From IMG/VR virus record IMGVR_UViG_3300042504_001487, positions 1-62,499 of that record: 62,499 nt of DNA. One strand, written 5' to 3'. Origin of the DNA: a virus. Every line of letters starts with the position of its first letter. The first letter of the stretch is position 1. Below are positions 1 to 62,499 of this stretch, one piece after another. The translations under genes were made by a program, and so were the position numbers. The notes beneath the pieces are model-generated. The model worked only from the letters and a program-made list of their open reading frames with translations, did no database searches and was not told the origin of the DNA.

Positions 1-285
1 TGACCTGGTGACCTGGTGACCTGGTGACCTGGTGCTGCTGTTGACCTGGTGACCTGGTGACCTGGTGACCTGGTGACCTGGTGACCTGGTGCTGCTGTTG
101 ACCTGGTGACCTGGTGACCTGGTGACCTGGTGACCTGGTGACCTGGTGCTGCTGTTGACCTGGTGACCTGGTGACCTGGTGACCTGGTGACCTGGTGACC
201 TGGTGCTGCTGTTGACCTGGTGACCTGGTGACCTGGTGACCTGGTGCTGCTGTTGACCTGGTGACCTGGTGACCTGGTGACCTGG
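1..285. repeat. Left terminal tandem-repeat array (TGACCTGG units)
   Basis: The segment is made entirely of the 8-mer TGACCTGG in blocks of 4, 6, 6, 6, 4 and 4 copies. Blocks are separated by the 9-mer TGCTGCTGT at 33, 90, 147, 204 and 245, giving a 57-bp higher-order period. Every unit holds a CCTGG site. Bases 1-184 are identical to 62316-62499. No gene is supported. It could be a packaging site, a replication or partition iteron array, or a recombination-grown satellite. Confidence 0.95.
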
Positions 286-594
286 TGGCAATGCGCTGTG
301 CTGATGCGATAACCTGCTGCCGTGCTGCTGCTGTGCTGTGCTGCTGCTGCTGTGTACAGTGTACAGTGGGGGGGGGGACAGTGTCTCTCGTCCTGAGGGG
401 GGGGGGCCACCACGCGGGTGGCACCGCCACCTTGATCGCTACCCTTACTATATATATATATTACCCCTTACCAGCGTTATCATTTAAGTTCAACCTTACA
501 CCATCACCCCTTCAAAATTTTTCATCATCGCCGAGAACCCATCTTTACACTTTTTATTTGACGCCAACATTACCCAGCCTTACACACCAACCCC
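286..594. other. Noncoding zone with CTG-rich tract and two G10 runs
   Basis: This 309-bp gap joins the repeat array to the first gene. It has a CTG-rich stretch (about 312-352), a TGTACAGTGTACA direct/inverted motif (about 352-365), two runs of ten G (368-377 and 397-406) and a run of alternating T and A at 451-462. A reading frame crossing it gives a low-complexity Cys/Thr-rich peptide with no homology signal and is not believed. A promoter-like element lies at its downstream side. Confidence 0.7.
432..460 (+). promoter_or_regulatory. Putative sigma70-type promoter for the 595-2511 operon
   Basis: TTGATC (432-437) is followed after 17 bases by TATATA (455-460), within an alternating TA stretch. 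It is the only good match between the repeat array and the first gene at 595. The AT-rich stretch could alternatively be a melting element. Confidence 0.5.
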
Positions 595-870
595 ATGAAC
601 GAACCACATCCCGAAACGCTGTTTCAACAGTCCATCTTGAACAGAATCGCCGTCATTGAAGACATCTCGCGCAAAGCATTTCACTTAAAAGGCAAAAGTG
701 GGCGTCGAACCCACAATGGCACACGACATCACGTCACCAAGCTCACCAACTTCTTGCAACACCGCAAGTCCTGCATCCAGGGCTACCGTGCCAAAGTTCA
801 GTTGGCAAACGCCGCCAAAGGCTGCAACACCACTTCCGGCATCCCAGAAATCTTCCTCGCCTTGGCATGA
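595..870 (+). CDS. Hypothetical protein, 91 aa, first gene of the left operon
   Basis: The product is basic (many Arg, Lys and His) with no domain recognised. The gene is supported by context: its stop overlaps the next start in a GCATGA junction (867-870), the same 4-base overlap that joins the following genes. The start is preceded by CCCC and has no Shine-Dalgarno. Function unknown. Confidence 0.6.
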   Translation: MNEPHPETLFQQSILNRIAVIEDISRKAFHLKGKSGRRTHNGTRHHVTKLTNFLQHRKSCIQGYRAKVQLANAAKGCNTTSGIPEIFLALA

Positions 871-1340
871 AAGTCCTCTGCATCCTCCAAAACCAGTGGG
901 CCGACAACCCCGATCAGATCAACGCCTTGCACGCCAAGCATCCTGGTATGCGCAACGAAATCATCTCACGCATGCTGTTTCGCGGATCTCTCACCGGCAG
1001 CCGCATTGAGGCCGTGTTTGGCGACATGATGAAGAACCACGCATTCATCTTCGACGAGGCGTCGGCGTCAGTCGTTTCAAACAACCAGTACAACGCGCCA
1101 TACAACGCCAGCCACGTTCGCAAAACCATCGCACGCTTTCGCCCGGACGCCGTCATCGCCTTTGGCTCGTCTCCTCGCAGAGCTATCAAAGACGTGCGCA
1201 AAGCCAAACGCGAAAAGATCGACCTGCCTCCGGTAATCGAGTGCGTCCACCCAGCCATCCAGAAACCCGGCTGGATGCAAGAAATGCTCGACGCGAAGTC
1301 GGCTCTCAAAACGATCTTCAAACAACTGCAACCTGTATGA
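867..1340 (+). CDS. Hypothetical protein, uracil-DNA-glycosylase-like fold possible
   Basis: 157 aa. It opens with a beta strand ending in a QNQW motif, has a second hydrophobic strand ending VIAFGSS near residues 92-98, and a late ECVHPAIQ segment. This order (substrate-loop strand, central strand, HP-containing loop) is reminiscent of the uracil-DNA glycosylase superfamily, but the catalytic residues are not clear. It overlaps both neighbours by 4 bases, so it is probably co-translated with them. The family assignment is a guess; the gene itself is secure. Confidence 0.5.
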   Translation: MKVLCILQNQWADNPDQINALHAKHPGMRNEIISRMLFRGSLTGSRIEAVFGDMMKNHAFIFDEASASVVSNNQYNAPYNASHVRKTIARFRPDAVIAFGSSPRRAIKDVRKAKREKIDLPPVIECVHPAIQKPGWMQEMLDAKSALKTIFKQLQPV

Positions 1341-1732
1341 ACCCTGACATTGACCCAGAAGAAATTCAGCCGGGTTGGCGAGAATTAGCGTTGCGGGGCA
1401 AACCGCTGCAAAGGCATGTTTGGCTCCAATATCGCGGCGTGGGGTTGATCACGTTAAAACGACTAGCCGCTCAAGGGTTGGTGGAAAAATCGACAGACGA
1501 GTTTGAAGGACTGAGCGTTCGCGCTGTAAACGGTCTTCACAACGCAGGCATCCATACACGCAAACAAGCCAAAGACCTTGTGGAATCCGGCAAACTCACG
1601 CCTATGACGTTGAGAAACTTTGGAACCAAATCGTACACCGAACTGTGCAAATTTTTGGGAATCCGTAACCACCCTGCTGACCCGCGCCCACGTTGTGAAA
1701 GCTGTGGGCGCGTGCTCAAAACGACATTATGA
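1337..1732 (+). CDS. Protein with RNA polymerase alpha-CTD-like helix-hairpin-helix domain
   Basis: 131 aa. Residues about 58-110 follow the plan of the C-terminal domain of the bacterial RNA polymerase alpha subunit: an LSVRAVNGLHNAGI helix, a connecting helix, then LRNFGTKSYTELCKFLGI, which resembles the LRNFGKKSLEEI hairpin that binds the minor groove and activators. A CESC pair near residues 120-123 may bind metal. The N-terminal half has a second helix-hairpin-helix-like GVGLITLKRLA. The likely role is DNA binding or interference with host transcription activation. It lies in a chain of genes overlapping by 4 bases. Confidence 0.6.
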   Translation: MNPDIDPEEIQPGWRELALRGKPLQRHVWLQYRGVGLITLKRLAAQGLVEKSTDEFEGLSVRAVNGLHNAGIHTRKQAKDLVESGKLTPMTLRNFGTKSYTELCKFLGIRNHPADPRPRCESCGRVLKTTL

Positions 1733-1983
1733 ACTTCTTCGCCTCTCTGATCGACGACGAACCTCCCACCCCCCAGTGGAAGCAGCACCTCTGCAAGCTC
1801 AACCCGTTCAAGCGCCGAAAGGTAGTGGCGATTGAAGATGTGGTGCCACTGCTTGACGCGCTTGAAAACATCGAAGCCCAGGGTCGCCCGCACAGCCGCG
1901 CTTGCGGGTGCGGGGAGTGCGAAAACTGGGATCAAGTCTATACCGCGTACACCAAGTTCATCCTCAAACACCCGCTGCCGTGA
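1729..1983 (+). CDS. Hypothetical protein, 84 aa
   Basis: The start overlaps the preceding stop in ATGA. The protein has a basic patch (NPFKRRK, residues 25-31), a helical middle, and a compact CGCGEC cluster near residues 59-64 that could coordinate zinc. No family recognised. The stop overlaps the GTG start of the next gene. Confidence 0.6.
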   Translation: MNFFASLIDDEPPTPQWKQHLCKLNPFKRRKVVAIEDVVPLLDALENIEAQGRPHSRACGCGECENWDQVYTAYTKFILKHPLP

Positions 1984-2294
1984 AAATCGACCCCGTCTGG
2001 ACCATCATCGTCATTACCACCATCGTCATCACCTTCCTCGCCTTCTGGTTTGTCTTCGTAGTTCGACAGATCTACGCGGTGTTCATCACCACCAAAGAGA
2101 AACGTGTTGCTCTGGAAGCCCAGCGACACATGCTTCGCTTTTGCCAAAATCCGACTCAGCGCAACTGGCAAACCGCGTGGACCTTCATCACGAAAAACCA
2201 GATTTCGCTCAACGATCTGGAATGGCATCTGGTCGAGAGATTCACCAAAATGGGGTACATCACCAACTTTCCACCCGATGCCGAACCCTCGTAA
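1980..2294 (+). CDS. Hypothetical membrane protein, 104 aa
   Basis: A GTG start at 1980 is chosen because it overlaps the preceding TGA by 4 bases (GTGA), matching the rest of the operon. Residues about 6-30 form one strongly hydrophobic segment rich in Ile, Val, Thr and Phe, with a short N-terminus and a basic, helical C-terminal domain. A small inner-membrane protein is likely; no family recognised. Confidence 0.6.
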   Translation: MKIDPVWTIIVITTIVITFLAFWFVFVVRQIYAVFITTKEKRVALEAQRHMLRFCQNPTQRNWQTAWTFITKNQISLNDLEWHLVERFTKMGYITNFPPDAEPS

Positions 2295-2511
2295 AAACCT
2301 CAAAGGCAAAACTTTCGGCAGTCTCACCGTGCTGCGTCTGGCGAAGTCGGACAACAGCGGCAACACCCAGTGGCTGTGCCTCTGCGACTGCGGCAACGAA
2401 ACCACCGTGCGCTACCAGCACCTTTCGACCGGACGCACCAAGTCGTGTGGCTGTTCTAAGAAAAGCGGTCGCAGCCTTGATCCGTTTAGTGAAGAGGCGT
2501 TTTGGGGCTAG
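2278..2511 (+). CDS. Small zinc-finger-type DNA-binding protein with C-terminal FWG tag
   Basis: 77 aa from ATG 2278, which overlaps the previous gene by 17 bases. It follows the pattern of the short phage domain with GKTFGSLTVL, then WLCLCDCGNETTV, then TKSCGC: four cysteines for a zinc site, often found next to HNH or AP2-type endonucleases. The protein ends in SEEAFWG, the C-terminal tag shared with several other proteins of this phage. Its last 26 bases overlap the convergent gene at 2486. Confidence 0.65.
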   Translation: MPNPRKNLKGKTFGSLTVLRLAKSDNSGNTQWLCLCDCGNETTVRYQHLSTGRTKSCGCSKKSGRSLDPFSEEAFWG

Positions 2512-2863
2512 CCAAAGGCTTCCCCACCTCGCCGATGAACCCTTTCACGGGTTTGACCAACAGGAGACGCACCACCTTGCGGTAGTTCCGCTGCACGGTC
2601 AGCCTGCTTACCCCCAGCAGTTTTGCGATCTCCTTGGCTCCGAGGTTCCAATCCACCTGCGCCCACGAAGACAGGGGGATGAACCGGCGCTTGGCCTTGA
2701 TGCGCTTGCGCTGATGGGCTGCTTTCATCTCGGCGTGCCTCTCGCACAGCTTACTCTTGGGACAGCGAATGGAGGGCGTGCCGCCGCAAATAGGGCACAG
2801 ATTGGCCCCTTTGCGCATAAGCTGCCATTGCTGTTGTTTTGAAAGTTCACTCAATTTTAGCAT
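2486..2863 (-). CDS. HTH transcriptional regulator, 125 aa
   Basis: The ATG at 2863 is chosen over a longer frame. The N-terminal part carries CPICGG...CPKSKLCERH, a zinc-ribbon-like set. Residues about 75-105 carry LGAKEIAKLLGVSRLTVQRNYRKV, a clear helix-turn-helix. It lies between the left operon and the structural genes, reading divergently from the portal gene, so it may control the late region. It overlaps the convergent gene end by 26 bases. Confidence 0.65.
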   Translation of the reverse strand: MLKLSELSKQQQWQLMRKGANLCPICGGTPSIRCPKSKLCERHAEMKAAHQRKRIKAKRRFIPLSSWAQVDWNLGAKEIAKLLGVSRLTVQRNYRKVVRLLLVKPVKGFIGEVGKPLASPKTPLH

Positions 2864-2944
2864 TGACCATATATATACTTGGTGGCAGCATGCGGTCAAT
2901 CGACGGTTGCGGGGTCGTCCGACCTTTGTTACTTGCGCAGCATT
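2864..2944 (+). promoter_or_regulatory. Divergent regulatory region upstream of the portal gene
   Basis: This 81-bp space separates the divergent HTH gene and the portal gene. It has TTGACC directly followed by an alternating AT stretch with a good -10 form (TATACT, about 2874-2879), but no -35 at the proper distance. A phage- or activator-dependent promoter fits better than a plain sigma70 one. The portal start sits in TTATG with no Shine-Dalgarno. Confidence 0.4.
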
Positions 2945-5227
2945 ATGTCCCAACTAACTCTTCTCGCCAAATTACCCACCGAGGCATCCCCTCCGGTGCC
3001 AGACGTAACGGCTGCCGCCCGAGTCAAACGTGCGTCCGACGTAGTCTCGCAGTATCAGACCTTGTTCAACGAGGACTACATTGCCAGCCGCGACCGTGCC
3101 GTAGTGCAGTCCATGGCCGACCGCAACGCGCCCTACAGCGACAGCCGATTACGTCAACTGGGCATCTCCGGCATCACCAACGTCAACTGGGGCGACCTTG
3201 GCATTGCACAGATGGAGGCCGAGAAGCCATACAACTCCGTGCTGATGTCGATGTCGCACTTTGGCATCGTGCCTTTCAAGAACGGCGTCATGACAGACGT
3301 GGAGGCCGAGGAGAAAGAGATCGTCGTCGCGGAAGAACTGCACCGCATGATCACCGAATGGCGGGATTTCCGCTTCCGCTGGAAGATGAACGCTCACTTT
3401 TTCACCATGTGGGGCGTCAGCTTCACCTACCGCGAAGACAACCTCGACTGGCGGTGGAAGGTGTCTTCCCTGCAAGACGTTAAGGTGCCGCGTGGGACAC
3501 AGGCGACGGTCAACGAAGTGGACCGCATCTTCATGAAGGCCGACATGACCCCGTCGGATCTGTTCGCCAAGATCAGAGACCCGGAAGTTGGAAGACTAGC
3601 CGGGTGGAACGAAGCGCAGATACGCATGTCGTGCGCCAACGCCCAACCCAAGCCGCTCAACACGCAGTCCCCCGAGGACATGCAGGCGATGTGGAAAGAC
3701 AACTCGGTGTATAGCGGCAACACCAACATCGTCGTGCAGGTGGTACACGGGTTCGTCAAAGAAGTGGACGGATCGGTCAGCCACTACATCGTAGATTACA
3801 CATTGAACACGGCAGAAGCCCAGTTCATCTACGAGAAGAAGGGCAAGTTTGCCGACATGTCGGAGTTTATCAACGCCTACCTGTTTGGCGTCGGCACCAA
3901 CGGAGATTTCCACAGCATTCGAGGCAACGCCTTCAATCTGTTCCCGTCGGCAGCCGCCCTCAACAAACTGCGCTGCAAGCTCGTGGACAAAGCCAACGAC
4001 GAGGCCAACACTTTCCTCTCAACCGACAACGAAGACGCGACCATCGACAACATGATCGTTCCTCGTGGACCCTACTTCCAGCTTACCACTGGGGTCAACT
4101 TCGTGGAAAGGGCAACGCCTCCGGTCGCCGGGAACCTTGTCCCGGCCATCGAAGAGATGGAGCAGACTTTCCGTGTTCAATCCTCCGGCATGGCCCCGCG
4201 ATCCACCGCGCAAACCGAGCGAGGACAGAAGACCAAGTACGAACTCCAACGCGCCGACGAGATCGACTCGTCCCTCACCAGCGACTCCATGGACATGTTC
4301 TTGGACTCTTGGAAGTGGGACTACCGCGAGGTGGTGAAGCGCGTCATCAACCCCGATCTTCAGGAAGATCACCCAGGCGGCAAGCAAGCGTTCGACTTCC
4401 GCCGCCGTTGCGAGCAACGCGGCGTGCCGTATGTCCTGCTCCAGCAACTTGACTTCGACAACATCAACCTCAACCGAGGCATCGGTCGTGGTTCGTCTGC
4501 CGAACGTCGGTCAGTGCTGAGCAACCTCAACGACACCATCTTCGGACGGCTTGATCCCGAAGGGCAGCAAATCCTTACCCGTGACACCATCGCGGCACAG
4601 ACCGACTACCGGTATGCCTTGATGCTGGTGCCACGGCAAGCGGGTCAGCGTCCTCCAGTGGACAAGCAGATCGCCAACATCGAGAACATGGACCTCAAAA
4701 CAGGGTCCGACGCAGTGCTGGTGCCGAATCAAAACCACATCGTCCATGTCGGTGCACATCTGGAGTTGCTGCAAGCGTACGATGCCGCCATCGCCGAGGT
4801 GCAGGTGGAACTGAAAGACGCCATTCCGGTGATGCTGAAAGCCTCCGAGCACTGCAACGAGCACATGCAGTACATCGACCCAGAAAGCCAGCCGTATCGC
4901 ACATACAAGCAGGCGCTTCAGCAGCTTAACGAGGTCATCACCAACGGGGCAAAGCACCTGGAGGCCGACCAGCGCAAAGCGCAGAAGGCGATGGAAAAAG
5001 GACTGCCACCACCCGAAGAGGACGGCACGCCACCTGGGGTGCATGGTCAGGCGGTGGACGCCAAAGCGCGGCTTGAAATGATACGCCAAGAAGGTTTGAC
5101 CAAACTGGAGATTAAGAAGCAGGAGGCCGACCAGAAACTCCTCTTCAACGACGCCTTCGCCGCGCAAAAGCTCAAGCAGATGAGCGCCGAGCAGCAGATT
5201 AAAGCCCGTCAGAGACCCACAGCATGA
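2945..5227 (+). CDS. Portal protein (head-tail connector)
   Basis: 760 aa, in the range of podovirus portals of about 80-85 kDa. ATG 2945 is preferred to an upstream in-frame start because it follows the intergenic region and has the TTATG context common here. Composition and order fit: a long alpha/beta core, then a helical C-terminus rich in Gln, Lys and Ala (about residues 620-760), followed by a small gene, scaffold and capsid. It forms the ring through which DNA is packaged. The role is assigned from size, position and overall resemblance rather than a diagnostic motif. Confidence 0.75.
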   Translation: MSQLTLLAKLPTEASPPVPDVTAAARVKRASDVVSQYQTLFNEDYIASRDRAVVQSMADRNAPYSDSRLRQLGISGITNVNWGDLGIAQMEAEKPYNSVLMSMSHFGIVPFKNGVMTDVEAEEKEIVVAEELHRMITEWRDFRFRWKMNAHFFTMWGVSFTYREDNLDWRWKVSSLQDVKVPRGTQATVNEVDRIFMKADMTPSDLFAKIRDPEVGRLAGWNEAQIRMSCANAQPKPLNTQSPEDMQAMWKDNSVYSGNTNIVVQVVHGFVKEVDGSVSHYIVDYTLNTAEAQFIYEKKGKFADMSEFINAYLFGVGTNGDFHSIRGNAFNLFPSAAALNKLRCKLVDKANDEANTFLSTDNEDATIDNMIVPRGPYFQLTTGVNFVERATPPVAGNLVPAIEEMEQTFRVQSSGMAPRSTAQTERGQKTKYELQRADEIDSSLTSDSMDMFLDSWKWDYREVVKRVINPDLQEDHPGGKQAFDFRRRCEQRGVPYVLLQQLDFDNINLNRGIGRGSSAERRSVLSNLNDTIFGRLDPEGQQILTRDTIAAQTDYRYALMLVPRQAGQRPPVDKQIANIENMDLKTGSDAVLVPNQNHIVHVGAHLELLQAYDAAIAEVQVELKDAIPVMLKASEHCNEHMQYIDPESQPYRTYKQALQQLNEVITNGAKHLEADQRKAQKAMEKGLPPPEEDGTPPGVHGQAVDAKARLEMIRQEGLTKLEIKKQEADQKLLFNDAFAAQKLKQMSAEQQIKARQRPTA

Positions 5228-5586
5228 ACACCCCGATATTAAGCAGTCCAGAAATTCGTAAGTTCAGGAGTTCCGTCCCGTTGCAGCAATCCCTGAAAGC
5301 GGCTTTAGAGCAGCCAGAAATCAAAGCTGCCCTTGAAGCCATTGCCAGCACGGTGCTGCCAAGAAGCATCCCCGACACCATCCCCGGCAATCACCCGGAC
5401 ACGGCTATCGCTCACCAGTATTACCGCATGTTTGGGGTTCAGCAGGTGCTCTCCACGTTGGAAGCCATGACAGTCCCATCCGGGAAGCACAAACTCGACA
5501 ACGGGGGCAAACTTTCAGCTTTTGAAGACAGCCTGCCCGACGAATACGCCGACCCGCTGCCACCTTCTGAGCGCCTCGAAAAATAG
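5224..5586 (+). CDS. Hypothetical protein between portal and scaffold
   Basis: 120 aa. ATG overlaps the portal stop by 4 bases. Mostly helical in the first 50 residues (SLKAALEQPEIKAALEAIAS), then Pro/Asp-rich and acidic. Its place in the head module suggests a head-assembly or minor virion role; no family recognised. Confidence 0.6.
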   Translation: MNTPILSSPEIRKFRSSVPLQQSLKAALEQPEIKAALEAIASTVLPRSIPDTIPGNHPDTAIAHQYYRMFGVQQVLSTLEAMTVPSGKHKLDNGGKLSAFEDSLPDEYADPLPPSERLEK

Positions 5587-5599
5587 CGCCTGAAAATCT

Positions 5600-6784
5600 A
5601 TGCTAAACCCCACTACCCCGCCTCCCTCCGTCGAGATCGACGGAGCTTCGTTCAATGCCGCCCTTGCGGCCACCGTCCCTCAAGCTACCGGAATGCAGCC
5701 CGTCCAGGCTCCCGCCGTAGTTGAAGCGCCCCCAGTCACTCCTTCAGTCGAGGTCAAACCTGTGGAGGTCAAACCTGCCGACGAGAAACCCAAGAAAGGG
5801 TTGGACGCTCTCCCCGAGGAAAAAATCGAGGAAGAAAAGAAAGAGGAGAAAATCGAAGCCAAATCTCCCGAAGAACCGGAGGTGGACACTTCCAAGTGGG
5901 CCAAACCCCAGCAGCAAGCGTTTGCCGCCATGCGTGCGGAGAAGAAACGCGCTGAAGAAAAAGCTCGTGACGCCCAGATCCGTTACGACAAGCTCCAAAA
6001 AGAATACGAGCAGGCCAAAGCCAACCCCAAAGACAGCGAGGAAACGCTGAAAAAGCTCGAACGTCTGGAATCGTGGGAGAAAGCCCAGGATCTTCGCAAC
6101 ACCCCCGAGTGGATCGAAACCATTCAAGCGCCGATCCAGAAGTCTCTGGATATGCTTCACCGCATCGCTGACCACGCCAACATTGACGCCCAGGCTTTGA
6201 TTGAGGCCACCGACGAGGAGGTGCCGTTTGAGCGCATCCTTGCCATTCGCAAGGTGTTCGACGAGTCAGACACACCCGTCCCAGACACCCTCATCACTGC
6301 CGCCGTGCAGGAGGCCGAGAAGCTCCACCCTCTTTACCAAAAAGGGTCGGATATGGAGAGGAACGCCGCTGAAACTCTCACCAGTCTCCGCTATCAGACC
6401 GATCAACAAAAAGCCGAGATTTCCAAAGCCGAAGAAGCGGCTTATGTGAAGCACCACGACCACATCTACGGGCAGATGGCAAAGAAACTGCCGTCGCTGT
6501 TCAGCAAACCTGAGATCGCTGACGAAGTAAAAGCAGCACGCCCAGCCACCGACCCAGCCGAAAGGGCATTCCAGGCTCAAGCAGCCGCCCTGCTTCCTTC
6601 AATAGCCCAAGAACTGTTCGCTCTGCGGGAAGAAGTGAAGAAGGAGAAGGCTTCCAAGCTCGCTTTGCTAGGCGCTCGCCCCGGCGTCAACCCTTCCCCG
6701 GCACCCACCTCTAAACCGGCCAGCGACGACGACGTGGAGCTTGACGAAGAGGGTCTGACATCAGCCCTCCGCCAGCGCCGGTAA
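5600..6784 (+). CDS. Scaffolding protein
   Basis: 394 aa, very rich in Glu, Lys, Ala and Pro. Residues about 30-100 are disordered and Pro/Val/Glu-rich; residues about 105-160 form a charged coiled coil (MRAEKKRAEEKARDAQIR onwards); the rest is helical with a basic C-terminus ending LRQRR. This composition and the position directly before the major capsid gene are typical of internal scaffolds, which guide capsid assembly and then exit. The start has CTATG context. A terminator follows. Confidence 0.75.
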   Translation: MLNPTTPPPSVEIDGASFNAALAATVPQATGMQPVQAPAVVEAPPVTPSVEVKPVEVKPADEKPKKGLDALPEEKIEEEKKEEKIEAKSPEEPEVDTSKWAKPQQQAFAAMRAEKKRAEEKARDAQIRYDKLQKEYEQAKANPKDSEETLKKLERLESWEKAQDLRNTPEWIETIQAPIQKSLDMLHRIADHANIDAQALIEATDEEVPFERILAIRKVFDESDTPVPDTLITAAVQEAEKLHPLYQKGSDMERNAAETLTSLRYQTDQQKAEISKAEEAAYVKHHDHIYGQMAKKLPSLFSKPEIADEVKAARPATDPAERAFQAQAAALLPSIAQELFALREEVKKEKASKLALLGARPGVNPSPAPTSKPASDDDVELDEEGLTSALRQRR

Positions 6785-6801
6785 CATCCCCCAAATTGCA
6801 G

Positions 6802-6840
6802 TGCCGGGTTGGCTTAATCGCCGACCCGGCATTTTTTTTT
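6802..6840 (+). terminator. Rho-independent terminator after scaffold gene
   Basis: TGCCGGGT (6802-6809) pairs with ACCCGGCA (6824-6831), with an inner GGC/GCC extension, followed by a run of nine T. It separates the portal-scaffold transcript from the capsid promoter just downstream. Confidence 0.9.
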
Positions 6841-6841
6841 G

Positions 6842-6868
6842 TTGACGTTGTGGGATATTGTATATATT
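6842..6868 (+). promoter_or_regulatory. Putative promoter of the major capsid gene
   Basis: TTGACG (6842-6847) and TATATT (6863-6868) are separated by 15 bases (a little short), directly after the terminator. The capsid start lies about 180 bases downstream, leaving a long 5-prime leader (about 6875-7047), unusual in this genome and possibly an mRNA-stabilising leader. Confidence 0.6.
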
Positions 6869-7047
6869 CTGCACCATTGAAGCGTAACATCACCCGTCCT
6901 TCACGGGTACTTTGGTCACTAACCGGAGCGTAAATCTAGCCAGGACACCTCCCCTGACATCAAGCAATTCGCCTTGCTTACGTCATCAGGGGCATTCCCA
7001 CGGTCGCGTTGAGCGGGCTTAACAAACCACTCATTTATTTCACGACT

Positions 7048-8226
7048 ATGCCTGCTACCGCACTCGACCAGTACTTCCTCTCCGACGCCTCTCGTATCGA
7101 AGGCAAGGTGGACAAAATTATGCGCGTCAAAGGACGCCTCTCCGCACTCCTCAAGAAGGACATCCTGCCTGACGGCATGGGCTTCAACTTCTCGACGGTG
7201 ATCGTCAAACGCTCCACCGGCGTCGGTGGCGGCTGGGTGCCGGTCTCCACACCCGATGGCTCCGGCAACAACTGCGTGCCGACGCCAACCGTCATCAGCC
7301 CAGCGATGACTCAGATCACCTACTCGGCGTTCCAGACGACCCAGTATTCCAACGACATCTGCTTCCGCGATCTGGCGGCTGCCTACGATGCAAAAGACCA
7401 GCTTTCCGCCATTCGCGACAACTTTGTCGCCAACGTGGTCGATACCTGGGACTTGCAAGACAAGGCGCTGTTCCTCCAGAACGCCGGTCACAAGATCGTC
7501 TTCAACTCGTCCCTGACCGAGACCACCAACGGCAGCACGATGCCAGCCGTTCCCGCCACCAGCACGATCAACCAGGGTCTCCTCGACGTGCTCTACAACC
7601 GTGGTACACAGGACGGCATGGGCGAAGAATCCGCCTACGCCAAACGTCAGGGCGCTCCGATCCTGCCGCTCATCCTGTCCCAAGAAGCTCACCGGACGAT
7701 CATCAAAGGAGATGACTCGATCCGCAACGACTTCCGCTGGGCCGACTCCGGCAAGAGCGATGGCGCTGTCTTGCTCCAGTCCTGGGGCATCGACCGCGAA
7801 TACGGTGGTTTCCACCACATCGTCGATCAGCGTATGCCACGCTGGGACTTCGTCAACGGTGCCTGGGTCAATCGTCCGTTCTACTCCAACACGGCCACCA
7901 CCATCGGTGACGAGGCCAACGTGAGCGCGGCCTACCAAGCTGCCGAGTTTGAAGACCTCTACATCTTCAGCCCCGACATGATGACCCGTCAGGTGCCAAA
8001 GCCCTCGACCTCCTTCGGTTCGGGTTCCAGCGCCAAGGCGATCAGCTTCAACGGAGAAGTCGTGTGGCTCAACATCCCCGACAAAGTCGAGAATCCGTTC
8101 AGCGACATCGGCTTCTTCGCCGCCCGCCTCTACGCCGCCTACAAGCCCCGCAAGGTGCAATACGGCTACGTCGTCCGCTTCAAACGCTGCCCTAACGTGG
8201 CTAGCACCTCCTGCCCCGCCTACTAA
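7048..8226 (+). CDS. Major capsid protein
   Basis: 392 aa from ATG 7048 (CTATG context); a TTG 39 bases upstream is rejected. It follows portal and scaffold, is flanked by its own promoter and terminator, and has the composition of a HK97-type shell protein: an N-terminal helical arm (residues 1-45), then a mixed alpha/beta body rich in Asn, Thr, Ser and Val. Codon use is strongly biased (CGC, CTC, AAG, ATC), as expected for the most abundant virion protein. The class is inferred from context and size. Confidence 0.85.
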   Translation: MPATALDQYFLSDASRIEGKVDKIMRVKGRLSALLKKDILPDGMGFNFSTVIVKRSTGVGGGWVPVSTPDGSGNNCVPTPTVISPAMTQITYSAFQTTQYSNDICFRDLAAAYDAKDQLSAIRDNFVANVVDTWDLQDKALFLQNAGHKIVFNSSLTETTNGSTMPAVPATSTINQGLLDVLYNRGTQDGMGEESAYAKRQGAPILPLILSQEAHRTIIKGDDSIRNDFRWADSGKSDGAVLLQSWGIDREYGGFHHIVDQRMPRWDFVNGAWVNRPFYSNTATTIGDEANVSAAYQAAEFEDLYIFSPDMMTRQVPKPSTSFGSGSSAKAISFNGEVVWLNIPDKVENPFSDIGFFAARLYAAYKPRKVQYGYVVRFKRCPNVASTSCPAY

Positions 8227-8243
8227 TTGACGGGAAGGTCAAC

Positions 8244-8284
8244 GGCGGGGGTTCTGCTCAACACAGACCCCCGCCTTCTTTTTG
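8244..8284 (+). terminator. Rho-independent terminator after capsid gene
   Basis: GGCGGGGGT (8244-8252) pairs with ACCCCCGCC (8267-8275), followed by TTCTTTTT. With the upstream promoter it makes the capsid gene a single transcription unit. Confidence 0.9.
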
Positions 8285-8315
8285 AACTCAGCTACCATCA
8301 ATCCCATTTCCCACT

Positions 8316-8549
8316 ATGATCCTGATCCCAATCCCGCAAGGACTTGACGCCGCCAACTATCCCGAAGGCGAATCGTTTGAAATCACCGCCACCGTTGTCC
8401 GAGGCCCAAACGGGTTCGAGGTGGAGGCTATCGAAGGCATGCCCGTCGAATCTGAAGAAGCCATGGAAGACGAAGCCATGGAAGCTGAAACCGAGATGGA
8501 CGAAGCCGGTCTTGCGAAAGCCATGGGCCGAGGCATGATGGGGGCATAA
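8316..8549 (+). CDS. Small acidic protein, 77 aa
   Basis: CTATG start context without Shine-Dalgarno. A short beta-rich N-terminus (residues 1-40) is followed by an acidic Met/Glu/Ala repeat-like stretch (EEAMEDEAMEAETEMDEAG) and a Gly/Met-rich tail. It may be a minor head protein. Function unknown. Confidence 0.55.
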   Translation: MILIPIPQGLDAANYPEGESFEITATVVRGPNGFEVEAIEGMPVESEEAMEDEAMEAETEMDEAGLAKAMGRGMMGA

Positions 8550-8554
8550 CCGCC

Positions 8555-8683
8555 ATGAATGTCACCACTCTCACCGGAACGACCGAGGACGCAGCCACTC
8601 TCACAGTGCTGGGAGCCTCGGCGTTCGCCGACACTGAAGTCGGACTTCTTCAGCAACTTCTGATCGCCGTCGCCAACGCATGA
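8555..8683 (+). CDS. Very short protein (42 aa), paralogue of the next gene's N-terminus
   Basis: ATG 8555 to TGA 8683. The stop overlaps the next start (8680) by 4 bases, which supports translation. The peptide starts MNVTTLTG and ends LLQQLLIAVANA, matching the next protein's MNVTPLYG and LLRQVLVATANK. This suggests a duplicated N-terminal virion-assembly segment with no distal domain. Confidence 0.6.
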   Translation: MNVTTLTGTTEDAATLTVLGASAFADTEVGLLQQLLIAVANA

Positions 8684-9126
8684 ATGTGACCCCCCTTTAT
8701 GGAGAATCTCAAGCCAACACGGCTCGAACCCTAATCGGGGGTCAGGCTATTGGCGAGAACCGCAACGACTTGCTTCGGCAGGTGCTTGTGGCAACCGCCA
8801 ATAAAGTGGGAGCAAGCACGCCAACGGCGACAACGCTTACTTATGCGGCTTCGGTCGTGCTGGACTTCTCTGGTGCCGACTTTCAGACGGTGACTCTTGC
8901 GGGCGACATCACGTTCACCACAAGCAATCTGGCCGCAGGACGAAGCAAGACCGTCCGCATTATCGGAGACGGCTCGTCTCGCAACTTCACTTTCCCCGGT
9001 GGTTGGATCTTTGTGGGCGCGGCGGCTCCAACTGCCCTGGCTGCCAACAAGACTGCAATTCTTACCATGACCAGCTTCGGCACCGCCGACGCCAATGTGG
9101 TTGCGGCCTACTCTGCACAGCCCTGA
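8680..9126 (+). CDS. Putative tail-fibre or capsid-decoration protein
   Basis: 148 aa. A helical N-terminus (residues 1-45) precedes about 100 residues of beta-rich sequence with repeated Thr/Val/Asp strands (SVVLDFSGADFQTVTLAGDI), the pattern of phage head-fibre or fibre-tip modules. It shares its N-terminal segment with the tiny gene before it. Followed by two adhesin-like genes. Confidence 0.55.
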   Translation: MNVTPLYGESQANTARTLIGGQAIGENRNDLLRQVLVATANKVGASTPTATTLTYAASVVLDFSGADFQTVTLAGDITFTTSNLAAGRSKTVRIIGDGSSRNFTFPGGWIFVGAAAPTALAANKTAILTMTSFGTADANVVAAYSAQP

Positions 9127-9133
9127 CAAGCCC

Positions 9134-10000
9134 ATGCCTTCCGCCAACTCGCTCTCGCTCAACAACGTCGCCTTCTTGAGCCTGAACGCGCCAGTTTTTG
9201 TGGGTCCGCTTGATGCTCTGGTGGCTCAGGGGGCAACATTTTTATATGCTGCATCAAGCCAGCGGCTGTTAACCAGTTACACGGGTAACGCTTGCCGACT
9301 TCAAGGCAACGGAACTGGTAGCCCCGAAGCGGAGATTGGCTATCTGCCAAATGGCGACATTGACCTAGCGGCAGTGGCAGCAATTGCGGCACAGGATGGA
9401 GGCACTGAGGCATTCGGCGTAACTTGGTATGACCAGCTTGGAGTCAGAAATGCTACCCAAGTGTCTGCTGCTAATCGGATGCCATTTAGCACAGCGCTCA
9501 ATGCAAAAGGTGGGTGGGGCAATGGCGTCGCCATGCAGAAATGGTTTAACCTAAATTTAGGCGAAGTTCCGTTTCCGTTTTACGTTTCTGCCGTGGTTAA
9601 AACCGTAACTTCCGTTAGCAGTCGCCATATTCTTGGGACAAGCAACGGATTAACTAATAGGTTGATGCGAACCAGCAATGGGGCAATGCAACAAAATTTT
9701 GGCCTCACACTTGCTGGAACACCATTGGAAGTATCAGACGGTTTACATGTTCTTGGGTTTTTAGCAAATGGAGCAAGCTCAAAACATTTCAGAGACGGAA
9801 CGCTACTAACAACAGGCGATGCTGGAAACAGTCAAAACAGCATGCTTAGTGGGCGCATTGGTGCGGCATCAAGTGCCTCCACTTCATATTTGAACACCGC
9901 TGGAAACGCCATCATGGAAATGGTCATATTCTCAATGGACCCAACAAGTCTTGCTGGATGGAACGATTTCCAAGCTAACCAATTGGCACGCTATTCATAA
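9134..10000 (+). CDS. Lectin-like adhesin (concanavalin/LamG-type), receptor-binding candidate
   Basis: 288 aa from ATG 9134. Residues 1-15 read MPSANSLSLNNVAFL, nearly identical to the start of the protein at 10399, and probably anchor both to the same virion partner. The middle has VTWYDQLGVRNATQ, resembling the WYDQSG-N-ATQ motif of arabinofuranosidase-B/LamG-like jelly-roll domains. Codon use is more AT-rich than in the neighbours, a sign of recent exchange as common for host-range proteins. Sugar binding is likely, catalysis uncertain. Confidence 0.6.
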   Translation: MPSANSLSLNNVAFLSLNAPVFVGPLDALVAQGATFLYAASSQRLLTSYTGNACRLQGNGTGSPEAEIGYLPNGDIDLAAVAAIAAQDGGTEAFGVTWYDQLGVRNATQVSAANRMPFSTALNAKGGWGNGVAMQKWFNLNLGEVPFPFYVSAVVKTVTSVSSRHILGTSNGLTNRLMRTSNGAMQQNFGLTLAGTPLEVSDGLHVLGFLANGASSKHFRDGTLLTTGDAGNSQNSMLSGRIGAASSASTSYLNTAGNAIMEMVIFSMDPTSLAGWNDFQANQLARYS

Positions 10001-10392
10001 TGATTATTTACGTTCCATCTTCTGCCGCCGAAGTGTTGAGCCGAGAGCTTTGGGCGCTGTCGCGTCCTACCACAGTTAGTCAGCCGGGAGACACCGAGTT
10101 CATGTTTGGCTGGACCGATGACATCGTTGGCCAACGGTGGATTGAGGTGCATGACGACTTCTCCATTGTCATCCATCCAGACGCGGAGCTTGGCGGCATT
10201 GCCGACATTATCCAACCGTGGATCGACGCAGGTCAATTGCCATCCGACACGAACGCGCAACTGGCTGCGCTTCTTGATTCTAAGCGTGGTCAACGTCTGG
10301 TCGTTTATGACGCTTTCCCGCAGCTTTTCAAGGACATGAGCAAGACCTACGAGCAAATGGTTGCCGCTGGGTTATTAACTGAATCCGAATAA
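10000..10392 (+). CDS. Hypothetical protein, possible fibre chaperone
   Basis: 130 aa. The start overlaps the adhesin stop by one base (TAATG). It has a beta-rich first half (WIEVHDDFSIVIHPD) and a helical second half (residues 70-125). Small proteins encoded right after a fibre gene are often tail-fibre assembly chaperones; that role is inference from position. Confidence 0.45.
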   Translation: MIIYVPSSAAEVLSRELWALSRPTTVSQPGDTEFMFGWTDDIVGQRWIEVHDDFSIVIHPDAELGGIADIIQPWIDAGQLPSDTNAQLAALLDSKRGQRLVVYDAFPQLFKDMSKTYEQMVAAGLLTESE

Positions 10393-10398
10393 CCCACT

Positions 10399-11502
10399 AT
10401 GCCCTCCGCCTCGTCACTCTCACTCAACAACGTCGCCTTCTTGGGGGCGGCAGGGAATGCTGGCGGTTATGTGAGAACTGCTTTTTTGCTGGAAGGTTAC
10501 GGCGGCAGTTCTGCGCTTAACGATCCTGACAGCCCATACGGGGTTTTTGATTTCGCAATCGGGGCTTTAGCTTCAGCTTACCCAAATGAAGATGTTACGA
10601 TCATTCTGCAAGCGAATTATGGCACGATCTATCCCTCACTAACACTGACGACAGTTCTAACTGATGGGGGTAGTTTAACTGTTAAATCTGATGATTCAGG
10701 CTCTCGGACCATCACAACATTTGATATTGGTAACGTCGAAAACGTCGATCTTCGTCTCGACGACGTTGCGATTACAACGCTAAGTTGGAACAACAATAAC
10801 ACCACAACTTCTCGAAACGCCGGGATTATTACTGGCACTTCTGCACTTATCGGCACCCTCAACATTAACGGCGAGGGCCCATCCGGCACGGGGGCATCTG
10901 GAAGCAACGGCGGATCTTTTACCGGTTCTTCAGGTTTTAATGGTTCCGATGGAAGTCCTCCTTCTGCGGGCGGGACAGGTGAAGAAGCCGTTGCTAATGG
11001 TGGAAACGGTAACTCGGCCCTGGGTAACTCGGCTTGGAGCATCACATTACTGGGCAGTGGAACCGTCACTCAGTTAAACGGCTACGGCATTGCTGCAACT
11101 GGCGGCGACGGTGGGACAGGTGGCATTGCTAATGGAGGCAACGGCGGGGGAGGCGGAAATTCAACATCTACTGAGTATCCAGAGAATGGCGCTGACGGTG
11201 GACGCGGAGGTGACGCCAGTGCTAATGGCGGAGATGGCGGAACCGGCACCGGAGGAAACGGAGCGCAAATCTTTAAAACAACAGGTTGGGTCATCGCAGC
11301 TTCAAACATTGCTGGTGGTGAAGGGACCGGAGGTAGCGGTGGGACAGGTGGCATTGCTAATGGAGGCTCGGGAGGCTCGGGAGGCTGGGGAGCAATGGGC
11401 GGTTCCTCAGGAAACTACGGAAGCAACGGTTCTCAAAGCACTTACTCGGGAGGTGCGGGCGCTTCAATTAGTGGAACAGCAGGAACAATCACTACAATCT
11501 GA
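10399..11502 (+). CDS. Glycine-rich adhesin sharing the anchor of the 9134 protein
   Basis: 367 aa. Residues 1-15 (MPSASSLSLNNVAFL) match the first adhesin. Residues about 25-150 resemble a beta-solenoid; from about 150 to the end the sequence is dominated by Gly, Asn, Ala, Ser and Thr in GGNG, GGTGG and GGSGG patterns, like the Gly-rich receptor-binding domains of some phage adhesins. Base composition is more AT-rich than average. An internal repeat of GGTGGIANGG occurs twice. Likely a second or alternative receptor-binding protein. Confidence 0.6.
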   Translation: MPSASSLSLNNVAFLGAAGNAGGYVRTAFLLEGYGGSSALNDPDSPYGVFDFAIGALASAYPNEDVTIILQANYGTIYPSLTLTTVLTDGGSLTVKSDDSGSRTITTFDIGNVENVDLRLDDVAITTLSWNNNNTTTSRNAGIITGTSALIGTLNINGEGPSGTGASGSNGGSFTGSSGFNGSDGSPPSAGGTGEEAVANGGNGNSALGNSAWSITLLGSGTVTQLNGYGIAATGGDGGTGGIANGGNGGGGGNSTSTEYPENGADGGRGGDASANGGDGGTGTGGNGAQIFKTTGWVIAASNIAGGEGTGGSGGTGGIANGGSGGSGGWGAMGGSSGNYGSNGSQSTYSGGAGASISGTAGTITTI

Positions 11503-11511
11503 TCAGTAACT

Positions 11512-11823
11512 ATGAGCCACGACGAATCCCTCGCCATTGACGAACTTCGCAAAACCATCCGCTGGCTGGTTGGCGGTGTCATCGGCCTTTTAGCTGGAGC
11601 CGCCACGGTAGGCGGATGGGTAGCAACTCAAGAAAGCCGGATCTCCAGTCTTGCTGATGCTGATCGAATCTCCAGCACAGATCGTTCTGAAATGCGCGGA
11701 GAACTGAGGGCGCATTCATCCATCATCAATGCGATCCAAAAGGACTCCGCCGTTCAGAGTCGCGATCTGCAATACATCCGTGAAGCAGTCACGGAAATTA
11801 AGGAGTCCATGAAAAAGCCCTGA
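11512..11823 (+). CDS. Holin-like or spanin-like membrane protein
   Basis: 103 aa. CTATG start. One hydrophobic segment at about residues 19-40 (LVGGVIGLLAGAATVGGWVA) with a charged N-terminus, then a helical hydrophilic tail to the end. This single-pass layout with a coiled tail fits a small holin or an inner-membrane spanin. It sits 1.1 kb before the endolysin, so a role in lysis is plausible. Confidence 0.5.
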   Translation: MSHDESLAIDELRKTIRWLVGGVIGLLAGAATVGGWVATQESRISSLADADRISSTDRSEMRGELRAHSSIINAIQKDSAVQSRDLQYIREAVTEIKESMKKP

Positions 11824-11826
11824 CTT

Positions 11827-12279
11827 ATGTGGCCTTTCACCTCCAAACCAAAGCCACCCCTTCGCCGTCTAAACGGAGCCACGATACACGCGATGGTGAC
11901 ACGCGCACTGGAAGGCAAGACGCTGTCGAATTTTCGCTTTCTCATGCAGAAAGGCGTAATGACTTGCCCGTCTAAACCGATGCTGCGCAAGGCCGCAGAT
12001 CAAGCCCACAGACCTTGGCAAAGCAACCTGTGGGAGTGCGAGGATCAAGCCCGTGCAATGGTTCATCAAGCACAGCTTGCTGCCGCCAAGGAAGGATGCT
12101 CTTGGGCTGTGGGCACACTGCGTGCCGCCGCTCCCGAAGGATCGAGCCACGACCTCCATGTGTTCGTCTGGGCCATCATTGACACGCATGAAGGGTTGCA
12201 ATTCACCTTGTTCGACCCCACTGTCGATGACTGGGCCGACGTGCCTGACCTCTCCGGCGTGGACTACGCACTGACATGA
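11827..12279 (+). CDS. Putative cysteine-peptidase-like phage protein
   Basis: 150 aa. A WECEDQA motif (Cys near residue 68), a later HDLHVFVW (His about 117) and FDPTVDDW (Asp about 133) give a Cys-His-Asp order like the papain-type phage domain that starts with a C(D/E)D(F/Q)A motif. It lies in the lysis/tail zone and overlaps the next gene by 4 bases. Peptidase activity is inferred from the motif order only. Confidence 0.45.
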   Translation: MWPFTSKPKPPLRRLNGATIHAMVTRALEGKTLSNFRFLMQKGVMTCPSKPMLRKAADQAHRPWQSNLWECEDQARAMVHQAQLAAAKEGCSWAVGTLRAAAPEGSSHDLHVFVWAIIDTHEGLQFTLFDPTVDDWADVPDLSGVDYALT

Positions 12280-12794
12280 AAAACTTGCCATACATGCCGT
12301 TGATCCGTCCAGTTCGAGATTCGAGCTTTGGATTTGGCTTCTTGCCGCGCATCGGGCCGCTGAAGACCTGGATTCAGGGACCGCTGTTTGAACTGTGTGA
12401 GCCGCACGACTTCACGGTTTGCAACACGGGCTTTGAGAAGCAATACCACATCCCAACGGGATACCAGTTTGACAAGGCCAGCGTGCCCCCTTTGGCGTGG
12501 TCGTTCGGTTTCACACCGGATGGCATTTGCACGGTGCCAGCCTTGGAGCACGATTTCCTATGCGATCTCCATCACGGCGGTTCCGCATGGCTCCGCGAGC
12601 ACTTGGGCGAGATCCCGCCTGCTCCGCCGCCTGCGGCTATCCACAAGCACTTCTACCTCGCCCTGCAAGCCTGGGGTATGCGCGAGAGCAAAGCCAAGGT
12701 CATGTTCAAAGGGGTCGATTGGTTCGGTCCTGGCGGCAAAGCGTGGCCCTCAAGCTGGTTCAAACGTGCCGCCAAAAACCCTCAACGCATCTAG
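12276..12794 (+). CDS. DUF1353 family protein
   Basis: 172 aa. It carries the family signature: IPTGYQFDKASVPPLAW (residues about 59-75) followed by a Pro-containing turn and VPALEHDFLCD. In phages the family sits near lysis or tail genes; its function is unknown, with a conserved His-Asp that suggests a metal or catalytic site. The start overlaps the upstream stop by 4 bases. Confidence 0.7.
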   Translation: MKNLPYMPLIRPVRDSSFGFGFLPRIGPLKTWIQGPLFELCEPHDFTVCNTGFEKQYHIPTGYQFDKASVPPLAWSFGFTPDGICTVPALEHDFLCDLHHGGSAWLREHLGEIPPAPPPAAIHKHFYLALQAWGMRESKAKVMFKGVDWFGPGGKAWPSSWFKRAAKNPQRI

Positions 12795-12796
12795 CC

Positions 12797-12892
12797 GTGG
12801 TCGCAGCCCTTTCCATTCCTGAATTTGCCGGGCTGTTCGTCACCGCAGTCTCCCTGCTCATCTTTTCAACCATCGCCCTTTTCCGACCATGA
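12797..12892 (+). CDS. Very small membrane peptide (31 aa), lysis-region
   Basis: GTG 12797 to TGA 12892. It begins three bases after the DUF1353 stop and its stop overlaps the endolysin start by 4 bases, the coupling seen throughout this genome. Residues about 8-27 form one hydrophobic helix (FAGLFVTAVSLLIFSTIALF). A mini-holin role is attractive given the position directly before the endolysin, but is inference. Confidence 0.5.
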   Translation: MVAALSIPEFAGLFVTAVSLLIFSTIALFRP

Positions 12893-13440
12893 CATACCCA
12901 CCAAAATATTCGTGGCTCTCCAAAATCGGAGCTTTGCCAAAAACGATTGCAGAATCCCTCCCTCTGATCGGCGTTCAAGAGATCGTCGGCAAAGGCAGCA
13001 ACAAAACCATTCTCGCGTGGCGCGACGAGTTGAACCTCGCTGGCGTGAAGATCACGGGTTACGGCGACGACGACATCCCTTGGTGCGGACTTTTCGCCGC
13101 CATCATCGCTTACCGACGCATGAATGCCGCCGCCGAGGTGGTCAAAGACCCGCTCTGGGCACGAAACTGGGCCAAGTATGGCACCAAGTCAGCCGCAGCG
13201 GGTCTTGGGGATGTGCTTGTCTTCGTCCGCAATGGCGGCGGTCACGTCGGCTTCTACGTCGCCGAGGACAGCACCGCGTATCACGTCATCGGGGGCAACC
13301 AAGGCAACAAGGTCAGCGTCACCCGAATTGCCAAGGATCGCTGCATTGCAGTCCGCCGCCCCCTCTACAGCACCGTGCCCTCCAGCGTGAAGCCCTACCA
13401 CGTCAAAGCTGCTGGCGACCTGTCCGCCAACGAAGCCTAG
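12889..13440 (+). CDS. Endolysin, CHAP/NlpC-P60-type peptidase
   Basis: 183 aa. The peptidase domain has the catalytic Cys in DIPWCGLFAA (about residue 66), His in GGGHVGFYV (about 120) and a following polar residue in GGNQGNKVSV, the layout of the TIGR02594 phage endopeptidase group related to CHAP and NlpC/P60. It should cleave peptide bonds in peptidoglycan. No signal peptide, so it needs a holin. The stop is followed by a promoter. Confidence 0.8.
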   Translation: MTYPPKYSWLSKIGALPKTIAESLPLIGVQEIVGKGSNKTILAWRDELNLAGVKITGYGDDDIPWCGLFAAIIAYRRMNAAAEVVKDPLWARNWAKYGTKSAAAGLGDVLVFVRNGGGHVGFYVAEDSTAYHVIGGNQGNKVSVTRIAKDRCIAVRRPLYSTVPSSVKPYHVKAAGDLSANEA

Positions 13441-13453
13441 CATCACATTGGTC

Positions 13454-13482
13454 TTGTCCGCTCCCCGTATTTGATATACAAT
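13454..13482 (+). promoter_or_regulatory. Promoter for 13493 with near-leaderless spacing
   Basis: TTGTCC (13454-13459), a 17-base spacer and TACAAT (13477-13482). Only 10 bases separate the -10 box from ATG 13493, so transcription would begin within a few bases of the start codon. Confidence 0.6.
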
Positions 13483-13492
13483 CTGATCTATT

Positions 13493-13914
13493 ATGCCTGA
13501 CATCTATCTCATCCGCAAAAGTCTCCAGTGGGTCAAGTTCTCCAACGCCACCGCAGTAGCGTTGACGACTGCGGCAGACGAACTGAAAATCTGGTCCGGC
13601 GAGTTCAGGGACATTTTCAACGCGACTGGGATTAACTATCAAGACTCAGACTCTCCCAGCATAGCAACCATACTCGTTCCTACGATGACTGCGGCTTTGA
13701 TGGACAGCATTAGTGTATCCGCCACTGCCTATGGGCCGAGCGTGACCGGACCGCTCACGCCGACTGTCAGTGACGAGGTGAAACACGCCGCGTTGCGTCA
13801 AACGCTTTTGTCACGAACCCATTGGAAGATTAGCGTAAGCACCGGCCCCTCTCCTCTGTATGCAACGTGGGCGGACGGGGACATCTTTTCCAACAACCCG
13901 CCTGAGACGAACTA

Positions 13915-13915
<1 letters not shown>
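13493..13915 (+). CDS. Hypothetical virion protein, 140 aa
   Basis: TTATG start, no Shine-Dalgarno. Mixed alpha/beta with Thr/Ser-rich strands (IATILVPTMTAALMDSISVSATAYG). No family recognised. The next gene begins at its stop (TAATG), so the two are probably co-transcribed from the promoter just upstream. Confidence 0.55.
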
Positions 13916-15845
<1,930 letters not shown>

Positions 15846-15887
15846 ACAAATGGATTGCAGTGTTCGGTTTTGGAGCGAGCAAAGCGC

Positions 15888-16343
15888 ATGAACACCGTCA
15901 TCAATTTTATCGACCCCAGTGCCACGATTGGGTCACATTCCAAGGTGTGGCACTTCGCGTGCATCATGGCACAGGTGCAAATCGGCGAACATTGCTCTAT
16001 CGGCTCACGCGCTGAGATCGGACTTGGCACTACCATAGGCGATCACAGCCGAATCAGTGCTGGAGTGTTTCTCCCCGCGCACACGAAAATAGGGCGTGGC
16101 GTGTTTATCGGACCCAACACTGTTTTCACCGATGACCGGTACCCACGAGCCGGAACGGAGTACGATGCGCAGCCGCCGACGATTGAAGACGGGGCAAGCG
16201 TCGGAGCCGGGTGTGTCATCCTTCCCGGAGTTCACATTGGCGCTGGCGCAATGGTCGGAGCCGGAAGCGTTGTCGCCAAAAATGTTTCTCCCGGCGCAAT
16301 CGTGCGAGGAGAAGCTGCACGCTGCACCAATCACACCACATGA
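15888..16343 (+). CDS. Hexapeptide-repeat acyltransferase (left-handed beta-helix)
   Basis: 151 aa from ATG 15888. Successive hexapeptides (ATIGSH, AQVQIG, CSIGSR, TTIGDH, VFIGPN, ASVGAG, VHIGAG, AMVGAG) and the central TVFTDDRYPR loop match the WlbB/WbbJ-type sugar N- or O-acyltransferases. It transfers an acetyl group, usually from acetyl-CoA, to a nucleotide sugar or glycan. It overlaps the glycosyltransferase gene by 4 bases, so the pair probably acts on the same glycan. Confidence 0.8.
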   Translation: MNTVINFIDPSATIGSHSKVWHFACIMAQVQIGEHCSIGSRAEIGLGTTIGDHSRISAGVFLPAHTKIGRGVFIGPNTVFTDDRYPRAGTEYDAQPPTIEDGASVGAGCVILPGVHIGAGAMVGAGSVVAKNVSPGAIVRGEAARCTNHTT

Positions 16344-17218
16344 AAATTTCCGCATGTCTCATCGTCAAGAATGAATCCGCGTGCATTTCCCGCTGCATCG
16401 CCAGTGTGGCGGATGCCGACGAAATTGTCATCCTCGACACCGGGAGCGCCGACGACACTGAGGCAGTTGTTGCCGCACTCAATCTACCCAACGTACGTTT
16501 CATCAAAGATGCCTACCAGTGGCAAGACGATTTCGCTGACGCCCGAAATGCGGCGTTGGATTACTGCATGGGCGACTGGAGGCTGATCATTGACGCTGAT
16601 GAAACCCTCGCCGCTGGCAGTATGGGCCTGTTGCGTAAAGCAATCTCCACCGCCAAAGGCAGGACGTTGTATTTCAAGACCCGTAGCGAATCAACCGCAG
16701 GGGTTCACCGATCCATCCGCGCCTTTCGCCGTGGCGTCAAGTATGTTGGTGTCGCGCACGAGACGCCTGACACCAACGATGGTGAGGAGTGCGAGGCTGA
16801 GATCGTGTACGGATACTCGCCTGCTCACGGTCTTGACCCTGATCGCATGTTGCGCATTCTCACCAAAGAGCACGCTCAGAATCCCGACAACGCACGCACG
16901 CTCTACTATTTGGCGCGTGAGTTCTACTACCGAAAGATGTGGCCTCAGGCCATTGAGTTTTTCGAGGAATGTGTAAAGCGCAGTTCTCACCTTGCCGAAC
17001 GGGCAGACGCCTACCTTTACCTCGCCCGCATCTACTGGCAGACCCAGCGCGGTGACGAAGCTCGCACCGCATGTATGAACGCCATCACCATCAACGCCAA
17101 TTTCCGTGAAGCCTTGCTCTTCATGGCGACGTTGAGCTTTGAGCACAATGCGGTGAGGTGGCGCGAGTTTGCTGAGCATGCCACCAACGAGCGGGTGCTG
17201 TTTGTAAGAACTTGCTGA
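16340..17218 (+). CDS. Family 2 glycosyltransferase with TPR-like tail
   Basis: 292 aa. The N-terminal GT-A domain has KISACLIVKNESACISRCI, VILDTGSADDT, FADARNAAL and the metal-binding DADE (near residue 92). The C-terminal third (about 190-280) is helical with TPR-like repeats (ARTLYYLAREFYYRK, ADAYLYLARIYWQ), as in TPR-GT2 proteins. It is coupled to the acyltransferase and lies about 0.5 kb after the collagen gene; fibre glycosylation is a reasonable but untested role. Confidence 0.85.
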   Translation: MKISACLIVKNESACISRCIASVADADEIVILDTGSADDTEAVVAALNLPNVRFIKDAYQWQDDFADARNAALDYCMGDWRLIIDADETLAAGSMGLLRKAISTAKGRTLYFKTRSESTAGVHRSIRAFRRGVKYVGVAHETPDTNDGEECEAEIVYGYSPAHGLDPDRMLRILTKEHAQNPDNARTLYYLAREFYYRKMWPQAIEFFEECVKRSSHLAERADAYLYLARIYWQTQRGDEARTACMNAITINANFREALLFMATLSFEHNAVRWREFAEHATNERVLFVRTC

Positions 17219-17242
17219 GACAGTCGTTGCTGTCCTCAACTC

Positions 17243-17340
17243 TCAAATTCAAGTGGACTCTGACACAGAAATCCACTATTCTGACGTACTCTTATGGCTG
17301 CTAAACCTACATACGAAAAATTCCATTCGCAAGGTTATAG
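17243..17340 (+). repeat. Promoter/leader-peptide repeat, copy 1
   Basis: First of three related segments of about 95 bp. It holds TGGACT (17254-17259), 17 bases, TATTCT (17277-17282), then CTTATG 11 bases on, and a coding part giving KPTYEKFHSQGY. Here the leader ORF is cut short and the oxygenase gene follows. Confidence 0.8.
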
Positions 17341-17371
17341 GGATTGGACCCCCAATCTCAACAATCTATGA
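17294..17371 (+). CDS. 25-aa leader-peptide ORF (truncated copy of the 18173 N-terminus)
   Basis: ATG 17294 to TGA 17371. The peptide MAAKPTYEKFHSQGY matches the start of the proteins at 17972 and 18173 (PTYGKLPSQGF), then diverges and stops. The stop overlaps the oxygenase start (17368) by 4 bases, so it may serve to couple translation into that gene. It is either a working leader ORF or a remnant of a duplicated gene. Confidence 0.5.
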   Translation: MAAKPTYEKFHSQGYRDWTPNLNNL

Positions 17372-17934
17372 AATTCTGGTGGCAATCATTCAATAAGGCG
17401 TTCACTCCCGAAGAGTGCCAGTGGCTCGTCAAGTATGGGCTGACCCACCAACCCGTCACCGCGACTGTGGGGCACGGAGGCAAGAGCGTCGTCGATGACC
17501 ATCTTCGTCGGTCGAAAGTGAGATGGCTCTCCCGCACTGACCCCAACTTGGCGACGTTCTACGACCGCATTGAGTGTATGGCCCTCAAGTCCAACGCCAA
17601 CGCTTTCGGTTTTGACATCGCCGGGTTCCACGAGGTCCAGTTCACCGAATACAACGCTGATGACAGCGGCACCTACGGATGGCACGAAGACAACAACTGG
17701 ACGAAAGCCACACCGTTTGATCGCAAGATGAGCATGGTGATCCAGCTTTCTGACAAAGAAGCGTACACCGGAGGCAAGCTCGAACTCGTCCACGATCCGC
17801 TGCCTGCTGGCACGTTTGAAAATCAAGGCGACGTGATCTTTTTCCCGGCGTTCAACCGTCACCGAGTAACTCCTGTGCAACTGGGAGTGCGACACTCCCT
17901 TGTCACTTGGTTCGTCGGTCCCAAATTCAGATAG
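17368..17934 (+). CDS. 2-oxoglutarate/Fe(II) oxygenase, prolyl-hydroxylase-like (PKHD type)
   Basis: 188 aa. The double-stranded beta-helix motifs are present: YGWHEDNNW gives the iron-binding His-x-Asp (about residues 112-114), DVIFFPAFNRHRVTPV gives the distal His (about 171), and RHSLVTWF the Arg that binds 2-oxoglutarate. RKMSMVIQLSD and GGKLEL are typical of the PKHD/P4H-like phage group. It hydroxylates a protein or nucleotide substrate using O2 and 2-oxoglutarate. It lies between two copies of the promoter/leader repeat, like an inserted cargo gene, 1.5 kb after the collagen gene. Confidence 0.85.
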   Translation: MKFWWQSFNKAFTPEECQWLVKYGLTHQPVTATVGHGGKSVVDDHLRRSKVRWLSRTDPNLATFYDRIECMALKSNANAFGFDIAGFHEVQFTEYNADDSGTYGWHEDNNWTKATPFDRKMSMVIQLSDKEAYTGGKLELVHDPLPAGTFENQGDVIFFPAFNRHRVTPVQLGVRHSLVTWFVGPKFR

Positions 17935-18012
17935 ACTCCAACACACAAATCCACTATTCTGACGCACTATTATGAACACATACGGAAAATCTCCTTCGCA
18001 GTATTTCATGGG
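17921..18012 (+). repeat. Promoter/leader-peptide repeat, copy 2
   Basis: CCAAATTCAGATAGACTCC, 17-base spacing to TATTCT (17955-17960), ATG at 17972, then a coding part for TYGKSPSQYFM. Its first bases overlap the end of the oxygenase coding region. Confidence 0.8.
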
Positions 18013-18163
18013 CAAAAGCCCCAAATACAAGGCGGCTAAGAATAAGATAGAAGGCAAGAGCGGTGGAAAGGGGAAAGGAAAACCAAACATCCAGCCAAGC
18101 AACCTGGGTACGTTTCGCACCCCAAATTCAAATAGACTTCAACACATAAATCCACTATTCTGA
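17972..18163 (+). CDS. 63-aa protein with KTYGK-PSQ leader motif
   Basis: The start MNTYGKSPSQYFMGKSPKY aligns with the 18173 protein; the remainder is Lys/Gly-rich (GGKGKGKPN) and disordered. Its last 14 residues are read through repeat copy 3 and so are probably incidental. Likely a short duplicate of the next gene's N-terminal part, preceded by its own promoter-like element. Confidence 0.5.
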   Translation: MNTYGKSPSQYFMGKSPKYKAAKNKIEGKSGGKGKGKPNIQPSNLGTFRTPNSNRLQHINPLF

Positions 18164-18226
18164 CGCACTCTTATGTCCGACAAAAAACCTACATACGGAA
18201 AACTCCCTTCGCAAGGGTTCATGAAC
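18122..18226 (+). repeat. Promoter/leader-peptide repeat, copy 3
   Basis: TAGACT, a 17-base spacer, TATTCT (18156-18161) and ATG 18173, followed by codons for KPTYGKLPSQGFMNRNPRY. This copy drives the full-length 352-aa gene and may be the ancestral one. Confidence 0.8.
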
Positions 18227-19231
18227 CGGAACCCCAGATACAGGGTGGCCGAGCACAAGCTGGAGGGTCCGCGTGAGAAAAAGCCCGAGCCGGGCAGTTC
18301 TTTGGACGTGCATAAGCTCTTGAATGCGGGGTACTCTCGGGACGAAGCAGAATATGCGGCGTCCGACGCACGCGAACGAGGCATGCGCACTGCTTTCGGC
18401 AAAACAGACCTTGAACCCAACCGCAACCTTTCCCCTCGGGAACGTCGCCGAATGGGGTTGGACGGAAACTCTGGTGGAACCCGCACGCCCACCGGCCCGA
18501 CAGACGATCAGCGCAAATGGGCGAGAAATTTCCGAGAAAGCCAGAGGCCGATTACCACATCCACGAAACCTACATTGCCGCCCACGGGCATATCCGCCGT
18601 GGACATGCTAACACCTCAAGTCTCCACTGCCACTCGCGGTCCTGCACCTGCGATGAACTTCTCCCGTTCAGCCTTGGTTGAGGGTGCCAAAAGGTCTGGC
18701 GATTTTGACAGAGTGCGTGGGGATTACAACAGGCAGTCCGCAGCAGCCCAAACCGGCATGCGGATGAACGACCGTGGCAGCATAGCCCCTCTTGATAGAA
18801 CGACCGCCGGGGCTGACGGGATGACCCCCTACGCTCGCGAGAAGTTCGGACCTGCGGTTGAGGACAACCGCGCTCGCCGCGACTTCGCCACTGGCAAATC
18901 GACGACCACTTCGGGCACGACTGGACTGTCTTCGGGCATAAACAGCAACCCGAACGCCGACGAAATGACTCCTGGCACGGGTGGAGTGCGCCCCACTCAA
19001 GCAGCCGACTTCCGTCGCGAAATCACCAGCAACTATGGCAGGGGTTCAAACGTCACTCGCACCGACGGTCAAGCTGGAGGCAAGATGTCTGACCCACTCA
19101 CCGGGAGACAGGTGCCGATACGTCAATGGGGGAGGGATCAGACTGCTGTACAAGACACCAAACGGCCAAGCGGCACCGCGTCGTCGTCGGCAAGACCAGC
19201 GCAGCGCAGCGGAGGGGGAAGTCGTAAATGA
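18173..19231 (+). CDS. Hypothetical disordered virion protein, 352 aa
   Basis: Starts with the repeated leader motif (KPTYGKLPSQGFM). The rest is hydrophilic, rich in Arg, Gly, Thr, Pro and Asn with almost no hydrophobic core, ending in a basic SGGGSRK tail. It lies between the oxygenase and tail genes; an internal or DNA-contacting virion protein is possible. It overlaps the next gene by 4 bases. No family recognised. Confidence 0.55.
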   Translation: MSDKKPTYGKLPSQGFMNRNPRYRVAEHKLEGPREKKPEPGSSLDVHKLLNAGYSRDEAEYAASDARERGMRTAFGKTDLEPNRNLSPRERRRMGLDGNSGGTRTPTGPTDDQRKWARNFRESQRPITTSTKPTLPPTGISAVDMLTPQVSTATRGPAPAMNFSRSALVEGAKRSGDFDRVRGDYNRQSAAAQTGMRMNDRGSIAPLDRTTAGADGMTPYAREKFGPAVEDNRARRDFATGKSTTTSGTTGLSSGINSNPNADEMTPGTGGVRPTQAADFRREITSNYGRGSNVTRTDGQAGGKMSDPLTGRQVPIRQWGRDQTAVQDTKRPSGTASSSARPAQRSGGGSRK

Positions 19232-20166
19232 ACACGCGCCTCACACTCGCTGACGTTCGCTCGATTTTGGCCCCGATGGTCAACTCGTCGAACCTGAACG
19301 ATCCTTTGTTTTTGCAAACGATCAACGAGGTACAAGAGCGATACATCAACAGCGGCAAATGGAAAGGCAGCATCGTCACTCTGAGGTACGAGTCTTCCAC
19401 GGGGTTTATCACGATGCCCTACAACTACGCTGCTGCGTTGGCGCTGACGTACGACCGCTATCCCTTCCCGATCTTTACGGAGTTCCATCAGTACGTTGAG
19501 GAAGGGCCGGGAAAAGTGAACGACACACTCCATTGGCCGGGCATTCTCATCGACCTCGGCGACGGCTTTTGCACGCAAGCAGACATCCCCGCCGCAGGAG
19601 TTGTCCGCATTTACTCCTCGGCGTCCGACAACGGCAAGGTGGTGCGAGTGTACGGGAATCTCAACGGCGTCACCGTCTATGACTCAAACGGCAACGAAGG
19701 AGAGGCAGTCACGCTTGCCGCGCCTTTCGTCGCCACCACCAACCAATTCACCGAGATCACCGGAATCACCAAGCCGCTTACCTCGGCACGGGTGTACGCC
19801 AAGAGTTGGGATGGTTCGACCGAAACTTTGGTGGGCACCTACCAACCAAACGAGACGAGGCCATGCTACCGCCGTTACCAGACCGGGGTAGCCGAGAAAG
19901 AGATCCGACTCATCTGCCATCGCCGGTTCATTCCGACTGTGGCCGAAACCGATTGGATCATCCCCGGCAACATCTCTGCGCTGCGTGCTGGCATCCAGGC
20001 ACGACTGTTTGAGGACGCCTCGGATATGGACGCCGCCGACGCTTCGTTTACGCGGGGACTCAATTTCCTCAACGATGAATCCAAGACCTTCCGAGGCGGT
20101 GGACGCGCCACCCTCAACAACAACCCTACCCCCTGGTCCGTTACCCAAGGGACGAACATGACCTGA
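19228..20166 (+). CDS. Putative tail adaptor/stopper protein
   Basis: 312 aa. N-terminal helices (TLADVRSILAPMV, FLQTINEVQERYINSGKWKG) followed by ITMPYNYAAALALTYD and a long beta-rich part, a layout seen in podovirus tail tubular/adaptor proteins that attach to the portal. Position before the giant internal protein fits. No catalytic motif. Confidence 0.55.
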   Translation: MNTRLTLADVRSILAPMVNSSNLNDPLFLQTINEVQERYINSGKWKGSIVTLRYESSTGFITMPYNYAAALALTYDRYPFPIFTEFHQYVEEGPGKVNDTLHWPGILIDLGDGFCTQADIPAAGVVRIYSSASDNGKVVRVYGNLNGVTVYDSNGNEGEAVTLAAPFVATTNQFTEITGITKPLTSARVYAKSWDGSTETLVGTYQPNETRPCYRRYQTGVAEKEIRLICHRRFIPTVAETDWIIPGNISALRAGIQARLFEDASDMDAADASFTRGLNFLNDESKTFRGGGRATLNNNPTPWSVTQGTNMT

Positions 20167-20167
20167 T

Positions 20168-21142
20168 ATGGCCGACCCCCTCTCACAACTTGGCATTTCC
20201 CGTCGCCCCGCCAGCGAGATGTTTGATGGGTCTTCGCGCCCTAAACGCTCGTTTGCCTTCGACATGCTCGGCACTCCGGACGTGTCCGCCCCAGGGTGGG
20301 GCATGGCTGCCCGCCGTGGCGTAGAAGAGCACCAAGCAGCCGTTGACGAAGACCTTGCCATTCAAGACGAGCGCATGGCTGCTGCTAGGCAGCGTAAAGC
20401 CGAAGCCGTGGCCGACGAGTATTCCAGCAAGCGGGGACGCACTGCTAGGCAGAGGTTCTTTGAAGAGCACGGCGACGACATGGCCGCTTCCAAACGGTAC
20501 GGGGACATCGCCGAATACCAGAAGTCGCAGCCAAGTTACGCCGACAGGACTCTCGCCAGGAACATCGCCAACCAGATCGACGACCCCGACGAGAGAAACG
20601 TGTTCCTCGGCGCGGTGTCCGAAGGATTCGGCACTCTGGCCGCTCGTGAAGAGGCGGATCGGTTCCGTCTCAAGCGAAGCGCCGACGCTGGACTCGCCAA
20701 ACTGGGGATTCACCCCACCGAACGGAAACGCATTCTTGAAGAGGAGGGCTACGACGACGCCGTGGTCAACTACTACGCCTCTCAAAAAGAGGGTGGAAAA
20801 GTGCCTCCCGAAGCCATCGCCTTGGACAAATACTACAAGCTGCTGGAAAGCCGGATCGCTTCCGCCCTTAGCGCCAACTACAATAGGATGGAAAAAGTCG
20901 ATCCAAAACTTGTTGCGGAAAGGGATCGAGTGGGGGAGATGCTTTCCGACATGTACAAGAAATCGTTTGAGCCGCCCGTCCCGCCAGCGTCGTCTCAGTT
21001 TGCCCCGCCAACGGCGGCAGGTGCAACTCCGGTTACAGGATCAAAAGCTCCGTTTGCCCCGCCAACTGCGGCAGGTGCAACCCCGGTTGCAGGACCAGAA
21101 ACGCCAGAACAGAAACTGAGAAAGAAATACAACATCGAATAA
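20168..21142 (+). CDS. Putative internal virion protein, 324 aa
   Basis: Starts at ATATG 2 bases after the previous stop. Highly charged helical protein (EEHQAAVDEDLAIQDERMAA, then AAREEADRFRLKRSADAG) with a C-terminal repeat of FAPPTAAGATPV (two copies near residues 279-310). It directly precedes the giant gene with a 4-base gap, suggesting a companion core protein. Function unknown. Confidence 0.5.
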   Translation: MADPLSQLGISRRPASEMFDGSSRPKRSFAFDMLGTPDVSAPGWGMAARRGVEEHQAAVDEDLAIQDERMAAARQRKAEAVADEYSSKRGRTARQRFFEEHGDDMAASKRYGDIAEYQKSQPSYADRTLARNIANQIDDPDERNVFLGAVSEGFGTLAAREEADRFRLKRSADAGLAKLGIHPTERKRILEEEGYDDAVVNYYASQKEGGKVPPEAIALDKYYKLLESRIASALSANYNRMEKVDPKLVAERDRVGEMLSDMYKKSFEPPVPPASSQFAPPTAAGATPVTGSKAPFAPPTAAGATPVAGPETPEQKLRKKYNIE

Positions 21143-21146
21143 TCCC

Positions 21147-24100
21147 ATGGCTACTAGCACCGTCACTGATTGGGATGAAATCGAAGCAGACCCTGACTTC
21201 TCTTCACTGCCGCAGGAAAGTCGCGTCAGAATGTTTGACGACTGGGAGAGGAATTTTAACAGAACCCTGCTGGAGGACGCAGATCTTGACAAGGTCAAGC
21301 CGGAAGGACTAAACCGTTTTGCCGCTACCAACGCCGTTCGCCGTCGCAAGTTGGCTGGGGAAGACGTGAGTGATCCCGACGCCGCAGCGAAAACGTGGGC
21401 CGAGCAAAAACAGGCGGAAGCCAAGCTCGCGCAGCAATCTCTGAAAGACTACGCCGATGTCGAGGACAAGAAGTTTCGTTTGAACGATGCGCGTAGCATG
21501 CCGGGTGTTGACGAATTTGGTCAAGCATCCCCGGAGTGGGAAGAAGGCGTGTCTAAAGCCTCGCAAAACCTTGAGGCCGCAGAAGCCAAGTTTACGCCCG
21601 AAGTTAGAGAGCAAGCAAAAGCTGCAAACGAAGCTCTCAAAGGCGAGCGCAAGATCGCGACGTTGCAAGGCAACATCTACACCGACCCCGCGTTGGTGCT
21701 CAACAAAGACGAGTTTCGTCAGCAAGTTCTCGACAGTGACGCCTCTCCCGAAGCCAAGGCGTTGAAGCTGGCGTCGTTTCAAAGCGAGAAGAAGCGGTAC
21801 CTGGACGAGGCCGCAAACACTCTCACCAAAGGCGATCCGCAGATCCCGCTTGCAGAGTCCTTCCCCAAGTTTCTTGAATCGAAAGGGTTCAACCTTGACC
21901 GAGAGATGGTGCAGCAGTCCGAAGGAAAACTGGACTACTCCCCTATTCAGAAGCAGCGCGAACTTACGCAGGAGTACCTGACCAAGATGCAGGATCGTGG
22001 GTGGTTCCGCAAGATCGGCAGCGCCATCGCCACAGGTGTTGCAACTGGCATGCTCGACATCGGCACGCAAGCAGTCGGCACGGCGGCTATGCTGACCGGC
22101 GACGAAGAGAAATCGAAGATTGCGGCAGAACTCTCACGCGCAAGCGGCGACATCGGCGCGGCACAAGGACTCGAAGGCGACATGCAGGCCACGGGTGGCA
22201 CGTTCGCCGGAGGTGTCTCACGCCTCGGCACCGGCATGGCTCCCATGTTGCTCCCCGGTGGCGCGGTTGGTGGTATCGCCCGACTGGCAGGCGCTGGCGC
22301 TGGAGCAGCCACCGCCGCAGCCGTAGGCGCGTCCGCGCTTACTGCCGGAGCGCAGACCGCAGGCTCGCAGTTTGGCGAGGTCTATGACCATCTCAGACGG
22401 CAGGGCAGCACGCATGAGCAAGCGTTTGGCGTGTCCCGCAACGCAGCGGTGCTTTCAGGCGCTGTCACCACGGCCCTTACCGCCTTGGGCGGTGCCACAG
22501 GTGTTGAATCCCTGTTGCGGCAAGGCGGCAAAGACTTGGTCAAGAACAGACTCTTGTCCGCGCTCAAAGCCGTGCCGGGTGGAGCGGCTGCCGAAATCGC
22601 TGAAGAACTTCCCGACGAATACATCAGCCAACTGGTTTCCGCTTTTGCGAAAGACCCGAATGTTTCACCAAGCCAAGTCACTGACGAGTTCGCTGCCAAC
22701 GCGCCGGACCTGATGCTGCAAATCGCCGCCCTCGGTGGTGCTGGTGCAGGCGTGGGAAGGTTTAGGGAGACGACCACCGATCCAGCCAAAGCACGGGAAG
22801 CAGAGTTCCCGACTGCGGGTGCGCCTCCTCCGCTGAAGCCGCAAGATTACGAAAACCGAGCAGCGGGTGGACAGCCCATATTCAACGAAGAAGGAGACGT
22901 GATCGGCGTAGCCCCTCCAGGCGCTACTCCCGAAGAAACTGCCGCCTATCGTGAGGAAATCCGTTCCGCCGCCAAAGCCGCCATTCCCGAAGTGGTGGAG
23001 CCTATCGACGGCGTTGACCCTGCGATTACCGAAGAGATGGACGCCCGGCTTGCAGCGGGCAAGGCTTCTGGTTTGGCGGATCAAACTTTGGCCGAATTGG
23101 AGAGGCAGAAAGCTGCGCAGGGAGCGCCTGCCCCCGTTGCCGAAGCACCCACTCCCAAGCGCCCTTTAGCTAATCTCACCGACGAAGAGCTTGAACAGCG
23201 GATTCAAGACTCAAGCCGCTTAGCTAATGAAACCGCTGTGGAGGGGAGTCCAGACGCTGCTTTCTTTACCAACGCCGCTGAGAAGTATCGTGCCGAGAAA
23301 GCCCGAAGGGTCGCGGCTACTACGCAGGCGGCAACACCCGCTCCCGCTGCCGAAACTCTTGGTGTCACATCTCCACCAGCCCCGACGCTGGAAACCCCCG
23401 AAGGCGCGGCACGCAACGCTCCCAAACCAAAAGCAACTCAAACGGCGAGCGGAAAAAAACTGGGAGACAAGATAGTCGATGGCGAGAATGTCGCCATTGT
23501 TAACGAATATGATCAGTCAACGCCTGGAATGCCGACAGAATTGACCGTGCTAGAAGTGGACGGCATTGTGGATGCCAAAAGCAACAAGGTGTTTGCGACT
23601 CGTCGTGACATGACGCCTAATGAGATCACTGTTGCGCAGGAGAAAATTCGTCAGCGCAACGCCCTAGCAAAAGAAATGGGGATGCCACAAGAAGAGATTC
23701 CTCAACCAATCACTCCGCAAGGAGCAGCGCCGACGACCGCTACCGAAGGCCAGCCCATGCCGGGAGGCAGCAGCGAGGCCGAGTGGACGCCAACCGTCAA
23801 CGCTCCTGCCGCTTTCACCGCCAGTAACGGACAGAAGCTCGTAGGCACCGTGCAGTCGATCAAGGACGGTAAAGCCGTCGTGAGCTTCTTGTGGAACGGC
23901 AACGAGAATACCCAGACGGTGCCTGTGTCGCAACTTGCACGTCCTGTTGCCTCGCTCACTGAGCCACCAAAATACCAATACACCCAGGAGCAGAACACGC
24001 GGAAGATGGGGAAACACTTCCCCACCGCTCCCGGCGTTTACACCAACTACAATTTCCGCAAGGCGTTCGCCTCCATGGCAAAAGACACCTCGCTGTCGCG

Positions 24101-27100
24101 CATCTACCGTATGCTCGCCAAGGTGATGTCGAAGATGCCAGTGTTTGCCAACATGGATCTGCACGTTGTCGCCGACGGGGACGTGCGTTACGCAGGGGAA
24201 TACTCGTTCTCCAATGGCAGGTCTGCCATCGCGGTCAACCTTCGACAGGTGGGACGCGGTAAGGTTGACGCCCTGGGCACCATCTTGCACGAGGCTCTCC
24301 ACCACCTCACCCTAGCGAAGGTAAGAGATCCACAGAATGCGTGGGAAAACGAGATCATCGACAAGCTCGACACCATCCGTGGGCGGGTGTTGGAATACGC
24401 CCAGCAAAACGGACTCGGTGAGCGGTTCGACTACGAGCTTGACACCGTTGAAGAGTTCATCTCTGCCGTCTTCACCCGTCCCGATTTCCAGAATTTCCTT
24501 GCTTCGATCCCTGACAGCTTTGCCCCCGGCGTAGCCGTCGGCAAGTTCCGCTCGGTGCTCTCTGAAATCTTCCGCCGCCTCGCCGAATTGGTAACTGGTG
24601 AGATGGTTGCCAAGGGCAGCACGATGGAGCAGGCCATGACGAGCGTGCTCGCACTGTTCGAGACCCCGCACCGCGCCGTTGAAACCGGCAAGCTAGAGGC
24701 ACTCAACGCGGCTCGGAGTGGCACAGGTACCGCGAAGAGCTTGGCCGACGACGCGATGGATGCCGAATACATGGCGGCTGTGGAGTCTGGCGACGTTGCC
24801 AAGCAACAGTCGATGGTGGACGCTGCTTACTCTGACTTTGTGCGAAACACCGTCATGTTAGGGGATAGATTCTACCCAGCCACATTCATCCGATTTGGTA
24901 ATCCGCCCACAAATACGGAAGGCTCACAAGTTGCATCCACTGGATTTGACGGCGGTATTCGTGAAAAAGGAGTGTCGGTCATCGGCGCGTGGCATGATAC
25001 AGTTCGTGACAAATACGTCATCCCCACTGGAAGCGAACAGGCCGTGGCTGGAGTTAGCGACTTGGTTGCTCAGAATCGTCCAGTATTTGTCGTTTCTGGC
25101 TCAGTAGTCAAAGATGTTGGTTCTGATACCGAGCCTCTTATGGAGGCGGGAACGGTAAAAACACAGAAGCAGCTTAACTACTCAGACCTTATCGAAGAGA
25201 ATAATCCCGATTTCACCCTCGATGGTGAGCAGTATGATTCTGGAGAAGAGGGAACCAAAAACGCTTACACTGGCGGTAAGGAAAGATGGTGGAAGTCAAA
25301 AGGAATGCCTTTCCCATCCTTAAAAAACATCACCTACAAAGATGGTAAACCCGTCCCGCTTAGCCAGCGGTTTAACCCGAAGAGCAACAGCACGCTCTAC
25401 AGCTTGGCTGAAGAACCCGAGCGTCAGCTTGAAGGTGCCAACATGGGCCGCGCCATGGAGATGCTGGGTGCCAGCCTCTATGCCAAGAACGTGTCTGGCA
25501 CCATCGGCAAAGAGGTGTTCCAGAATGCCGTCGATGCGGTGATGAAGAACGAGAACGGAAAGGCTCGAACGATTTGGTACGGTCAGCCCGACGCAAATCA
25601 TTTTGTCGTGGCTGACACCGGCACCGGGATGAATCCCGACATCATCGTGGACAAGTTCCTGCGGGCATTCGTTTCCGGTAAAGACGTTGGGGCGGGTGGC
25701 GGTTTTGGCCTTGCCAAACTTGCGTTCCTCGGCTCACCGAGAAAATTCAGGATCATCAGCGTAGGCACAAGCACCGATGGCCGGAAGGTGAAAACCACTT
25801 TGCAGGGCACTGGAAAATCGTTCCTGCACTTCAACGAGCATCCCCCACGCATTCGGTTTCAGCCAGACACCGACATCACCTTGGCACCGGGATTCACCAT
25901 GCGCTTTTCATACGAAGACGCACAAGCGTTGCCGACCGGCACCGCTATGGAGTTTGACATGGACGAACCGTATAACGCTTCTTCAGCTATTTCAGCGGGC
26001 ATGGAGTATGTCGAGGGGGTCCAAAGCAGCGGCATCAAGAAAGGCACCACCGATTTAGGATACGGCAACAAGGCCACAGGTGACGAGCTTCTTCGCGAGA
26101 TGGGTTACTCATCTGCACGAAGCGACGAGTCGATGGCAGCCACGCTGTCCAGCAGCAAACCCTACACCGTCCTCCATTCCTTCTCCACTCCTAGCGCCGA
26201 CGTTGACGTGATTGTGAGAGAGGGGGCAAAGATCAAGAAGACACGGTTCTCCTACGTTCCGGTGCTGAACCGATCCATCTTCCAATTCTCTACCAGCTTC
26301 AATCTAAACAACGAAGTCGCCCTTCCCGAAGGCTTGGTGGTGAACATCAAACCCAAAGTTCGGGCAGGCACTGCTGACTACCCATTCACCACCAACCGGG
26401 AATCCGTCACCGATTCGGTCAAAAGGGAGATCGAAAGGTTCTTCCAAGAAGCCGGAGCGCGGGAGAATGCTAAGCTCAACGCCAAGTATGCGAATGCAAT
26501 AGATTCCGCAGCGCCTATCCCGGGCACTGGAAAAGTGCTGCTCGATACCGCCTCTACACTTCCCCCCGCTCTGCTGGACGATCTGACCAACAGTGCAAGC
26601 GTTCAAAGGGCGCTGGGAGATGTGACGAAAATTCAAGACGCTATCTTGTCGATGTTGGGTCGTAAGTTTGGCCCCAAGTTTCAGCGGGCCAAGTTTGCCG
26701 GTTTGATTACTGGGGCGCGTGCGTACGGCGTCCACTTCGGTAAACCAGGAAGCCTTGAACCGACAGCCATCTACCACGACATCTGGAAAGAGATGGCTAT
26801 GGCTGAGGAAGAGTTCAGCGTCTTGCATGAGAACGACCCGGCAGTTAAAGACCTTGGTGTGGATGACCAGATGCGGTTGATGTACGACACCTTCCTGACC
26901 AAAGTGACGGGAGTGGCTTTCCACGAGGCGTTGCATCAAGACGTCGACAGCGAGGGGGAACCCCTTGCCCGAGAACTCACATTCAAGGCTGGCGACATCG
27001 TCGATGCCGTGGTATCTTTGCTCAACAACACGCACACTCAGGATGAAATCAACACCACCATCAATGACCTTATCGCTCAAAAACGCCGAATCGACACTTA

Positions 27101-30100
27101 CGAAGATTCGCAAGCGGCTAGTGAGTTCGTCACTGCTCAAGGCGGATATGATGGATACGCTATGGCCGAACGCGGACAAGCGCAGGGAAGCAGAGAAGGA
27201 TCTGGCAAAGCTGGCGCACGGGTAGGAACTGCTCCCTTCAGCCCAGCCGACGACGCGATGGACGCTGAATACATGGCGGCGGTCGAAGCTGGCGACGTTG
27301 CCAAGCAGCAGGCGATGGTGGACGCGGCGGCGAAGGCGGCTGGATATGACATCGGACCGGTTTACCATGGGACAGAGCAAAAAGGTTTGACCGAGTTCTA
27401 TGGAGGCTGGTGGTCGGACACAAAGAAGGTCGCGCGGGAGTTCGGATCACAACGATATACGGCTTTCTTGAAAGGCCCGTTGGCTGATGGCGACACTTTG
27501 CGCGACCTCTACAAAAAATTTAGAGGAGACGATATTGATCCTGACTCCGGCGAGCCACTCTATGATTCAGAGATTGCTGACATAGCGATGTCTGGCAGCC
27601 GGTTTGGTGACTATGTGCGGGCCGCAGGCTATCAGGGCATCGAAGTGTGGGATGAGAGCAATGCCGAGACAGGGATGGCTTATGCCGTATTTGACCCCAA
27701 CCAAATCAAATCCGCCGACCCCATCACCCGCGACGAGCAGGGCAACGTCATCCCGTTGAGCCAGCGGTTTAACCCGAAGAGCAACAGCACGCTCTACAGC
27801 CCAGCCGACGACAGCGAACCGTTCTACTCCAAGCTGGCGCAAGTAGTTGAGCAGAAGATGCCGAACCGGGCCGATGCCCAGACGATCAAAGGCATCATCA
27901 ACAACACTCAAACCGGCATCAAAGCTGAGGAGATCAAGTGGAGTGGCATCGTGCCGTGGCTAGAAAGCCAGACCGGACCTATCACCAAGCAGGCCGTGCT
28001 TGACTATCTGGCAGCGGATGGGGCAGTGAGGTTGGAGGAAGTGCGGATGGATGACTCCAACGCGGTTTCCGCAGATGAAGCTCGCCAGTACTTTGGGATT
28101 GCCAAGCGGGAGTGGGACGCCATGACGCCCGAGAGCCGTGCCGACATGATCAAAGACGCCTCCGAGCGCAAAAAGCGTGTTCACACCCGCTATCAGCAGT
28201 ACCAACTCCCAGGCGGCGAGAACTACCGCGAGGTGGTGCTGGCGATGCCGTTGCAGTTCCAAAAAACGACACCTTCAAAACTTACGGATCAATACAACCG
28301 TGGCGTCATCACGCAGGCGGAGTATTTCCAACGTCTCGAATCCCTCGTCGAGCCGAGCGGCGGAAACTACACCTCCAGCCACTTTCGCGACGTGCCGAAC
28401 TACGTCGCGCACATGAGGATGAACGACCGCACGGACGCCGAGGGCAAGCCGGGGGCGTTCATTGAGGAGATCCAGAGCGACCGCCATCAGGCGGGGCGTG
28501 AGAAGGGGTATAAAATCAACACTCGGTCCCCAAACACAATCATCAAAGATACCGATAAAGTCCTTGGTGAACTTCGCTCACGAACTGGTGAGTATATTCC
28601 GACTGACGAGCACTGGGCAACCCATCCTGATTTGTCTGCCAAATGGGATGCTTTAACCTCAGAGCTTGAGCAGGCCAGACAAGATGTAGGTCGAGTTCCA
28701 GACGCCCCGTTCCGCACGACATGGCCGCTCCAGATGTTCAAGCGTGCCCTCGCGGACGCGGTGGCCGCTGGCAAGCAGTGGATTGGCTGGACGACCGGCG
28801 AGACGCAGGCAGAGCGGTATGACCTGAGCAAGCAGATCAAAGAAGTGGCTTATTACTGGGACGGTCCCGGAGATCCCGATGGGCAGTTAGTGGCTGTCAA
28901 TCACCAAGGTCAGGAGGTGATGAACCAGCACAGTCTCAAGCCGGATGCATTGGCAGACTACATCGGCAAAGAGACTGCTGAAAAACTCGTCAATGCCCCA
29001 GACCAGAATGGCATGCGCAAACTTTCCGGCCTAGACCTCAAAGTCGGCGGCGAGGGCATGAAGGGCTTCTACGACAACATCCTGCCCAAGGAGATCGGCA
29101 AGTATGTGAAGCAGTGGAGTGGAAGGGTTGAGCAGACGGAGCTTGTCACTGGCGAGACGAAGGTGGACGATTCTGAATGGAAGCGGCGCAACTACCCCGG
29201 AGTCCCGTGGGACGCGGAGATGCGTGCTGAGTATGAACGGCATCAAAAGCCAATCGTAGAAAAAGCCCCAATCTGGCGAGTGGACATCACGCCCCAGATG
29301 AAAGCAGGCGTACGATCCGGTCAAACTCTGTTCAGCCCAGCCGACGAATCCGATCAACGCGAATCTGATGCAGTGCTTGGCGTGATGATGGAGGATGACA
29401 GGTTTGAGGAAGGCGTGAAGATGTACGACAAGGCCAAGCGCAGACAGCTTGGATCACCACCGCAGCCTTCCGCCAACACCAGCACACCGCCAAGGTTCAC
29501 CAACTCTGCTCAGTTCGCAGCAGCCTTTGAAGCGGCGTATCTGCGCGGCGACTTCGACTACTTCTTGGAGGCTCTCAAGCAGGCCGACCGCCACATCTAT
29601 GTGCCGGAGATGAAGAGGTACATCAACGCTTCCAAGCTCGGCGACAAGGACGCCGCAGAACGTCTTGAGTGGTTCCGTCACGCCATCGCTGGCACCATCC
29701 CGGCCAACGTCAAACCGCAGACCAAGACTCCGCCACCACCCCAGCCTTCTTCTGCTGGTGCTCCTCCGGTCGGGATGCCTCCTCCCCCTCCAGCCGCGAC
29801 ACCTCCGCCAAAAGCAGGCGTGTCCAATCGCCCGATGCTGACGTTGAACACGGCGGCAATGGGGATGATCGCCAAGATGCTTGGCGCAAACGTCCGCATC
29901 AACACGCTGCTACGCCGAGCACGGGGCAGAATCAAAATCAGCATGGCTGATGGCTCGAAGATCGAACTGAGCAAGCAACTTTTCAAAGACCCGGTGCAAG
30001 CGGCAAAAACCCTGGCGCATGAGATCGGGCACCTGTTCGACTTCCTGCCCGCCTCGGGATTTGGTAAAAAACTGGCGGGCAGGATAGCCCCTCTCGGGAA

Positions 30101-33100
30101 CTTCCGGAAAGTCTTTGGCGACGACCTTGCCGACTGGTCCATGGACGGCGGTAAGAAGATGAAGCTGAGCAAAATAAATCAGCTAATCATCGACGAGTTA
30201 GTGGGGCTGTCCAAGAAGTGGCGCGGTGACTTCACATACCAACCTGGAACCTACCGCAGCCTTGGCTCGGAGTTGTACGCCGACTTCATCTCTGCCATTC
30301 TCAACGACCCGATGTGGACTGCCAAGAACGCCCCGTATGCCACGCTGGGGTTCTTGAACGCACTGGAGCAGAAGCCCGAGGTCGATCAGGCGTATCAACT
30401 GGTGATAAGTCTTGTCCAAGGCGGATCGCTGTACAAAGCGTTGGCAGAAGCCAACCGGGGCAAATCGACGACGGCTTTGGAAAGACTGATTGCCAAATCT
30501 TCCGCGCTCATGCGAACAAAGAAAGTTCTCAAGGATGCTGCTCGCGGTCTGTATCGCTCGATGTTCGGCAGTTGGCTGCCTACTGCTATCCGTGATGGCG
30601 GTATCTGGAAGTCTTACTGGAAAAGGCTCAAGAATATGGGCACGTCAGGCGATTACAACTGGGCACAAGAAGAGGCTTCGCAGTTTGCTGTGCGCCATAT
30701 CACCCAGTTCGACAACGACATGGCAAAAGCCGTGGGCATTCCTTTGAAGCTGGCAGGTATCGACCCCGAATACCTCCAACGCCTGCAAACCAATAACCGA
30801 ATCATTCACGAACGCCGTCGAGTCGGTAAGCTGATTGAGGAAGATCCAGCGAAAGCGCGACAGCTTTTGAAGTGGATGGTGGACGCAGGATTGCTCGGCA
30901 AAGACGTGCAAGATGAAGTGGACGCCACCCCCGATGACGGACTCTACAAGAAGACAGCCGAGGTAATCTACAAGTTGCACGCCAGCGGCGATGGTTTTGA
31001 GCGGGCTTTGAAAGCCGCAAGGCGCAAAGGCGCTCCCGCCGATGCCGAAAAGGCGCTATACGCCTTCGACGTGTCAGGGTTCATGCTCAACCCCAACGTC
31101 TTCACCATGGAGAGCGCCGAGGCCGACAACGCTGACATCGAGAAAACCCTTGGCCCGGATCAATTTGGCGAGTTGGAGCGTATCAACGAAGGCTACCACG
31201 ACCTCATCAAACGCACCATGGTCCAAGCGTATAAGATGGGGCTGTTCCGCCAGAGCACCTGGGACGACGTGATCGTGCCGAACTTCGGAGTGTATGTGCC
31301 GTTCATGCCGATCAAATACTTCACCGGTTATGTGAAGGGTGGCGTAGGCCCGGCCCGTGTCGGAACTGCCAATGACTTGATGGCACCGCATGTGGTCGGC
31401 ATCAGAAAAATGCACGCGCTCATCAACCGCATGCAGCGACAGAAGCAGGCACTTCTTCTGATTGATGTTTTCAACAACATGGGACTCCACAACGAGTTGG
31501 AACCGGTAGAGGATGAAAACTTCGACCGTCAGAAAGCTGAGGAACTCGTCAAGCAGTCGAAAAACACCATTTCGTATGTGTCCTATTGGGATCGGGGCGA
31601 GTATAAATGGGTTAAAGTCAATGGTACGGATGCAGTGCCGCTGGTGATGAACTCAGACCCAGATGACCTCGCCGCCGTTTACCAGTTGCTGAAAGCCAAT
31701 ACGAGATTGTGGCGGATGAATTTCACCATCTTCTCCATCGCATTCAACGTCGCCAACACTTTGCGCAACATCGCGACCCCTTCCGTGGATGTCGGACCCA
31801 AGGCTGGGTACAAAGCGGCCAAAGAACTCCTCTCCATCTTCCCGCAGATGGGCAAGTGGGTGTGGGCTAAAATGGCTGGCAGAGATATGACATCTATCGT
31901 TGCCGCGTCCATTTCGATAGAACACGCAATGCACAAACCGGGCATGCCCGTGTCGAAAGAACTCCAAGAGTTCTATGACCGTGGCATTCTACAACCCTCA
32001 CCTGACGTGGCGTCTTTGCGTATGACGCAAGAGGAACTCGCACGAAGCGTGATGGGAGCCTTGTCCTCGCCAGAGCTTTTGCTCCATGGGGGGCACAAAG
32101 CGGCCAAGGACTTGAACTGGTTTGACAAAACTTTGAAGCAGTATTTTTACTCGGCGGTGGACGCGCTGAGCTTCCTCGGGTCGGTGTCTGAGGCAGCACC
32201 TAAAATCGCCGCGTATCGGGCGTTGAAAGAAAAAATGGTTCCTGAAAAGATCACAGCAACCAGAGCAAACGGGAAGACTACCGTTACTGGACTCAACCCC
32301 GACGGGACGAGAAAAATGGTGCCCGCGTTCACCGATGCGCAGGCGACATACCTCGCCACGCTCGAAGGCATTCCTCGGCCTGGGGTTGGCGGTTCCGACA
32401 ATGCGTTGTGGGAAATGGTGCTGCTGTTCTTCCGCATTATGGGGCAGTCGTGGCGCAAACACCTCATCATGGCAACGGCTCCCCAGACTCGCGCTGGGTT
32501 CCTCATGAGGCACATGTTGTTCCAGGGTGCGAAGTTCGGCCTGCAAGCCATGGCGGCTAACGGGGTGATTGATTACCTCATCGCTCTTGGAGCAGCGGCA
32601 GCAGCAGGCGGAGATGACGACGACATCGAGAAATACAAACAGGTGGACTGGGCAGAGGCTGTGAGCAGACAATCTGACCACAAACTTAGTCGCGGCGGCG
32701 TTGGCCCCTTGATCTGTTGGGTGCTCCCTGACGGCAGCATTGAGCCGCCCTACGGCCACAAGTCCATCCCAGCAGACTGGGTGCCGATCATGCCCCGCTT
32801 GCCTGGAACCGAGTTTAGCCGTGAACTCGACCCCATGTCCTACTACGCCACGTCGAAGACCATAGCTCCGACGATTGCGCCAGTGAACGACGACGTGTTC
32901 TGGAATGACTACATGCGCGGTCTGGTCAGTCTCAACCCTGCGTTTGATGTCGTCTCCGACGCAATGAGCATTGTGGGACCAACACCGCCACGGGACAGCT
33001 ACCGTGGACGTGAGAAGGTTGAGCAGCGCGTCTGGGACGAAGGCTACATCGCCCGTATGCTGGGCCTTGGGGAACACCACCTCAGATCGTTTGGGATCGG

Positions 33101-33575
33101 GTCGAACCCGTATGACACCCCGTTGCCGGGCGCGTGGAACGTGCTCAAGAAACCGGGCTTCAAAACCCTCCTGTCCAGCGACAACATGGTGGGTGTTCGC
33201 GAGGAACGACGCGCCCGCCGCGAAGACGATCTTACCAGTTCGTTCGCTCAGAACATGGTGGGTGAGAAGTTTGGCACCCTCAAGAACACCTTCAACCGCT
33301 TGAAGGGCAAGGCAACCCCCAGGACCAAGCAAGAGGAAGAGATATACAACATCCTCAAACCCGTCATGTCGAAACAGTTCTATGGCACCCAGAAAAACGA
33401 CGGAATGTACGACGTGTTGCAATCCTACGCCCGCATGAAAGCCCAAGGACTGCAAGACACCCCAGGAGGCAAGTTGCTGAAAGCTGAGGCTGATCAGGTG
33501 GTAAAGGACTTGGAGCAAACTGCCGATGAGCTTCAGAAGCCCCTGGAGTATCTCCGCACCCACACTCTCCCATGA
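21147..33575 (+). CDS. Giant polyvalent protein (4142 aa) with GHKL, metallopeptidase-like and ART modules
   Basis: One uninterrupted frame, probably packaged and injected. Approximate layout: helical 1-290; Gly/Ala-rich hydrophobic zone 290-420; HEALHH zinc-peptidase-like site (1048); flank DAMDAEYMAAVE-GDVAKQQ (1201) and payload A, ending with PLSQRFNPKSNSTLYS (about 1405); GHKL-type ATPase with EVFQNAVDA, DTGTGM (1490) and GGGFGLA (1517); HEALHQD (1925); second copy of the flank (2034), ADP-ribosyltransferase-like module (AAGYDIGPVYHGTEQ, 2064) ending with the same PLSQRFN motif (2207); HFRDVPNYVAHMRMNDRT region (about 2410); HEIGHLFDF (2958); hydrophobic helices near 3525 and 3760; basic C-terminus. 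Such proteins bundle effectors that act on the host at entry. The module calls are motif-based. Confidence 0.8.
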   Translation: MATSTVTDWDEIEADPDFSSLPQESRVRMFDDWERNFNRTLLEDADLDKVKPEGLNRFAATNAVRRRKLAGEDVSDPDAAAKTWAEQKQAEAKLAQQSLKDYADVEDKKFRLNDARSMPGVDEFGQASPEWEEGVSKASQNLEAAEAKFTPEVREQAKAANEALKGERKIATLQGNIYTDPALVLNKDEFRQQVLDSDASPEAKALKLASFQSEKKRYLDEAANTLTKGDPQIPLAESFPKFLESKGFNLDREMVQQSEGKLDYSPIQKQRELTQEYLTKMQDRGWFRKIGSAIATGVATGMLDIGTQAVGTAAMLTGDEEKSKIAAELSRASGDIGAAQGLEGDMQATGGTFAGGVSRLGTGMAPMLLPGGAVGGIARLAGAGAGAATAAAVGASALTAGAQTAGSQFGEVYDHLRRQGSTHEQAFGVSRNAAVLSGAVTTALTALGGATGVESLLRQGGKDLVKNRLLSALKAVPGGAAAEIAEELPDEYISQLVSAFAKDPNVSPSQVTDEFAANAPDLMLQIAALGGAGAGVGRFRETTTDPAKAREAEFPTAGAPPPLKPQDYENRAAGGQPIFNEEGDVIGVAPPGATPEETAAYREEIRSAAKAAIPEVVEPIDGVDPAITEEMDARLAAGKASGLADQTLAELERQKAAQGAPAPVAEAPTPKRPLANLTDEELEQRIQDSSRLANETAVEGSPDAAFFTNAAEKYRAEKARRVAATTQAATPAPAAETLGVTSPPAPTLETPEGAARNAPKPKATQTASGKKLGDKIVDGENVAIVNEYDQSTPGMPTELTVLEVDGIVDAKSNKVFATRRDMTPNEITVAQEKIRQRNALAKEMGMPQEEIPQPITPQGAAPTTATEGQPMPGGSSEAEWTPTVNAPAAFTASNGQKLVGTVQSIKDGKAVVSFLWNGNENTQTVPVSQLARPVASLTEPPKYQYTQEQNTRKMGKHFPTAPGVYTNYNFRKAFASMAKDTSLSRIYRMLAKVMSKMPVFANMDLHVVADGDVRYAGEYSFSNGRSAIAVNLRQVGRGKVDALGTILHEALHHLTLAKVRDPQNAWENEIIDKLDTIRGRVLEYAQQNGLGERFDYELDTVEEFISAVFTRPDFQNFLASIPDSFAPGVAVGKFRSVLSEIFRRLAELVTGEMVAKGSTMEQAMTSVLALFETPHRAVETGKLEALNAARSGTGTAKSLADDAMDAEYMAAVESGDVAKQQSMVDAAYSDFVRNTVMLGDRFYPATFIRFGNPPTNTEGSQVASTGFDGGIREKGVSVIGAWHDTVRDKYVIPTGSEQAVAGVSDLVAQNRPVFVVSGSVVKDVGSDTEPLMEAGTVKTQKQLNYSDLIEENNPDFTLDGEQYDSGEEGTKNAYTGGKERWWKSKGMPFPSLKNITYKDGKPVPLSQRFNPKSNSTLYSLAEEPERQLEGANMGRAMEMLGASLYAKNVSGTIGKEVFQNAVDAVMKNENGKARTIWYGQPDANHFVVADTGTGMNPDIIVDKFLRAFVSGKDVGAGGGFGLAKLAFLGSPRKFRIISVGTSTDGRKVKTTLQGTGKSFLHFNEHPPRIRFQPDTDITLAPGFTMRFSYEDAQALPTGTAMEFDMDEPYNASSAISAGMEYVEGVQSSGIKKGTTDLGYGNKATGDELLREMGYSSARSDESMAATLSSSKPYTVLHSFSTPSADVDVIVREGAKIKKTRFSYVPVLNRSIFQFSTSFNLNNEVALPEGLVVNIKPKVRAGTADYPFTTNRESVTDSVKREIERFFQEAGARENAKLNAKYANAIDSAAPIPGTGKVLLDTASTLPPALLDDLTNSASVQRALGDVTKIQDAILSMLGRKFGPKFQRAKFAGLITGARAYGVHFGKPGSLEPTAIYHDIWKEMAMAEEEFSVLHENDPAVKDLGVDDQMRLMYDTFLTKVTGVAFHEALHQDVDSEGEPLARELTFKAGDIVDAVVSLLNNTHTQDEINTTINDLIAQKRRIDTYEDSQAASEFVTAQGGYDGYAMAERGQAQGSREGSGKAGARVGTAPFSPADDAMDAEYMAAVEAGDVAKQQAMVDAAAKAAGYDIGPVYHGTEQKGLTEFYGGWWSDTKKVAREFGSQRYTAFLKGPLADGDTLRDLYKKFRGDDIDPDSGEPLYDSEIADIAMSGSRFGDYVRAAGYQGIEVWDESNAETGMAYAVFDPNQIKSADPITRDEQGNVIPLSQRFNPKSNSTLYSPADDSEPFYSKLAQVVEQKMPNRADAQTIKGIINNTQTGIKAEEIKWSGIVPWLESQTGPITKQAVLDYLAADGAVRLEEVRMDDSNAVSADEARQYFGIAKREWDAMTPESRADMIKDASERKKRVHTRYQQYQLPGGENYREVVLAMPLQFQKTTPSKLTDQYNRGVITQAEYFQRLESLVEPSGGNYTSSHFRDVPNYVAHMRMNDRTDAEGKPGAFIEEIQSDRHQAGREKGYKINTRSPNTIIKDTDKVLGELRSRTGEYIPTDEHWATHPDLSAKWDALTSELEQARQDVGRVPDAPFRTTWPLQMFKRALADAVAAGKQWIGWTTGETQAERYDLSKQIKEVAYYWDGPGDPDGQLVAVNHQGQEVMNQHSLKPDALADYIGKETAEKLVNAPDQNGMRKLSGLDLKVGGEGMKGFYDNILPKEIGKYVKQWSGRVEQTELVTGETKVDDSEWKRRNYPGVPWDAEMRAEYERHQKPIVEKAPIWRVDITPQMKAGVRSGQTLFSPADESDQRESDAVLGVMMEDDRFEEGVKMYDKAKRRQLGSPPQPSANTSTPPRFTNSAQFAAAFEAAYLRGDFDYFLEALKQADRHIYVPEMKRYINASKLGDKDAAERLEWFRHAIAGTIPANVKPQTKTPPPPQPSSAGAPPVGMPPPPPAATPPPKAGVSNRPMLTLNTAAMGMIAKMLGANVRINTLLRRARGRIKISMADGSKIELSKQLFKDPVQAAKTLAHEIGHLFDFLPASGFGKKLAGRIAPLGNFRKVFGDDLADWSMDGGKKMKLSKINQLIIDELVGLSKKWRGDFTYQPGTYRSLGSELYADFISAILNDPMWTAKNAPYATLGFLNALEQKPEVDQAYQLVISLVQGGSLYKALAEANRGKSTTALERLIAKSSALMRTKKVLKDAARGLYRSMFGSWLPTAIRDGGIWKSYWKRLKNMGTSGDYNWAQEEASQFAVRHITQFDNDMAKAVGIPLKLAGIDPEYLQRLQTNNRIIHERRRVGKLIEEDPAKARQLLKWMVDAGLLGKDVQDEVDATPDDGLYKKTAEVIYKLHASGDGFERALKAARRKGAPADAEKALYAFDVSGFMLNPNVFTMESAEADNADIEKTLGPDQFGELERINEGYHDLIKRTMVQAYKMGLFRQSTWDDVIVPNFGVYVPFMPIKYFTGYVKGGVGPARVGTANDLMAPHVVGIRKMHALINRMQRQKQALLLIDVFNNMGLHNELEPVEDENFDRQKAEELVKQSKNTISYVSYWDRGEYKWVKVNGTDAVPLVMNSDPDDLAAVYQLLKANTRLWRMNFTIFSIAFNVANTLRNIATPSVDVGPKAGYKAAKELLSIFPQMGKWVWAKMAGRDMTSIVAASISIEHAMHKPGMPVSKELQEFYDRGILQPSPDVASLRMTQEELARSVMGALSSPELLLHGGHKAAKDLNWFDKTLKQYFYSAVDALSFLGSVSEAAPKIAAYRALKEKMVPEKITATRANGKTTVTGLNPDGTRKMVPAFTDAQATYLATLEGIPRPGVGGSDNALWEMVLLFFRIMGQSWRKHLIMATAPQTRAGFLMRHMLFQGAKFGLQAMAANGVIDYLIALGAAAAAGGDDDDIEKYKQVDWAEAVSRQSDHKLSRGGVGPLICWVLPDGSIEPPYGHKSIPADWVPIMPRLPGTEFSRELDPMSYYATSKTIAPTIAPVNDDVFWNDYMRGLVSLNPAFDVVSDAMSIVGPTPPRDSYRGREKVEQRVWDEGYIARMLGLGEHHLRSFGIGSNPYDTPLPGAWNVLKKPGFKTLLSSDNMVGVREERRARREDDLTSSFAQNMVGEKFGTLKNTFNRLKGKATPRTKQEEEIYNILKPVMSKQFYGTQKNDGMYDVLQSYARMKAQGLQDTPGGKLLKAEADQVVKDLEQTADELQKPLEYLRTHTLP

Positions 33576-34159
33576 AACGTCCCCTCAACGAAAACACCGT
33601 CCCTATCGGGGGGCGCTGGAACTACCGCGACCCGTTGACCGACGTGCCGTTCTCCACCAACGACCTTGTCGTGTTGTTGCAGCAGGTGCGGGCGCAACGC
33701 AAAGCCAATGGCATACCTGTGGAGAGCGGATGGGAGCGAGTGGTGTTGGACGAACTGTGTCAGCAGAACCCAAAAGTGCTGTGCGGCGAGGCCGGTGTTG
33801 GAGAGATCCACATGACCGGCGACGACGTTCGTCGGTTTCTTACCACGCTGAAAGAGCAGTATGGTCGAGAGCTTGTCAGCGATGAGGAACACCAGCGCAG
33901 AGCCGACATCTGCCTGACCTGCCCCAAGATCGCCGATGTTGCCTGCACCTTCCCGTGCGGCTGGGTCAGTAAGATGCTCACCGAGATGCTCGGCGGTCGG
34001 CAAATCCATCGGCCTGCGGAGATATATAAAAGGGGGTGTGCCGCGTGTGGCTGCGACATATCCAGCAAAACGTACTATCCCCTGAATGTCCTGAAAACAG
34101 TGGATCAAAAATTGGGGAAAAGCCCCGACTATTGGTCTAGCTGTTGGATGAGGGAGTGA
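33572..34159 (+). CDS. Cysteine-rich putative zinc-binding protein, 195 aa
   Basis: The start overlaps the giant gene's stop by 4 bases. The C-terminal half has ICLTCPKIADVACTFPC and GCAACGCDI, about seven Cys that could form two zinc sites. The N-terminal half is helical. Its end overlaps the convergent Dps-like gene by 23 bases. No family recognised. Confidence 0.55.
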   Translation: MKRPLNENTVPIGGRWNYRDPLTDVPFSTNDLVVLLQQVRAQRKANGIPVESGWERVVLDELCQQNPKVLCGEAGVGEIHMTGDDVRRFLTTLKEQYGRELVSDEEHQRRADICLTCPKIADVACTFPCGWVSKMLTEMLGGRQIHRPAEIYKRGCAACGCDISSKTYYPLNVLKTVDQKLGKSPDYWSSCWMRE

Positions 34160-34553
34160 CCCTCTTCTGGATCAAGAACTGGCGCTTCTCCGAGTCGTCG
34201 CAAAACTGAGCCAACAGGTTCTTGGTGCCCTCGCTGGCTTTTGCCATCGCTGCCACGCAAACGCTGCACAGGTTTTTCTCCCCCGACATCACGTCGGAAA
34301 ACAGCTTTTCCGGGGAGTGCTCGTTCGGGTGGAACGCGGCATTCTTGGCAGCGTCTTGCGCCAGTTTGGCGAGGTCCAGCTTGACGCCGAGTCCCAGTGT
34401 CCGCTCAACCGCCGAATCGTACGCCTCGCCGTAGGCTTCGTAGAGTTTTCCGAACATCTTGTGGTCTTCAAAAAACGTCGGCCCTTGCGTGTCGTGATGG
34501 GCGCGTTGGGCAAACAGGCGGAGGGTCAGCAGTTGGAGGGCGACGAGGTTCAT
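34137..34553 (-). CDS. Dps/ferritin-like protein
   Basis: 138 aa. Residues 1-55 match the first two helices of the Dps/ferritin family: LQLLTLRLFAQRAHHDTQGP (His in helix A), then FFEDHKMFGKLYEAYGEAYDSAVERTLGLG (Glu, His, Tyr and Glu at di-iron and ferroxidase positions). Dps proteins store iron and protect DNA from peroxide. The C-terminal half is less typical, with a CSVC pair. It may protect packaged or host DNA, or be a minor virion protein. Confidence 0.6.
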   Translation of the reverse strand: MNLVALQLLTLRLFAQRAHHDTQGPTFFEDHKMFGKLYEAYGEAYDSAVERTLGLGVKLDLAKLAQDAAKNAAFHPNEHSPEKLFSDVMSGEKNLCSVCVAAMAKASEGTKNLLAQFCDDSEKRQFLIQKRVTPSSNS

Positions 34554-34586
34554 GGTTCGGTATTGTAGCGGGTGGGGTGGTGGTGG

Positions 34587-35747
34587 TCAACTTTCTGTCA
34601 TCGGAATGGTGTTCTGCACCCAGCCTGCTTTGGCGACGGCATAGCCGTTGGTCGGGAACGTGCCAATCAGGTCCGGTGCCTCGACGCCCAGCTTCTCAGC
34701 CAGATCGGTGACGCGCATCTTCTTGCCGTTGAGAGCGGCTTCAATGTCGGCACGAGTGATCCGCTTGGTCGGCTTTGGCTCGGACGCTTTAACCTTCACT
34801 GCTTCGGGCAGATCCGACGATTTGACGACAGTGTGAACCGGAGATTTGGGTGCGATCATGGGGATGATCTCGGTGGGCTTTTCATCGTCGCCCCAGAAGT
34901 CTTCACCTTCTGGTTCTGGCTCTCCCTCGTCAGCGTCACAGACACTAACAGGACTGGCAACGTCAAGGTTCCCGTTCTTGGGGCCACGCCCCAAGATGAT
35001 GTCGGCTAGCGATCCGTCCTTGCAGCCATGCACCAGCACGGCCTTGGTGCTGACGAGACCGCCGCGCTCGCGTACCACGCGGTCGTGCTTGACCGAGTCG
35101 CAGACAAGGTTGGTTCCCTCCATGCGGTAGTTGCGTGTGGCCCACATGTCGCTGATCAGTTCGGTGTGCGACACGCCCATGTGGTAGATGGGCCAGCGCA
35201 AATACACGTCGAACGGAGTATTGGGGTTCATGTAGCTCGGCTTGGCGAGATCGACGATCAAGGGTTTGATACGCTCGTCGCGTTCCATGTTTGCCGGGTA
35301 GATGCCGGTGCCCATCAGCATGCGGTCGTTGTCGCGGTAAACGATCTTGCCGTTCTCGGCGTATGGGGTGTCAACGACGACTCCACGGAACGGTGTGCCG
35401 CCCATGCGGTAGTCTTCCTGCAAAAGCGTGGCCCAGCGTGGCACCCGTGGCAGCATGTCGGCTTCCATCCACAAGAACGGTTCCGTGTTGCCCATCGAGC
35501 CGAGAGCAAACACGACGGCGGAGAAATGGTTGTTGCAAGCGATAGGGGCACCGCCGTCAAAGTCTTGACCGAGAACGTGCGTCTGTGCGCCAAGGAGTTC
35601 AGCGGCCTCGTAGGCGGCGTCCTTGGCGGCAGGTGTTGGGAAGAGGATCACGGGGAACTCTTCCAAGCCTCCGAATTTGAGCAGACATTGTGTCAGAGCG
35701 GGCAGCAGGTGCTTGTCGTGGGCGGATACGGGGATGGCGATTTTCAT
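34587..35747 (-). CDS. Putative GT-A glycosyltransferase with HTH-like tail and internal EDFWG
   Basis: 386 aa. Residues 1-250: MKIAIPVSAHDKHLLPALTQ, then FLWMEADMLPR (acidic DxD-like site near 92-96), and a helical end; it resembles the N-terminal half of the 36133 protein (FIWIEADVSP). Residues about 278-290 carry EGEDFWGDDEK, the phage's tag motif at an internal place. The C-terminal 65 residues (TRADIEAALNGKKMRVTDLAEKLG) look like a small helix-turn-helix. Sugar transfer is inferred. Upstream 35748-35812 has a CATATT-type -10 candidate. Confidence 0.55.
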   Translation of the reverse strand: MKIAIPVSAHDKHLLPALTQCLLKFGGLEEFPVILFPTPAAKDAAYEAAELLGAQTHVLGQDFDGGAPIACNNHFSAVVFALGSMGNTEPFLWMEADMLPRVPRWATLLQEDYRMGGTPFRGVVVDTPYAENGKIVYRDNDRMLMGTGIYPANMERDERIKPLIVDLAKPSYMNPNTPFDVYLRWPIYHMGVSHTELISDMWATRNYRMEGTNLVCDSVKHDRVVRERGGLVSTKAVLVHGCKDGSLADIILGRGPKNGNLDVASPVSVCDADEGEPEPEGEDFWGDDEKPTEIIPMIAPKSPVHTVVKSSDLPEAVKVKASEPKPTKRITRADIEAALNGKKMRVTDLAEKLGVEAPDLIGTFPTNGYAVAKAGWVQNTIPMTES

Positions 35748-35812
35748 GGGGGTAGCTACTTGGTTAATATGAGACTCCGGCTAGGAGCTTGAAAGAGAGA
35801 GAGAGCGGAGGT

Positions 35813-36136
35813 TCATGAGTTGTGGGCGTATATTTTAGTGAGGAAGTACCCAGTCTCACCAAAAGGGTTGTGCTCCACGTCGGGCACGTTGACCCACACT
35901 ATTTGGGCGGCTTCCACTTTTACACCCTCGACACTTTCAGCACGCAGATTGAACAGGAAATCGGTGACGGTGGCAACGTCTTGAATAGGCTGATTGGATG
36001 AGTTCAGACCGACAAAGCAAACGCGAACAGGAGTGAGTTCTCGCACCAGTTCGTACTTCGCGTCTTCGCCAAAGCTGAGCACCTCGGCTAAGGCACACAT
36101 GAACCTGTCCCACTTTTCTCGCTCCGGTGATGTCAT
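35813..36136 (-). CDS. Hypothetical protein, 107 aa
   Basis: The start overlaps the glycosyltransferase stop by 4 bases (ATGA). It has a helical N-terminus and an alpha/beta body (VRVCFVGLNSSNQP, VEAAQIVWVNVPDVEHNPFGETGY). The segment VWVNVPDVEHNPFGETGYF resembles VWLNIPDKVENPFSDIGFF of the major capsid protein (about residues 339-357), hinting at a shared origin. Function unknown. Confidence 0.55.
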   Translation of the reverse strand: MTSPEREKWDRFMCALAEVLSFGEDAKYELVRELTPVRVCFVGLNSSNQPIQDVATVTDFLFNLRAESVEGVKVEAAQIVWVNVPDVEHNPFGETGYFLTKIYAHNS

Positions 36137-37725
36137 GATTTAGAATTTTCGAGTGCTTGTTGAAATTTGAGGAGTCTTGCCCGTTCGCTGTGGTCGGCAA
36201 AAAAGTCGGGGCAGCGGTTCGCGTTGAACTCGTACACCCGTTCGCTGGCTTCATCGGTGGGGAGATTCTCCCTCTTGGCAACCTCGTTAACCAAAAGCTC
36301 ATAGACGGGGCACGCTGGGTATCCCGCGTACTGCCATCCTTTCGGTGGGGTGATGCGAGTTTTCTTCTCCGTCCGAAGACGTTTGCCTTCCAGCACGGTG
36401 CCGTCCGGCAAGTTGACCACGCCGTCGGCGACGTATTGCGCCCAGGTATTGCTGGGGTAGATGCAGTCTGGGTGGGTCAGGCACACCTCTTGGATGCGCG
36501 GATGCTTCAATCCTTCGGCGATGGTCATGCAGGCGCTTTGATTGCCGATGAATAGGTCGGACCCAGCGATCATGCGAGCCGCCTGCAAGAAGTCTTTGGT
36601 GGACTGGTATTCGACCTGTCCGAAAGCCTCGCAGAAACGCGCATGTTCCTCGACAAGTCCGATGAATACCAGCTTACTTCCAAAGTGTTTCACCACTTCG
36701 CCCCACGGGAATTGGGGGTTGTTGTAACGTGGACTGCGGTTGATGACGACGCGACCCGCGTATGAGGTGTCTGGGTCAACCGAGAGCCACGGTTCGGATA
36801 CGTCCGGCATCGAAGATATGAAACCGTCGCGGATTGCGGCTTGCGCGTGGTTCTGCGCCAAGTTGAGACCGTTGTTGATGTACCCGTACCGCCTGAATTT
36901 CTCAGACTCCCAGTGGAGCGTTTCACGCTTCCAGATGCGAACGGAGTTGATGTAAGGTTGCGCTTCGATCAAAGGTTTGACCAAGTGTGTGCGGTGGACG
37001 ATGCCCGCTGTGTCTGAGTGGTCCCGCAGATACACATCGCACTGCTTGCCGGTGTGCTTGAGTGTGGCGAGCATGACGAAGATGTCCCCGGCGTCTCCTG
37101 TGGTGGAGGCATTCAATGCGTTGTTCTCATACCCGCGTCCAGGAAGGATCACGTCAAGCAGCCCTTGCTTTTGGTCTTTGTGAAAGAGGACCGCCTCGTC
37201 GCCAACGACTTCCATGTCGCGGGGGAACTCGTGGAGTGTGACATCCCCGTTGACGTCGTAGGTGCCGTAGCTGTGGCGGATAAGTTCAGTGCGTCCGATC
37301 TTGTCTGGGTGGGCGCAAACGATAAACTCGTCAAAACCGCCGCTCTTAAAGCCGATTGGTGCGTGGTCGAAAGCATTTGGACCCTGCACTCCAACTCCTG
37401 AGAAGTTGTCGAACGGAGGGTTCATGTGCCCGGCGTACAGGTATTCTTTACCGACACGCTTGTATTCCTTCGACAGTGCCGCCGCCCACCCTGCTTTCAA
37501 CGGAGAGACGTCAGCCTCAATCCAGATGAACGCTTGTCCTTTCATGTGTTCCGCCACATACCGGAACGACCAGTTCGCCACCTCGGGGTATCGCATGCCC
37601 TCCGGTTCCGGCGCGGTGAAGACTTGAACTTCGGTGCCGTCCAGTTCTTTGCAGAAACGGACGAGACGTTCGACAGCCTTCTTCTCGTGAGGAGCTTGGT
37701 AGAGGACGACTGGGAGGGTGCTCAC
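36133..37725 (-). CDS. Two-domain glycosyltransferase (GT-A plus GT-B/GT9-like)
   Basis: 530 aa from GTG 37725, chosen for its 4-base overlap with the upstream methyltransferase stop. Residues 1-210 are GT-A-like with FIWIEAD near 72, paralogous to the 34587 protein. Residues about 225-480 resemble heptosyltransferase-type GT-B proteins: VINRSPRYNNPQFPW, LVFIGLVEEHARF, and the sugar-nucleotide region AGSDLFIGNQSACMTIAEGLK. It probably adds two sugars or acts on a glycan chain. Confidence 0.7.
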   Translation of the reverse strand: MSTLPVVLYQAPHEKKAVERLVRFCKELDGTEVQVFTAPEPEGMRYPEVANWSFRYVAEHMKGQAFIWIEADVSPLKAGWAAALSKEYKRVGKEYLYAGHMNPPFDNFSGVGVQGPNAFDHAPIGFKSGGFDEFIVCAHPDKIGRTELIRHSYGTYDVNGDVTLHEFPRDMEVVGDEAVLFHKDQKQGLLDVILPGRGYENNALNASTTGDAGDIFVMLATLKHTGKQCDVYLRDHSDTAGIVHRTHLVKPLIEAQPYINSVRIWKRETLHWESEKFRRYGYINNGLNLAQNHAQAAIRDGFISSMPDVSEPWLSVDPDTSYAGRVVINRSPRYNNPQFPWGEVVKHFGSKLVFIGLVEEHARFCEAFGQVEYQSTKDFLQAARMIAGSDLFIGNQSACMTIAEGLKHPRIQEVCLTHPDCIYPSNTWAQYVADGVVNLPDGTVLEGKRLRTEKKTRITPPKGWQYAGYPACPVYELLVNEVAKRENLPTDEASERVYEFNANRCPDFFADHSERARLLKFQQALENSKS

Positions 37726-38321
37726 AGCTTTTGATAGATGATGCAGAGTTGGGCCAAGGCTCCGTGCTGTGTGGGGTCGAAATCTCGATCTTCCCACCGA
37801 GACCACGGGAAACGATCAACCTCGGTTCGGAGGTCCACCAACGTCATGTCTGCCTGTTTGCCAAGGCGGACGATTTCCTTGTATCCGAAGTGGCGGTGAT
37901 TCTGCGGCGGGCGTTCCAGGTTAATCAAATCCCACGAGGTTTTGTGATCGCCGTTGAATCTCGCCGAATTGTCCGTGCCGAACTGGAAGTCATTGAACTT
38001 CTCGTAGCACGAATACAGGGGCACCAAAATGTAGATGTGTCCCCCTGGTCTGACGACTCTTGACCAGTTGCGCAACGCCATTTCTGGGTCGTGCAAGTGC
38101 TCAAGGCAGTGGGCCGACACGATGTTGTCGAAGGACTCGTCGTCCAAGGTTGCAAGGAGGGTGGCGTCACCTTGCGCCAGATCCCATTCGGTCACTGTGC
38201 TCGGCGGCGGCACCCTCAAAGGGTCTGGGCCACAGCCGATGTCAAGGATTTGGCCTTTCAGCCATTCGTAGTCTCCAGCACGCGAACGGGCTGAGTGAGA
38301 TTTGGTCATTTCGTCGGACAT
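37722..38321 (-). CDS. Class I SAM-dependent methyltransferase
   Basis: 199 aa. Motif I is LDIGCGPDPLRVPP (near 28-40), an acidic EWDLAQGD follows, then FDNIVSAHCLEHLHDPEMAL and VRPGGHIYILVP: the standard Methyltransf_11 order. Substrate unknown; coupling with the two-domain glycosyltransferase gene (4-base overlap) suggests a glycan or sugar nucleotide. Confidence 0.8.
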   Translation of the reverse strand: MSDEMTKSHSARSRAGDYEWLKGQILDIGCGPDPLRVPPPSTVTEWDLAQGDATLLATLDDESFDNIVSAHCLEHLHDPEMALRNWSRVVRPGGHIYILVPLYSCYEKFNDFQFGTDNSARFNGDHKTSWDLINLERPPQNHRHFGYKEIVRLGKQADMTLVDLRTEVDRFPWSRWEDRDFDPTQHGALAQLCIIYQKL

Positions 38322-38356
38322 GGGTGCGGCTTTCTTTGCGTTTTATAGGGTGAATG

Positions 38357-40303
38357 TCAACCGAAACTTTGATCAGCCCAGCCGTAATTGCTGCTGGTTG
38401 TTTCGAGGCTCAGATCGGAGTAGCGGCCTTTGCCTGCGCGGCTGGTCACGGCTGCCTCTAAAGCGGCGTGGCGACGGTCTATCGGGGCAGACGGCAACGC
38501 CGTTCGACGAGCAGCACGGGCGAGGGATGTCAACCCGTGGCGGCGACGAGCGATTTCGACGCAGCCAAAGAAAGCGTCGGCGCGGTCAGGGCTTCGACCG
38601 TTGGTGCGCTGCTTCATCACTTTCTTGGACTCCGCTTCCACTTTCTCTCGGTCCACGAGTTTGTACATGCGGGCGCACATTTGAATGCACGTTTCCGGGT
38701 CAAGCCCGCGAACCTGCCCCGCCTTGACAAAATCCTTGCCGACGTACCACAGTTCGGACACGCGGTTGGCGAACCTGTCTTTGCCTGTGCGTGCGTTGGT
38801 GGTGCCGACAATTTTGTCCGATGGCGCTCCCGCGAAGCTCACCATCTGGAAGCCTCGACCCATGGTGATCGCCATCAGGGACGCAAACGGATCGCCCGCG
38901 CCCGTGGAGTCGGACCCACGGTCTTCCACTTTGACGCCCCGCTTGACGCATTCCTCATTGAAGAGGTTCACTAGCTGCTGGTTGCGATCCACGGTCTTGT
39001 CGCTGGCGTCAACCAAGGCCATGAGGTTGATCGTTTCGACAAGCTCGATGCCCTTCACGTTGCGTTGATGGATGGCAGAGTAGTATTCACCCACCCGGCA
39101 GAAGCAGGCGACTGCCTCATCCCCGCCGTGGCTGAAGGCCGGATCGAGGAAAGCGATGGGGGTCGGCGAACTGAGCCATGTGGTAACTTTTTGCTGGCTG
39201 CCGCTACTGGTGATCTCAACTTCGGTGTAGATGGCGTTGGCGTCACCGTCGGGAGAGAGGAAGCCACGCACCATTCGGTAATACTCCGGCGACTTGGGGC
39301 CGAGGCTTTCGCGCAAATCCGTGACGGTGCGCAAGCTGAGGATGCCTTTCCATACTTCGCGACCGGCGAGCACGTTGGGGGATTTCTCGCCGTCAAAGCG
39401 GATGCAGTACCCACGTTTGGTTTTCCATCCGTCGAAGGTCTCGTTGACCGAGTTCCACCCTTCCTCGGGTTCCATGAAGACGCCGAGAGGGTCGAAGGGG
39501 GACGTGGGGTTGCCGATGCCGATGAACTGCAAGTACTCGTTGGACTGCAAGTTGGTGATGGCGGTGTTGTAGAGGCTGTGCGTGAGCAGGGGCAACTCAT
39601 CTGCGATGAAGATCACGCAGCGGTTCTTGAAACCGATCTTGGTGGAAGCGTCTTTGTCCTGGCCTTTGCCGCCTGCCACAAGTGCGATACCAGAAAGCTG
39701 GTTCTGCTTACCGTCCTGATTGAGCCTGACGATCTTCCCCATGGACGACACCAGTTTGGCCTGCATGTATTGCTCGCCACCGAAGAACCGGCAGAACTCT
39801 GACCAGTAGGCTTCAACAACGCCCCAGATACGGCCACGGGATTCCTCCAACGTGGTCGAGGTGATGAACACCTTCACATATTCGGGGGACGCTACCGGTT
39901 TGTCGGGGAAACGCGCTCCGACGAGGAACCGGCCAATCGCATAGACGGCGAAAAATTCAGACTTCGAGCAACTGGCGTGGCCTGCAACAGCGAGAAAGTT
40001 GTTGGCATAGGCTTCCTCCAGCATTCGCACCGCGTAAGGGTTCCACTCGAAGCGGCGGTTGCACTCAGGCCGGTCAAGGATCAGCGAGATGAACCTGCGG
40101 AAGTGCCACGTCCACGGGTTGAGGTGGCTGCCCGGCTGGCTGACCAGTGCGTCGTAGTTGCCGCAGATGTATTTCTCCAGCGCCACTTCTTGCAGCAGAT
40201 CATACCCTGCCGAGGTCTTGGGCACTCCTGGGAGACGTTTCCACCAGCGCCCATAGCGAGCGATGTGGGTGCGTTCCATCTGCTGGGGGGAGGTTTGAGC
40301 CAT
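38357..40303 (-). CDS. terL: Terminase large subunit
   Basis: 648 aa. ATPase: a deviant Walker A AGHASCSKSEF (about 106-116), Walker B CVIFIADE (about 225-232), a coupling segment FIGIGNPTSPFDP. Nuclease: FLDPAFSHGGDEAV (about 386), DSTGAGD (about 460) and RSPDRADAFFG (about 587). It cuts and pumps DNA into the prohead. Unusually it is on the minus strand with replication genes, not next to the portal. The C-terminus WADQSFG is close to, but not, the FWG tag. Confidence 0.9.
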   Translation of the reverse strand: MAQTSPQQMERTHIARYGRWWKRLPGVPKTSAGYDLLQEVALEKYICGNYDALVSQPGSHLNPWTWHFRRFISLILDRPECNRRFEWNPYAVRMLEEAYANNFLAVAGHASCSKSEFFAVYAIGRFLVGARFPDKPVASPEYVKVFITSTTLEESRGRIWGVVEAYWSEFCRFFGGEQYMQAKLVSSMGKIVRLNQDGKQNQLSGIALVAGGKGQDKDASTKIGFKNRCVIFIADELPLLTHSLYNTAITNLQSNEYLQFIGIGNPTSPFDPLGVFMEPEEGWNSVNETFDGWKTKRGYCIRFDGEKSPNVLAGREVWKGILSLRTVTDLRESLGPKSPEYYRMVRGFLSPDGDANAIYTEVEITSSGSQQKVTTWLSSPTPIAFLDPAFSHGGDEAVACFCRVGEYYSAIHQRNVKGIELVETINLMALVDASDKTVDRNQQLVNLFNEECVKRGVKVEDRGSDSTGAGDPFASLMAITMGRGFQMVSFAGAPSDKIVGTTNARTGKDRFANRVSELWYVGKDFVKAGQVRGLDPETCIQMCARMYKLVDREKVEAESKKVMKQRTNGRSPDRADAFFGCVEIARRRHGLTSLARAARRTALPSAPIDRRHAALEAAVTSRAGKGRYSDLSLETTSSNYGWADQSFG

Positions 40304-40846
40304 TCAGGTATTCTGTGCCTTGGACGGGCGGTTGTCCACGAGTGTTCCGTGCTTCCGGGCGTCGAGCACGATGCCGCAGCCAGCCGCGACACAGCCGAGG
40401 TGGTGTGCCCCAGTGTCAGGGTCGATGTCTTCGCCTTCAATCAGGCAGTCGATGTGCCGTTTCATCGCACCGAGATAGGTCATCAACTCGACCTTGTTAT
40501 CCCTCCAATTCCAGGGTCCGTATTTCACCGCGCCCCGAGACAGGGCTTTCGCCACTTCGTCGTTGAGAGATGGCGGGATGAGTTGAAGCTGGGGTTTCTG
40601 GATGGCCTGCGAGGCTTTGGGGTCAGTGTTGGGTGTCATAATGGGGACGGCGTACCACGCATACGATGCCGCAACCTTCCCCTCGTCGCTTGAGATTTTC
40701 CACTCTGGTTTTGGTTGCAAGTCGTCCCACACCATCGCCCCTCGGGGGACGACGTGGGGAATGTCGTTCCCCCAGATTAGAGTGTAGCCTTCCGGCGCTG
40801 TTGGTTTGTCGTCGTTTTTCATGGTGTCTGTGTGGTTAAATTTCAT
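40304..40846 (-). CDS. dATP/dGTP diphosphohydrolase-like protein (DUF5664 type)
   Basis: 180 aa; ATG 40846 overlaps the helicase stop by 4 bases. The conserved part is AKALSRGAVKYGPWNWRD (about 105-120), then LGAMKRHIDCLIEGEDIDPDTGAHHLGCVAAGCGIVLD: the all-alpha family related to MazG-type pyrophosphohydrolases, with acidic/His metal ligands. It probably hydrolyses purine dNTPs. No PurZ or other modified-base gene was seen, so nucleotide-pool control is more likely than base replacement. The N-terminal 85 residues are extra. Confidence 0.65.
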   Translation of the reverse strand: MKFNHTDTMKNDDKPTAPEGYTLIWGNDIPHVVPRGAMVWDDLQPKPEWKISSDEGKVAASYAWYAVPIMTPNTDPKASQAIQKPQLQLIPPSLNDEVAKALSRGAVKYGPWNWRDNKVELMTYLGAMKRHIDCLIEGEDIDPDTGAHHLGCVAAGCGIVLDARKHGTLVDNRPSKAQNT

Positions 40847-42279
40847 CCCCAAAAATCCTCCTCGTTAAACTCTGGTTCCTCCACTGGCACAAACTTCAAG
40901 GGTTTGCCTTTGCGGTCGCCTTCAAGCAACATCAGGGCGGTGAGTAGCCGCTGCTCCGTGTTGCGCTTTTCTTCTAGCACCTCGGCCACAACATCGTCCA
41001 CGGTATCTGGCACCATCAAACGATAAACTGTGACTACGTCTTTCTGTCCCCGCCGATGGAGACGTGCGATGGTCTGCTCATAGCACTCACGCGAGTAAGT
41101 AAGGGACATCCACACCATGGTCTGTGAACCGGTTTGGAGATTTAGACCGTGGCCCATCGACATCGGGTGCCCGACCAACATCGGAATCTCTTTACGGTTC
41201 CATTGCGAGATCATTTGCATCTGCAATGCCGGTGTTTTCGCATCGGCAAAAAAGCGGGCCTGCGGAAACTTGCGACGGATACGGTCTTGCTCGTGTTTGA
41301 AATCACAGATCACCAGCAGCGGCCCTTTGGTTTGCTTTGCTATCTTGGCTAGAGCGGCGGTCTTGCAGTCGTGGACCTCGTGGACCTTCTTCTCGCCGTC
41401 GTAGATGGCACCGGAGGTGAACTGCAACAGCTTGCGCACGAGCACGGCGGCGTTGGCTGCGGTGATCTGCACTTCCGACCGAAGTTCGAGGATCAGTTCT
41501 TTCTTGAACTCCTCGTACTGCTCCAAGACGTGTTCCGGCAACTTAACCTCCACGTCCTCAATGTGGCAGTCCGGCAAATCTTTGAGCCAGTCGGACGTAC
41601 GCAGGGTGAGAGTGATGTCGGCAATGCGCTGGTCGATGCGTTCGGCTGCCCCGGGTATCGGCTCCCAGTTGTATTGCTGGTAATCGGTGGCGGCGAAGTA
41701 GGTTTTCTTGAAGAGGTCGAAGCTGCGTCCAAGGCGTTGCCCGTCATCAAGCAGCCGCACTTGGGCAAACAGATCGAGGAGACTGTTGGGCGCTGGAGTT
41801 CCAGTCATCGCGACTCGGTGCTTCACTTGCGGTAGCTCGCGACGAAGCAGGTTGATTCGTTTGCTGGCAGGATTTTTCGTACGGGTTGACTCGTCGTACA
41901 CGATCATCTGGTAAGGCACTGTGCCGCCGCGCTTCTCTACCAGCTTCACCAACATCGGGATGGCCTCGTAGTTCACAACATACACATCAGCCTGACCGGC
42001 GATGAAGGCGCGACGACCCAACGGCGTACGCAGGTTGGCGACTTTGAGGTGCTGGAATTGTTCCCATTGCTGCACCTCCATCGGCCACGTCAAATTACAC
42101 ACTCGCACCGGGGCGACGACCAGCATGGCCTCAACCTCCAGGTTTTGCTGCAACTGGCAGAAAGCGGAAAGGATACTAGAAGACTTACCTATTCCCATGC
42201 CTACGAGGGCAAACACGACATCTTGGTTGACGATCTTGTCGATCATCAGTTTTTGAGGCGGTTCGGGTGTAAAATTCAC
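40843..42279 (-). CDS. SNF2/SF2-type DNA helicase with C-terminal FWG tag
   Basis: 478 aa; GTG 42279 is chosen because it overlaps the upstream stop (GTGA). Motifs: GMGIGKSSS (I), VAPVRVCNLTWP (Ia), YDESTRTKN (II), MTGTPAPN (III), and in the second half LLVICDFKHEQDR, GLNLQTGSQTMVWM and ARLHRRGQKDVVTVY (V-VI). This is the helicase usually found with the phage family A polymerase, VRR-NUC and DUF2800/2815 set. The last residues are NEEDFWG, the shared tag. Confidence 0.85.
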   Translation of the reverse strand: MNFTPEPPQKLMIDKIVNQDVVFALVGMGIGKSSSILSAFCQLQQNLEVEAMLVVAPVRVCNLTWPMEVQQWEQFQHLKVANLRTPLGRRAFIAGQADVYVVNYEAIPMLVKLVEKRGGTVPYQMIVYDESTRTKNPASKRINLLRRELPQVKHRVAMTGTPAPNSLLDLFAQVRLLDDGQRLGRSFDLFKKTYFAATDYQQYNWEPIPGAAERIDQRIADITLTLRTSDWLKDLPDCHIEDVEVKLPEHVLEQYEEFKKELILELRSEVQITAANAAVLVRKLLQFTSGAIYDGEKKVHEVHDCKTAALAKIAKQTKGPLLVICDFKHEQDRIRRKFPQARFFADAKTPALQMQMISQWNRKEIPMLVGHPMSMGHGLNLQTGSQTMVWMSLTYSRECYEQTIARLHRRGQKDVVTVYRLMVPDTVDDVVAEVLEEKRNTEQRLLTALMLLEGDRKGKPLKFVPVEEPEFNEEDFWG

Positions 42280-42593
42280 GCCGCCCACCCCTCCACCGTG
42301 CGATACTCAATGGGACGCCCAGCAACCTGTGCCACACGGATGCCGTGCTCCATGCCTCGGCTTATGCCGCAGTCAGTGTACACGACGGTCTTGCTTGCTT
42401 GCCACGCCAGCCCTGCGGCAATGCCCATGGCACGGTCGGTCGGGTCTTCGTCGTCAAGCACCTGGGTATAGAGCAGGTGGCTAACCATGGGGGCTTCGCC
42501 ACGCAGCAGTGAGTCGCGCATAGCGGCACGGGCGTAACGGATGTGGAGTTGCGGATTGCCCGCGAAAGGAGATTCAAGAATTACGGTGGTCAT
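42276..42593 (-). CDS. DUF7768-type protein (deoxyribosyltransferase-like)
   Basis: 105 aa from ATG 42593. Pattern ILESPFAGN, then YARAAMRDSLLRGEAPMVSHLLYTQVLDD and VYTDCGISRGMEHGI fits the phage family resembling nucleoside 2-deoxyribosyltransferases (Rossmann-like with a conserved Tyr/Asp and Ser-Gly-Met). Biochemical role unproven; its neighbours are nucleotide and DNA metabolism genes. Confidence 0.65.
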   Translation of the reverse strand: MTTVILESPFAGNPQLHIRYARAAMRDSLLRGEAPMVSHLLYTQVLDDEDPTDRAMGIAAGLAWQASKTVVYTDCGISRGMEHGIRVAQVAGRPIEYRTVEGWAA

Positions 42594-42594
42594 G

Positions 42595-43041
42595 TCAGAA
42601 AGGGTCTCCGTCTTGTTCTGCGGCGTGCTGCCGTGCTCCGATCTTCTCATCGACAAACCGCTGCCGACGCTCGGCGTGTTCTTTCTGGACGTTCTCCGTG
42701 CATGTGATCACCTGAATGTTGCCTTCCTCGTATCCGAAGTCGCTGTTCTTGCGGTCAAGGTGCAGGCAGAACCTCTCCTTCCCCTTCTCGTCCATGTATC
42801 GGGTGGGCAACACGACTGCTTTGAACTGGTCAAAGGTCAGAGTGAAAACGATCTTCCGCTTACGGGCGGAAGCACGCAAGTTGTCGAACACGCAGTGGAT
42901 GGGGTTGTTCAACCTCCATTGCTGCTTGGCGTGCGACCCGCAAAGCTGAGTGCTGGTAGGGTGATCGGACAAATTCCTCGGTGCATTGCGGCACCGGCTG
43001 ACGGGACAACGGCCCGGTATCTTTTTCTTGCGCAGCTTCAT
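42595..43041 (-). CDS. HNH-type endonuclease-like protein
   Basis: 148 aa from ATG 43041. The C-terminal half has LHLDRKNSDFGYEEGNIQVITCTENVQK, the HLDR...GY...N(I/L)...EN plan of phage HNH nucleases, with an upstream LCGSHAKQQWR that may give a zinc ligand. Such small HNH genes are often selfish or assist packaging. It lies between a DUF7768 gene and an unknown gene without overlap. Confidence 0.6.
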   Translation of the reverse strand: MKLRKKKIPGRCPVSRCRNAPRNLSDHPTSTQLCGSHAKQQWRLNNPIHCVFDNLRASARKRKIVFTLTFDQFKAVVLPTRYMDEKGKERFCLHLDRKNSDFGYEEGNIQVITCTENVQKEHAERRQRFVDEKIGARQHAAEQDGDPF

Positions 43042-43079
43042 GCAGGTTCTGGTTCTCCGATTCGGCGTTCGGATGTGTT

Positions 43080-43712
43080 TCAATACGCCCACTTGGCATC
43101 TCCAAGGATTTCGTCAGAATCAGACCACCACTCGTCCCACTGGCTATTTGTTGCCACGCTCCAATCAGGAATGGTTGCGGCTGCGTCTTTGCCGGTCAGT
43201 GAAACTGGCATCCACTTGATTCGGTTATTCGGATAAATTGCGATCTGCCCGTTGGATAATTTGATGACATTGCCCTCCTTATGCTCTTCAAGCAACTCTG
43301 AGTCACCTACGTCCAGGAGGCCAGATGATTGCCCTTCTGGCAGGTGGTCGATGGTGAACCAGTAGTGACCTCCTATCGGTGGATTGCCTTTGCCAAGGTT
43401 AACCAAAACTGGCACGTCGCTTAACTGATCCTTGCGCCAAAGCTCAATGGAACCAGACAGGCATTCCCACATCTGGATTTTGTGCAGAGGCAGCGGTTTG
43501 TGATCGTCTTCTGGTTCATACCAATAGACGCACTGAGGTGGAATCTTATCGAAACAGGCGGCGTATTTCTCCACCCATGCTTGGAAGCAAAATGGACGGT
43601 TACGCATCGCTCGAACTGAGACGAGCCATGCTGGTTCAAATTCGTCTTCTGGGCCACCGAAGGCGTCACAGCGGATATATACTTTTGTTTTGGGCAAGTT
43701 GATGTTTCGCAT
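43080..43712 (-). CDS. Hypothetical protein, 210 aa
   Basis: ATATG start. Rich in Trp, Asp, Pro and Glu, with VYWYEPEDD, GGHYWFTIDHLPEGQ and an acidic Trp-rich C-terminus (WDEWWSDSDEI). Base composition is more AT-rich than the neighbours, suggesting a recent arrival together with the HNH gene. No family recognised. Confidence 0.5.
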   Translation of the reverse strand: MRNINLPKTKVYIRCDAFGGPEDEFEPAWLVSVRAMRNRPFCFQAWVEKYAACFDKIPPQCVYWYEPEDDHKPLPLHKIQMWECLSGSIELWRKDQLSDVPVLVNLGKGNPPIGGHYWFTIDHLPEGQSSGLLDVGDSELLEEHKEGNVIKLSNGQIAIYPNNRIKWMPVSLTGKDAAATIPDWSVATNSQWDEWWSDSDEILGDAKWAY

Positions 43713-43843
43713 ATTTTATTGGATGTTTAGGGTTGGGCTGAGAGCTTCTGCGCGGACTAGGCAACGGACGGTGGAGAGAGTGTCGGAGAGAATGAGTGGC
43801 ATATCGTTGAGCTTCGTTAGTCATTGATGTTTTAGTTGTTGCT

Positions 43844-44155
43844 TCATTTCCAGAACCCTCCTTCACGGACTAAGTTGTCAATGAACTGCTTGCCGTCGTG
43901 GACGTTGTCGCACCAGCCGACGTTGGCCCCAGCTTTCGTCAGCAGTTCCATCTCGTGCTCTTGCGCTTTGGTGGGCTTGCACCCGCCGCGCTTGACTTCC
44001 AGAAAGCCGACCGCACCACCTGGGGCGATGATCAGCCGATCAGGCACCGAACGATTGTTGGGTGAGACGAACTTGCGAACGTAGCAACCTTTGGACTTGG
44101 CGTAGTCGCAGATTTTTTTCTCGATCTCCTTTTCAAGCTGTGGTGGTGTATTCAT
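43844..44155 (-). CDS. VRR-NUC nuclease
   Basis: 103 aa. The PD-(D/E)xK core is VPDRLIIAPGGAVGFLEVKRGGCKPTKAQEHEMELL: Asp in VPDR, then E-V-K, then the helix with K-x-x-Q, as in stand-alone phage VRR-NUC domains (Holliday-junction or structure-specific nucleases). ATG 44155 overlaps the preceding stop by 4 bases; the purine-rich GAGGAGAAGGAG just upstream is one of the few Shine-Dalgarno-like sequences here, lying in the upstream gene's poly-Arg codons. It ends GGFWK, close to the FWG tag. Confidence 0.85.
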   Translation of the reverse strand: MNTPPQLEKEIEKKICDYAKSKGCYVRKFVSPNNRSVPDRLIIAPGGAVGFLEVKRGGCKPTKAQEHEMELLTKAGANVGWCDNVHDGKQFIDNLVREGGFWK

Positions 44156-44295
44156 CTCCTTCTCCTCTTTTTGGTTTTGCTGTTGTGGCGTTGCGTCCGA
44201 CATTCGGGGCACAGTAAAAAGTCGGCTGACTGTTTCTGCAACTCGAATGTTCCGCCGCACCGACAAATACGTTTTCTGGTGTTTGCTATGATCAT
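44152..44295 (-). CDS. 47-aa zinc-ribbon protein
   Basis: ATG 44295, 4 bases after the polymerase stop; the stop overlaps the VRR-NUC start. The sequence has CRCGG, then CPECRTQRH, a four-Cys zinc ribbon, and a basic tail KTKKRRRR. Position between polymerase and nuclease suggests a small DNA-binding partner. Confidence 0.65.
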   Translation of the reverse strand: MIIANTRKRICRCGGTFELQKQSADFLLCPECRTQRHNSKTKKRRRR

Positions 44296-44299
44296 GACA

Positions 44300-46471
44300 T
44301 CACTTGGTGTAATAGGGTTGAACTTGACCGTCGGCTGCCACGGGCAAGCCTTTCGTCCATTCAGGCACGTCTGTCATGAGTCCGACGAGTTCTTCGATGG
44401 ACTGGTTTTTGCGGGTGTAAGCGAGAATCTGGTCATGGATCAGCGAGCACACCTCGTAGCCTGCTTCTTCCGCTTTGATGATGCCGTTGTTGAGCAGGTC
44501 AGCGCCGACACCTTCTGTAAAGTTCTGCATCAGCAAGCCGCCGAAAAGTCCACATCTCCCCCAGATAGCTTTGCCGCGAATTTGACCCCAGTAGGTGAGC
44601 GATTGGCGTGTCTTCACTCGACCGTCAGGCCATTGCTCGATCTTGCCTGTCTTCTTGTCACGCACCACGGTCTCCTCAATTTTTGGGCCGCGATAAGCCA
44701 GACGGCGTCCAGAAGGAAGTTTGGCGAACAAATACTTGGAACCAGCAGTGACGGCACAGAAAAACTCGATACGGTAAGCAGTATGGCGGCTGCCGAAATT
44801 CGTCACGGCATTTTTGGCAGCACGGTCGTAGGCGTACCACGCTTTGACGATGTTCGGGTTGGCCTCGCGCCACTGATCCACGATCTCCTGCAATTTGTTT
44901 TCTCTGGCCTTCTCCACCCACATCGCTTTGTCTTTGGAAGACAAGTCCTCTACAAGTCCAACAGGCTTGCCGTTCGTCGTGCATCTGTCGAGGAAAGCCT
45001 GCAACTCATCTTCCGTGACATCGAAATCCATGCCATTCGCCTGCGCCATGGACAGCAGCGCGTCAGGTCCGCCCATGAATCCCAAAGCCAACTCTGAAAT
45101 TTTACCCTTCTGTCTGTCGGGGTGATGTTTGCCGTGCTCTTTGGCATAGTCGAGCATCTCCTGCAACGGCATCCCAGTCATGCGGCAAATAGTCGCCTCG
45201 TAAATCTTTCCGTGGGTGCGAAACACTTCCAACTTCCACTCCTCGTTTGCCAACCATGCCGCGATACGGGCTTCAATGCTGCTGAAGTCCACGTCGAAAA
45301 TCGGACCAGTTTCGTCGTGAATGAAGTGACGGATGCACGAGCCGATGACCTCCAGCAGAGGTCCGTAGAACAGTTCGATGTGTGCCTCGCTCTCACCTGT
45401 CATGATGTCGGCGTACGCGGCGTCGGTGTTCTTGATGGTCGGGCGTTTGAAGTTCTGCGGCTGAACCAGTCTGCCGGACGCACGCCCTGGACCTGCCCCG
45501 TAGAACTGGATGGTGCCGCGCACGCGACCGTCGGCGCAAGCGCACTCGATCATCGCCTTCACCTTCTTGATGCTGGCGAAGCTCAATGACTTCTTGATTT
45601 GCAGCACACGTCCCACCTCTGAGGTAGGGTCGAACTCCACAGACTCAAGCTGCTCGTCCAGCGTGTCGGCGCGGAGGTTGTCCCCCTCAAACCCGTGATC
45701 CTTGAGCCACTTTAGGAGAACGTCGCGCTGCGTCGGGTTGAATCCGGTGAGTTGCCGAAACTCCTCCGTCATGCGGGCCTCGTTGGCTTCGATCAGCGAT
45801 TGCGCGTGACGCAGGGCAGGCAAGTTGACCGGCAAGCCTCGGCTGTTGATTGCCATGTCGGCCTGAAACGCAGCCAACGTGTCGCCGGTCAACTCGAAGT
45901 GCTTCAGAGCTTTGTGGATGCCCTGTTCTACGCGAACGTCTTGAACGCAGTATTCGCAAAAAGCGATGAAGTCGTCTTGCCGGTAGATGGGGTGGATAAA
46001 CTCGCCGGTGGCTTTCTGCGGGATGGAGAATTTGCGGATCAGTGCTTTGCCTTTGCTGTCTTTCTGCTGAAGCAGTCCGAGTGTTTCGGCGGCTTTCTCC
46101 AACGACGGCGGGATTGCAGCACGCCGGGACATCGCAGCGGTGCAGCGCCAACGGCTTATGTCGATCTGGAACCAACGATTGTTTGGGCAGTGGTTGGTGA
46201 TCGCCTGTTCAAAGTATGCGTTGTGCGCGTACACCGGAGCATCGCTGTTGTTCATCTCGTTGATCAAATCCATCGCTCCAGGAGAAGATTCGCACACGCT
46301 CATGTCGTCGAACGTGAAAAATGGATTGACCCACAGCAGAGGTTCGCCGTCGTCCTTTGCCACAGCGGCACACAGGATCTCGGTGGACGGGTCTTCCGCG
46401 TAACGGAAAGCGCCTGTGCGCTTGATGTCCGCCATCGAACGTGTCTCAAAGTCTAAATGCCATGCTGTCAT
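44300..46471 (-). CDS. polA: Family A DNA polymerase with 3-prime-5-prime exonuclease domain
   Basis: 723 aa from ATG 46471 (GTATG context; longer frame rejected). Exo I motif LDFETRS at residues 6-12. Polymerase motif A DVDFSSIEARIAAW (about 391), motif B RQKGKISELALGFMGG (about 452), motif C LIHDQILAY (about 680). Motif C has HDQ where most family members have HDE. By alignment of motif B to T7 polymerase, a Leu stands where T7 has Tyr526 (E. coli Phe762). It replicates the phage genome with the SNF2 helicase, primase-helicase and DUF2815-like protein. Confidence 0.92.
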   Translation of the reverse strand: MTAWHLDFETRSMADIKRTGAFRYAEDPSTEILCAAVAKDDGEPLLWVNPFFTFDDMSVCESSPGAMDLINEMNNSDAPVYAHNAYFEQAITNHCPNNRWFQIDISRWRCTAAMSRRAAIPPSLEKAAETLGLLQQKDSKGKALIRKFSIPQKATGEFIHPIYRQDDFIAFCEYCVQDVRVEQGIHKALKHFELTGDTLAAFQADMAINSRGLPVNLPALRHAQSLIEANEARMTEEFRQLTGFNPTQRDVLLKWLKDHGFEGDNLRADTLDEQLESVEFDPTSEVGRVLQIKKSLSFASIKKVKAMIECACADGRVRGTIQFYGAGPGRASGRLVQPQNFKRPTIKNTDAAYADIMTGESEAHIELFYGPLLEVIGSCIRHFIHDETGPIFDVDFSSIEARIAAWLANEEWKLEVFRTHGKIYEATICRMTGMPLQEMLDYAKEHGKHHPDRQKGKISELALGFMGGPDALLSMAQANGMDFDVTEDELQAFLDRCTTNGKPVGLVEDLSSKDKAMWVEKARENKLQEIVDQWREANPNIVKAWYAYDRAAKNAVTNFGSRHTAYRIEFFCAVTAGSKYLFAKLPSGRRLAYRGPKIEETVVRDKKTGKIEQWPDGRVKTRQSLTYWGQIRGKAIWGRCGLFGGLLMQNFTEGVGADLLNNGIIKAEEAGYEVCSLIHDQILAYTRKNQSIEELVGLMTDVPEWTKGLPVAADGQVQPYYTK

Positions 46472-46592
46472 ACGGGTTCGTCGTGTTAAAATTGGTGTCA
46501 GCGCCAAGGATACCAAGCAGGCTGACGGCTACTCCGATAGAAAGGGGGAATACAGAACCCTTGGTCGTGACTCTCTTGGCTTATCAAATTGA

Positions 46593-46835
46593 TCAGCAGC
46601 CCCACCGTTTCCGCGCTGCTTTGCCGCGTTCACCGTTCCACCCGCTAGAGCGAGCGCAGAAGCTGGCCTTCCGGCCCTTGTCCGCATCGGTCTTGGGGTT
46701 CGGTGCTGGCGGCTTGAGGTTGGAGCCGGTAGCCGCGTTGTATTTTGCACGGCCCTTGGCGGTTAATCCTGCACCTTTGGACACAGGCAACTTCTCGCCT
46801 CGTCCGACACTGAGATTTGGTTTCTTGTCCGGCAT
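46593..46835 (-). CDS. DUF6321-type small basic protein
   Basis: 80 aa. GAGLTAKGRAKYNAATGSNLK and KGRKASFCARSSGW match the small phage family with GLTAKGR-KYN and K-FCARM/SSG motifs. Function unknown; strongly basic, so nucleic-acid binding is likely. It lies between polymerase and the DUF2815-like gene, as seen in related replication modules. Confidence 0.65.
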   Translation of the reverse strand: MPDKKPNLSVGRGEKLPVSKGAGLTAKGRAKYNAATGSNLKPPAPNPKTDADKGRKASFCARSSGWNGERGKAARKRWGC

Positions 46836-46929
46836 GATGTTTGAAGATTGATGGTGGTGAGACGCTTTGCACGTCTCCGAGGGTCACGATTGATTAGTGA
46901 GAATCTGCACCCTTACATTTCTCAATCCT

Positions 46930-47553
46930 TTACATGTCGTCGATGTCCAGATCGGCGGCAGGTTTCTTGGCAGCCGGTTTGGCGGCGGGAGCGGCTTCGG
47001 ACTCGTCGTCCAGGTTCACACCAGCAAACTCAGATTCGGCGTCCACCGGAGCAGCGCCAAACGCTTCGCCGTCGGCGTGGAAGATCACCACGCGCAACTC
47101 AGCGTTGATACGCTTGCCGTACTTGTTGTCCATGGCCCAAAGGCGCACGGAGGCGTGTACGTAGCAGCCAGCGTAGGGCTTGTTGTCCTCTGCGGTCAGA
47201 GGCTCGAACGCCTTGTTAACCACGCGGGGTTTGCGGTCCTGCTTGGAACTGGCGGACAAGAACATGACGCCGTCGCCATATCCATCGCTGCCGTCTCGCT
47301 CGGAGCCGTCGCGGAGGCACAGCTTGATGCCGCCCGGAGTTTTGCCCTTCCACTTGTCCTTCTTGAGGGAGTCGATGCGGGCCTCGACGGCTTTGATGGC
47401 TTCAGCGTTGGCCTTCTTGTCGAGGATGAAGTTGGCGCTGTAGAAAGGATCTCCGCCTTCGTCACCAAAGGGTGCGGGCTTGAAGATTTTCGGGTAAGAC
47501 AACCTGACGTTTTTCAGCAGGATGACGTTTGGATCAGTTACGGCTTGGCTCAT
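46930..47553 (-). CDS. DUF2815-type single-strand DNA-binding protein
   Basis: 207 aa. An OB-fold-like beta-rich core (VILLKNVRLSYPKIFKPAPF, YSANFILDKKA, VMFLSASSKQD, GCYVHASVRLWAMDNKYGKRINAELRVV) and the fixed neighbour DUF2800 identify the phage DUF2815 family, thought to bind ssDNA. The C-terminus is an Ala/Lys linker followed by an acidic tail ending DLDIDDM, comparable to the acidic tip of bacterial SSB. It does not carry the FWG tag. Confidence 0.8.
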   Translation of the reverse strand: MSQAVTDPNVILLKNVRLSYPKIFKPAPFGDEGGDPFYSANFILDKKANAEAIKAVEARIDSLKKDKWKGKTPGGIKLCLRDGSERDGSDGYGDGVMFLSASSKQDRKPRVVNKAFEPLTAEDNKPYAGCYVHASVRLWAMDNKYGKRINAELRVVIFHADGEAFGAAPVDAESEFAGVNLDDESEAAPAAKPAAKKPAADLDIDDM

Positions 47554-47648
47554 GTTAGTATGTTTTCGGTTTGGTGTTTCTCGGGTCGCCGCGTTGTGCG
47601 GTAGAGGCTGAATATCCACAGAGGATTCTGCGGGTCAACCCCAAAGTG

Positions 47649-48848
47649 TTATGCTTCGTTCAAATCTACTCCAGCGAAGTCGCCGGTCAGGTCGCTCTGA
47701 TACGTCTTGCGTGGGTCGCTTTCAGGCACGGCCACCGGGGAGCCGGGCGGCTTGATGATCAGGCGTTGAAGCTCGACCATCTTCGCGCCTTTCATCTTGT
47801 CGGTGAGTTTCTCGGCCACGGCTGGCGTGATCACGTCAGACGGCGGATAGACTTCGTCGTGTGGAAGGTTCAGGCTGAGAAGCAGTTTCCCGGCAGCGAC
47901 GGGGTCGGTCCAGCGGCGGTGTCCGCCACGAGATAGCACCAGCTTGACGCCGGGCAGGGCTTTGCCGGAGATCAGACGGGCACTGACGAACTTCTCAATC
48001 TCTTTGAGCCAGTCCAGCAGCTTGTCGCGATTGATGAAGACCTGCGCTAGCCGTTCGTCGGTAATGGTGGGCGCTGCTGGAAGCGTGTTGCCCTCCAGTA
48101 CCTCCAGCACTTCGCTCTTGAAGTCCTCCAGCATGGCGTTGTTGTAGGTCTCGCAGATGGCGGCACCACGGCACCACTTGCAGATACTCGGACCGGACTT
48201 GAACACGCCGGGGTCTCCGCGCAAGATGGCTGCGGCTTTGGGCGTGATCCGTTCGTCGGTGAACTTCTTGAGTTCGCCCCAGTTGGTTGTCCAAGTGACG
48301 TGATCTTGCTCCAGCCGTGGCTGGAAGATGGTCATCGTGACGGGGTAAGAGTCGGCAGGCAGGTCCATCCAGAACCCGTCGAACATGGATTCGATCAAGC
48401 TGCGGGCGTAGATTGCCATTTGCAGGTTGTTCTCGCTCTCGACCGGGTCGTAGCCGTATTTGTAGTCAACAAGGTGGACGCCACCCTTGGTGATGGCGTG
48501 GAAGTCCACCGTGCCGCGTTCGCTGGGGAGGTAGTAGAGTGGCGCTCGGAACTCGGCACCCCAGCGAATCACGTCACGCTTCGGCCCCATGACTTCGTGG
48601 CAGAACTCGGCATACGCTTGGCCGTGACGCAGCATTTCTTTGCTGGCCCACTTGGGGGAGGGTTTGCCTAGCAGCAGGTATTCGGCAACCGTGTGGGCCT
48701 TCGTGCCTTCGATGGCGGACGGTCCTGACTCGTCAGGAGGAAGTCGATGCTCGTTAGCCTTGACGAAAGCAAGGGCAGCCGTGCATTCGGTCCAGGTGTG
48801 GGCTTTGGACGGTGAGAGGCGGGAGTGTTCGGGAGTGGTGTCGGCCAT
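47649..48848 (-). CDS. DUF2800 family RecB-like (PD-(D/E)xK) nuclease
   Basis: 399 aa from ATG 48848, 5 bases beyond the upstream stop. HSRLSPSKAHTWTECTAAL near the N-terminus and TVDFHAITKGGVHLVDYKYG (the D...VDYK nuclease core, about residues 113-132) are family hallmarks, followed by a late Cys cluster (CKWCRGAAIC, about 226) as in iron-sulfur RecB/Cas4-type exonucleases. It probably resects DNA for recombination or replication with the DUF2815 protein. Confidence 0.85.
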   Translation of the reverse strand: MADTTPEHSRLSPSKAHTWTECTAALAFVKANEHRLPPDESGPSAIEGTKAHTVAEYLLLGKPSPKWASKEMLRHGQAYAEFCHEVMGPKRDVIRWGAEFRAPLYYLPSERGTVDFHAITKGGVHLVDYKYGYDPVESENNLQMAIYARSLIESMFDGFWMDLPADSYPVTMTIFQPRLEQDHVTWTTNWGELKKFTDERITPKAAAILRGDPGVFKSGPSICKWCRGAAICETYNNAMLEDFKSEVLEVLEGNTLPAAPTITDERLAQVFINRDKLLDWLKEIEKFVSARLISGKALPGVKLVLSRGGHRRWTDPVAAGKLLLSLNLPHDEVYPPSDVITPAVAEKLTDKMKGAKMVELQRLIIKPPGSPVAVPESDPRKTYQSDLTGDFAGVDLNEA

Positions 48849-48853
48849 GGGGA

Positions 48854-49099
48854 CTATTTGTTGAGTTCCGCGATAAGGCAAACCGCGTGGATGGTGGCTT
48901 TTTCAGCGATGTCTTCGTAAAAATCATATCCTTCTCCCGTCATGTCCGCATGGTCATGTTTTATCACCAACTGGTGGTTGGCGAGGAGTCCTTGCATTGC
49001 CATCGCAGCGAAGTATTCGCGTTTGGTGAGTCCCGCCAGAGACGGGTAATCTTTGTCTGTTTCTGTGGAGAAAGTGGGGGCTTCGGTATGAGTTTCCAT
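48854..49099 (-). CDS. Small phage protein, 81 aa
   Basis: The segment LTKREYFAAMAMQGLLAN followed by a helical C-terminus with AVCLIAELNK is widespread as a short protein near recombination genes of many phages. Function unknown. CTATG start; a terminator hairpin lies just upstream of it. Confidence 0.65.
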   Translation of the reverse strand: METHTEAPTFSTETDKDYPSLAGLTKREYFAAMAMQGLLANHQLVIKHDHADMTGEGYDFYEDIAEKATIHAVCLIAELNK

Positions 49100-49111
49100 A
49101 GTTCTGTACCC

Positions 49112-49142
49112 AAAAAGCCGTCACCCCTTGCGGAGTGACGGC
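49112..49142 (-). terminator. Terminator on the minus strand after 49162 gene
   Basis: On the minus strand GCCGTCAC (49142-49135) pairs with GTGACGGC (49124-49117), followed by TTTTT. It would end part of the transcription coming from the primase region before the DUF2800/2815 genes. Confidence 0.8.
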
Positions 49143-49161
49143 GGATTGCGGTGTGTCGGTC

Positions 49162-49821
49162 TTAGCCGAGGTCCACTTCTTTAGCTTGTGCGTCAGGGTC
49201 GGTGTCAACGGCACCGATCTTGATGGCGGCGGCGTGGATGTCGGCGTAATGCTCGGCGGCGATCTCAGACATGGTGTTGTAGTTGAACTTCTTCTGGAAG
49301 TAAGCCTTGAGCTTGAGCTTGCCTTCGTTCGGAAGAGTCTTCACGGTTTCGCGCAAGCGGGATTCGCTGATGGATGGAGCCTCAGGTTCCGGTGCGGGGG
49401 CTGGGGCAGTTTTGGCAGCCTTGGCTTTGACGGGTTTCTCGACGACGGGAGCCGGAGCTTCGGTGACGGCGGCTTTCGAGGGGACGCAGGCAGCGTGGTT
49501 GTTGATGGCTTCGATCAGCGGCCTGATGCAGATGTCGAAGAAGAGGGTGAAGATTTCTTTCATATTGTTGTTTTGTGTTTGGGTGTGTTGTTTTTCATCC
49601 TTCACCGAATTGCCGGTGATTGATTGAAAGTCGAAAGGGAGGGAACGGATAAAGCGGTTGTTGGCGTGATTGTAAAGGCGGAACAACTCGGGCTGTTGCT
49701 GGCAGATGTAGAGGAGTTTGCGTTGAAAAGCGAGGCCACGGGTGTAGCGGTCGCCGTCTGACAACTCGAATCCCCAGTCGTGGGTTTTGAGGAGAGCGAT
49801 GAAGTCGGCGGTCGGTATCAT
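49162..49821 (-). CDS. Two-part hypothetical protein with Pro/Ala-rich linker, 219 aa
   Basis: ATG 49821 overlaps the primase stop by 4 bases, which fixes the start. Residues 1-60 (ALLKTHDWGFELSDGDRYTRG) form a small helical domain seen in phage proteins; residues about 115-150 are a Pro/Ala/Glu/Lys linker; residues 155-205 are a second helical domain. An internal ATATG at 49563 (MKEIFTLFF) could give a shorter product. Function unknown. Confidence 0.6.
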   Translation of the reverse strand: MIPTADFIALLKTHDWGFELSDGDRYTRGLAFQRKLLYICQQQPELFRLYNHANNRFIRSLPFDFQSITGNSVKDEKQHTQTQNNNMKEIFTLFFDICIRPLIEAINNHAACVPSKAAVTEAPAPVVEKPVKAKAAKTAPAPAPEPEAPSISESRLRETVKTLPNEGKLKLKAYFQKKFNYNTMSEIAAEHYADIHAAAIKIGAVDTDPDAQAKEVDLG

Positions 49822-52418
49822 GCGTCAGAAACATTGGATGAATTTTCAGACTTATGCAACAACATTTCAACGGGATTTTGACCTTCAAGGCGGTCGGTGC
49901 GTGCCCAAACGTATTGCCGCTCGCCTGCGAGCATGTGCCGTCCGGCTGGCGAGAAGCCCGCGTTGCGGAGAACGTGGGTGAGATACTTCGGAGTGACGTT
50001 CTGAATGCCCTCGGTGACGAGAGCAGCACGCAGCGCACCAAGGGCTACAGCGTTGGGTTGGATCAGGTTGCACTCGTCGTTGTCCCAGATCCTGTTCAGC
50101 ACGGCAGTCACGTCGTCGCTGGTGTCGGCGATCATTTCCTGCAAATAGGTCGTGATCGGTGCCGGACCTGACGGGCGGAACGTCGAACTGATTGTGCGGT
50201 TCTCGAACAGGTGACGGTAGCCGCCTGCGTGAGTGGTAAGCGAGTCGGCGAACCGGCTGAAATACTCCGGGTCTTTGTCCACGATGGCGCGAATCTGCTC
50301 CTTGTGCTGTAGCTTCGATTTCACTACCCACCAGCGGCGACTGTCTTCACCCACCACGATGGCGTCGTGATGGTTGGTGAAGGCCATGTAGTTCGTGCGG
50401 TTCTGGATGTTGCGCGTGTTCTTGTTGCGTTCGTTGACGGGCAAGTAGTCGTTGGTGATCGGCTCTTTCAGGGTGTTCATCAACTCGTGACGGTTCTGCC
50501 CGGCCACGCGGAGTTCTTCAATGCAAACGACTTGACTGCCGAAGGCCCAGTCGTTCCAGCCTTTCTTGATGGTGTCCGAGTTGATCAATCGCGTGTTGTC
50601 GAGTCCCAGAATGGCGCGGATGACGCCGAACAGGAGAGTCTTGCCGCAACCTTCCACCCCCTGCACAAGCAAGGCGTGGCGCACCTTTGAGCCGGGGAAT
50701 TGCGCGTGATAGGCGATCCAGTCGAGCAGGTGGGTGCGATAGGCTGGCTCGGTGATGATGTTGCAGAGTTGTTCGCAAAGCACGTCCTCGGCGTAATTCG
50801 CCAACGATTTGTCGGCTTCGCGGAAGCTGCGGCGGTACAGGTTCACGAACAGTTTGCCTTCTTCTCGCGTGATGATGTCTTCCGGGGCCGACGGGTTGTA
50901 GGTTACGTCGTCCACCGTCTGACACTTGAGGTGGTTGAGCAGGTAGAGCGATGGAAGCACCTTGGGCGTGTTGAGCGTTTGCTCATTGACGTCACGTCCG
51001 ATTGCTTGCAACTCGGCAGCCGTGGGTAGCAGCTTGCGAGCGAAGACGCTGTCGAAGGCCACCTTCTTGTATTCCTGCCGTGTGCGATGCCGCAAAAAGG
51101 TGTCGGTGGCGGCGATATAGACGAACCCCAGAGACCATGGTGGGTGGATCACCTCGGCGGACTCGCTGCGTTTGGCGATGAGCGATTCGCGGAGGCTCTT
51201 CAACTCACGCTTCACGTCCATGAGTGGCAATGGTTGCTGGTAGTCCTGCCGAGACTTCGTCACCAGCGTTTGCAGCAAAGCGCCCTCTTCGATGTGCGAG
51301 AGCAGCGGGGCGGCGGCGATACGGCGCACCCCTTCGTTCATGAGTTGGACTGCGGACTTGCACTCGAACATGATCCAGTTCGACACGGTTTTGAAACTGG
51401 ACTCTTTGACCTTATCGCTGTTCCAACCGCCCTCGACCGCACGCTTGAGCAGTGAACGAATGGTGACGGGCTTGCGGCCTTTGGCCTGTTCTTGGAAGGA
51501 CTTCCACACTGTCCCGGTGTCCTTCTCATCTTCGTACTTGGTGCCGGTGGCGCTCCAGGTGTCGAACAGGGTAAACGCTTCGTCGTCTTGCAGTGCGCCA
51601 AACTGATGCTTCAACGCTGCCGCGATCTCCAGCCAGAGAGGTCGTGAGCAGTCGGCGTCAATGAATGTCAGCGCCTCCTCGATTTGCGCCAAGTCCACGC
51701 CAGCGACGGGGAACTGGAAGAAGGTCAGGAAATCGTCGATGCTGCCGGACGATGGGCCACGGGTCGGTTTGCTGCCCGATACGATTCCCGGCAGCGAGTC
51801 CACGTCGGTAGAGATGTCGTCAGGCTTGCAGCTTCTGCCGCCGAAGTGCATCACCAACACGGGATGCTCCAACTCGGGGTCTTGATCCGCGAACACGGTC
51901 GGTCGGAACATCGGCTGGCATACAATCGCCGACTCGCGCGTGACCTTCGGCAGCCCCAGGAGTTGACCCACCGTCAGCGCGGCGTCGGGGTAACGCTCGA
52001 CCGGAATGTTGTCCGCTTCCACGATGACGCGGATGCGCGGGAACAAAGGCGTTGAAGAGATCGTCTGGTAGGCGGCAAAGTTGAACTTTCCCAACGCTTC
52101 GACCAGCAGGCCCGGATTCTCCACAAAACGCCTTGCGTCGTCGGCGTCGTCGATGTCGAGGATGATGAGGTTGCAAGGACGGGCGTTCTCGATCTTCCGG
52201 CCTTCCCAAGGGGAACGGTCGAACGTGCAAGGCACCACATACCCGACGAGCTTGGCGTTGGCTCGCTCCTTCTTGCTCATCGCATGGTACTCAGCATAGG
52301 TGACGCTGAGAGGCACCGGCAGATTGATGAACTGCTGAATGAAGTCCCGGAAAGTGTTGGCTGGCGATTTGACCAGCGTGTGACTGGTGACGCTCTTACC
52401 TGTGAAGTACTGGGGCAT
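49818..52418 (-). CDS. Primase-helicase (AEP-like primase, PriCT and VirE/D5-type helicase)
   Basis: 866 aa. N-terminal 200 residues: IILDIDDADDARR (acidic metal site) and RIRVIVEAD, as in archaeo-eukaryotic primases; then a PriCT-2-like part (IDADCSRPLWLEIAAALKHQFG, TVWKSFQE). C-terminal helicase: Walker A GVEGCGKT (near 586), Walker B VVCIEEL, and TNHHDAIVVGEDSRRWWVV, as in phage VirE/D5 superfamily 3-related helicases. It opens and primes the template for the family A polymerase. Confidence 0.85.
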   Translation of the reverse strand: MPQYFTGKSVTSHTLVKSPANTFRDFIQQFINLPVPLSVTYAEYHAMSKKERANAKLVGYVVPCTFDRSPWEGRKIENARPCNLIILDIDDADDARRFVENPGLLVEALGKFNFAAYQTISSTPLFPRIRVIVEADNIPVERYPDAALTVGQLLGLPKVTRESAIVCQPMFRPTVFADQDPELEHPVLVMHFGGRSCKPDDISTDVDSLPGIVSGSKPTRGPSSGSIDDFLTFFQFPVAGVDLAQIEEALTFIDADCSRPLWLEIAAALKHQFGALQDDEAFTLFDTWSATGTKYEDEKDTGTVWKSFQEQAKGRKPVTIRSLLKRAVEGGWNSDKVKESSFKTVSNWIMFECKSAVQLMNEGVRRIAAAPLLSHIEEGALLQTLVTKSRQDYQQPLPLMDVKRELKSLRESLIAKRSESAEVIHPPWSLGFVYIAATDTFLRHRTRQEYKKVAFDSVFARKLLPTAAELQAIGRDVNEQTLNTPKVLPSLYLLNHLKCQTVDDVTYNPSAPEDIITREEGKLFVNLYRRSFREADKSLANYAEDVLCEQLCNIITEPAYRTHLLDWIAYHAQFPGSKVRHALLVQGVEGCGKTLLFGVIRAILGLDNTRLINSDTIKKGWNDWAFGSQVVCIEELRVAGQNRHELMNTLKEPITNDYLPVNERNKNTRNIQNRTNYMAFTNHHDAIVVGEDSRRWWVVKSKLQHKEQIRAIVDKDPEYFSRFADSLTTHAGGYRHLFENRTISSTFRPSGPAPITTYLQEMIADTSDDVTAVLNRIWDNDECNLIQPNAVALGALRAALVTEGIQNVTPKYLTHVLRNAGFSPAGRHMLAGERQYVWARTDRLEGQNPVEMLLHKSENSSNVSDA

Positions 52419-52424
52419 GGTCGT

Positions 52425-52829
52425 CTATTCTTCGGCCCAAAGTTCTAAAGTTTTGAGGAATGCTTCTGCGCGTTGCGCTGCTGTGGCATGGAGTATGGGG
52501 AAGCAGGCGTCGTTACTTAATGGCTTCCAGCCGTTCCCGTTATCGTTGCCTGTGATGCGTCCTAGTTCTGAAGCATAGAAGAATCTCTGCGAGTAAGCGG
52601 CATCGTCAGGAAGCAGCATCTCCTCTACTTTCCGCATCTCGTTGAGGTCGTTGAGGTAGTCTGGCAATGGGTCTAGCGGGAAGCACTCCAATTCGTCCAC
52701 GGGGCAAGCGTTCACGCGGTCTGAGTAAGGCTCAGTTCTCCACGGTGCATACCCAACAAGGAACTGTTCAGAGATTCCCTTCCACCCGCAAGCCTCGGCA
52801 ATCGCAATTCTCTGTTTCTCGGGTGTCAT
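52425..52829 (-). CDS. Phage ABA-sandwich domain protein
   Basis: 134 aa; overlaps the HTH gene stop by 4 bases. The pattern LPDYLNDLNEMRKVEE..., then HATAAQRAEAFLKTLELWAEE at the end, matches the small phage ABA-sandwich family. Function unknown; common in early or replication regions. Confidence 0.65.
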   Translation of the reverse strand: MTPEKQRIAIAEACGWKGISEQFLVGYAPWRTEPYSDRVNACPVDELECFPLDPLPDYLNDLNEMRKVEEMLLPDDAAYSQRFFYASELGRITGNDNGNGWKPLSNDACFPILHATAAQRAEAFLKTLELWAEE

Positions 52830-53029
52830 AAATTCAAGTCGCTGATGTTGATCTTCAAAGCCTTGCAGAGTTTCTGCAACGTGGACAACTGAATGCCCCC
52901 ACGCCCGTTCTCGGCATTCCAGATGGTGCCCACAGCCACGCCGGACTTATCTGACAGGTCGGTGATGGTGAGTCCTGTGGACCGGCGCACACGTTGAAGA
53001 TGTTCGCCGGGGGTTTTGGGTTTGCTCAT
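52826..53029 (-). CDS. XRE/Cro-type HTH regulator
   Basis: 67 aa, essentially one domain: LQRVRRSTGLTITDLSDKSGVAVGTIWNAENG is the classic Cro/CI helix-turn-helix (recognition helix in VGTIWNAE). It ends right after the domain, so a small Cro-like repressor is likely. Upstream, TATAGT ends 9 bases before the ATG; a -35-like TTGACC lies 20 bases further, a long spacer. Confidence 0.85.
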   Translation of the reverse strand: MSKPKTPGEHLQRVRRSTGLTITDLSDKSGVAVGTIWNAENGRGGIQLSTLQKLCKALKINISDLNL

Positions 53030-53066
53030 TTGAATTTCACTATACTGAAACGATGCGGCACGAAGG

Positions 53067-54281
53067 TCAACCCCAAAAGTCGTCAGAGGGTTTTTTGCTC
53101 TCCGGTGCCTTCACACGCTTCGGAAAATAGGCGTACATCGTGTGCCGGGCGGCGTTGACGCGAGTGGCGAGCACCACGTCCACGAAGGCGACCGAGTGGG
53201 TTGCCGTCACCTCTTCCACGAACTTCATCGCGTGTTCCAACGGGATAAACAGCTTCGGCACGCTGTCCTCCAGCACGTCCTCGGCGTAGTCGGTCAACGT
53301 GCCAAGCTGTGACGCTTTGCGAGCGGTTGCGGCCTCGTCGAGGAACAGGGAGAAGCCGTTGCTCTCGTGCAGCATGCGCAGGGTAGCGCGGGGGGCGGCG
53401 GCTCGCATGGCGGCGAGCTTGTCGGTGAATATGGATTTGAAAAAGGTCATGGCTTGGCGGCATGAGTTTGATTCCTTCGTTGATGTTTTCTCTCCCCCGC
53501 TCTGTGCCAGAGCAGGGACGTTCGCTGAATGAATCCGCATCGCAGCGTCTTCGTGGTGTCGCGGTGAGATTTCCGCACCGATGAAGGCACGGCCTGTTCG
53601 TTTTGCTGCCACTCCTACTGTCCCGCTTCCGGCGAATGGGTCGCAGACAGTTTCCCCTGGCGCGGAGTAGAGCCGGACGGCCTTTTCCGCCAGCGAGGAC
53701 GGGAATGGGCATGGGTGATTCACTCGCTCCGGTTGGATGCACCACAGTCCGATTGTCTCTTTTGCCCACCGCTCCACAGTCCAGTCAGGCTTTGCCTTTG
53801 GTTGTCCGGGTTTCAGGAATACCAGCACCGGCTCATACGGGTTTCGGATGCTTGGCGTGTGCGGGTGGTTCATCGCGTAGCCGCCAGCGTGCGCGTTCTC
53901 CGCTGTCGTCCCCTTGGCCCACATGATTTCATCCCTGAACTCCCATCCAGCCGCCGTGATTGCTTCGCGGTATTTGTCGGGGCGGTATTTCTTTGGACGC
54001 TTCCCCCACCACAGCGGGACGTTCCATAGCGCATACGCTCCAGCGCGGCATTCGTCCCACGTCAGCGCGGCCACGTCACGAATCATGCTCCAGTATTCAT
54101 CCTCCGGCACATCGTCCAGATACCCGTCATAGGGCTTCTTTGCGTTGTAGGGAGGCGAGGTTAGCACCATGTCCCAAGGGCCAGTTCCACGCAGCACTTC
54201 ACGACAATCGCCAAGAATCAGCGAACAATCGGATGCAGAGAACCGCGCCATCGCGTCTGTTTCGATTTCGAGAGTTTTCAT
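53067..54281 (-). CDS. Beta-class DNA methyltransferase fused to an unknown domain, with FWG tag
   Basis: 404 aa. Motif IV VLTSPPYNAKKPYDG (about 36-50) precedes motif I CDPFAGSGTVGVAA (about 210), the beta-class order; the TSPPY form is typical of N4-cytosine enzymes but also occurs in N6-adenine ones. From residue 278 (an internal Met, MTFFKS) follows a 127-residue domain not part of the enzyme, ending SDDFWG. Target sequence unknown; the genome ends are dense in CCTGG. The start overlaps the upstream stop by 4 bases. Confidence 0.85.
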   Translation of the reverse strand: MKTLEIETDAMARFSASDCSLILGDCREVLRGTGPWDMVLTSPPYNAKKPYDGYLDDVPEDEYWSMIRDVAALTWDECRAGAYALWNVPLWWGKRPKKYRPDKYREAITAAGWEFRDEIMWAKGTTAENAHAGGYAMNHPHTPSIRNPYEPVLVFLKPGQPKAKPDWTVERWAKETIGLWCIQPERVNHPCPFPSSLAEKAVRLYSAPGETVCDPFAGSGTVGVAAKRTGRAFIGAEISPRHHEDAAMRIHSANVPALAQSGGEKTSTKESNSCRQAMTFFKSIFTDKLAAMRAAAPRATLRMLHESNGFSLFLDEAATARKASQLGTLTDYAEDVLEDSVPKLFIPLEHAMKFVEEVTATHSVAFVDVVLATRVNAARHTMYAYFPKRVKAPESKKPSDDFWG

Positions 54282-54625
54282 AGGCGCGGTCTCTGATCCG
54301 AAGCGTTATGCGGAGAAACCATCTCGCGGAGCTTGTTGGCCGTTTGACGGGCATCCTCGATCACACGGCGCATGGCCTCAGCGTTATCACTGCTTCCGAC
54401 GATGTCCGCGATTCCGCCCGTCACGCATTTGGCGCAGAACCCAGAACCCCGCCCACATCCGTCGCACTCCGGACTGAGGCAAGGCCCGAACGTGCTCGGC
54501 CATTCCGGATAATTCCGCCAGAGGTCGTACAAGGCCATCTCCAGCATTCGCTCGCGGTTGCCACCGCACTTCCAAGAATAGGAGCGCATAACAGCCGACA
54601 TTTCGCTTTCCAGTTTTTCATTCAT
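54278..54625 (-). CDS. Hypothetical Cys-rich protein, 115 aa
   Basis: ATG 54625 preferred over an upstream TTG. A Cys cluster CLSPECDGCGRGSGFCAKC (about 54-72) may bind zinc; the rest is helical. It overlaps the methyltransferase start by 4 bases. No family recognised. Confidence 0.55.
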   Translation of the reverse strand: MNEKLESEMSAVMRSYSWKCGGNRERMLEMALYDLWRNYPEWPSTFGPCLSPECDGCGRGSGFCAKCVTGGIADIVGSSDNAEAMRRVIEDARQTANKLREMVSPHNASDQRPRL

Positions 54626-54642
54626 GGTCGTTTGATCTTGGG

Positions 54643-54963
54643 TCAACCCCAGAACTCTTTATCGTCTGAGGTGGCATCGGCTTGCTTGAGCTTCTCACGC
54701 AGCAGGCGCATACGGTAGGCGATCCATTGCGGATGAGCGTTCTGCTTTTGCGCGTTCCATGCGGCGGTTTTGCTGAGGTCGATTTTGCTGTCGAGGATTC
54801 GCGGCAAGCTGCCGCTGCCGGGTTTGCGCGGAGCCTTGGGCTTGCCTTTCTCGGCGCGGTGACGCAGCACGGTGTTTGGGTGGCAACCGACGATCTTGGC
54901 AATCTCTTCGTTGCGCATAGTTTTCCATGAAATGGTTTTCGGGTACTTGATGGGTTCTGACAT
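54643..54963 (-). CDS. HTH protein with C-terminal FWG tag, 106 aa
   Basis: Residues about 17-40 (MRNEEIAKIVGCHPNTVLRHRAEKG) are a helix-turn-helix of the type used by phage and transposase DNA-binding proteins; a basic Pro-rich linker follows and the protein ends DDKEFWG. The tag codons (TTC TGG GGT TGA) differ from those of other tagged genes, showing protein-level conservation. Probable regulator. Confidence 0.65.
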   Translation of the reverse strand: MSEPIKYPKTISWKTMRNEEIAKIVGCHPNTVLRHRAEKGKPKAPRKPGSGSLPRILDSKIDLSKTAAWNAQKQNAHPQWIAYRMRLLREKLKQADATSDDKEFWG

Positions 54964-54978
54964 ACGACTTTAGCATGG

Positions 54979-55143
54979 TTAAACTTTAGCCGTTTGCAAG
55001 TCGTTCCTGACGAACTGGACATCGGTGTCCGGCTCAGTGATGTGGTTGCGTTTGAGAGTGGCGAACTTTAGCCGCCAGTGTTGGCGGTTATCGGTTACAC
55101 GGTCAACGGGTCGGATCAGGCGGGTTTGTGGTCTGGTTTTCAT
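54979..55143 (-). CDS. Small basic protein, 54 aa
   Basis: ATG 55143 to TAA 54979, in line with the small genes around it. Composition is Arg/Thr/Asn-rich (RLIRPVDRVTDNRQHW). No family recognised. Spacing to both neighbours is short (3-15 bases), which supports translation. Confidence 0.5.
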   Translation of the reverse strand: MKTRPQTRLIRPVDRVTDNRQHWRLKFATLKRNHITEPDTDVQFVRNDLQTAKV

Positions 55144-55146
55144 GGT

Positions 55147-55305
55147 TTAGATTGGCAAGCCGTTGGAATCACATTCGCACACGCTCAGCAGGGTTGAGCC
55201 TGGACGGTCCCAGGCTTGCCGAACGTGCGCGGCGGAGATGCCGGGCAGGGTGATTGTGTATGTTTTGCCGCTGATGCGGTAGGAGATGAGGAAACGGGCT
55301 TTCAT
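55147..55305 (-). CDS. Small protein, 52 aa
   Basis: ATG 55305 to TAA 55147, three bases before the next start. Beta-rich (KARFLISYRISGKTYTITLPGISAAHVRQAW), the look of a small phage host-factor-like or unknown domain. Function unknown. Confidence 0.5.
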   Translation of the reverse strand: MKARFLISYRISGKTYTITLPGISAAHVRQAWDRPGSTLLSVCECDSNGLPI

Positions 55306-55368
55306 GGGTTTGGCTGGCTTGTGCCATCCGTGCCGACCACCGCTTTGCAGCGATGGCCGGGCCGGGTG

Positions 55369-55788
55369 TCACTGAATTTCCTGCAACTGCTTCAGTTCTT
55401 CCGCCGTGAAGAAGGCGCGGAGTCGTTTAGCGAAGGCGGAGCAGCGGCGGAACGTCTGCAACGCTTTGATGCTGTCCGAGTCGTACCCGTATTCTGCGCA
55501 GAAGTCTTCAAAGGTCTCAGGCGTGTACGCATCGCCATTCACGCAAGCGAGCACGTCATACGGGCAAACGGTTTTGATGCCTTTCTGCGCGTCTGCGATG
55601 CTTGACCAGAAGTCGAAGGTCAAGCGTTTGGCGGGCTTGCTGAGCGTCACGCGGTAGTGGTGGCCGTGTTTGCCATCGCTACCCCATGCAGGTGATTTGG
55701 TGTCGCTGAGTGTGGCGCGGAACTTGATCCCGTTGGAGGTCAAGAACTGCTCGGCTTGGATGCCGTATTCGTTGGATGTCGTTTTCAT
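55369..55788 (-). CDS. Hypothetical protein, 139 aa
   Basis: An alpha/beta first half (GIKFRATLSDTKSPAWGSDGKHGHHYRVTLSKPAKRLTFDFWSS) and a helical second half ending in Lys/Gln. It is first in a unit controlled by a strong TTGACA/TAATAT promoter. No family recognised. Confidence 0.6.
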   Translation of the reverse strand: MKTTSNEYGIQAEQFLTSNGIKFRATLSDTKSPAWGSDGKHGHHYRVTLSKPAKRLTFDFWSSIADAQKGIKTVCPYDVLACVNGDAYTPETFEDFCAEYGYDSDSIKALQTFRRCSAFAKRLRAFFTAEELKQLQEIQ

Positions 55789-55855
55789 GTTTTTGCTTTT
55801 GACGTTTTGCGGGTGTCTCCCCCGTTGGTTTGTCAGCGTTTGCCGCTGGAAATTG

Positions 55856-55884
55856 ATATTAGGGTTGAATGTTCACAGTGTCAA
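55856..55884 (-). promoter_or_regulatory. Strong sigma70-type promoter (minus strand)
   Basis: Reading the minus strand, TTGACA (55884-55879), exactly 17 bases, then TAATAT (55861-55856). Leader to ATG 55788 is about 60 bases. This is nearly consensus and presumably used by host RNA polymerase early. Confidence 0.85.
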
Positions 55885-55927
55885 TGGGTCTATTCAAGCC
55901 ATTAACCCGTCGCAGGCGGGCGGGGCA

Positions 55928-56650
55928 TCACTCATCATCCCAAGGTTTGATTTCCCAATCCCCGATGCGCAAAGCGGTTTTTTTGAGGCTTTGCGCGTGG
56001 TCTTCAAACGCCTCTTGCACCTCTTTGGGTATCTTGAGCACCGGGTCTGGGTTCTGCCCTTGGTCTGGCTTAGATGTAAGCCAGCCGTTGCCCTCCTCTT
56101 CGTGCATGGGGTCGGACTGCCAGCCCCAGAAGTGGTACTCGTCTCCTGGTGGGGTTTTTGCGCCCCACTGTGAGACGTTCACAAGGTAGATGTCGAGGCA
56201 CTGCGCCTGCTTCCGCGCATAGCGTTTCCGCGTTTCACGGGGGTACACGTTGGGGCTGCGAAGGTAGTCAGGGATTTCTGTGCTGTAATGCAGCACAGAG
56301 TAACCGGCGTACTCGCGGTTCTCTTTCTGGTTTTCTTCCGCTTCTGACCATGCGCGGGAGATTGCCTCACGCACTTGCTCAAGGTCAACGGGAAATTCCC
56401 CAAAGACCTGAGAGCTTCCGCCACCTTCCGTGTCGAAGTCGTCACTCACCGACACTTCCACGAACACTTGCTTACCATCCTCCGAACTGATGCGGGCGGA
56501 GGCAATCTCCTTTTTGCTCCCGTACCACCCGGTGTCGAATGGTTTGCCCGATTTAAGCGCGGTGCGGAGGGCTTTTTCCTTGTCGGGGTACCAATCGGAT
56601 AGACCACAGTGCGCCCCGTCTCCTGAACTGAATGCTTTGAGTGTTTTCAT
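55928..56650 (-). CDS. Hypothetical protein, 240 aa
   Basis: ATG 56650 (ATATG, MKTLKAFSSGDG) is preferred because the sequence upstream is a simple repeat. Rich in Trp, Glu and Asp; PDKEKALRTALKSGKPFDTGWYGSKKEI opens it. A GDEYHFWGWQSD stretch near residue 180 contains FWG but in a different setting. No family recognised. Confidence 0.55.
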   Translation of the reverse strand: MKTLKAFSSGDGAHCGLSDWYPDKEKALRTALKSGKPFDTGWYGSKKEIASARISSEDGKQVFVEVSVSDDFDTEGGGSSQVFGEFPVDLEQVREAISRAWSEAEENQKENREYAGYSVLHYSTEIPDYLRSPNVYPRETRKRYARKQAQCLDIYLVNVSQWGAKTPPGDEYHFWGWQSDPMHEEEGNGWLTSKPDQGQNPDPVLKIPKEVQEAFEDHAQSLKKTALRIGDWEIKPWDDE

Positions 56651-56672
56651 ATCTGTTTTCTGTCTTTTCATA

Positions 56673-56717
<45 letters not shown>

Positions 56718-56773
56718 TCCCGCCGTGTGGCGTTCAATGCTGCCGCCCGGATGAGGGGCGGCAGGGTTGAGCG

Positions 56774-57016
56774 TCAAATCAGGTTCACTTTGCGATTATC
56801 TTTCACCTCGTGCTCAGTCAGAAGGAATCCGTAGTTTTCTTTCCACGATCTCGCTTTTTCGTCCATACCTCGCCAGCCTTTGCACCAGTACTGCTTCGCG
56901 CCGTCACTACGTGGCGGCAAGTTCTTGGCAAGGGTGACGGTGGTTCCTGCTGGAATGACGGCGATTCTGCCGGGATAAGGGGCGGCAAAGTATGTGATGG
57001 GGGCGGCTGTTTTCAT
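56774..57016 (-). CDS. Hypothetical protein, 80 aa
   Basis: Beta-rich small protein (GRIAVIPAGTTVTLAKNLPPR, then WCKGWRGMDEKARSWKENYGFLLTEHEV). It looks like a small barrel domain; function unknown. Start in GACATG, like its neighbour at 57322. Confidence 0.5.
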   Translation of the reverse strand: MKTAAPITYFAAPYPGRIAVIPAGTTVTLAKNLPPRSDGAKQYWCKGWRGMDEKARSWKENYGFLLTEHEVKDNRKVNLI

Positions 57017-57031
57017 GTCGATGGTTTCGGT

Positions 57032-57322
57032 TTATTGTTCGTCGTCTGGTCCAAGGATTAGAATCACTGTGGACTCAGTGGCACATGCCAGCCCAAAGGC
57101 GGGGTTGCGGTTGAACTCGTCTGTGACGTCGTTCCCGTCGTCGTCCTTTTCCGTTGAATAGACGACGTGCCCGCCAAGCTCCGCCGCTTTGTCCTGCCAC
57201 TGTTTGCACCAGCGGTTCACCTGTTCTATTTCTTCATCCTCAAGGCCGGAGTCGTCTCCATAGTAAATGGAGCACAAGGCCCATGTCGGGACGTCGTCCT
57301 GATATTCTGCAAGTGTCTTCAT
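57032..57322 (-). CDS. DUF6926-like small acidic protein, 96 aa
   Basis: VPTWALCSIYYGDDSGLEDEEIEQVNRW resembles a family of small acidic proteins on mobile elements (from memory, DUF6926); the remainder has STEKDDDGNDVTDEFNRNPAFG. Function unknown. Confidence 0.5.
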   Translation of the reverse strand: MKTLAEYQDDVPTWALCSIYYGDDSGLEDEEIEQVNRWCKQWQDKAAELGGHVVYSTEKDDDGNDVTDEFNRNPAFGLACATESTVILILGPDDEQ

Positions 57323-57349
57323 GTCGATTTTGATTCGGTGGTTTTGGGT

Positions 57350-57700
57350 TCAGTAGCGAGGGGTCCAGTTCCCCAGGGCTTCTACGGCCTCCTGCGCTCG
57401 CTTTGCAATCTGCCGCCCGTAGTTCCTGGCGCTCTCGATTGTCTCGCTTGCCTGCTTAGCTAGCTTGTCGGCATCCCTTTGGGCGCTTGCTCTCGTTTCT
57501 GCCGCGTCCTGCTTTGCCGAGGCTAGAATCTGCATCGCCTGCTTTCTCGCCTCGCTAGGGGTTGCCGTAGGGTAGATGTCATTACGAATGTCCTGCGTGA
57601 TGTCGGGGAGCGCGTATTCAAGCCAGGGGCGCAAATAGGAGTCCTGTGGCAGGGATTGAATGAATGCGTTCAGCGTTTCGATTTCTTGATTTTTTGTCAT
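57350..57700 (-). CDS. Coiled-coil protein, 116 aa
   Basis: ATATG at 57700. Residues about 45-105 form one long amphipathic helix with Ala/Lys/Asp heptads (ARKQAMQILASAKQDAAETR, then QRDADKLAKQASETIESARN), like rod-forming or membrane-associated helices. Function unknown. Confidence 0.55.
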   Translation of the reverse strand: MTKNQEIETLNAFIQSLPQDSYLRPWLEYALPDITQDIRNDIYPTATPSEARKQAMQILASAKQDAAETRASAQRDADKLAKQASETIESARNYGRQIAKRAQEAVEALGNWTPRY

Positions 57701-57750
57701 ATCGGTTTTGTTTTCGCGTGATGGATGCGCGACCCCCTTTTCTGGTGAGG

Positions 57751-57963
57751 TTATGCGACAAGGGTAAAAAGCCCTTTTATCTGCCGGGTTATCCAAGGGC
57801 CACCAGTGTGTTTTTGGATGGCTTGGAATACCACCGTCTCACCGTAGGATGCTTTGACTGTTTCGCTATCTTCGAGGATAGCCAGTTCAGGGAAAGCGCG
57901 GAGCGCGCGAACTTTGGCGCGAACGTGCTGGCTGGTTTCGAGTGCTGACGTGTATTTACTCAT
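57751..57963 (-). CDS. Hypothetical protein, 70 aa
   Basis: GTATG start just below the CGGTTTT repeat leader. Helical N-terminus (ETSQHVRAKVRALRAFPELAIL) and a C-terminal strand. No family recognised. Confidence 0.5.
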   Translation of the reverse strand: MSKYTSALETSQHVRAKVRALRAFPELAILEDSETVKASYGETVVFQAIQKHTGGPWITRQIKGLFTLVA

Positions 57964-57964
57964 A

Positions 57965-57999
57965 CGGTTTTGGTTTTCGGTTTTCGGTTTTGGTTTTGG
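57965..57999. repeat. (CGGTTTT/TGGTTTT)n leader repeat
   Basis: Five units of C/TGGTTTT directly upstream of the start of the 57751 gene (minus strand). Same heptamer as at 56674 and 58288. Confidence 0.8.
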
Positions 58000-58000
58000 A

Positions 58001-58325
<325 letters not shown>

Positions 58326-58427
58326 TTAATGCCACAGCATAATCGCGACGGCAAAAAGGGTTACGGTTCCAAGTATCCATGCGCCAAACATGGCGACCAT
58401 TGCGGCGGGTGTTTCGTGCGGGTCCAT
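58326..58427 (-). CDS. 33-aa membrane peptide
   Basis: ATG 58427 to TAA 58326. Residues about 10-31 (MVAMFGAWILGTVTLFAVAIML) form one transmembrane helix. GTATG start; the promoter's -10 box ends only 5 bases before the ATG. Confidence 0.55.
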   Translation of the reverse strand: MDPHETPAAMVAMFGAWILGTVTLFAVAIMLWH

Positions 58428-58432
58428 ACGTT

Positions 58433-58460
58433 TATATAGGTTAAATCTAAACAGTGTCAA
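58433..58460 (-). promoter_or_regulatory. Promoter, minus strand, near-leaderless
   Basis: TTGACA (58460-58455), 16 bases, TATATA (58438-58433). The ATG of the 33-aa gene at 58427 is only 5 bases beyond, so the transcript would start at or very near the start codon. Confidence 0.75.
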
Positions 58461-58466
58461 CCGGGT

Positions 58467-58619
58467 TTATCGGTTCTCATTTTGCCACCATGGGCGAGCG
58501 GCTTGCAGCTTCTTATCTTCCCTTGTTTTGCGCTCTTGGGTCTCTCGGCTCTCGTGTTCGGCGCGGAGCTTGTCGAGGGTTGCCAAGAGGCGTTCCAGCT
58601 TATCGGGGGGCGTGTTCAT
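58467..58619 (-). CDS. 50-aa coiled-coil protein
   Basis: ATG 58619 to TAA 58467. Highly charged helix (DKLERLLATLDKLRAEHESR, then QERKTREDKKLQAARPWWQ). It sits before the promoter at 58460. No family. Confidence 0.5.
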   Translation of the reverse strand: MNTPPDKLERLLATLDKLRAEHESRETQERKTREDKKLQAARPWWQNENR

Positions 58620-58649
58620 GGGCGGCGGGGCTTTTATTGGTCTCTTCAG

Positions 58650-58682
58650 CTAGCGCGTCACGCTAGAACGCCTTTCGGCGTT
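58650..58682 (-). other. Double hairpin between the M20 peptidase and 58467 genes
   Basis: Minus strand: AACGCC-GAAA-GGCGTT (GNRA tetraloop, 58682-58667) followed by CTAGCG-TGACG-CGCTAG (58666-58650). There is no U tract, so it is more likely an mRNA-processing or stabilising structure than a terminator. Confidence 0.65.
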
Positions 58683-58694
58683 TCGACCTTGGGT

Positions 58695-59591
58695 TTATGC
58701 CGGGTATTTCTTGTACCATGGGTCATGTGGCCATGTGTCTATCTCCTCCATGATCTCGCGCTCCACGGGCCGGAACTCGGGGAACGAGTCGCGACTGCTG
58801 CGACTGCTGCGACTGCTGCGACTGCTGCGGCTCCATACGTGTTTTGCAGGCCGGAACTTGTAAACGCTGGTACACGTGGCGCAGATGTCCAGCATGAGAG
58901 CGCAGACCCGTTCCAAGTCGGCCAACACGATGTACTCACACGCCTGATGCGGGTTGTAGTACCCCGCTGACATGTTCGCGACTGACACGCCGACGCCATT
59001 GTCACGCAACGCTAGGACATCCGTCATCGCTCCGCCGCATGGCTTGTACTCATAGCGAGCGAGCAAAGGAGCGACGGCAGCAGCAAAGCGGGAACTTGCC
59101 AAGGGGCCGCAGATGTCGTTCACAAAGTCGGCGTTGCCTCGCCTATCAGCTTGCAAGACGAAGCGGCAGTCCTCGAAAAAGGACATGTCAGCAGCTTCAC
59201 TGCCGATACAGCCGACTTCCTCGTCCACGAAGAAGGCCGCTTTGCATGCTGGCAGATTAGCAAGGCAGTGGAGCGCGGCATAAATGCCGCATTTATCGTC
59301 ACCGCCTATTCCAGTCTGTTCCATCGTGACGGGGTTCAGCCCGGTCAATTTGCCGTCCAGCTCGATGAGGGCGATGCCGTCCCCGCTAATATCGTGGACG
59401 GTGTCCATGTGCGAAGCGATGCAAGGGAACGTCTGCGCATCGCCTTTGGTGACGTACAGATTGCCGGGAGCGTCACTGGTAACCAAGTAGCCGGACTGCT
59501 CACAATGTGATCGGATAAGCTCCGCCATGTCGCGCTGGTTGCCGGACTCGGATTCTGTCTGAAGGATGCTGTAGAGAAGATTTAAGTTCAT
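58695..59591 (-). CDS. M20-type metallopeptidase (peptidase T-like)
   Basis: 298 aa from ATG 59591. Zinc-site order fits: CIASHMDTVHD (His, Asp; about 58-68), GIGGDDKCGIYAAL (catalytic Asp), FFVDEEVGCIGS (Glu-Glu), and a late NPHQACEYI (His). It would hydrolyse small peptides or N-acyl amino acids. It is shorter than cellular peptidase T (about 400 aa) and seems to lack a full dimerisation domain. A short SRSSRSSRSSR stretch from a 9-bp repeat (58790-58829) lies near the C-terminus. Rare in phages. Confidence 0.7.
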   Translation of the reverse strand: MNLNLLYSILQTESESGNQRDMAELIRSHCEQSGYLVTSDAPGNLYVTKGDAQTFPCIASHMDTVHDISGDGIALIELDGKLTGLNPVTMEQTGIGGDDKCGIYAALHCLANLPACKAAFFVDEEVGCIGSEAADMSFFEDCRFVLQADRRGNADFVNDICGPLASSRFAAAVAPLLARYEYKPCGGAMTDVLALRDNGVGVSVANMSAGYYNPHQACEYIVLADLERVCALMLDICATCTSVYKFRPAKHVWSRSSRSSRSSRSSRDSFPEFRPVEREIMEEIDTWPHDPWYKKYPA

Positions 59592-59672
59592 GGGTTGTCG
59601 GGGTTGTCGGGGTTGTCGGGGTTGTCGGGTTGTCGGGTTGTCGGGTTGTCGGGTTGTCGGGTTGTCGGGGTC
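59592..59672. repeat. (GTTGTCGGG)n leader repeat
   Basis: The whole gap between the peptidase start and the upstream stop is GTTGTCGGG or GGTTGTCGG units, about nine copies in two phases. On the coding strand it reads CCCGACAAC repeats running to the ATG. Confidence 0.9.
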
Positions 59673-59679
59673 GTCGGAG

Positions 59680-60783
59680 TCATGCGCGATTGACATAGTC
59701 CTCGTGGACGTACACGGTTCCGATTCGTCCGCCCATGTCCACCTCGAACGCATCGGAGCGCAGGATGTACTCGTTTGAACGGTTACAATAGACGACATCG
59801 TCGTCGTCGTCCGCGTAGTACTCGCCACCGACGCAGACAACGCTGTCCTCGTCTCTCCATTCACCGTCAGCGCATTGCACTTGACCAGCATGCTGGTCAA
59901 CCTCGGTACGGTCTCCATCCGTGCAGTCGAGCAAGTGAGACGCGCCTTCCTCATCGTTTGAATTATAGACCCTGCCGTCATCAGTCATCGAGCGGAAGGT
60001 GTCCAGATAAGGCCAGAACTCCACGCTGCCGAGGCTGGACGTACGATCAACGTACAAGGCATCCTTTGAGAACCGGCGTTCTGTACCGTCGGCGAGAACG
60101 TATTCAGTGAAACAGCCGTTGTTTTGTTGCGCTTTGCGGGTCCATCCCTGTTCCGCCGCATAGCGGAAAAATGCTTCCGAGACTTCAGGGGAATCAGCGT
60201 AAACCCTGTCCATGAGGGGCGTGTCCAGATTCGCGACCTTATCCCATACGATAGCGCGTCCCCGGTATTGCTTGGAATCGCGCACGACAAGAACGCGGCA
60301 GGGATAGCAGGCGTAAAATTCGGCAACAGGCTCATCCCACATGCACGAAGTGATTTTACCGTCTTGGAAGTTAGCTTCCTTGTACGCTTGCTCAAAATCG
60401 ACAAACTCAAAACTGAGTTTTCCGCTTTCCTCGCTCGCTCTAAACTTAGTCGCGAAGTCGGCGAAAACGTGGTCCGGGATTCGTTTAGCGAGTCGGGGGG
60501 CGAGGATGGAGCGCAGCCATTTAGCAGGCTTAATTCCTTGCCGTCCTTCGCGCTTCCACGAGCCATCCGTGTTGATCTGCTGGACACGGCCTGCTGGCAT
60601 GTACGTGATAAGACCTTCAGCCTCGCGAAGCGTAAAATAATCGCCCATGGGTGAAGGGTTCAAGAGGCGCGACTTCTTACCGGCAGCGATGCGCGAAAGG
60701 GCGCGATTGACGAGACGGCAGCATGGCGAAGATTCGCCGAGTTCAGAGAGGAGATTCCTGAGGGATGTGGATAGCGTTATCAT
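59680..60783 (-). CDS. Hypothetical early protein, 367 aa
   Basis: First gene after the strong promoter at 60862. ATATG start. Mixed alpha/beta, with a middle segment (FYACYPCRVLVVRDSKQYRGRAIVWDKV) and an acidic Asp-rich C-terminal third (EDSVVCVGGEYYADDDDDVVYC). No family recognised; its place as first early gene suggests a host-takeover role. Confidence 0.6.
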   Translation of the reverse strand: MITLSTSLRNLLSELGESSPCCRLVNRALSRIAAGKKSRLLNPSPMGDYFTLREAEGLITYMPAGRVQQINTDGSWKREGRQGIKPAKWLRSILAPRLAKRIPDHVFADFATKFRASEESGKLSFEFVDFEQAYKEANFQDGKITSCMWDEPVAEFYACYPCRVLVVRDSKQYRGRAIVWDKVANLDTPLMDRVYADSPEVSEAFFRYAAEQGWTRKAQQNNGCFTEYVLADGTERRFSKDALYVDRTSSLGSVEFWPYLDTFRSMTDDGRVYNSNDEEGASHLLDCTDGDRTEVDQHAGQVQCADGEWRDEDSVVCVGGEYYADDDDDVVYCNRSNEYILRSDAFEVDMGGRIGTVYVHEDYVNRA

Positions 60784-60833
60784 ATCGTTTTAGTTTTGGG
60801 TTGAGGGCTAGCGGGTTAAAGCTAGCGGCTGAA

Positions 60834-60862
60834 TATTTACAGTACGCCGGGGAGGGTGTCAA
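60834..60862 (-). promoter_or_regulatory. Strong early promoter, minus strand
   Basis: TTGACA (60862-60857), 17 bases, TAAATA (60839-60834) on the minus strand; leader to ATG 60783 of about 45 bases. Best candidate for driving the long minus-strand block. Confidence 0.85.
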
Positions 60863-61052
60863 CGGCCAAAACTATATATTTTGCATATAGCCGGCTTGAA
60901 GGGCGAATCTTTCCTGTCTGGCTAGTTAATCTGTACTCCCTTTTATAGTACGAGAATATTTATGATTATATTATATAAAATAATCAAAGAAAAAGAAAAA
61001 GAGGGGAGACCATTAAAGCCACAAGCCACAAGCCACAAGCCACAAGTCGGGC

Positions 61053-61081
61053 TTGACCCGTGAAGGGGTTGCATATAGACT
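61053..61081 (+). promoter_or_regulatory. Promoter of 61091 gene, near-leaderless
   Basis: TTGACC (61053-61058), 17 bases, TAGACT (61076-61081), with ATG 61091 only 9 bases downstream. Confidence 0.6.
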
Positions 61082-61090
61082 GTATGCCCT

Positions 61091-61411
61091 ATGACACCAG
61101 AACGCATATTACTGAACCTGCATTTAGTAACCCGTATCAGAATGGACAAAGTGAAGCTGCCCATGGGCAGCAGTCGCACTAAATGGATAAACGACGCCAT
61201 CCGTGAAAAGTTGGACAGGGACAACCCCGAGAGCGTGCATCCCATGGAGGGCGTTCAGCCCGTGCAGCGCATGGAGATCGTGAAGCCCGTGCAGCCCGTG
61301 GAGATCGTGAAGCCCGTGAAGCCCGTGGAGATCGTGAAGCACATGGAGGGCGATGACTTCTGGGGGGATGCCGAAAGGATGCGGGAACTGGTCAAACGTC
61401 ACGCGCGATAG
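61091..61411 (+). CDS. Small RHH-like protein with tandem repeats and internal DFWG
   Basis: 106 aa. Residues about 20-42 (VKLPMGSSRTKWINDAIREKL) look like a ribbon-helix-helix DNA-binding segment. Residues 50-84 are a degenerate repeat of V-x-P-V/M-E-I-V-K-P (nucleotides 61238-61345). HMEGDDFWGDAER follows at about 85-97, i.e. the tag plus a 14-residue extension. CTATG start, near-leaderless. A possible autoregulator of the divergent region. Confidence 0.55.
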   Translation: MTPERILLNLHLVTRIRMDKVKLPMGSSRTKWINDAIREKLDRDNPESVHPMEGVQPVQRMEIVKPVQPVEIVKPVKPVEIVKHMEGDDFWGDAERMRELVKRHAR

Positions 61412-61431
61412 TGCTGGCGTTAGCACATGGA

Positions 61432-61464
61432 GGGGCGGCACGTTTCGCGCGTGCTGCCCCTTTT
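61432..61464 (+). terminator. Rho-independent terminator after 61091 gene
   Basis: GGGGCGGCACG (61432-61442) pairs with CGTGCTGCCCC (61450-61460) with one G-T pair, followed by TTTT. Confidence 0.8.
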
Positions 61465-61505
61465 CGTGTCCTTGACGGGCTGCGGCGTGGTGGCATGGTG
61501 ACGGC

Positions 61506-62063
61506 ATGGCGAACACGTTAGCAACACCTTATTGGCCCGAAATACGCAGATTAGCAGAGCAGGGGGTTCCTCTCCCCAAGCTGGCGGAGGACTTTGGTCT
61601 CGCGGTTAATACGATATATAACAAGTCAGCCGCAGAGGACTGGCTCACGCCGTCACGGGTTAGAGCGAAGGTCGAAAAGTTAACCGTTCTAAAGCAAAAG
61701 CATATAGCGGGAAGCGGGGGAGACCCGCTTTTGGGGGGAAAAAGCATCGCCGAAAAATCAGAATCCCTGATTCTTGAGACGTGGGAGACCCGCGCCGCAG
61801 ACCTGCGTAATCTCAGCTACAACGTGGCGGTCGAAGCCATCCAAGCCGCAAAAGGGCAGATCGTAATCGAGAGCGCATCAGACCTTAAACATGCAGTTCA
61901 CGTTGCCCGGCAAGCTACTGGCATCCTAGATGCTGATGCGCCCCAGATTCAACTGAGTCTGTTTGCGAATCAGGACATATCCGGACCCGCAATTATGGAG
62001 GCTCAAACGTATGAGGCCGAGACATTGCAGCCAGTGTCAGAAGATGCTGATTTCTGGGGATAA
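61506..62063 (+). CDS. HTH protein with FWG tag, candidate small terminase subunit
   Basis: 185 aa. Residues about 8-40 (WPEIRRLAEQGVPLPKLAEDFGLAVNTIYNKSAAEDW) form a helix-turn-helix as in phage small terminases and transposase-like proteins; the middle is helical (oligomerisation) and the protein ends EDADFWG. It directly precedes the terminal repeat array; small-terminase genes often lie near the site they recognise. A gene regulator is the alternative. The tag here uses codons TTC TGG GGA TAA. Confidence 0.6.
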   Translation: MANTLATPYWPEIRRLAEQGVPLPKLAEDFGLAVNTIYNKSAAEDWLTPSRVRAKVEKLTVLKQKHIAGSGGDPLLGGKSIAEKSESLILETWETRAADLRNLSYNVAVEAIQAAKGQIVIESASDLKHAVHVARQATGILDADAPQIQLSLFANQDISGPAIMEAQTYEAETLQPVSEDADFWG

Positions 62064-62123
62064 GTATGGGGATTCAACAAATCTCGGTACGCATTACCGT
62101 CGTTGTTTGTAGTTATTGCGGTG

Positions 62124-62499
62124 CAGCCGATAACCTGGTGCAGCCGGTGACCTGGTGCAGCCGGTGACCTGGTGCAGCCGGTGACCTGGTGCAGCCGATA
62201 ACCTGGTGCAGCCGATAACCTGGTGCAGCCGATAACCTGGTGCTGACCTGGTGCTGACCTGGTGCTGACCTGGTGCTGACCTGGTGCTGACCTGGTGCTG
62301 ACCTGGTGCTGCTGTTGACCTGGTGACCTGGTGACCTGGTGACCTGGTGCTGCTGTTGACCTGGTGACCTGGTGACCTGGTGACCTGGTGACCTGGTGAC
62401 CTGGTGCTGCTGTTGACCTGGTGACCTGGTGACCTGGTGACCTGGTGACCTGGTGACCTGGTGCTGCTGTTGACCTGGTGACCTGGTGACCTGGTGACC
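62124..62499. repeat. Right terminal repeat array with three unit types
   Basis: Seven 17-bp units CAGCCGRTRACCTGGTG (62124-62242; GATA and GGTG variants), then six 11-bp units CTGACCTGGTG (62243-62308), then the 57-bp higher-order TGACCTGG array (62309-62499) that is identical to the window start. All units share ACCTGGTG. An ORF of 33 codons (62066-62167) reaches into the first units but is not convincing. Confidence 0.95.

Follow-up and report, generated by a model that had tools for sequence, protein, structure and literature searches.

A shared C-terminal FWG peptide on unrelated DNA-acting proteins of an uncultured phage, with lineage-specific counterparts in other phages

Docking tails have so far been known one or two at a time, as in the gp2.5 and gp4 proteins of phage T7, the tips of single-stranded DNA-binding proteins (SSBs), and clamp ligands. 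In T7, the acidic C-terminal tails of the gp4 helicase bind basic patches of the family A polymerase gp5 (PMC12593628), and the gp2.5 tail is implicated in binding both the polymerase and the primase-helicase (PMC5686142). The DNA analyzed here is a 62,499-nucleotide stretch of a virus (IMG/VR record IMGVR_UViG_3300042504_001487, positions 1 to 62,499; hereafter the window), whose replication module, consisting of a family A DNA polymerase (PolA), a gp2.5/Enc34-type SSB, a primase, a DUF2800 protein, a VRR-NUC nuclease, and an SNF2 helicase, has a homologous counterpart in Hafnia phage Enc34. Proteins with the FWG peptide, and the other genes needed for the argument, are as follows.

2278..2511, + strand: 77-residue zinc-ribbon protein, a relative of the N-terminal region of HNH endonucleases; ends PFSEEAFWG (tag about 2485-2511)
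34587..35747, − strand: 386-residue protein; its tag, EGEDFWGDD (F codon near 34898), is internal and lies in a linker that precedes a short IF2_N-like segment
38357-40303, − strand: presumed large terminase (TerL), with no Pfam or PHROG family at E<=0.01
40843..42279, − strand: SNF2-type DNA helicase (PF00176, phrog_62); ends EFNEEDFWG (tag about 40843-40869)
43844..44203, − strand: VRR-NUC-type nuclease, homologue of the Enc34 VRR-NUC protein ORF8; ends GGFWK
44300..46435, − strand: PolA, untagged
46930..47553, − strand: gp2.5/Enc34-type SSB (PF10991, phrog_112; PDB 5odj, E=3e-21); ends DLDIDDM
47649-48848, − strand: DUF2800 nuclease-like protein
53067..54281, − strand: N6/N4 DNA methyltransferase (PF01555), a fusion with a C-terminal 127-residue domain; ends KKPSDDFWG (tag about 53067-53087)
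54643..54963, − strand: 106-residue HTH-like DNA-binding protein (phrog_664, E=2e-4); ends SDDKEFWG (tag about 54643-54666)
61091..61411, + strand: 106-residue protein, ribbon-helix-helix-like by eye at its N-terminus, with internal EGDDFWGD (about 61346-61369)
61506..62063, + strand: 185-residue HTH protein (HTH_7, below the curated cut-off); ends SEDADFWG (tag about 62040-62063)

The five C-terminal and two internal copies had been reported in a preliminary description of this DNA, and all seven were confirmed, each in a frame that is also a called gene; here and for several of the other phages, gene sets are the calls of our own hexamer gene caller. FWG ends five of the 68 called window genes, against an expectation of 0.003 from the amino acid composition of the window (P of five or more = 2.5e-15); every other C-terminal tripeptide occurs at most twice, and in 2,000 shuffles no C-terminal tripeptide exceeded three. 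The octamer TTYTGGGG occurs nine times in the window, and because eight copies encode FWG in frame (five at C-termini, three internally; the ninth lies in another sense frame), FWG is not a scattered DNA repeat. The described variation in codons (TTT or TTC; GGA, GGT, or GGC) and stops (TGA, TAA, or TAG) is also present. The third internal FWG, at 56131 (HFWGWQ), has no acidic context and looks fortuitous.

The tag has the form [DE]-[DE]-x-F-W-G followed by a negative charge, which is the C-terminal carboxylate or, in internal copies, D or E. Internal copies continue as FWGD or FWGE in both the window and its relatives, as if the acid stood in for the carboxylate. Internal FWG plus acid is retained in the 34587-35747 counterparts of related phages G009, G011, G013, and G008, and relatives of the 61091-61411 protein have DTDFWGEDE or QDADFWGEDE at the same place. 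The GGFWK end of the VRR-NUC nuclease, whose orthologues in related phages end in FWG or FWE, reads as a degenerate copy of the tag, which would make this nuclease the sixth window carrier. The 185-residue HTH protein is a possible small terminase subunit (TerS); upstream of its tag it has IQLSLF, which fits the bacterial sliding-clamp consensus QL[SD]LF and is kept in relatives.

Related contigs were fetched from IMG/VR by scans with the helicase, the tag, and TerL. They have up to seven called FWG-ending genes per record, or eight with a C5 cytosine methyltransferase gene that the caller did not select but whose tagged frame has the conserved C-terminal motif of that family. By Pfam and PHROG matches, about a dozen unrelated families are tagged in this lineage: the enzymes are the SNF2 helicase, the VRR-NUC-type nuclease, C5 and N6/N4 methyltransferases, and a PAPS reductase, with Dam-type methyltransferases tagged in two versions (one just below the Pfam cut-off), and the others are a DUF4326 protein, a GNAT protein, two HTH proteins, the zinc-ribbon protein, and a 149-residue protein of unknown function. 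What the carriers chiefly have in common is work on DNA: binding it, unwinding it, cutting it, or modifying it. A wide IMG/VR scan for [DE][DE]FWG-TGA returned 111 stretches, and among the 80 listed the motif recurred within a contig only in this lineage; the singleton matches outside it look unrelated.

The docking-tag reading offered in the preliminary description was open to two objections, that the ending belongs to each carrier's own family and that close relatives lack it, and it withstands both. Among the best matches in 1,798 phage records, helicase homologues align only to about residue 452-462 of 481, so the helicase tag is an addition to the family. The tag is kept in orthologues at 58-92% identity, and it stays while the linker before it changes: the window helicase and those of G011 and G014 are 58% identical and share FNEEDFWG, with linkers that are unlike one another and contain indels. 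The 106-residue HTH-like protein is 92% identical in four related phages with an identical tag, and the 185-residue HTH protein retains its tag at 67-68% identity. In the related phage G020 (TerL 56-58% identical), which is untagged, the helicase, PAPS reductase, and related methyltransferases all lack the tag.

Two carriers illustrate how the tag and the domain before it can be separated. The 77-residue zinc-ribbon protein matches phrog_374 (HNH endonuclease) only in residues 190-253 of that family, and is 47% identical to the N-terminal region of HNH endonucleases that the same phages encode at full length and untagged, so a DNA-binding part was retained and a tag added. Its orthologues in G004, G011, and G014 end PLSEEAFWG, and their last seven codons differ only synonymously. 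The C-terminal part of the window methyltransferase corresponds to the free-standing 149-residue protein of relatives, which is 70% identical and ends EESDDFWG; methyltransferase types are swapped between relatives, and all are tagged.

The claim that the peptide and not the DNA is conserved was mostly right, as the synonymous codons indicate, except that some genes behind the helicase have copied its tail DNA. The extra genes at this position differ between phages (C5 methyltransferase, DUF4326, GNAT) and all are tagged. In L010 the final residues of the new gene (EPETEFDEESFWG) copy the tail of the neighbouring helicase (EPETEFDEEAFWG). In L021 (IMGVR_UViG_3300031578_003692) a GNAT-domain protein at 730-1896 has two tags in series. 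The first has lost its stop and runs on into what looks like a copied helicase tail, VGLSIKPAEE.., which resembles the VGLSVKPAEE.. of another helicase type. The C5 methyltransferase gene of L004 has tandem tag DNA, of which only the second copy is in frame. These cases indicate that tag transfer is sometimes a DNA-level event, with maintenance at the level of the peptide.

The window's own lineage also includes a variant. In G006 the VRR-NUC protein ends in FWE, the DUF2800 protein in FWD, the SSB in DDWD, and the helicase in NWDD, and this is a smaller, parallel shift of the tag. A second tail motif, [DE]FAG[VI][DN]L, is common to the window DUF2800 protein and SSB (..TGDFAGVDLNEA and ..ESEFAGVNLDDES..) and is conserved in relatives; the G006 DUF2800 protein bears both tail motifs (DFAGVDLTEKDFWD).

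Shared tails of other sequence occur in named phages. In Enc34 the primase, DUF2800 protein, SSB, TerS, and others all end in [DE][DE]V. In an unbiased scan, named phages with the same replication module and control phages were searched for recurring C-terminal tripeptides against a within-tail null of 1,000 draws. [DE][DE]V ends eight proteins in Enc34 and nine in the Salmonella Chi-like phage 118970_sal1, and [DE][DE]L ends 11 in Aeromonas phage phiWae15 and 10 in Pectobacterium phage MA12; all four counts lie above all 1,000 null draws. Signals are weaker for Ruegeria phage V7 (D[LI]LG, five proteins; top tripeptide count reached by one of 1,000 null draws), BcepNazgul (GL, nine proteins), and BPP-1 (DL[VI], four proteins). 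The scan gave no shared tail in lambda, T7, N4, Streptococcus phage P9, Staphylococcus phage IPLA35, Brevibacillus phage Emery, Pseudomonas phage AAT-1, and others, and among the gram-positive phages with the same module that were examined none was found; Proteus phage P16-2532 was set aside since its called genes look broken. The SSBs of Paenibacillus phage Rosalind (OP503984) and Brevibacillus phage Emery (KC595516) end in DEDFLG or EEDFLG, one residue from DEDFWG, and in Salmonella phage P22 (NC_002371) three called genes end in [DE]AA, a count reached by six of the 1,000 null draws.

DNA methyltransferases are further carriers in these phages, as are, among others, an exonuclease associated with recombination, a RusA-type resolvase, a ParB-like protein, and a replication-initiation protein. 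For some tagged proteins a role in replication is not obvious, among them small proteins of unknown function and a recurrent small carrier whose gene directly follows that of the major capsid protein (Enc34 17801-18085; phrog_7559, an uncharacterized family), in the position of lambda FI. By reciprocal best hit this post-capsid protein is tagged in five of five phages, and the small proteins at 34302-34589 in Ruegeria V7 and 18009-18215 in BPP-1 may be counterparts of it.

For families present in at least four of the seven tagged genomes, the orthologues are tagged in seven of seven cases for DUF2800 and the SSB, six of seven for the primase, five of five for the post-capsid protein, four of four for the exonuclease, and four of five for TerS. 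Tagged orthologues always bear the tag of their own genome, and the pattern of one group is almost without matches in genomes with another tag. When tails were shuffled within families between genomes, the observed agreement of 98 compared with a mean of 31 and a maximum of 63 in 20,000 permutations; the tag patterns were defined after the tails had been seen, and Enc34/Chi and Aeromonas/MA12 are pairs without full independence, so the permutation shows association and does not count independent switches.

The host of the window phage is hinted at weakly. A TerL scan of bacterial genomes found neither prophage nor host, and no named phage matched 24 kb of the window in a nucleotide search. Among named phages the window TerL matches only Akkermansia phage Chambord (26% over 31%), which hints weakly that the host may belong to the Verrucomicrobiota. 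Elsewhere in the window, a 4,142-residue protein (21147-33575) has weak matches to ADP-ribosyltransferase (ART-PolyVal) and HATPase domains, both below curated cut-offs, and is a putative polyvalent giant protein. In the related phage G013 (IMGVR_UViG_3300021131_000056), PolA has an insertion of ~330 residues (about 470-805) that starts CIAEGQ, ends VLVHNC, and looks like an intein.

From these sequence comparisons we consider it probable that the FWG end is a C-terminal docking tail, tethering DNA-acting proteins to one shared partner. A shared receptor that co-evolves with its ligands predicts tags that are uniform in each genome, different between genomes, and coordinated in their change across orthologues, which is the pattern seen, and genome-specific tags that change in step across orthologues point to a common partner and are hard to explain otherwise. 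The in-step switching adds to the case made in the preliminary description, although FWG proves to be only one version of a broader phenomenon; counting against docking, the SSB, DUF2800 protein, and primase of the FWG lineage, tagged elsewhere, have no FWG end, many gram-positive phages with this module lack a shared tag, and for some carriers a part in replication is not obvious. That the endings reflect chance, or plain inheritance of a common ending, has next to no probability: SSB-type proteins are usually acidic-tailed, but the count in one genome has a P of about 1e-15, the carriers are non-homologous, most control phages lack a shared tail, and tags switch in concert. A chance origin of the FWG ends was rejected on the window counts against expectation. 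It is also very unlikely that the tag codons (GAGGAGGATTTTTGGGGATGA) are a DNA-level element, either a ribosome-binding site with stop/start overlap or a cassette recombination boundary, with the peptide as a by-product. After the helicase gene, and after some VRR-NUC and methyltransferase genes, an ATGA does overlap the next start, GAGGAGG is Shine-Dalgarno-like, and the helicase-tail copies of the L010 and L021 cassettes and the tandem tag DNA of L004 would suit such an element; however, several tags (window 53067 and a 162-residue Dam-type protein) have neither a start at the stop nor Shine-Dalgarno-like codons, so the features of translational coupling do not accompany every copy, and a pure ribosome-binding or stop-start reading is contradicted by the copies whose stop is not accompanied by a start codon. 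The tag codons vary synonymously, internal copies have an acid in place of the carboxylate, the tags of other genera use unrelated DNA, and the in-frame tag of the C5 methyltransferase is the second copy, which looks like selection on the peptide; a pure DNA motif was rejected on the in-frame octamers, the variable codons and stops, and the start-less copies. C-terminal residues control recognition by ClpXP or Tsp, and the tail could accordingly shield proteins from, or mark them for, a protease that recognizes C-termini; we give this little credence, as the carriers are only a subset of proteins and overwhelmingly DNA-related, the same orthologues are chosen in each lineage, and internal copies would not serve as C-terminal signals.

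If the tag is a docking tail, its hub may be the phage's own PolA, a weak inference by elimination that we hold at somewhat below an even chance. Of the families detected in both the FWG lineage and the tagged Casjensviridae, only PolA never carries a tag, being untagged in all 20+ phages examined; the SSB, DUF2800 protein, primase, helicase, VRR-NUC protein, and methyltransferases are each tagged somewhere. The elimination assumes a phage-encoded hub common to both groups. Against PolA, that of G006 is 81% identical to the window's, yet the G006 tags are FW[DE], and that of G013 is 44% identical, yet its tags are FWG. AlphaFold2 monomer models were of low confidence, with a pTM of 0.37 for the helicase (6-row alignment) and 0.27 for PolA (3 rows). 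That FWG and FW[DE] phages can have highly similar PolA favours a docking tag read instead by a host protein (replisome, clamp, SSB partner, or RNA polymerase) or by another phage protein such as the terminase, and the tagging of TerS and the capsid-adjacent protein in other genera would suit a partner in packaging just as readily as one in replication. We regard such a hub as rather unlikely, but worth serious consideration. Tags differ (V for Hafnia and Salmonella phages, L for Pectobacterium) between phages whose enterobacterial hosts are close relatives, which a phage-encoded hub fits better, though the V/L difference is mild; no tag resembles the bacterial clamp motif, and the window's 185-residue HTH carrier already has the separate IQLSLF; and in the searches made, the large terminases of the FWG lineage and the tagged Casjensviridae showed no relation.

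In the mechanism we propose, with PolA as the favoured hub, the tag would tether many unrelated DNA-acting phage proteins to one partner on replicating phage DNA, in the way that the acidic tails of gp4 and gp2.5 dock on gp5 in T7. Each lineage would use one tag on many DNA-transaction proteins, all of which would change in step on divergence, and new genes would join the set by gaining the tag, sometimes by capturing helicase tail DNA. The broadest form of this proposal, to which we give about even chances, is that the tag is a genome-specific C-terminal 'address label' on much of the DNA-transaction proteome, read by a co-evolving phage hub and swapped in concert, so that the replication, modification, and packaging complex is insulated and incoming genes join only by acquiring the right tail. 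A tag that is uniform within a phage, lineage-specific, and switched on all carriers together implies a co-evolving hub, and it may limit which horizontally acquired genes are compatible with the phage. Such a tag also suggests a reason why replication might be coupled to methyltransferases and packaging proteins, and offers a sequence-only way to list proteins at the phage replication complex, many of them uncharacterized; a peptide of five to eight residues is a simple handle with which to fish for the hub. The phenomenon reaches cultivable phages, including Chi-like Salmonella phages, Enc34, BcepNazgul, and BPP-1, and not just an uncultured one.

A close parallel is T7, in which unrelated replication proteins of one phage have an acidic C-terminal tail ending in an aromatic residue (gp2.5 ..EDGDF, gp4 ..NDTDF), and the window encodes the same type of SSB together with a family A polymerase. 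As in T7, acidic tails with a hydrophobic end are present on at least two unrelated replication proteins of the window, although FWG ends in Gly and not Phe; the window SSB itself (DLDIDDM) lacks the tag, whereas the SSB is tagged in G006 (DDWD) and in seven of seven tagged genomes of other genera. Unlike T7, with two carriers, there are four to 12 per genome here, including methyltransferases, nucleases, HTH proteins, and, in other genera, TerS; the tags are genome-specific and switch in concert between lineages, and the docking partner is one that we infer. The clamp motifs (bacterial QLxLF, T4 gp45 ligands, the eukaryotic PIP box) are alike in that one short motif recruits many unrelated DNA-transaction proteins to a hub, but the tag differs in sequence ([DE][DE]xFWG is not a QL[SD]LF-like peptide), is strictly C-terminal or followed by an acid, and varies between phage genera; no clamp gene was recognized in the window. 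The bacterial SSB tip (DDDIPF) is similarly an acidic docking ligand with a hydrophobic end and carboxylate, but FWG is not the tip sequence, the window SSB has no DDDIPF-like end, and the tip is one tail with many receptors, whereas here many tailed proteins presumably share one receptor. Enc34 and other Casjensviridae have homologous PolA, SSB, primase, DUF2800, VRR-NUC, and SNF2 proteins and a genome-wide tail ([DE][DE]V, [DE][DE]L, or GL), but there it is the SSB, DUF2800 protein, primase, and TerS that are tagged, and in the FWG lineage the helicase, VRR-NUC protein, and modification enzymes. Clamp ligands on many proteins and shared acidic tails on two T7 proteins are already known; no description of shared C-terminal phage tags that extend across a genome, differ between lineages, and switch together was found in the open-access literature searched. 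There is a real chance that it will deserve a category of its own once the hub is identified.
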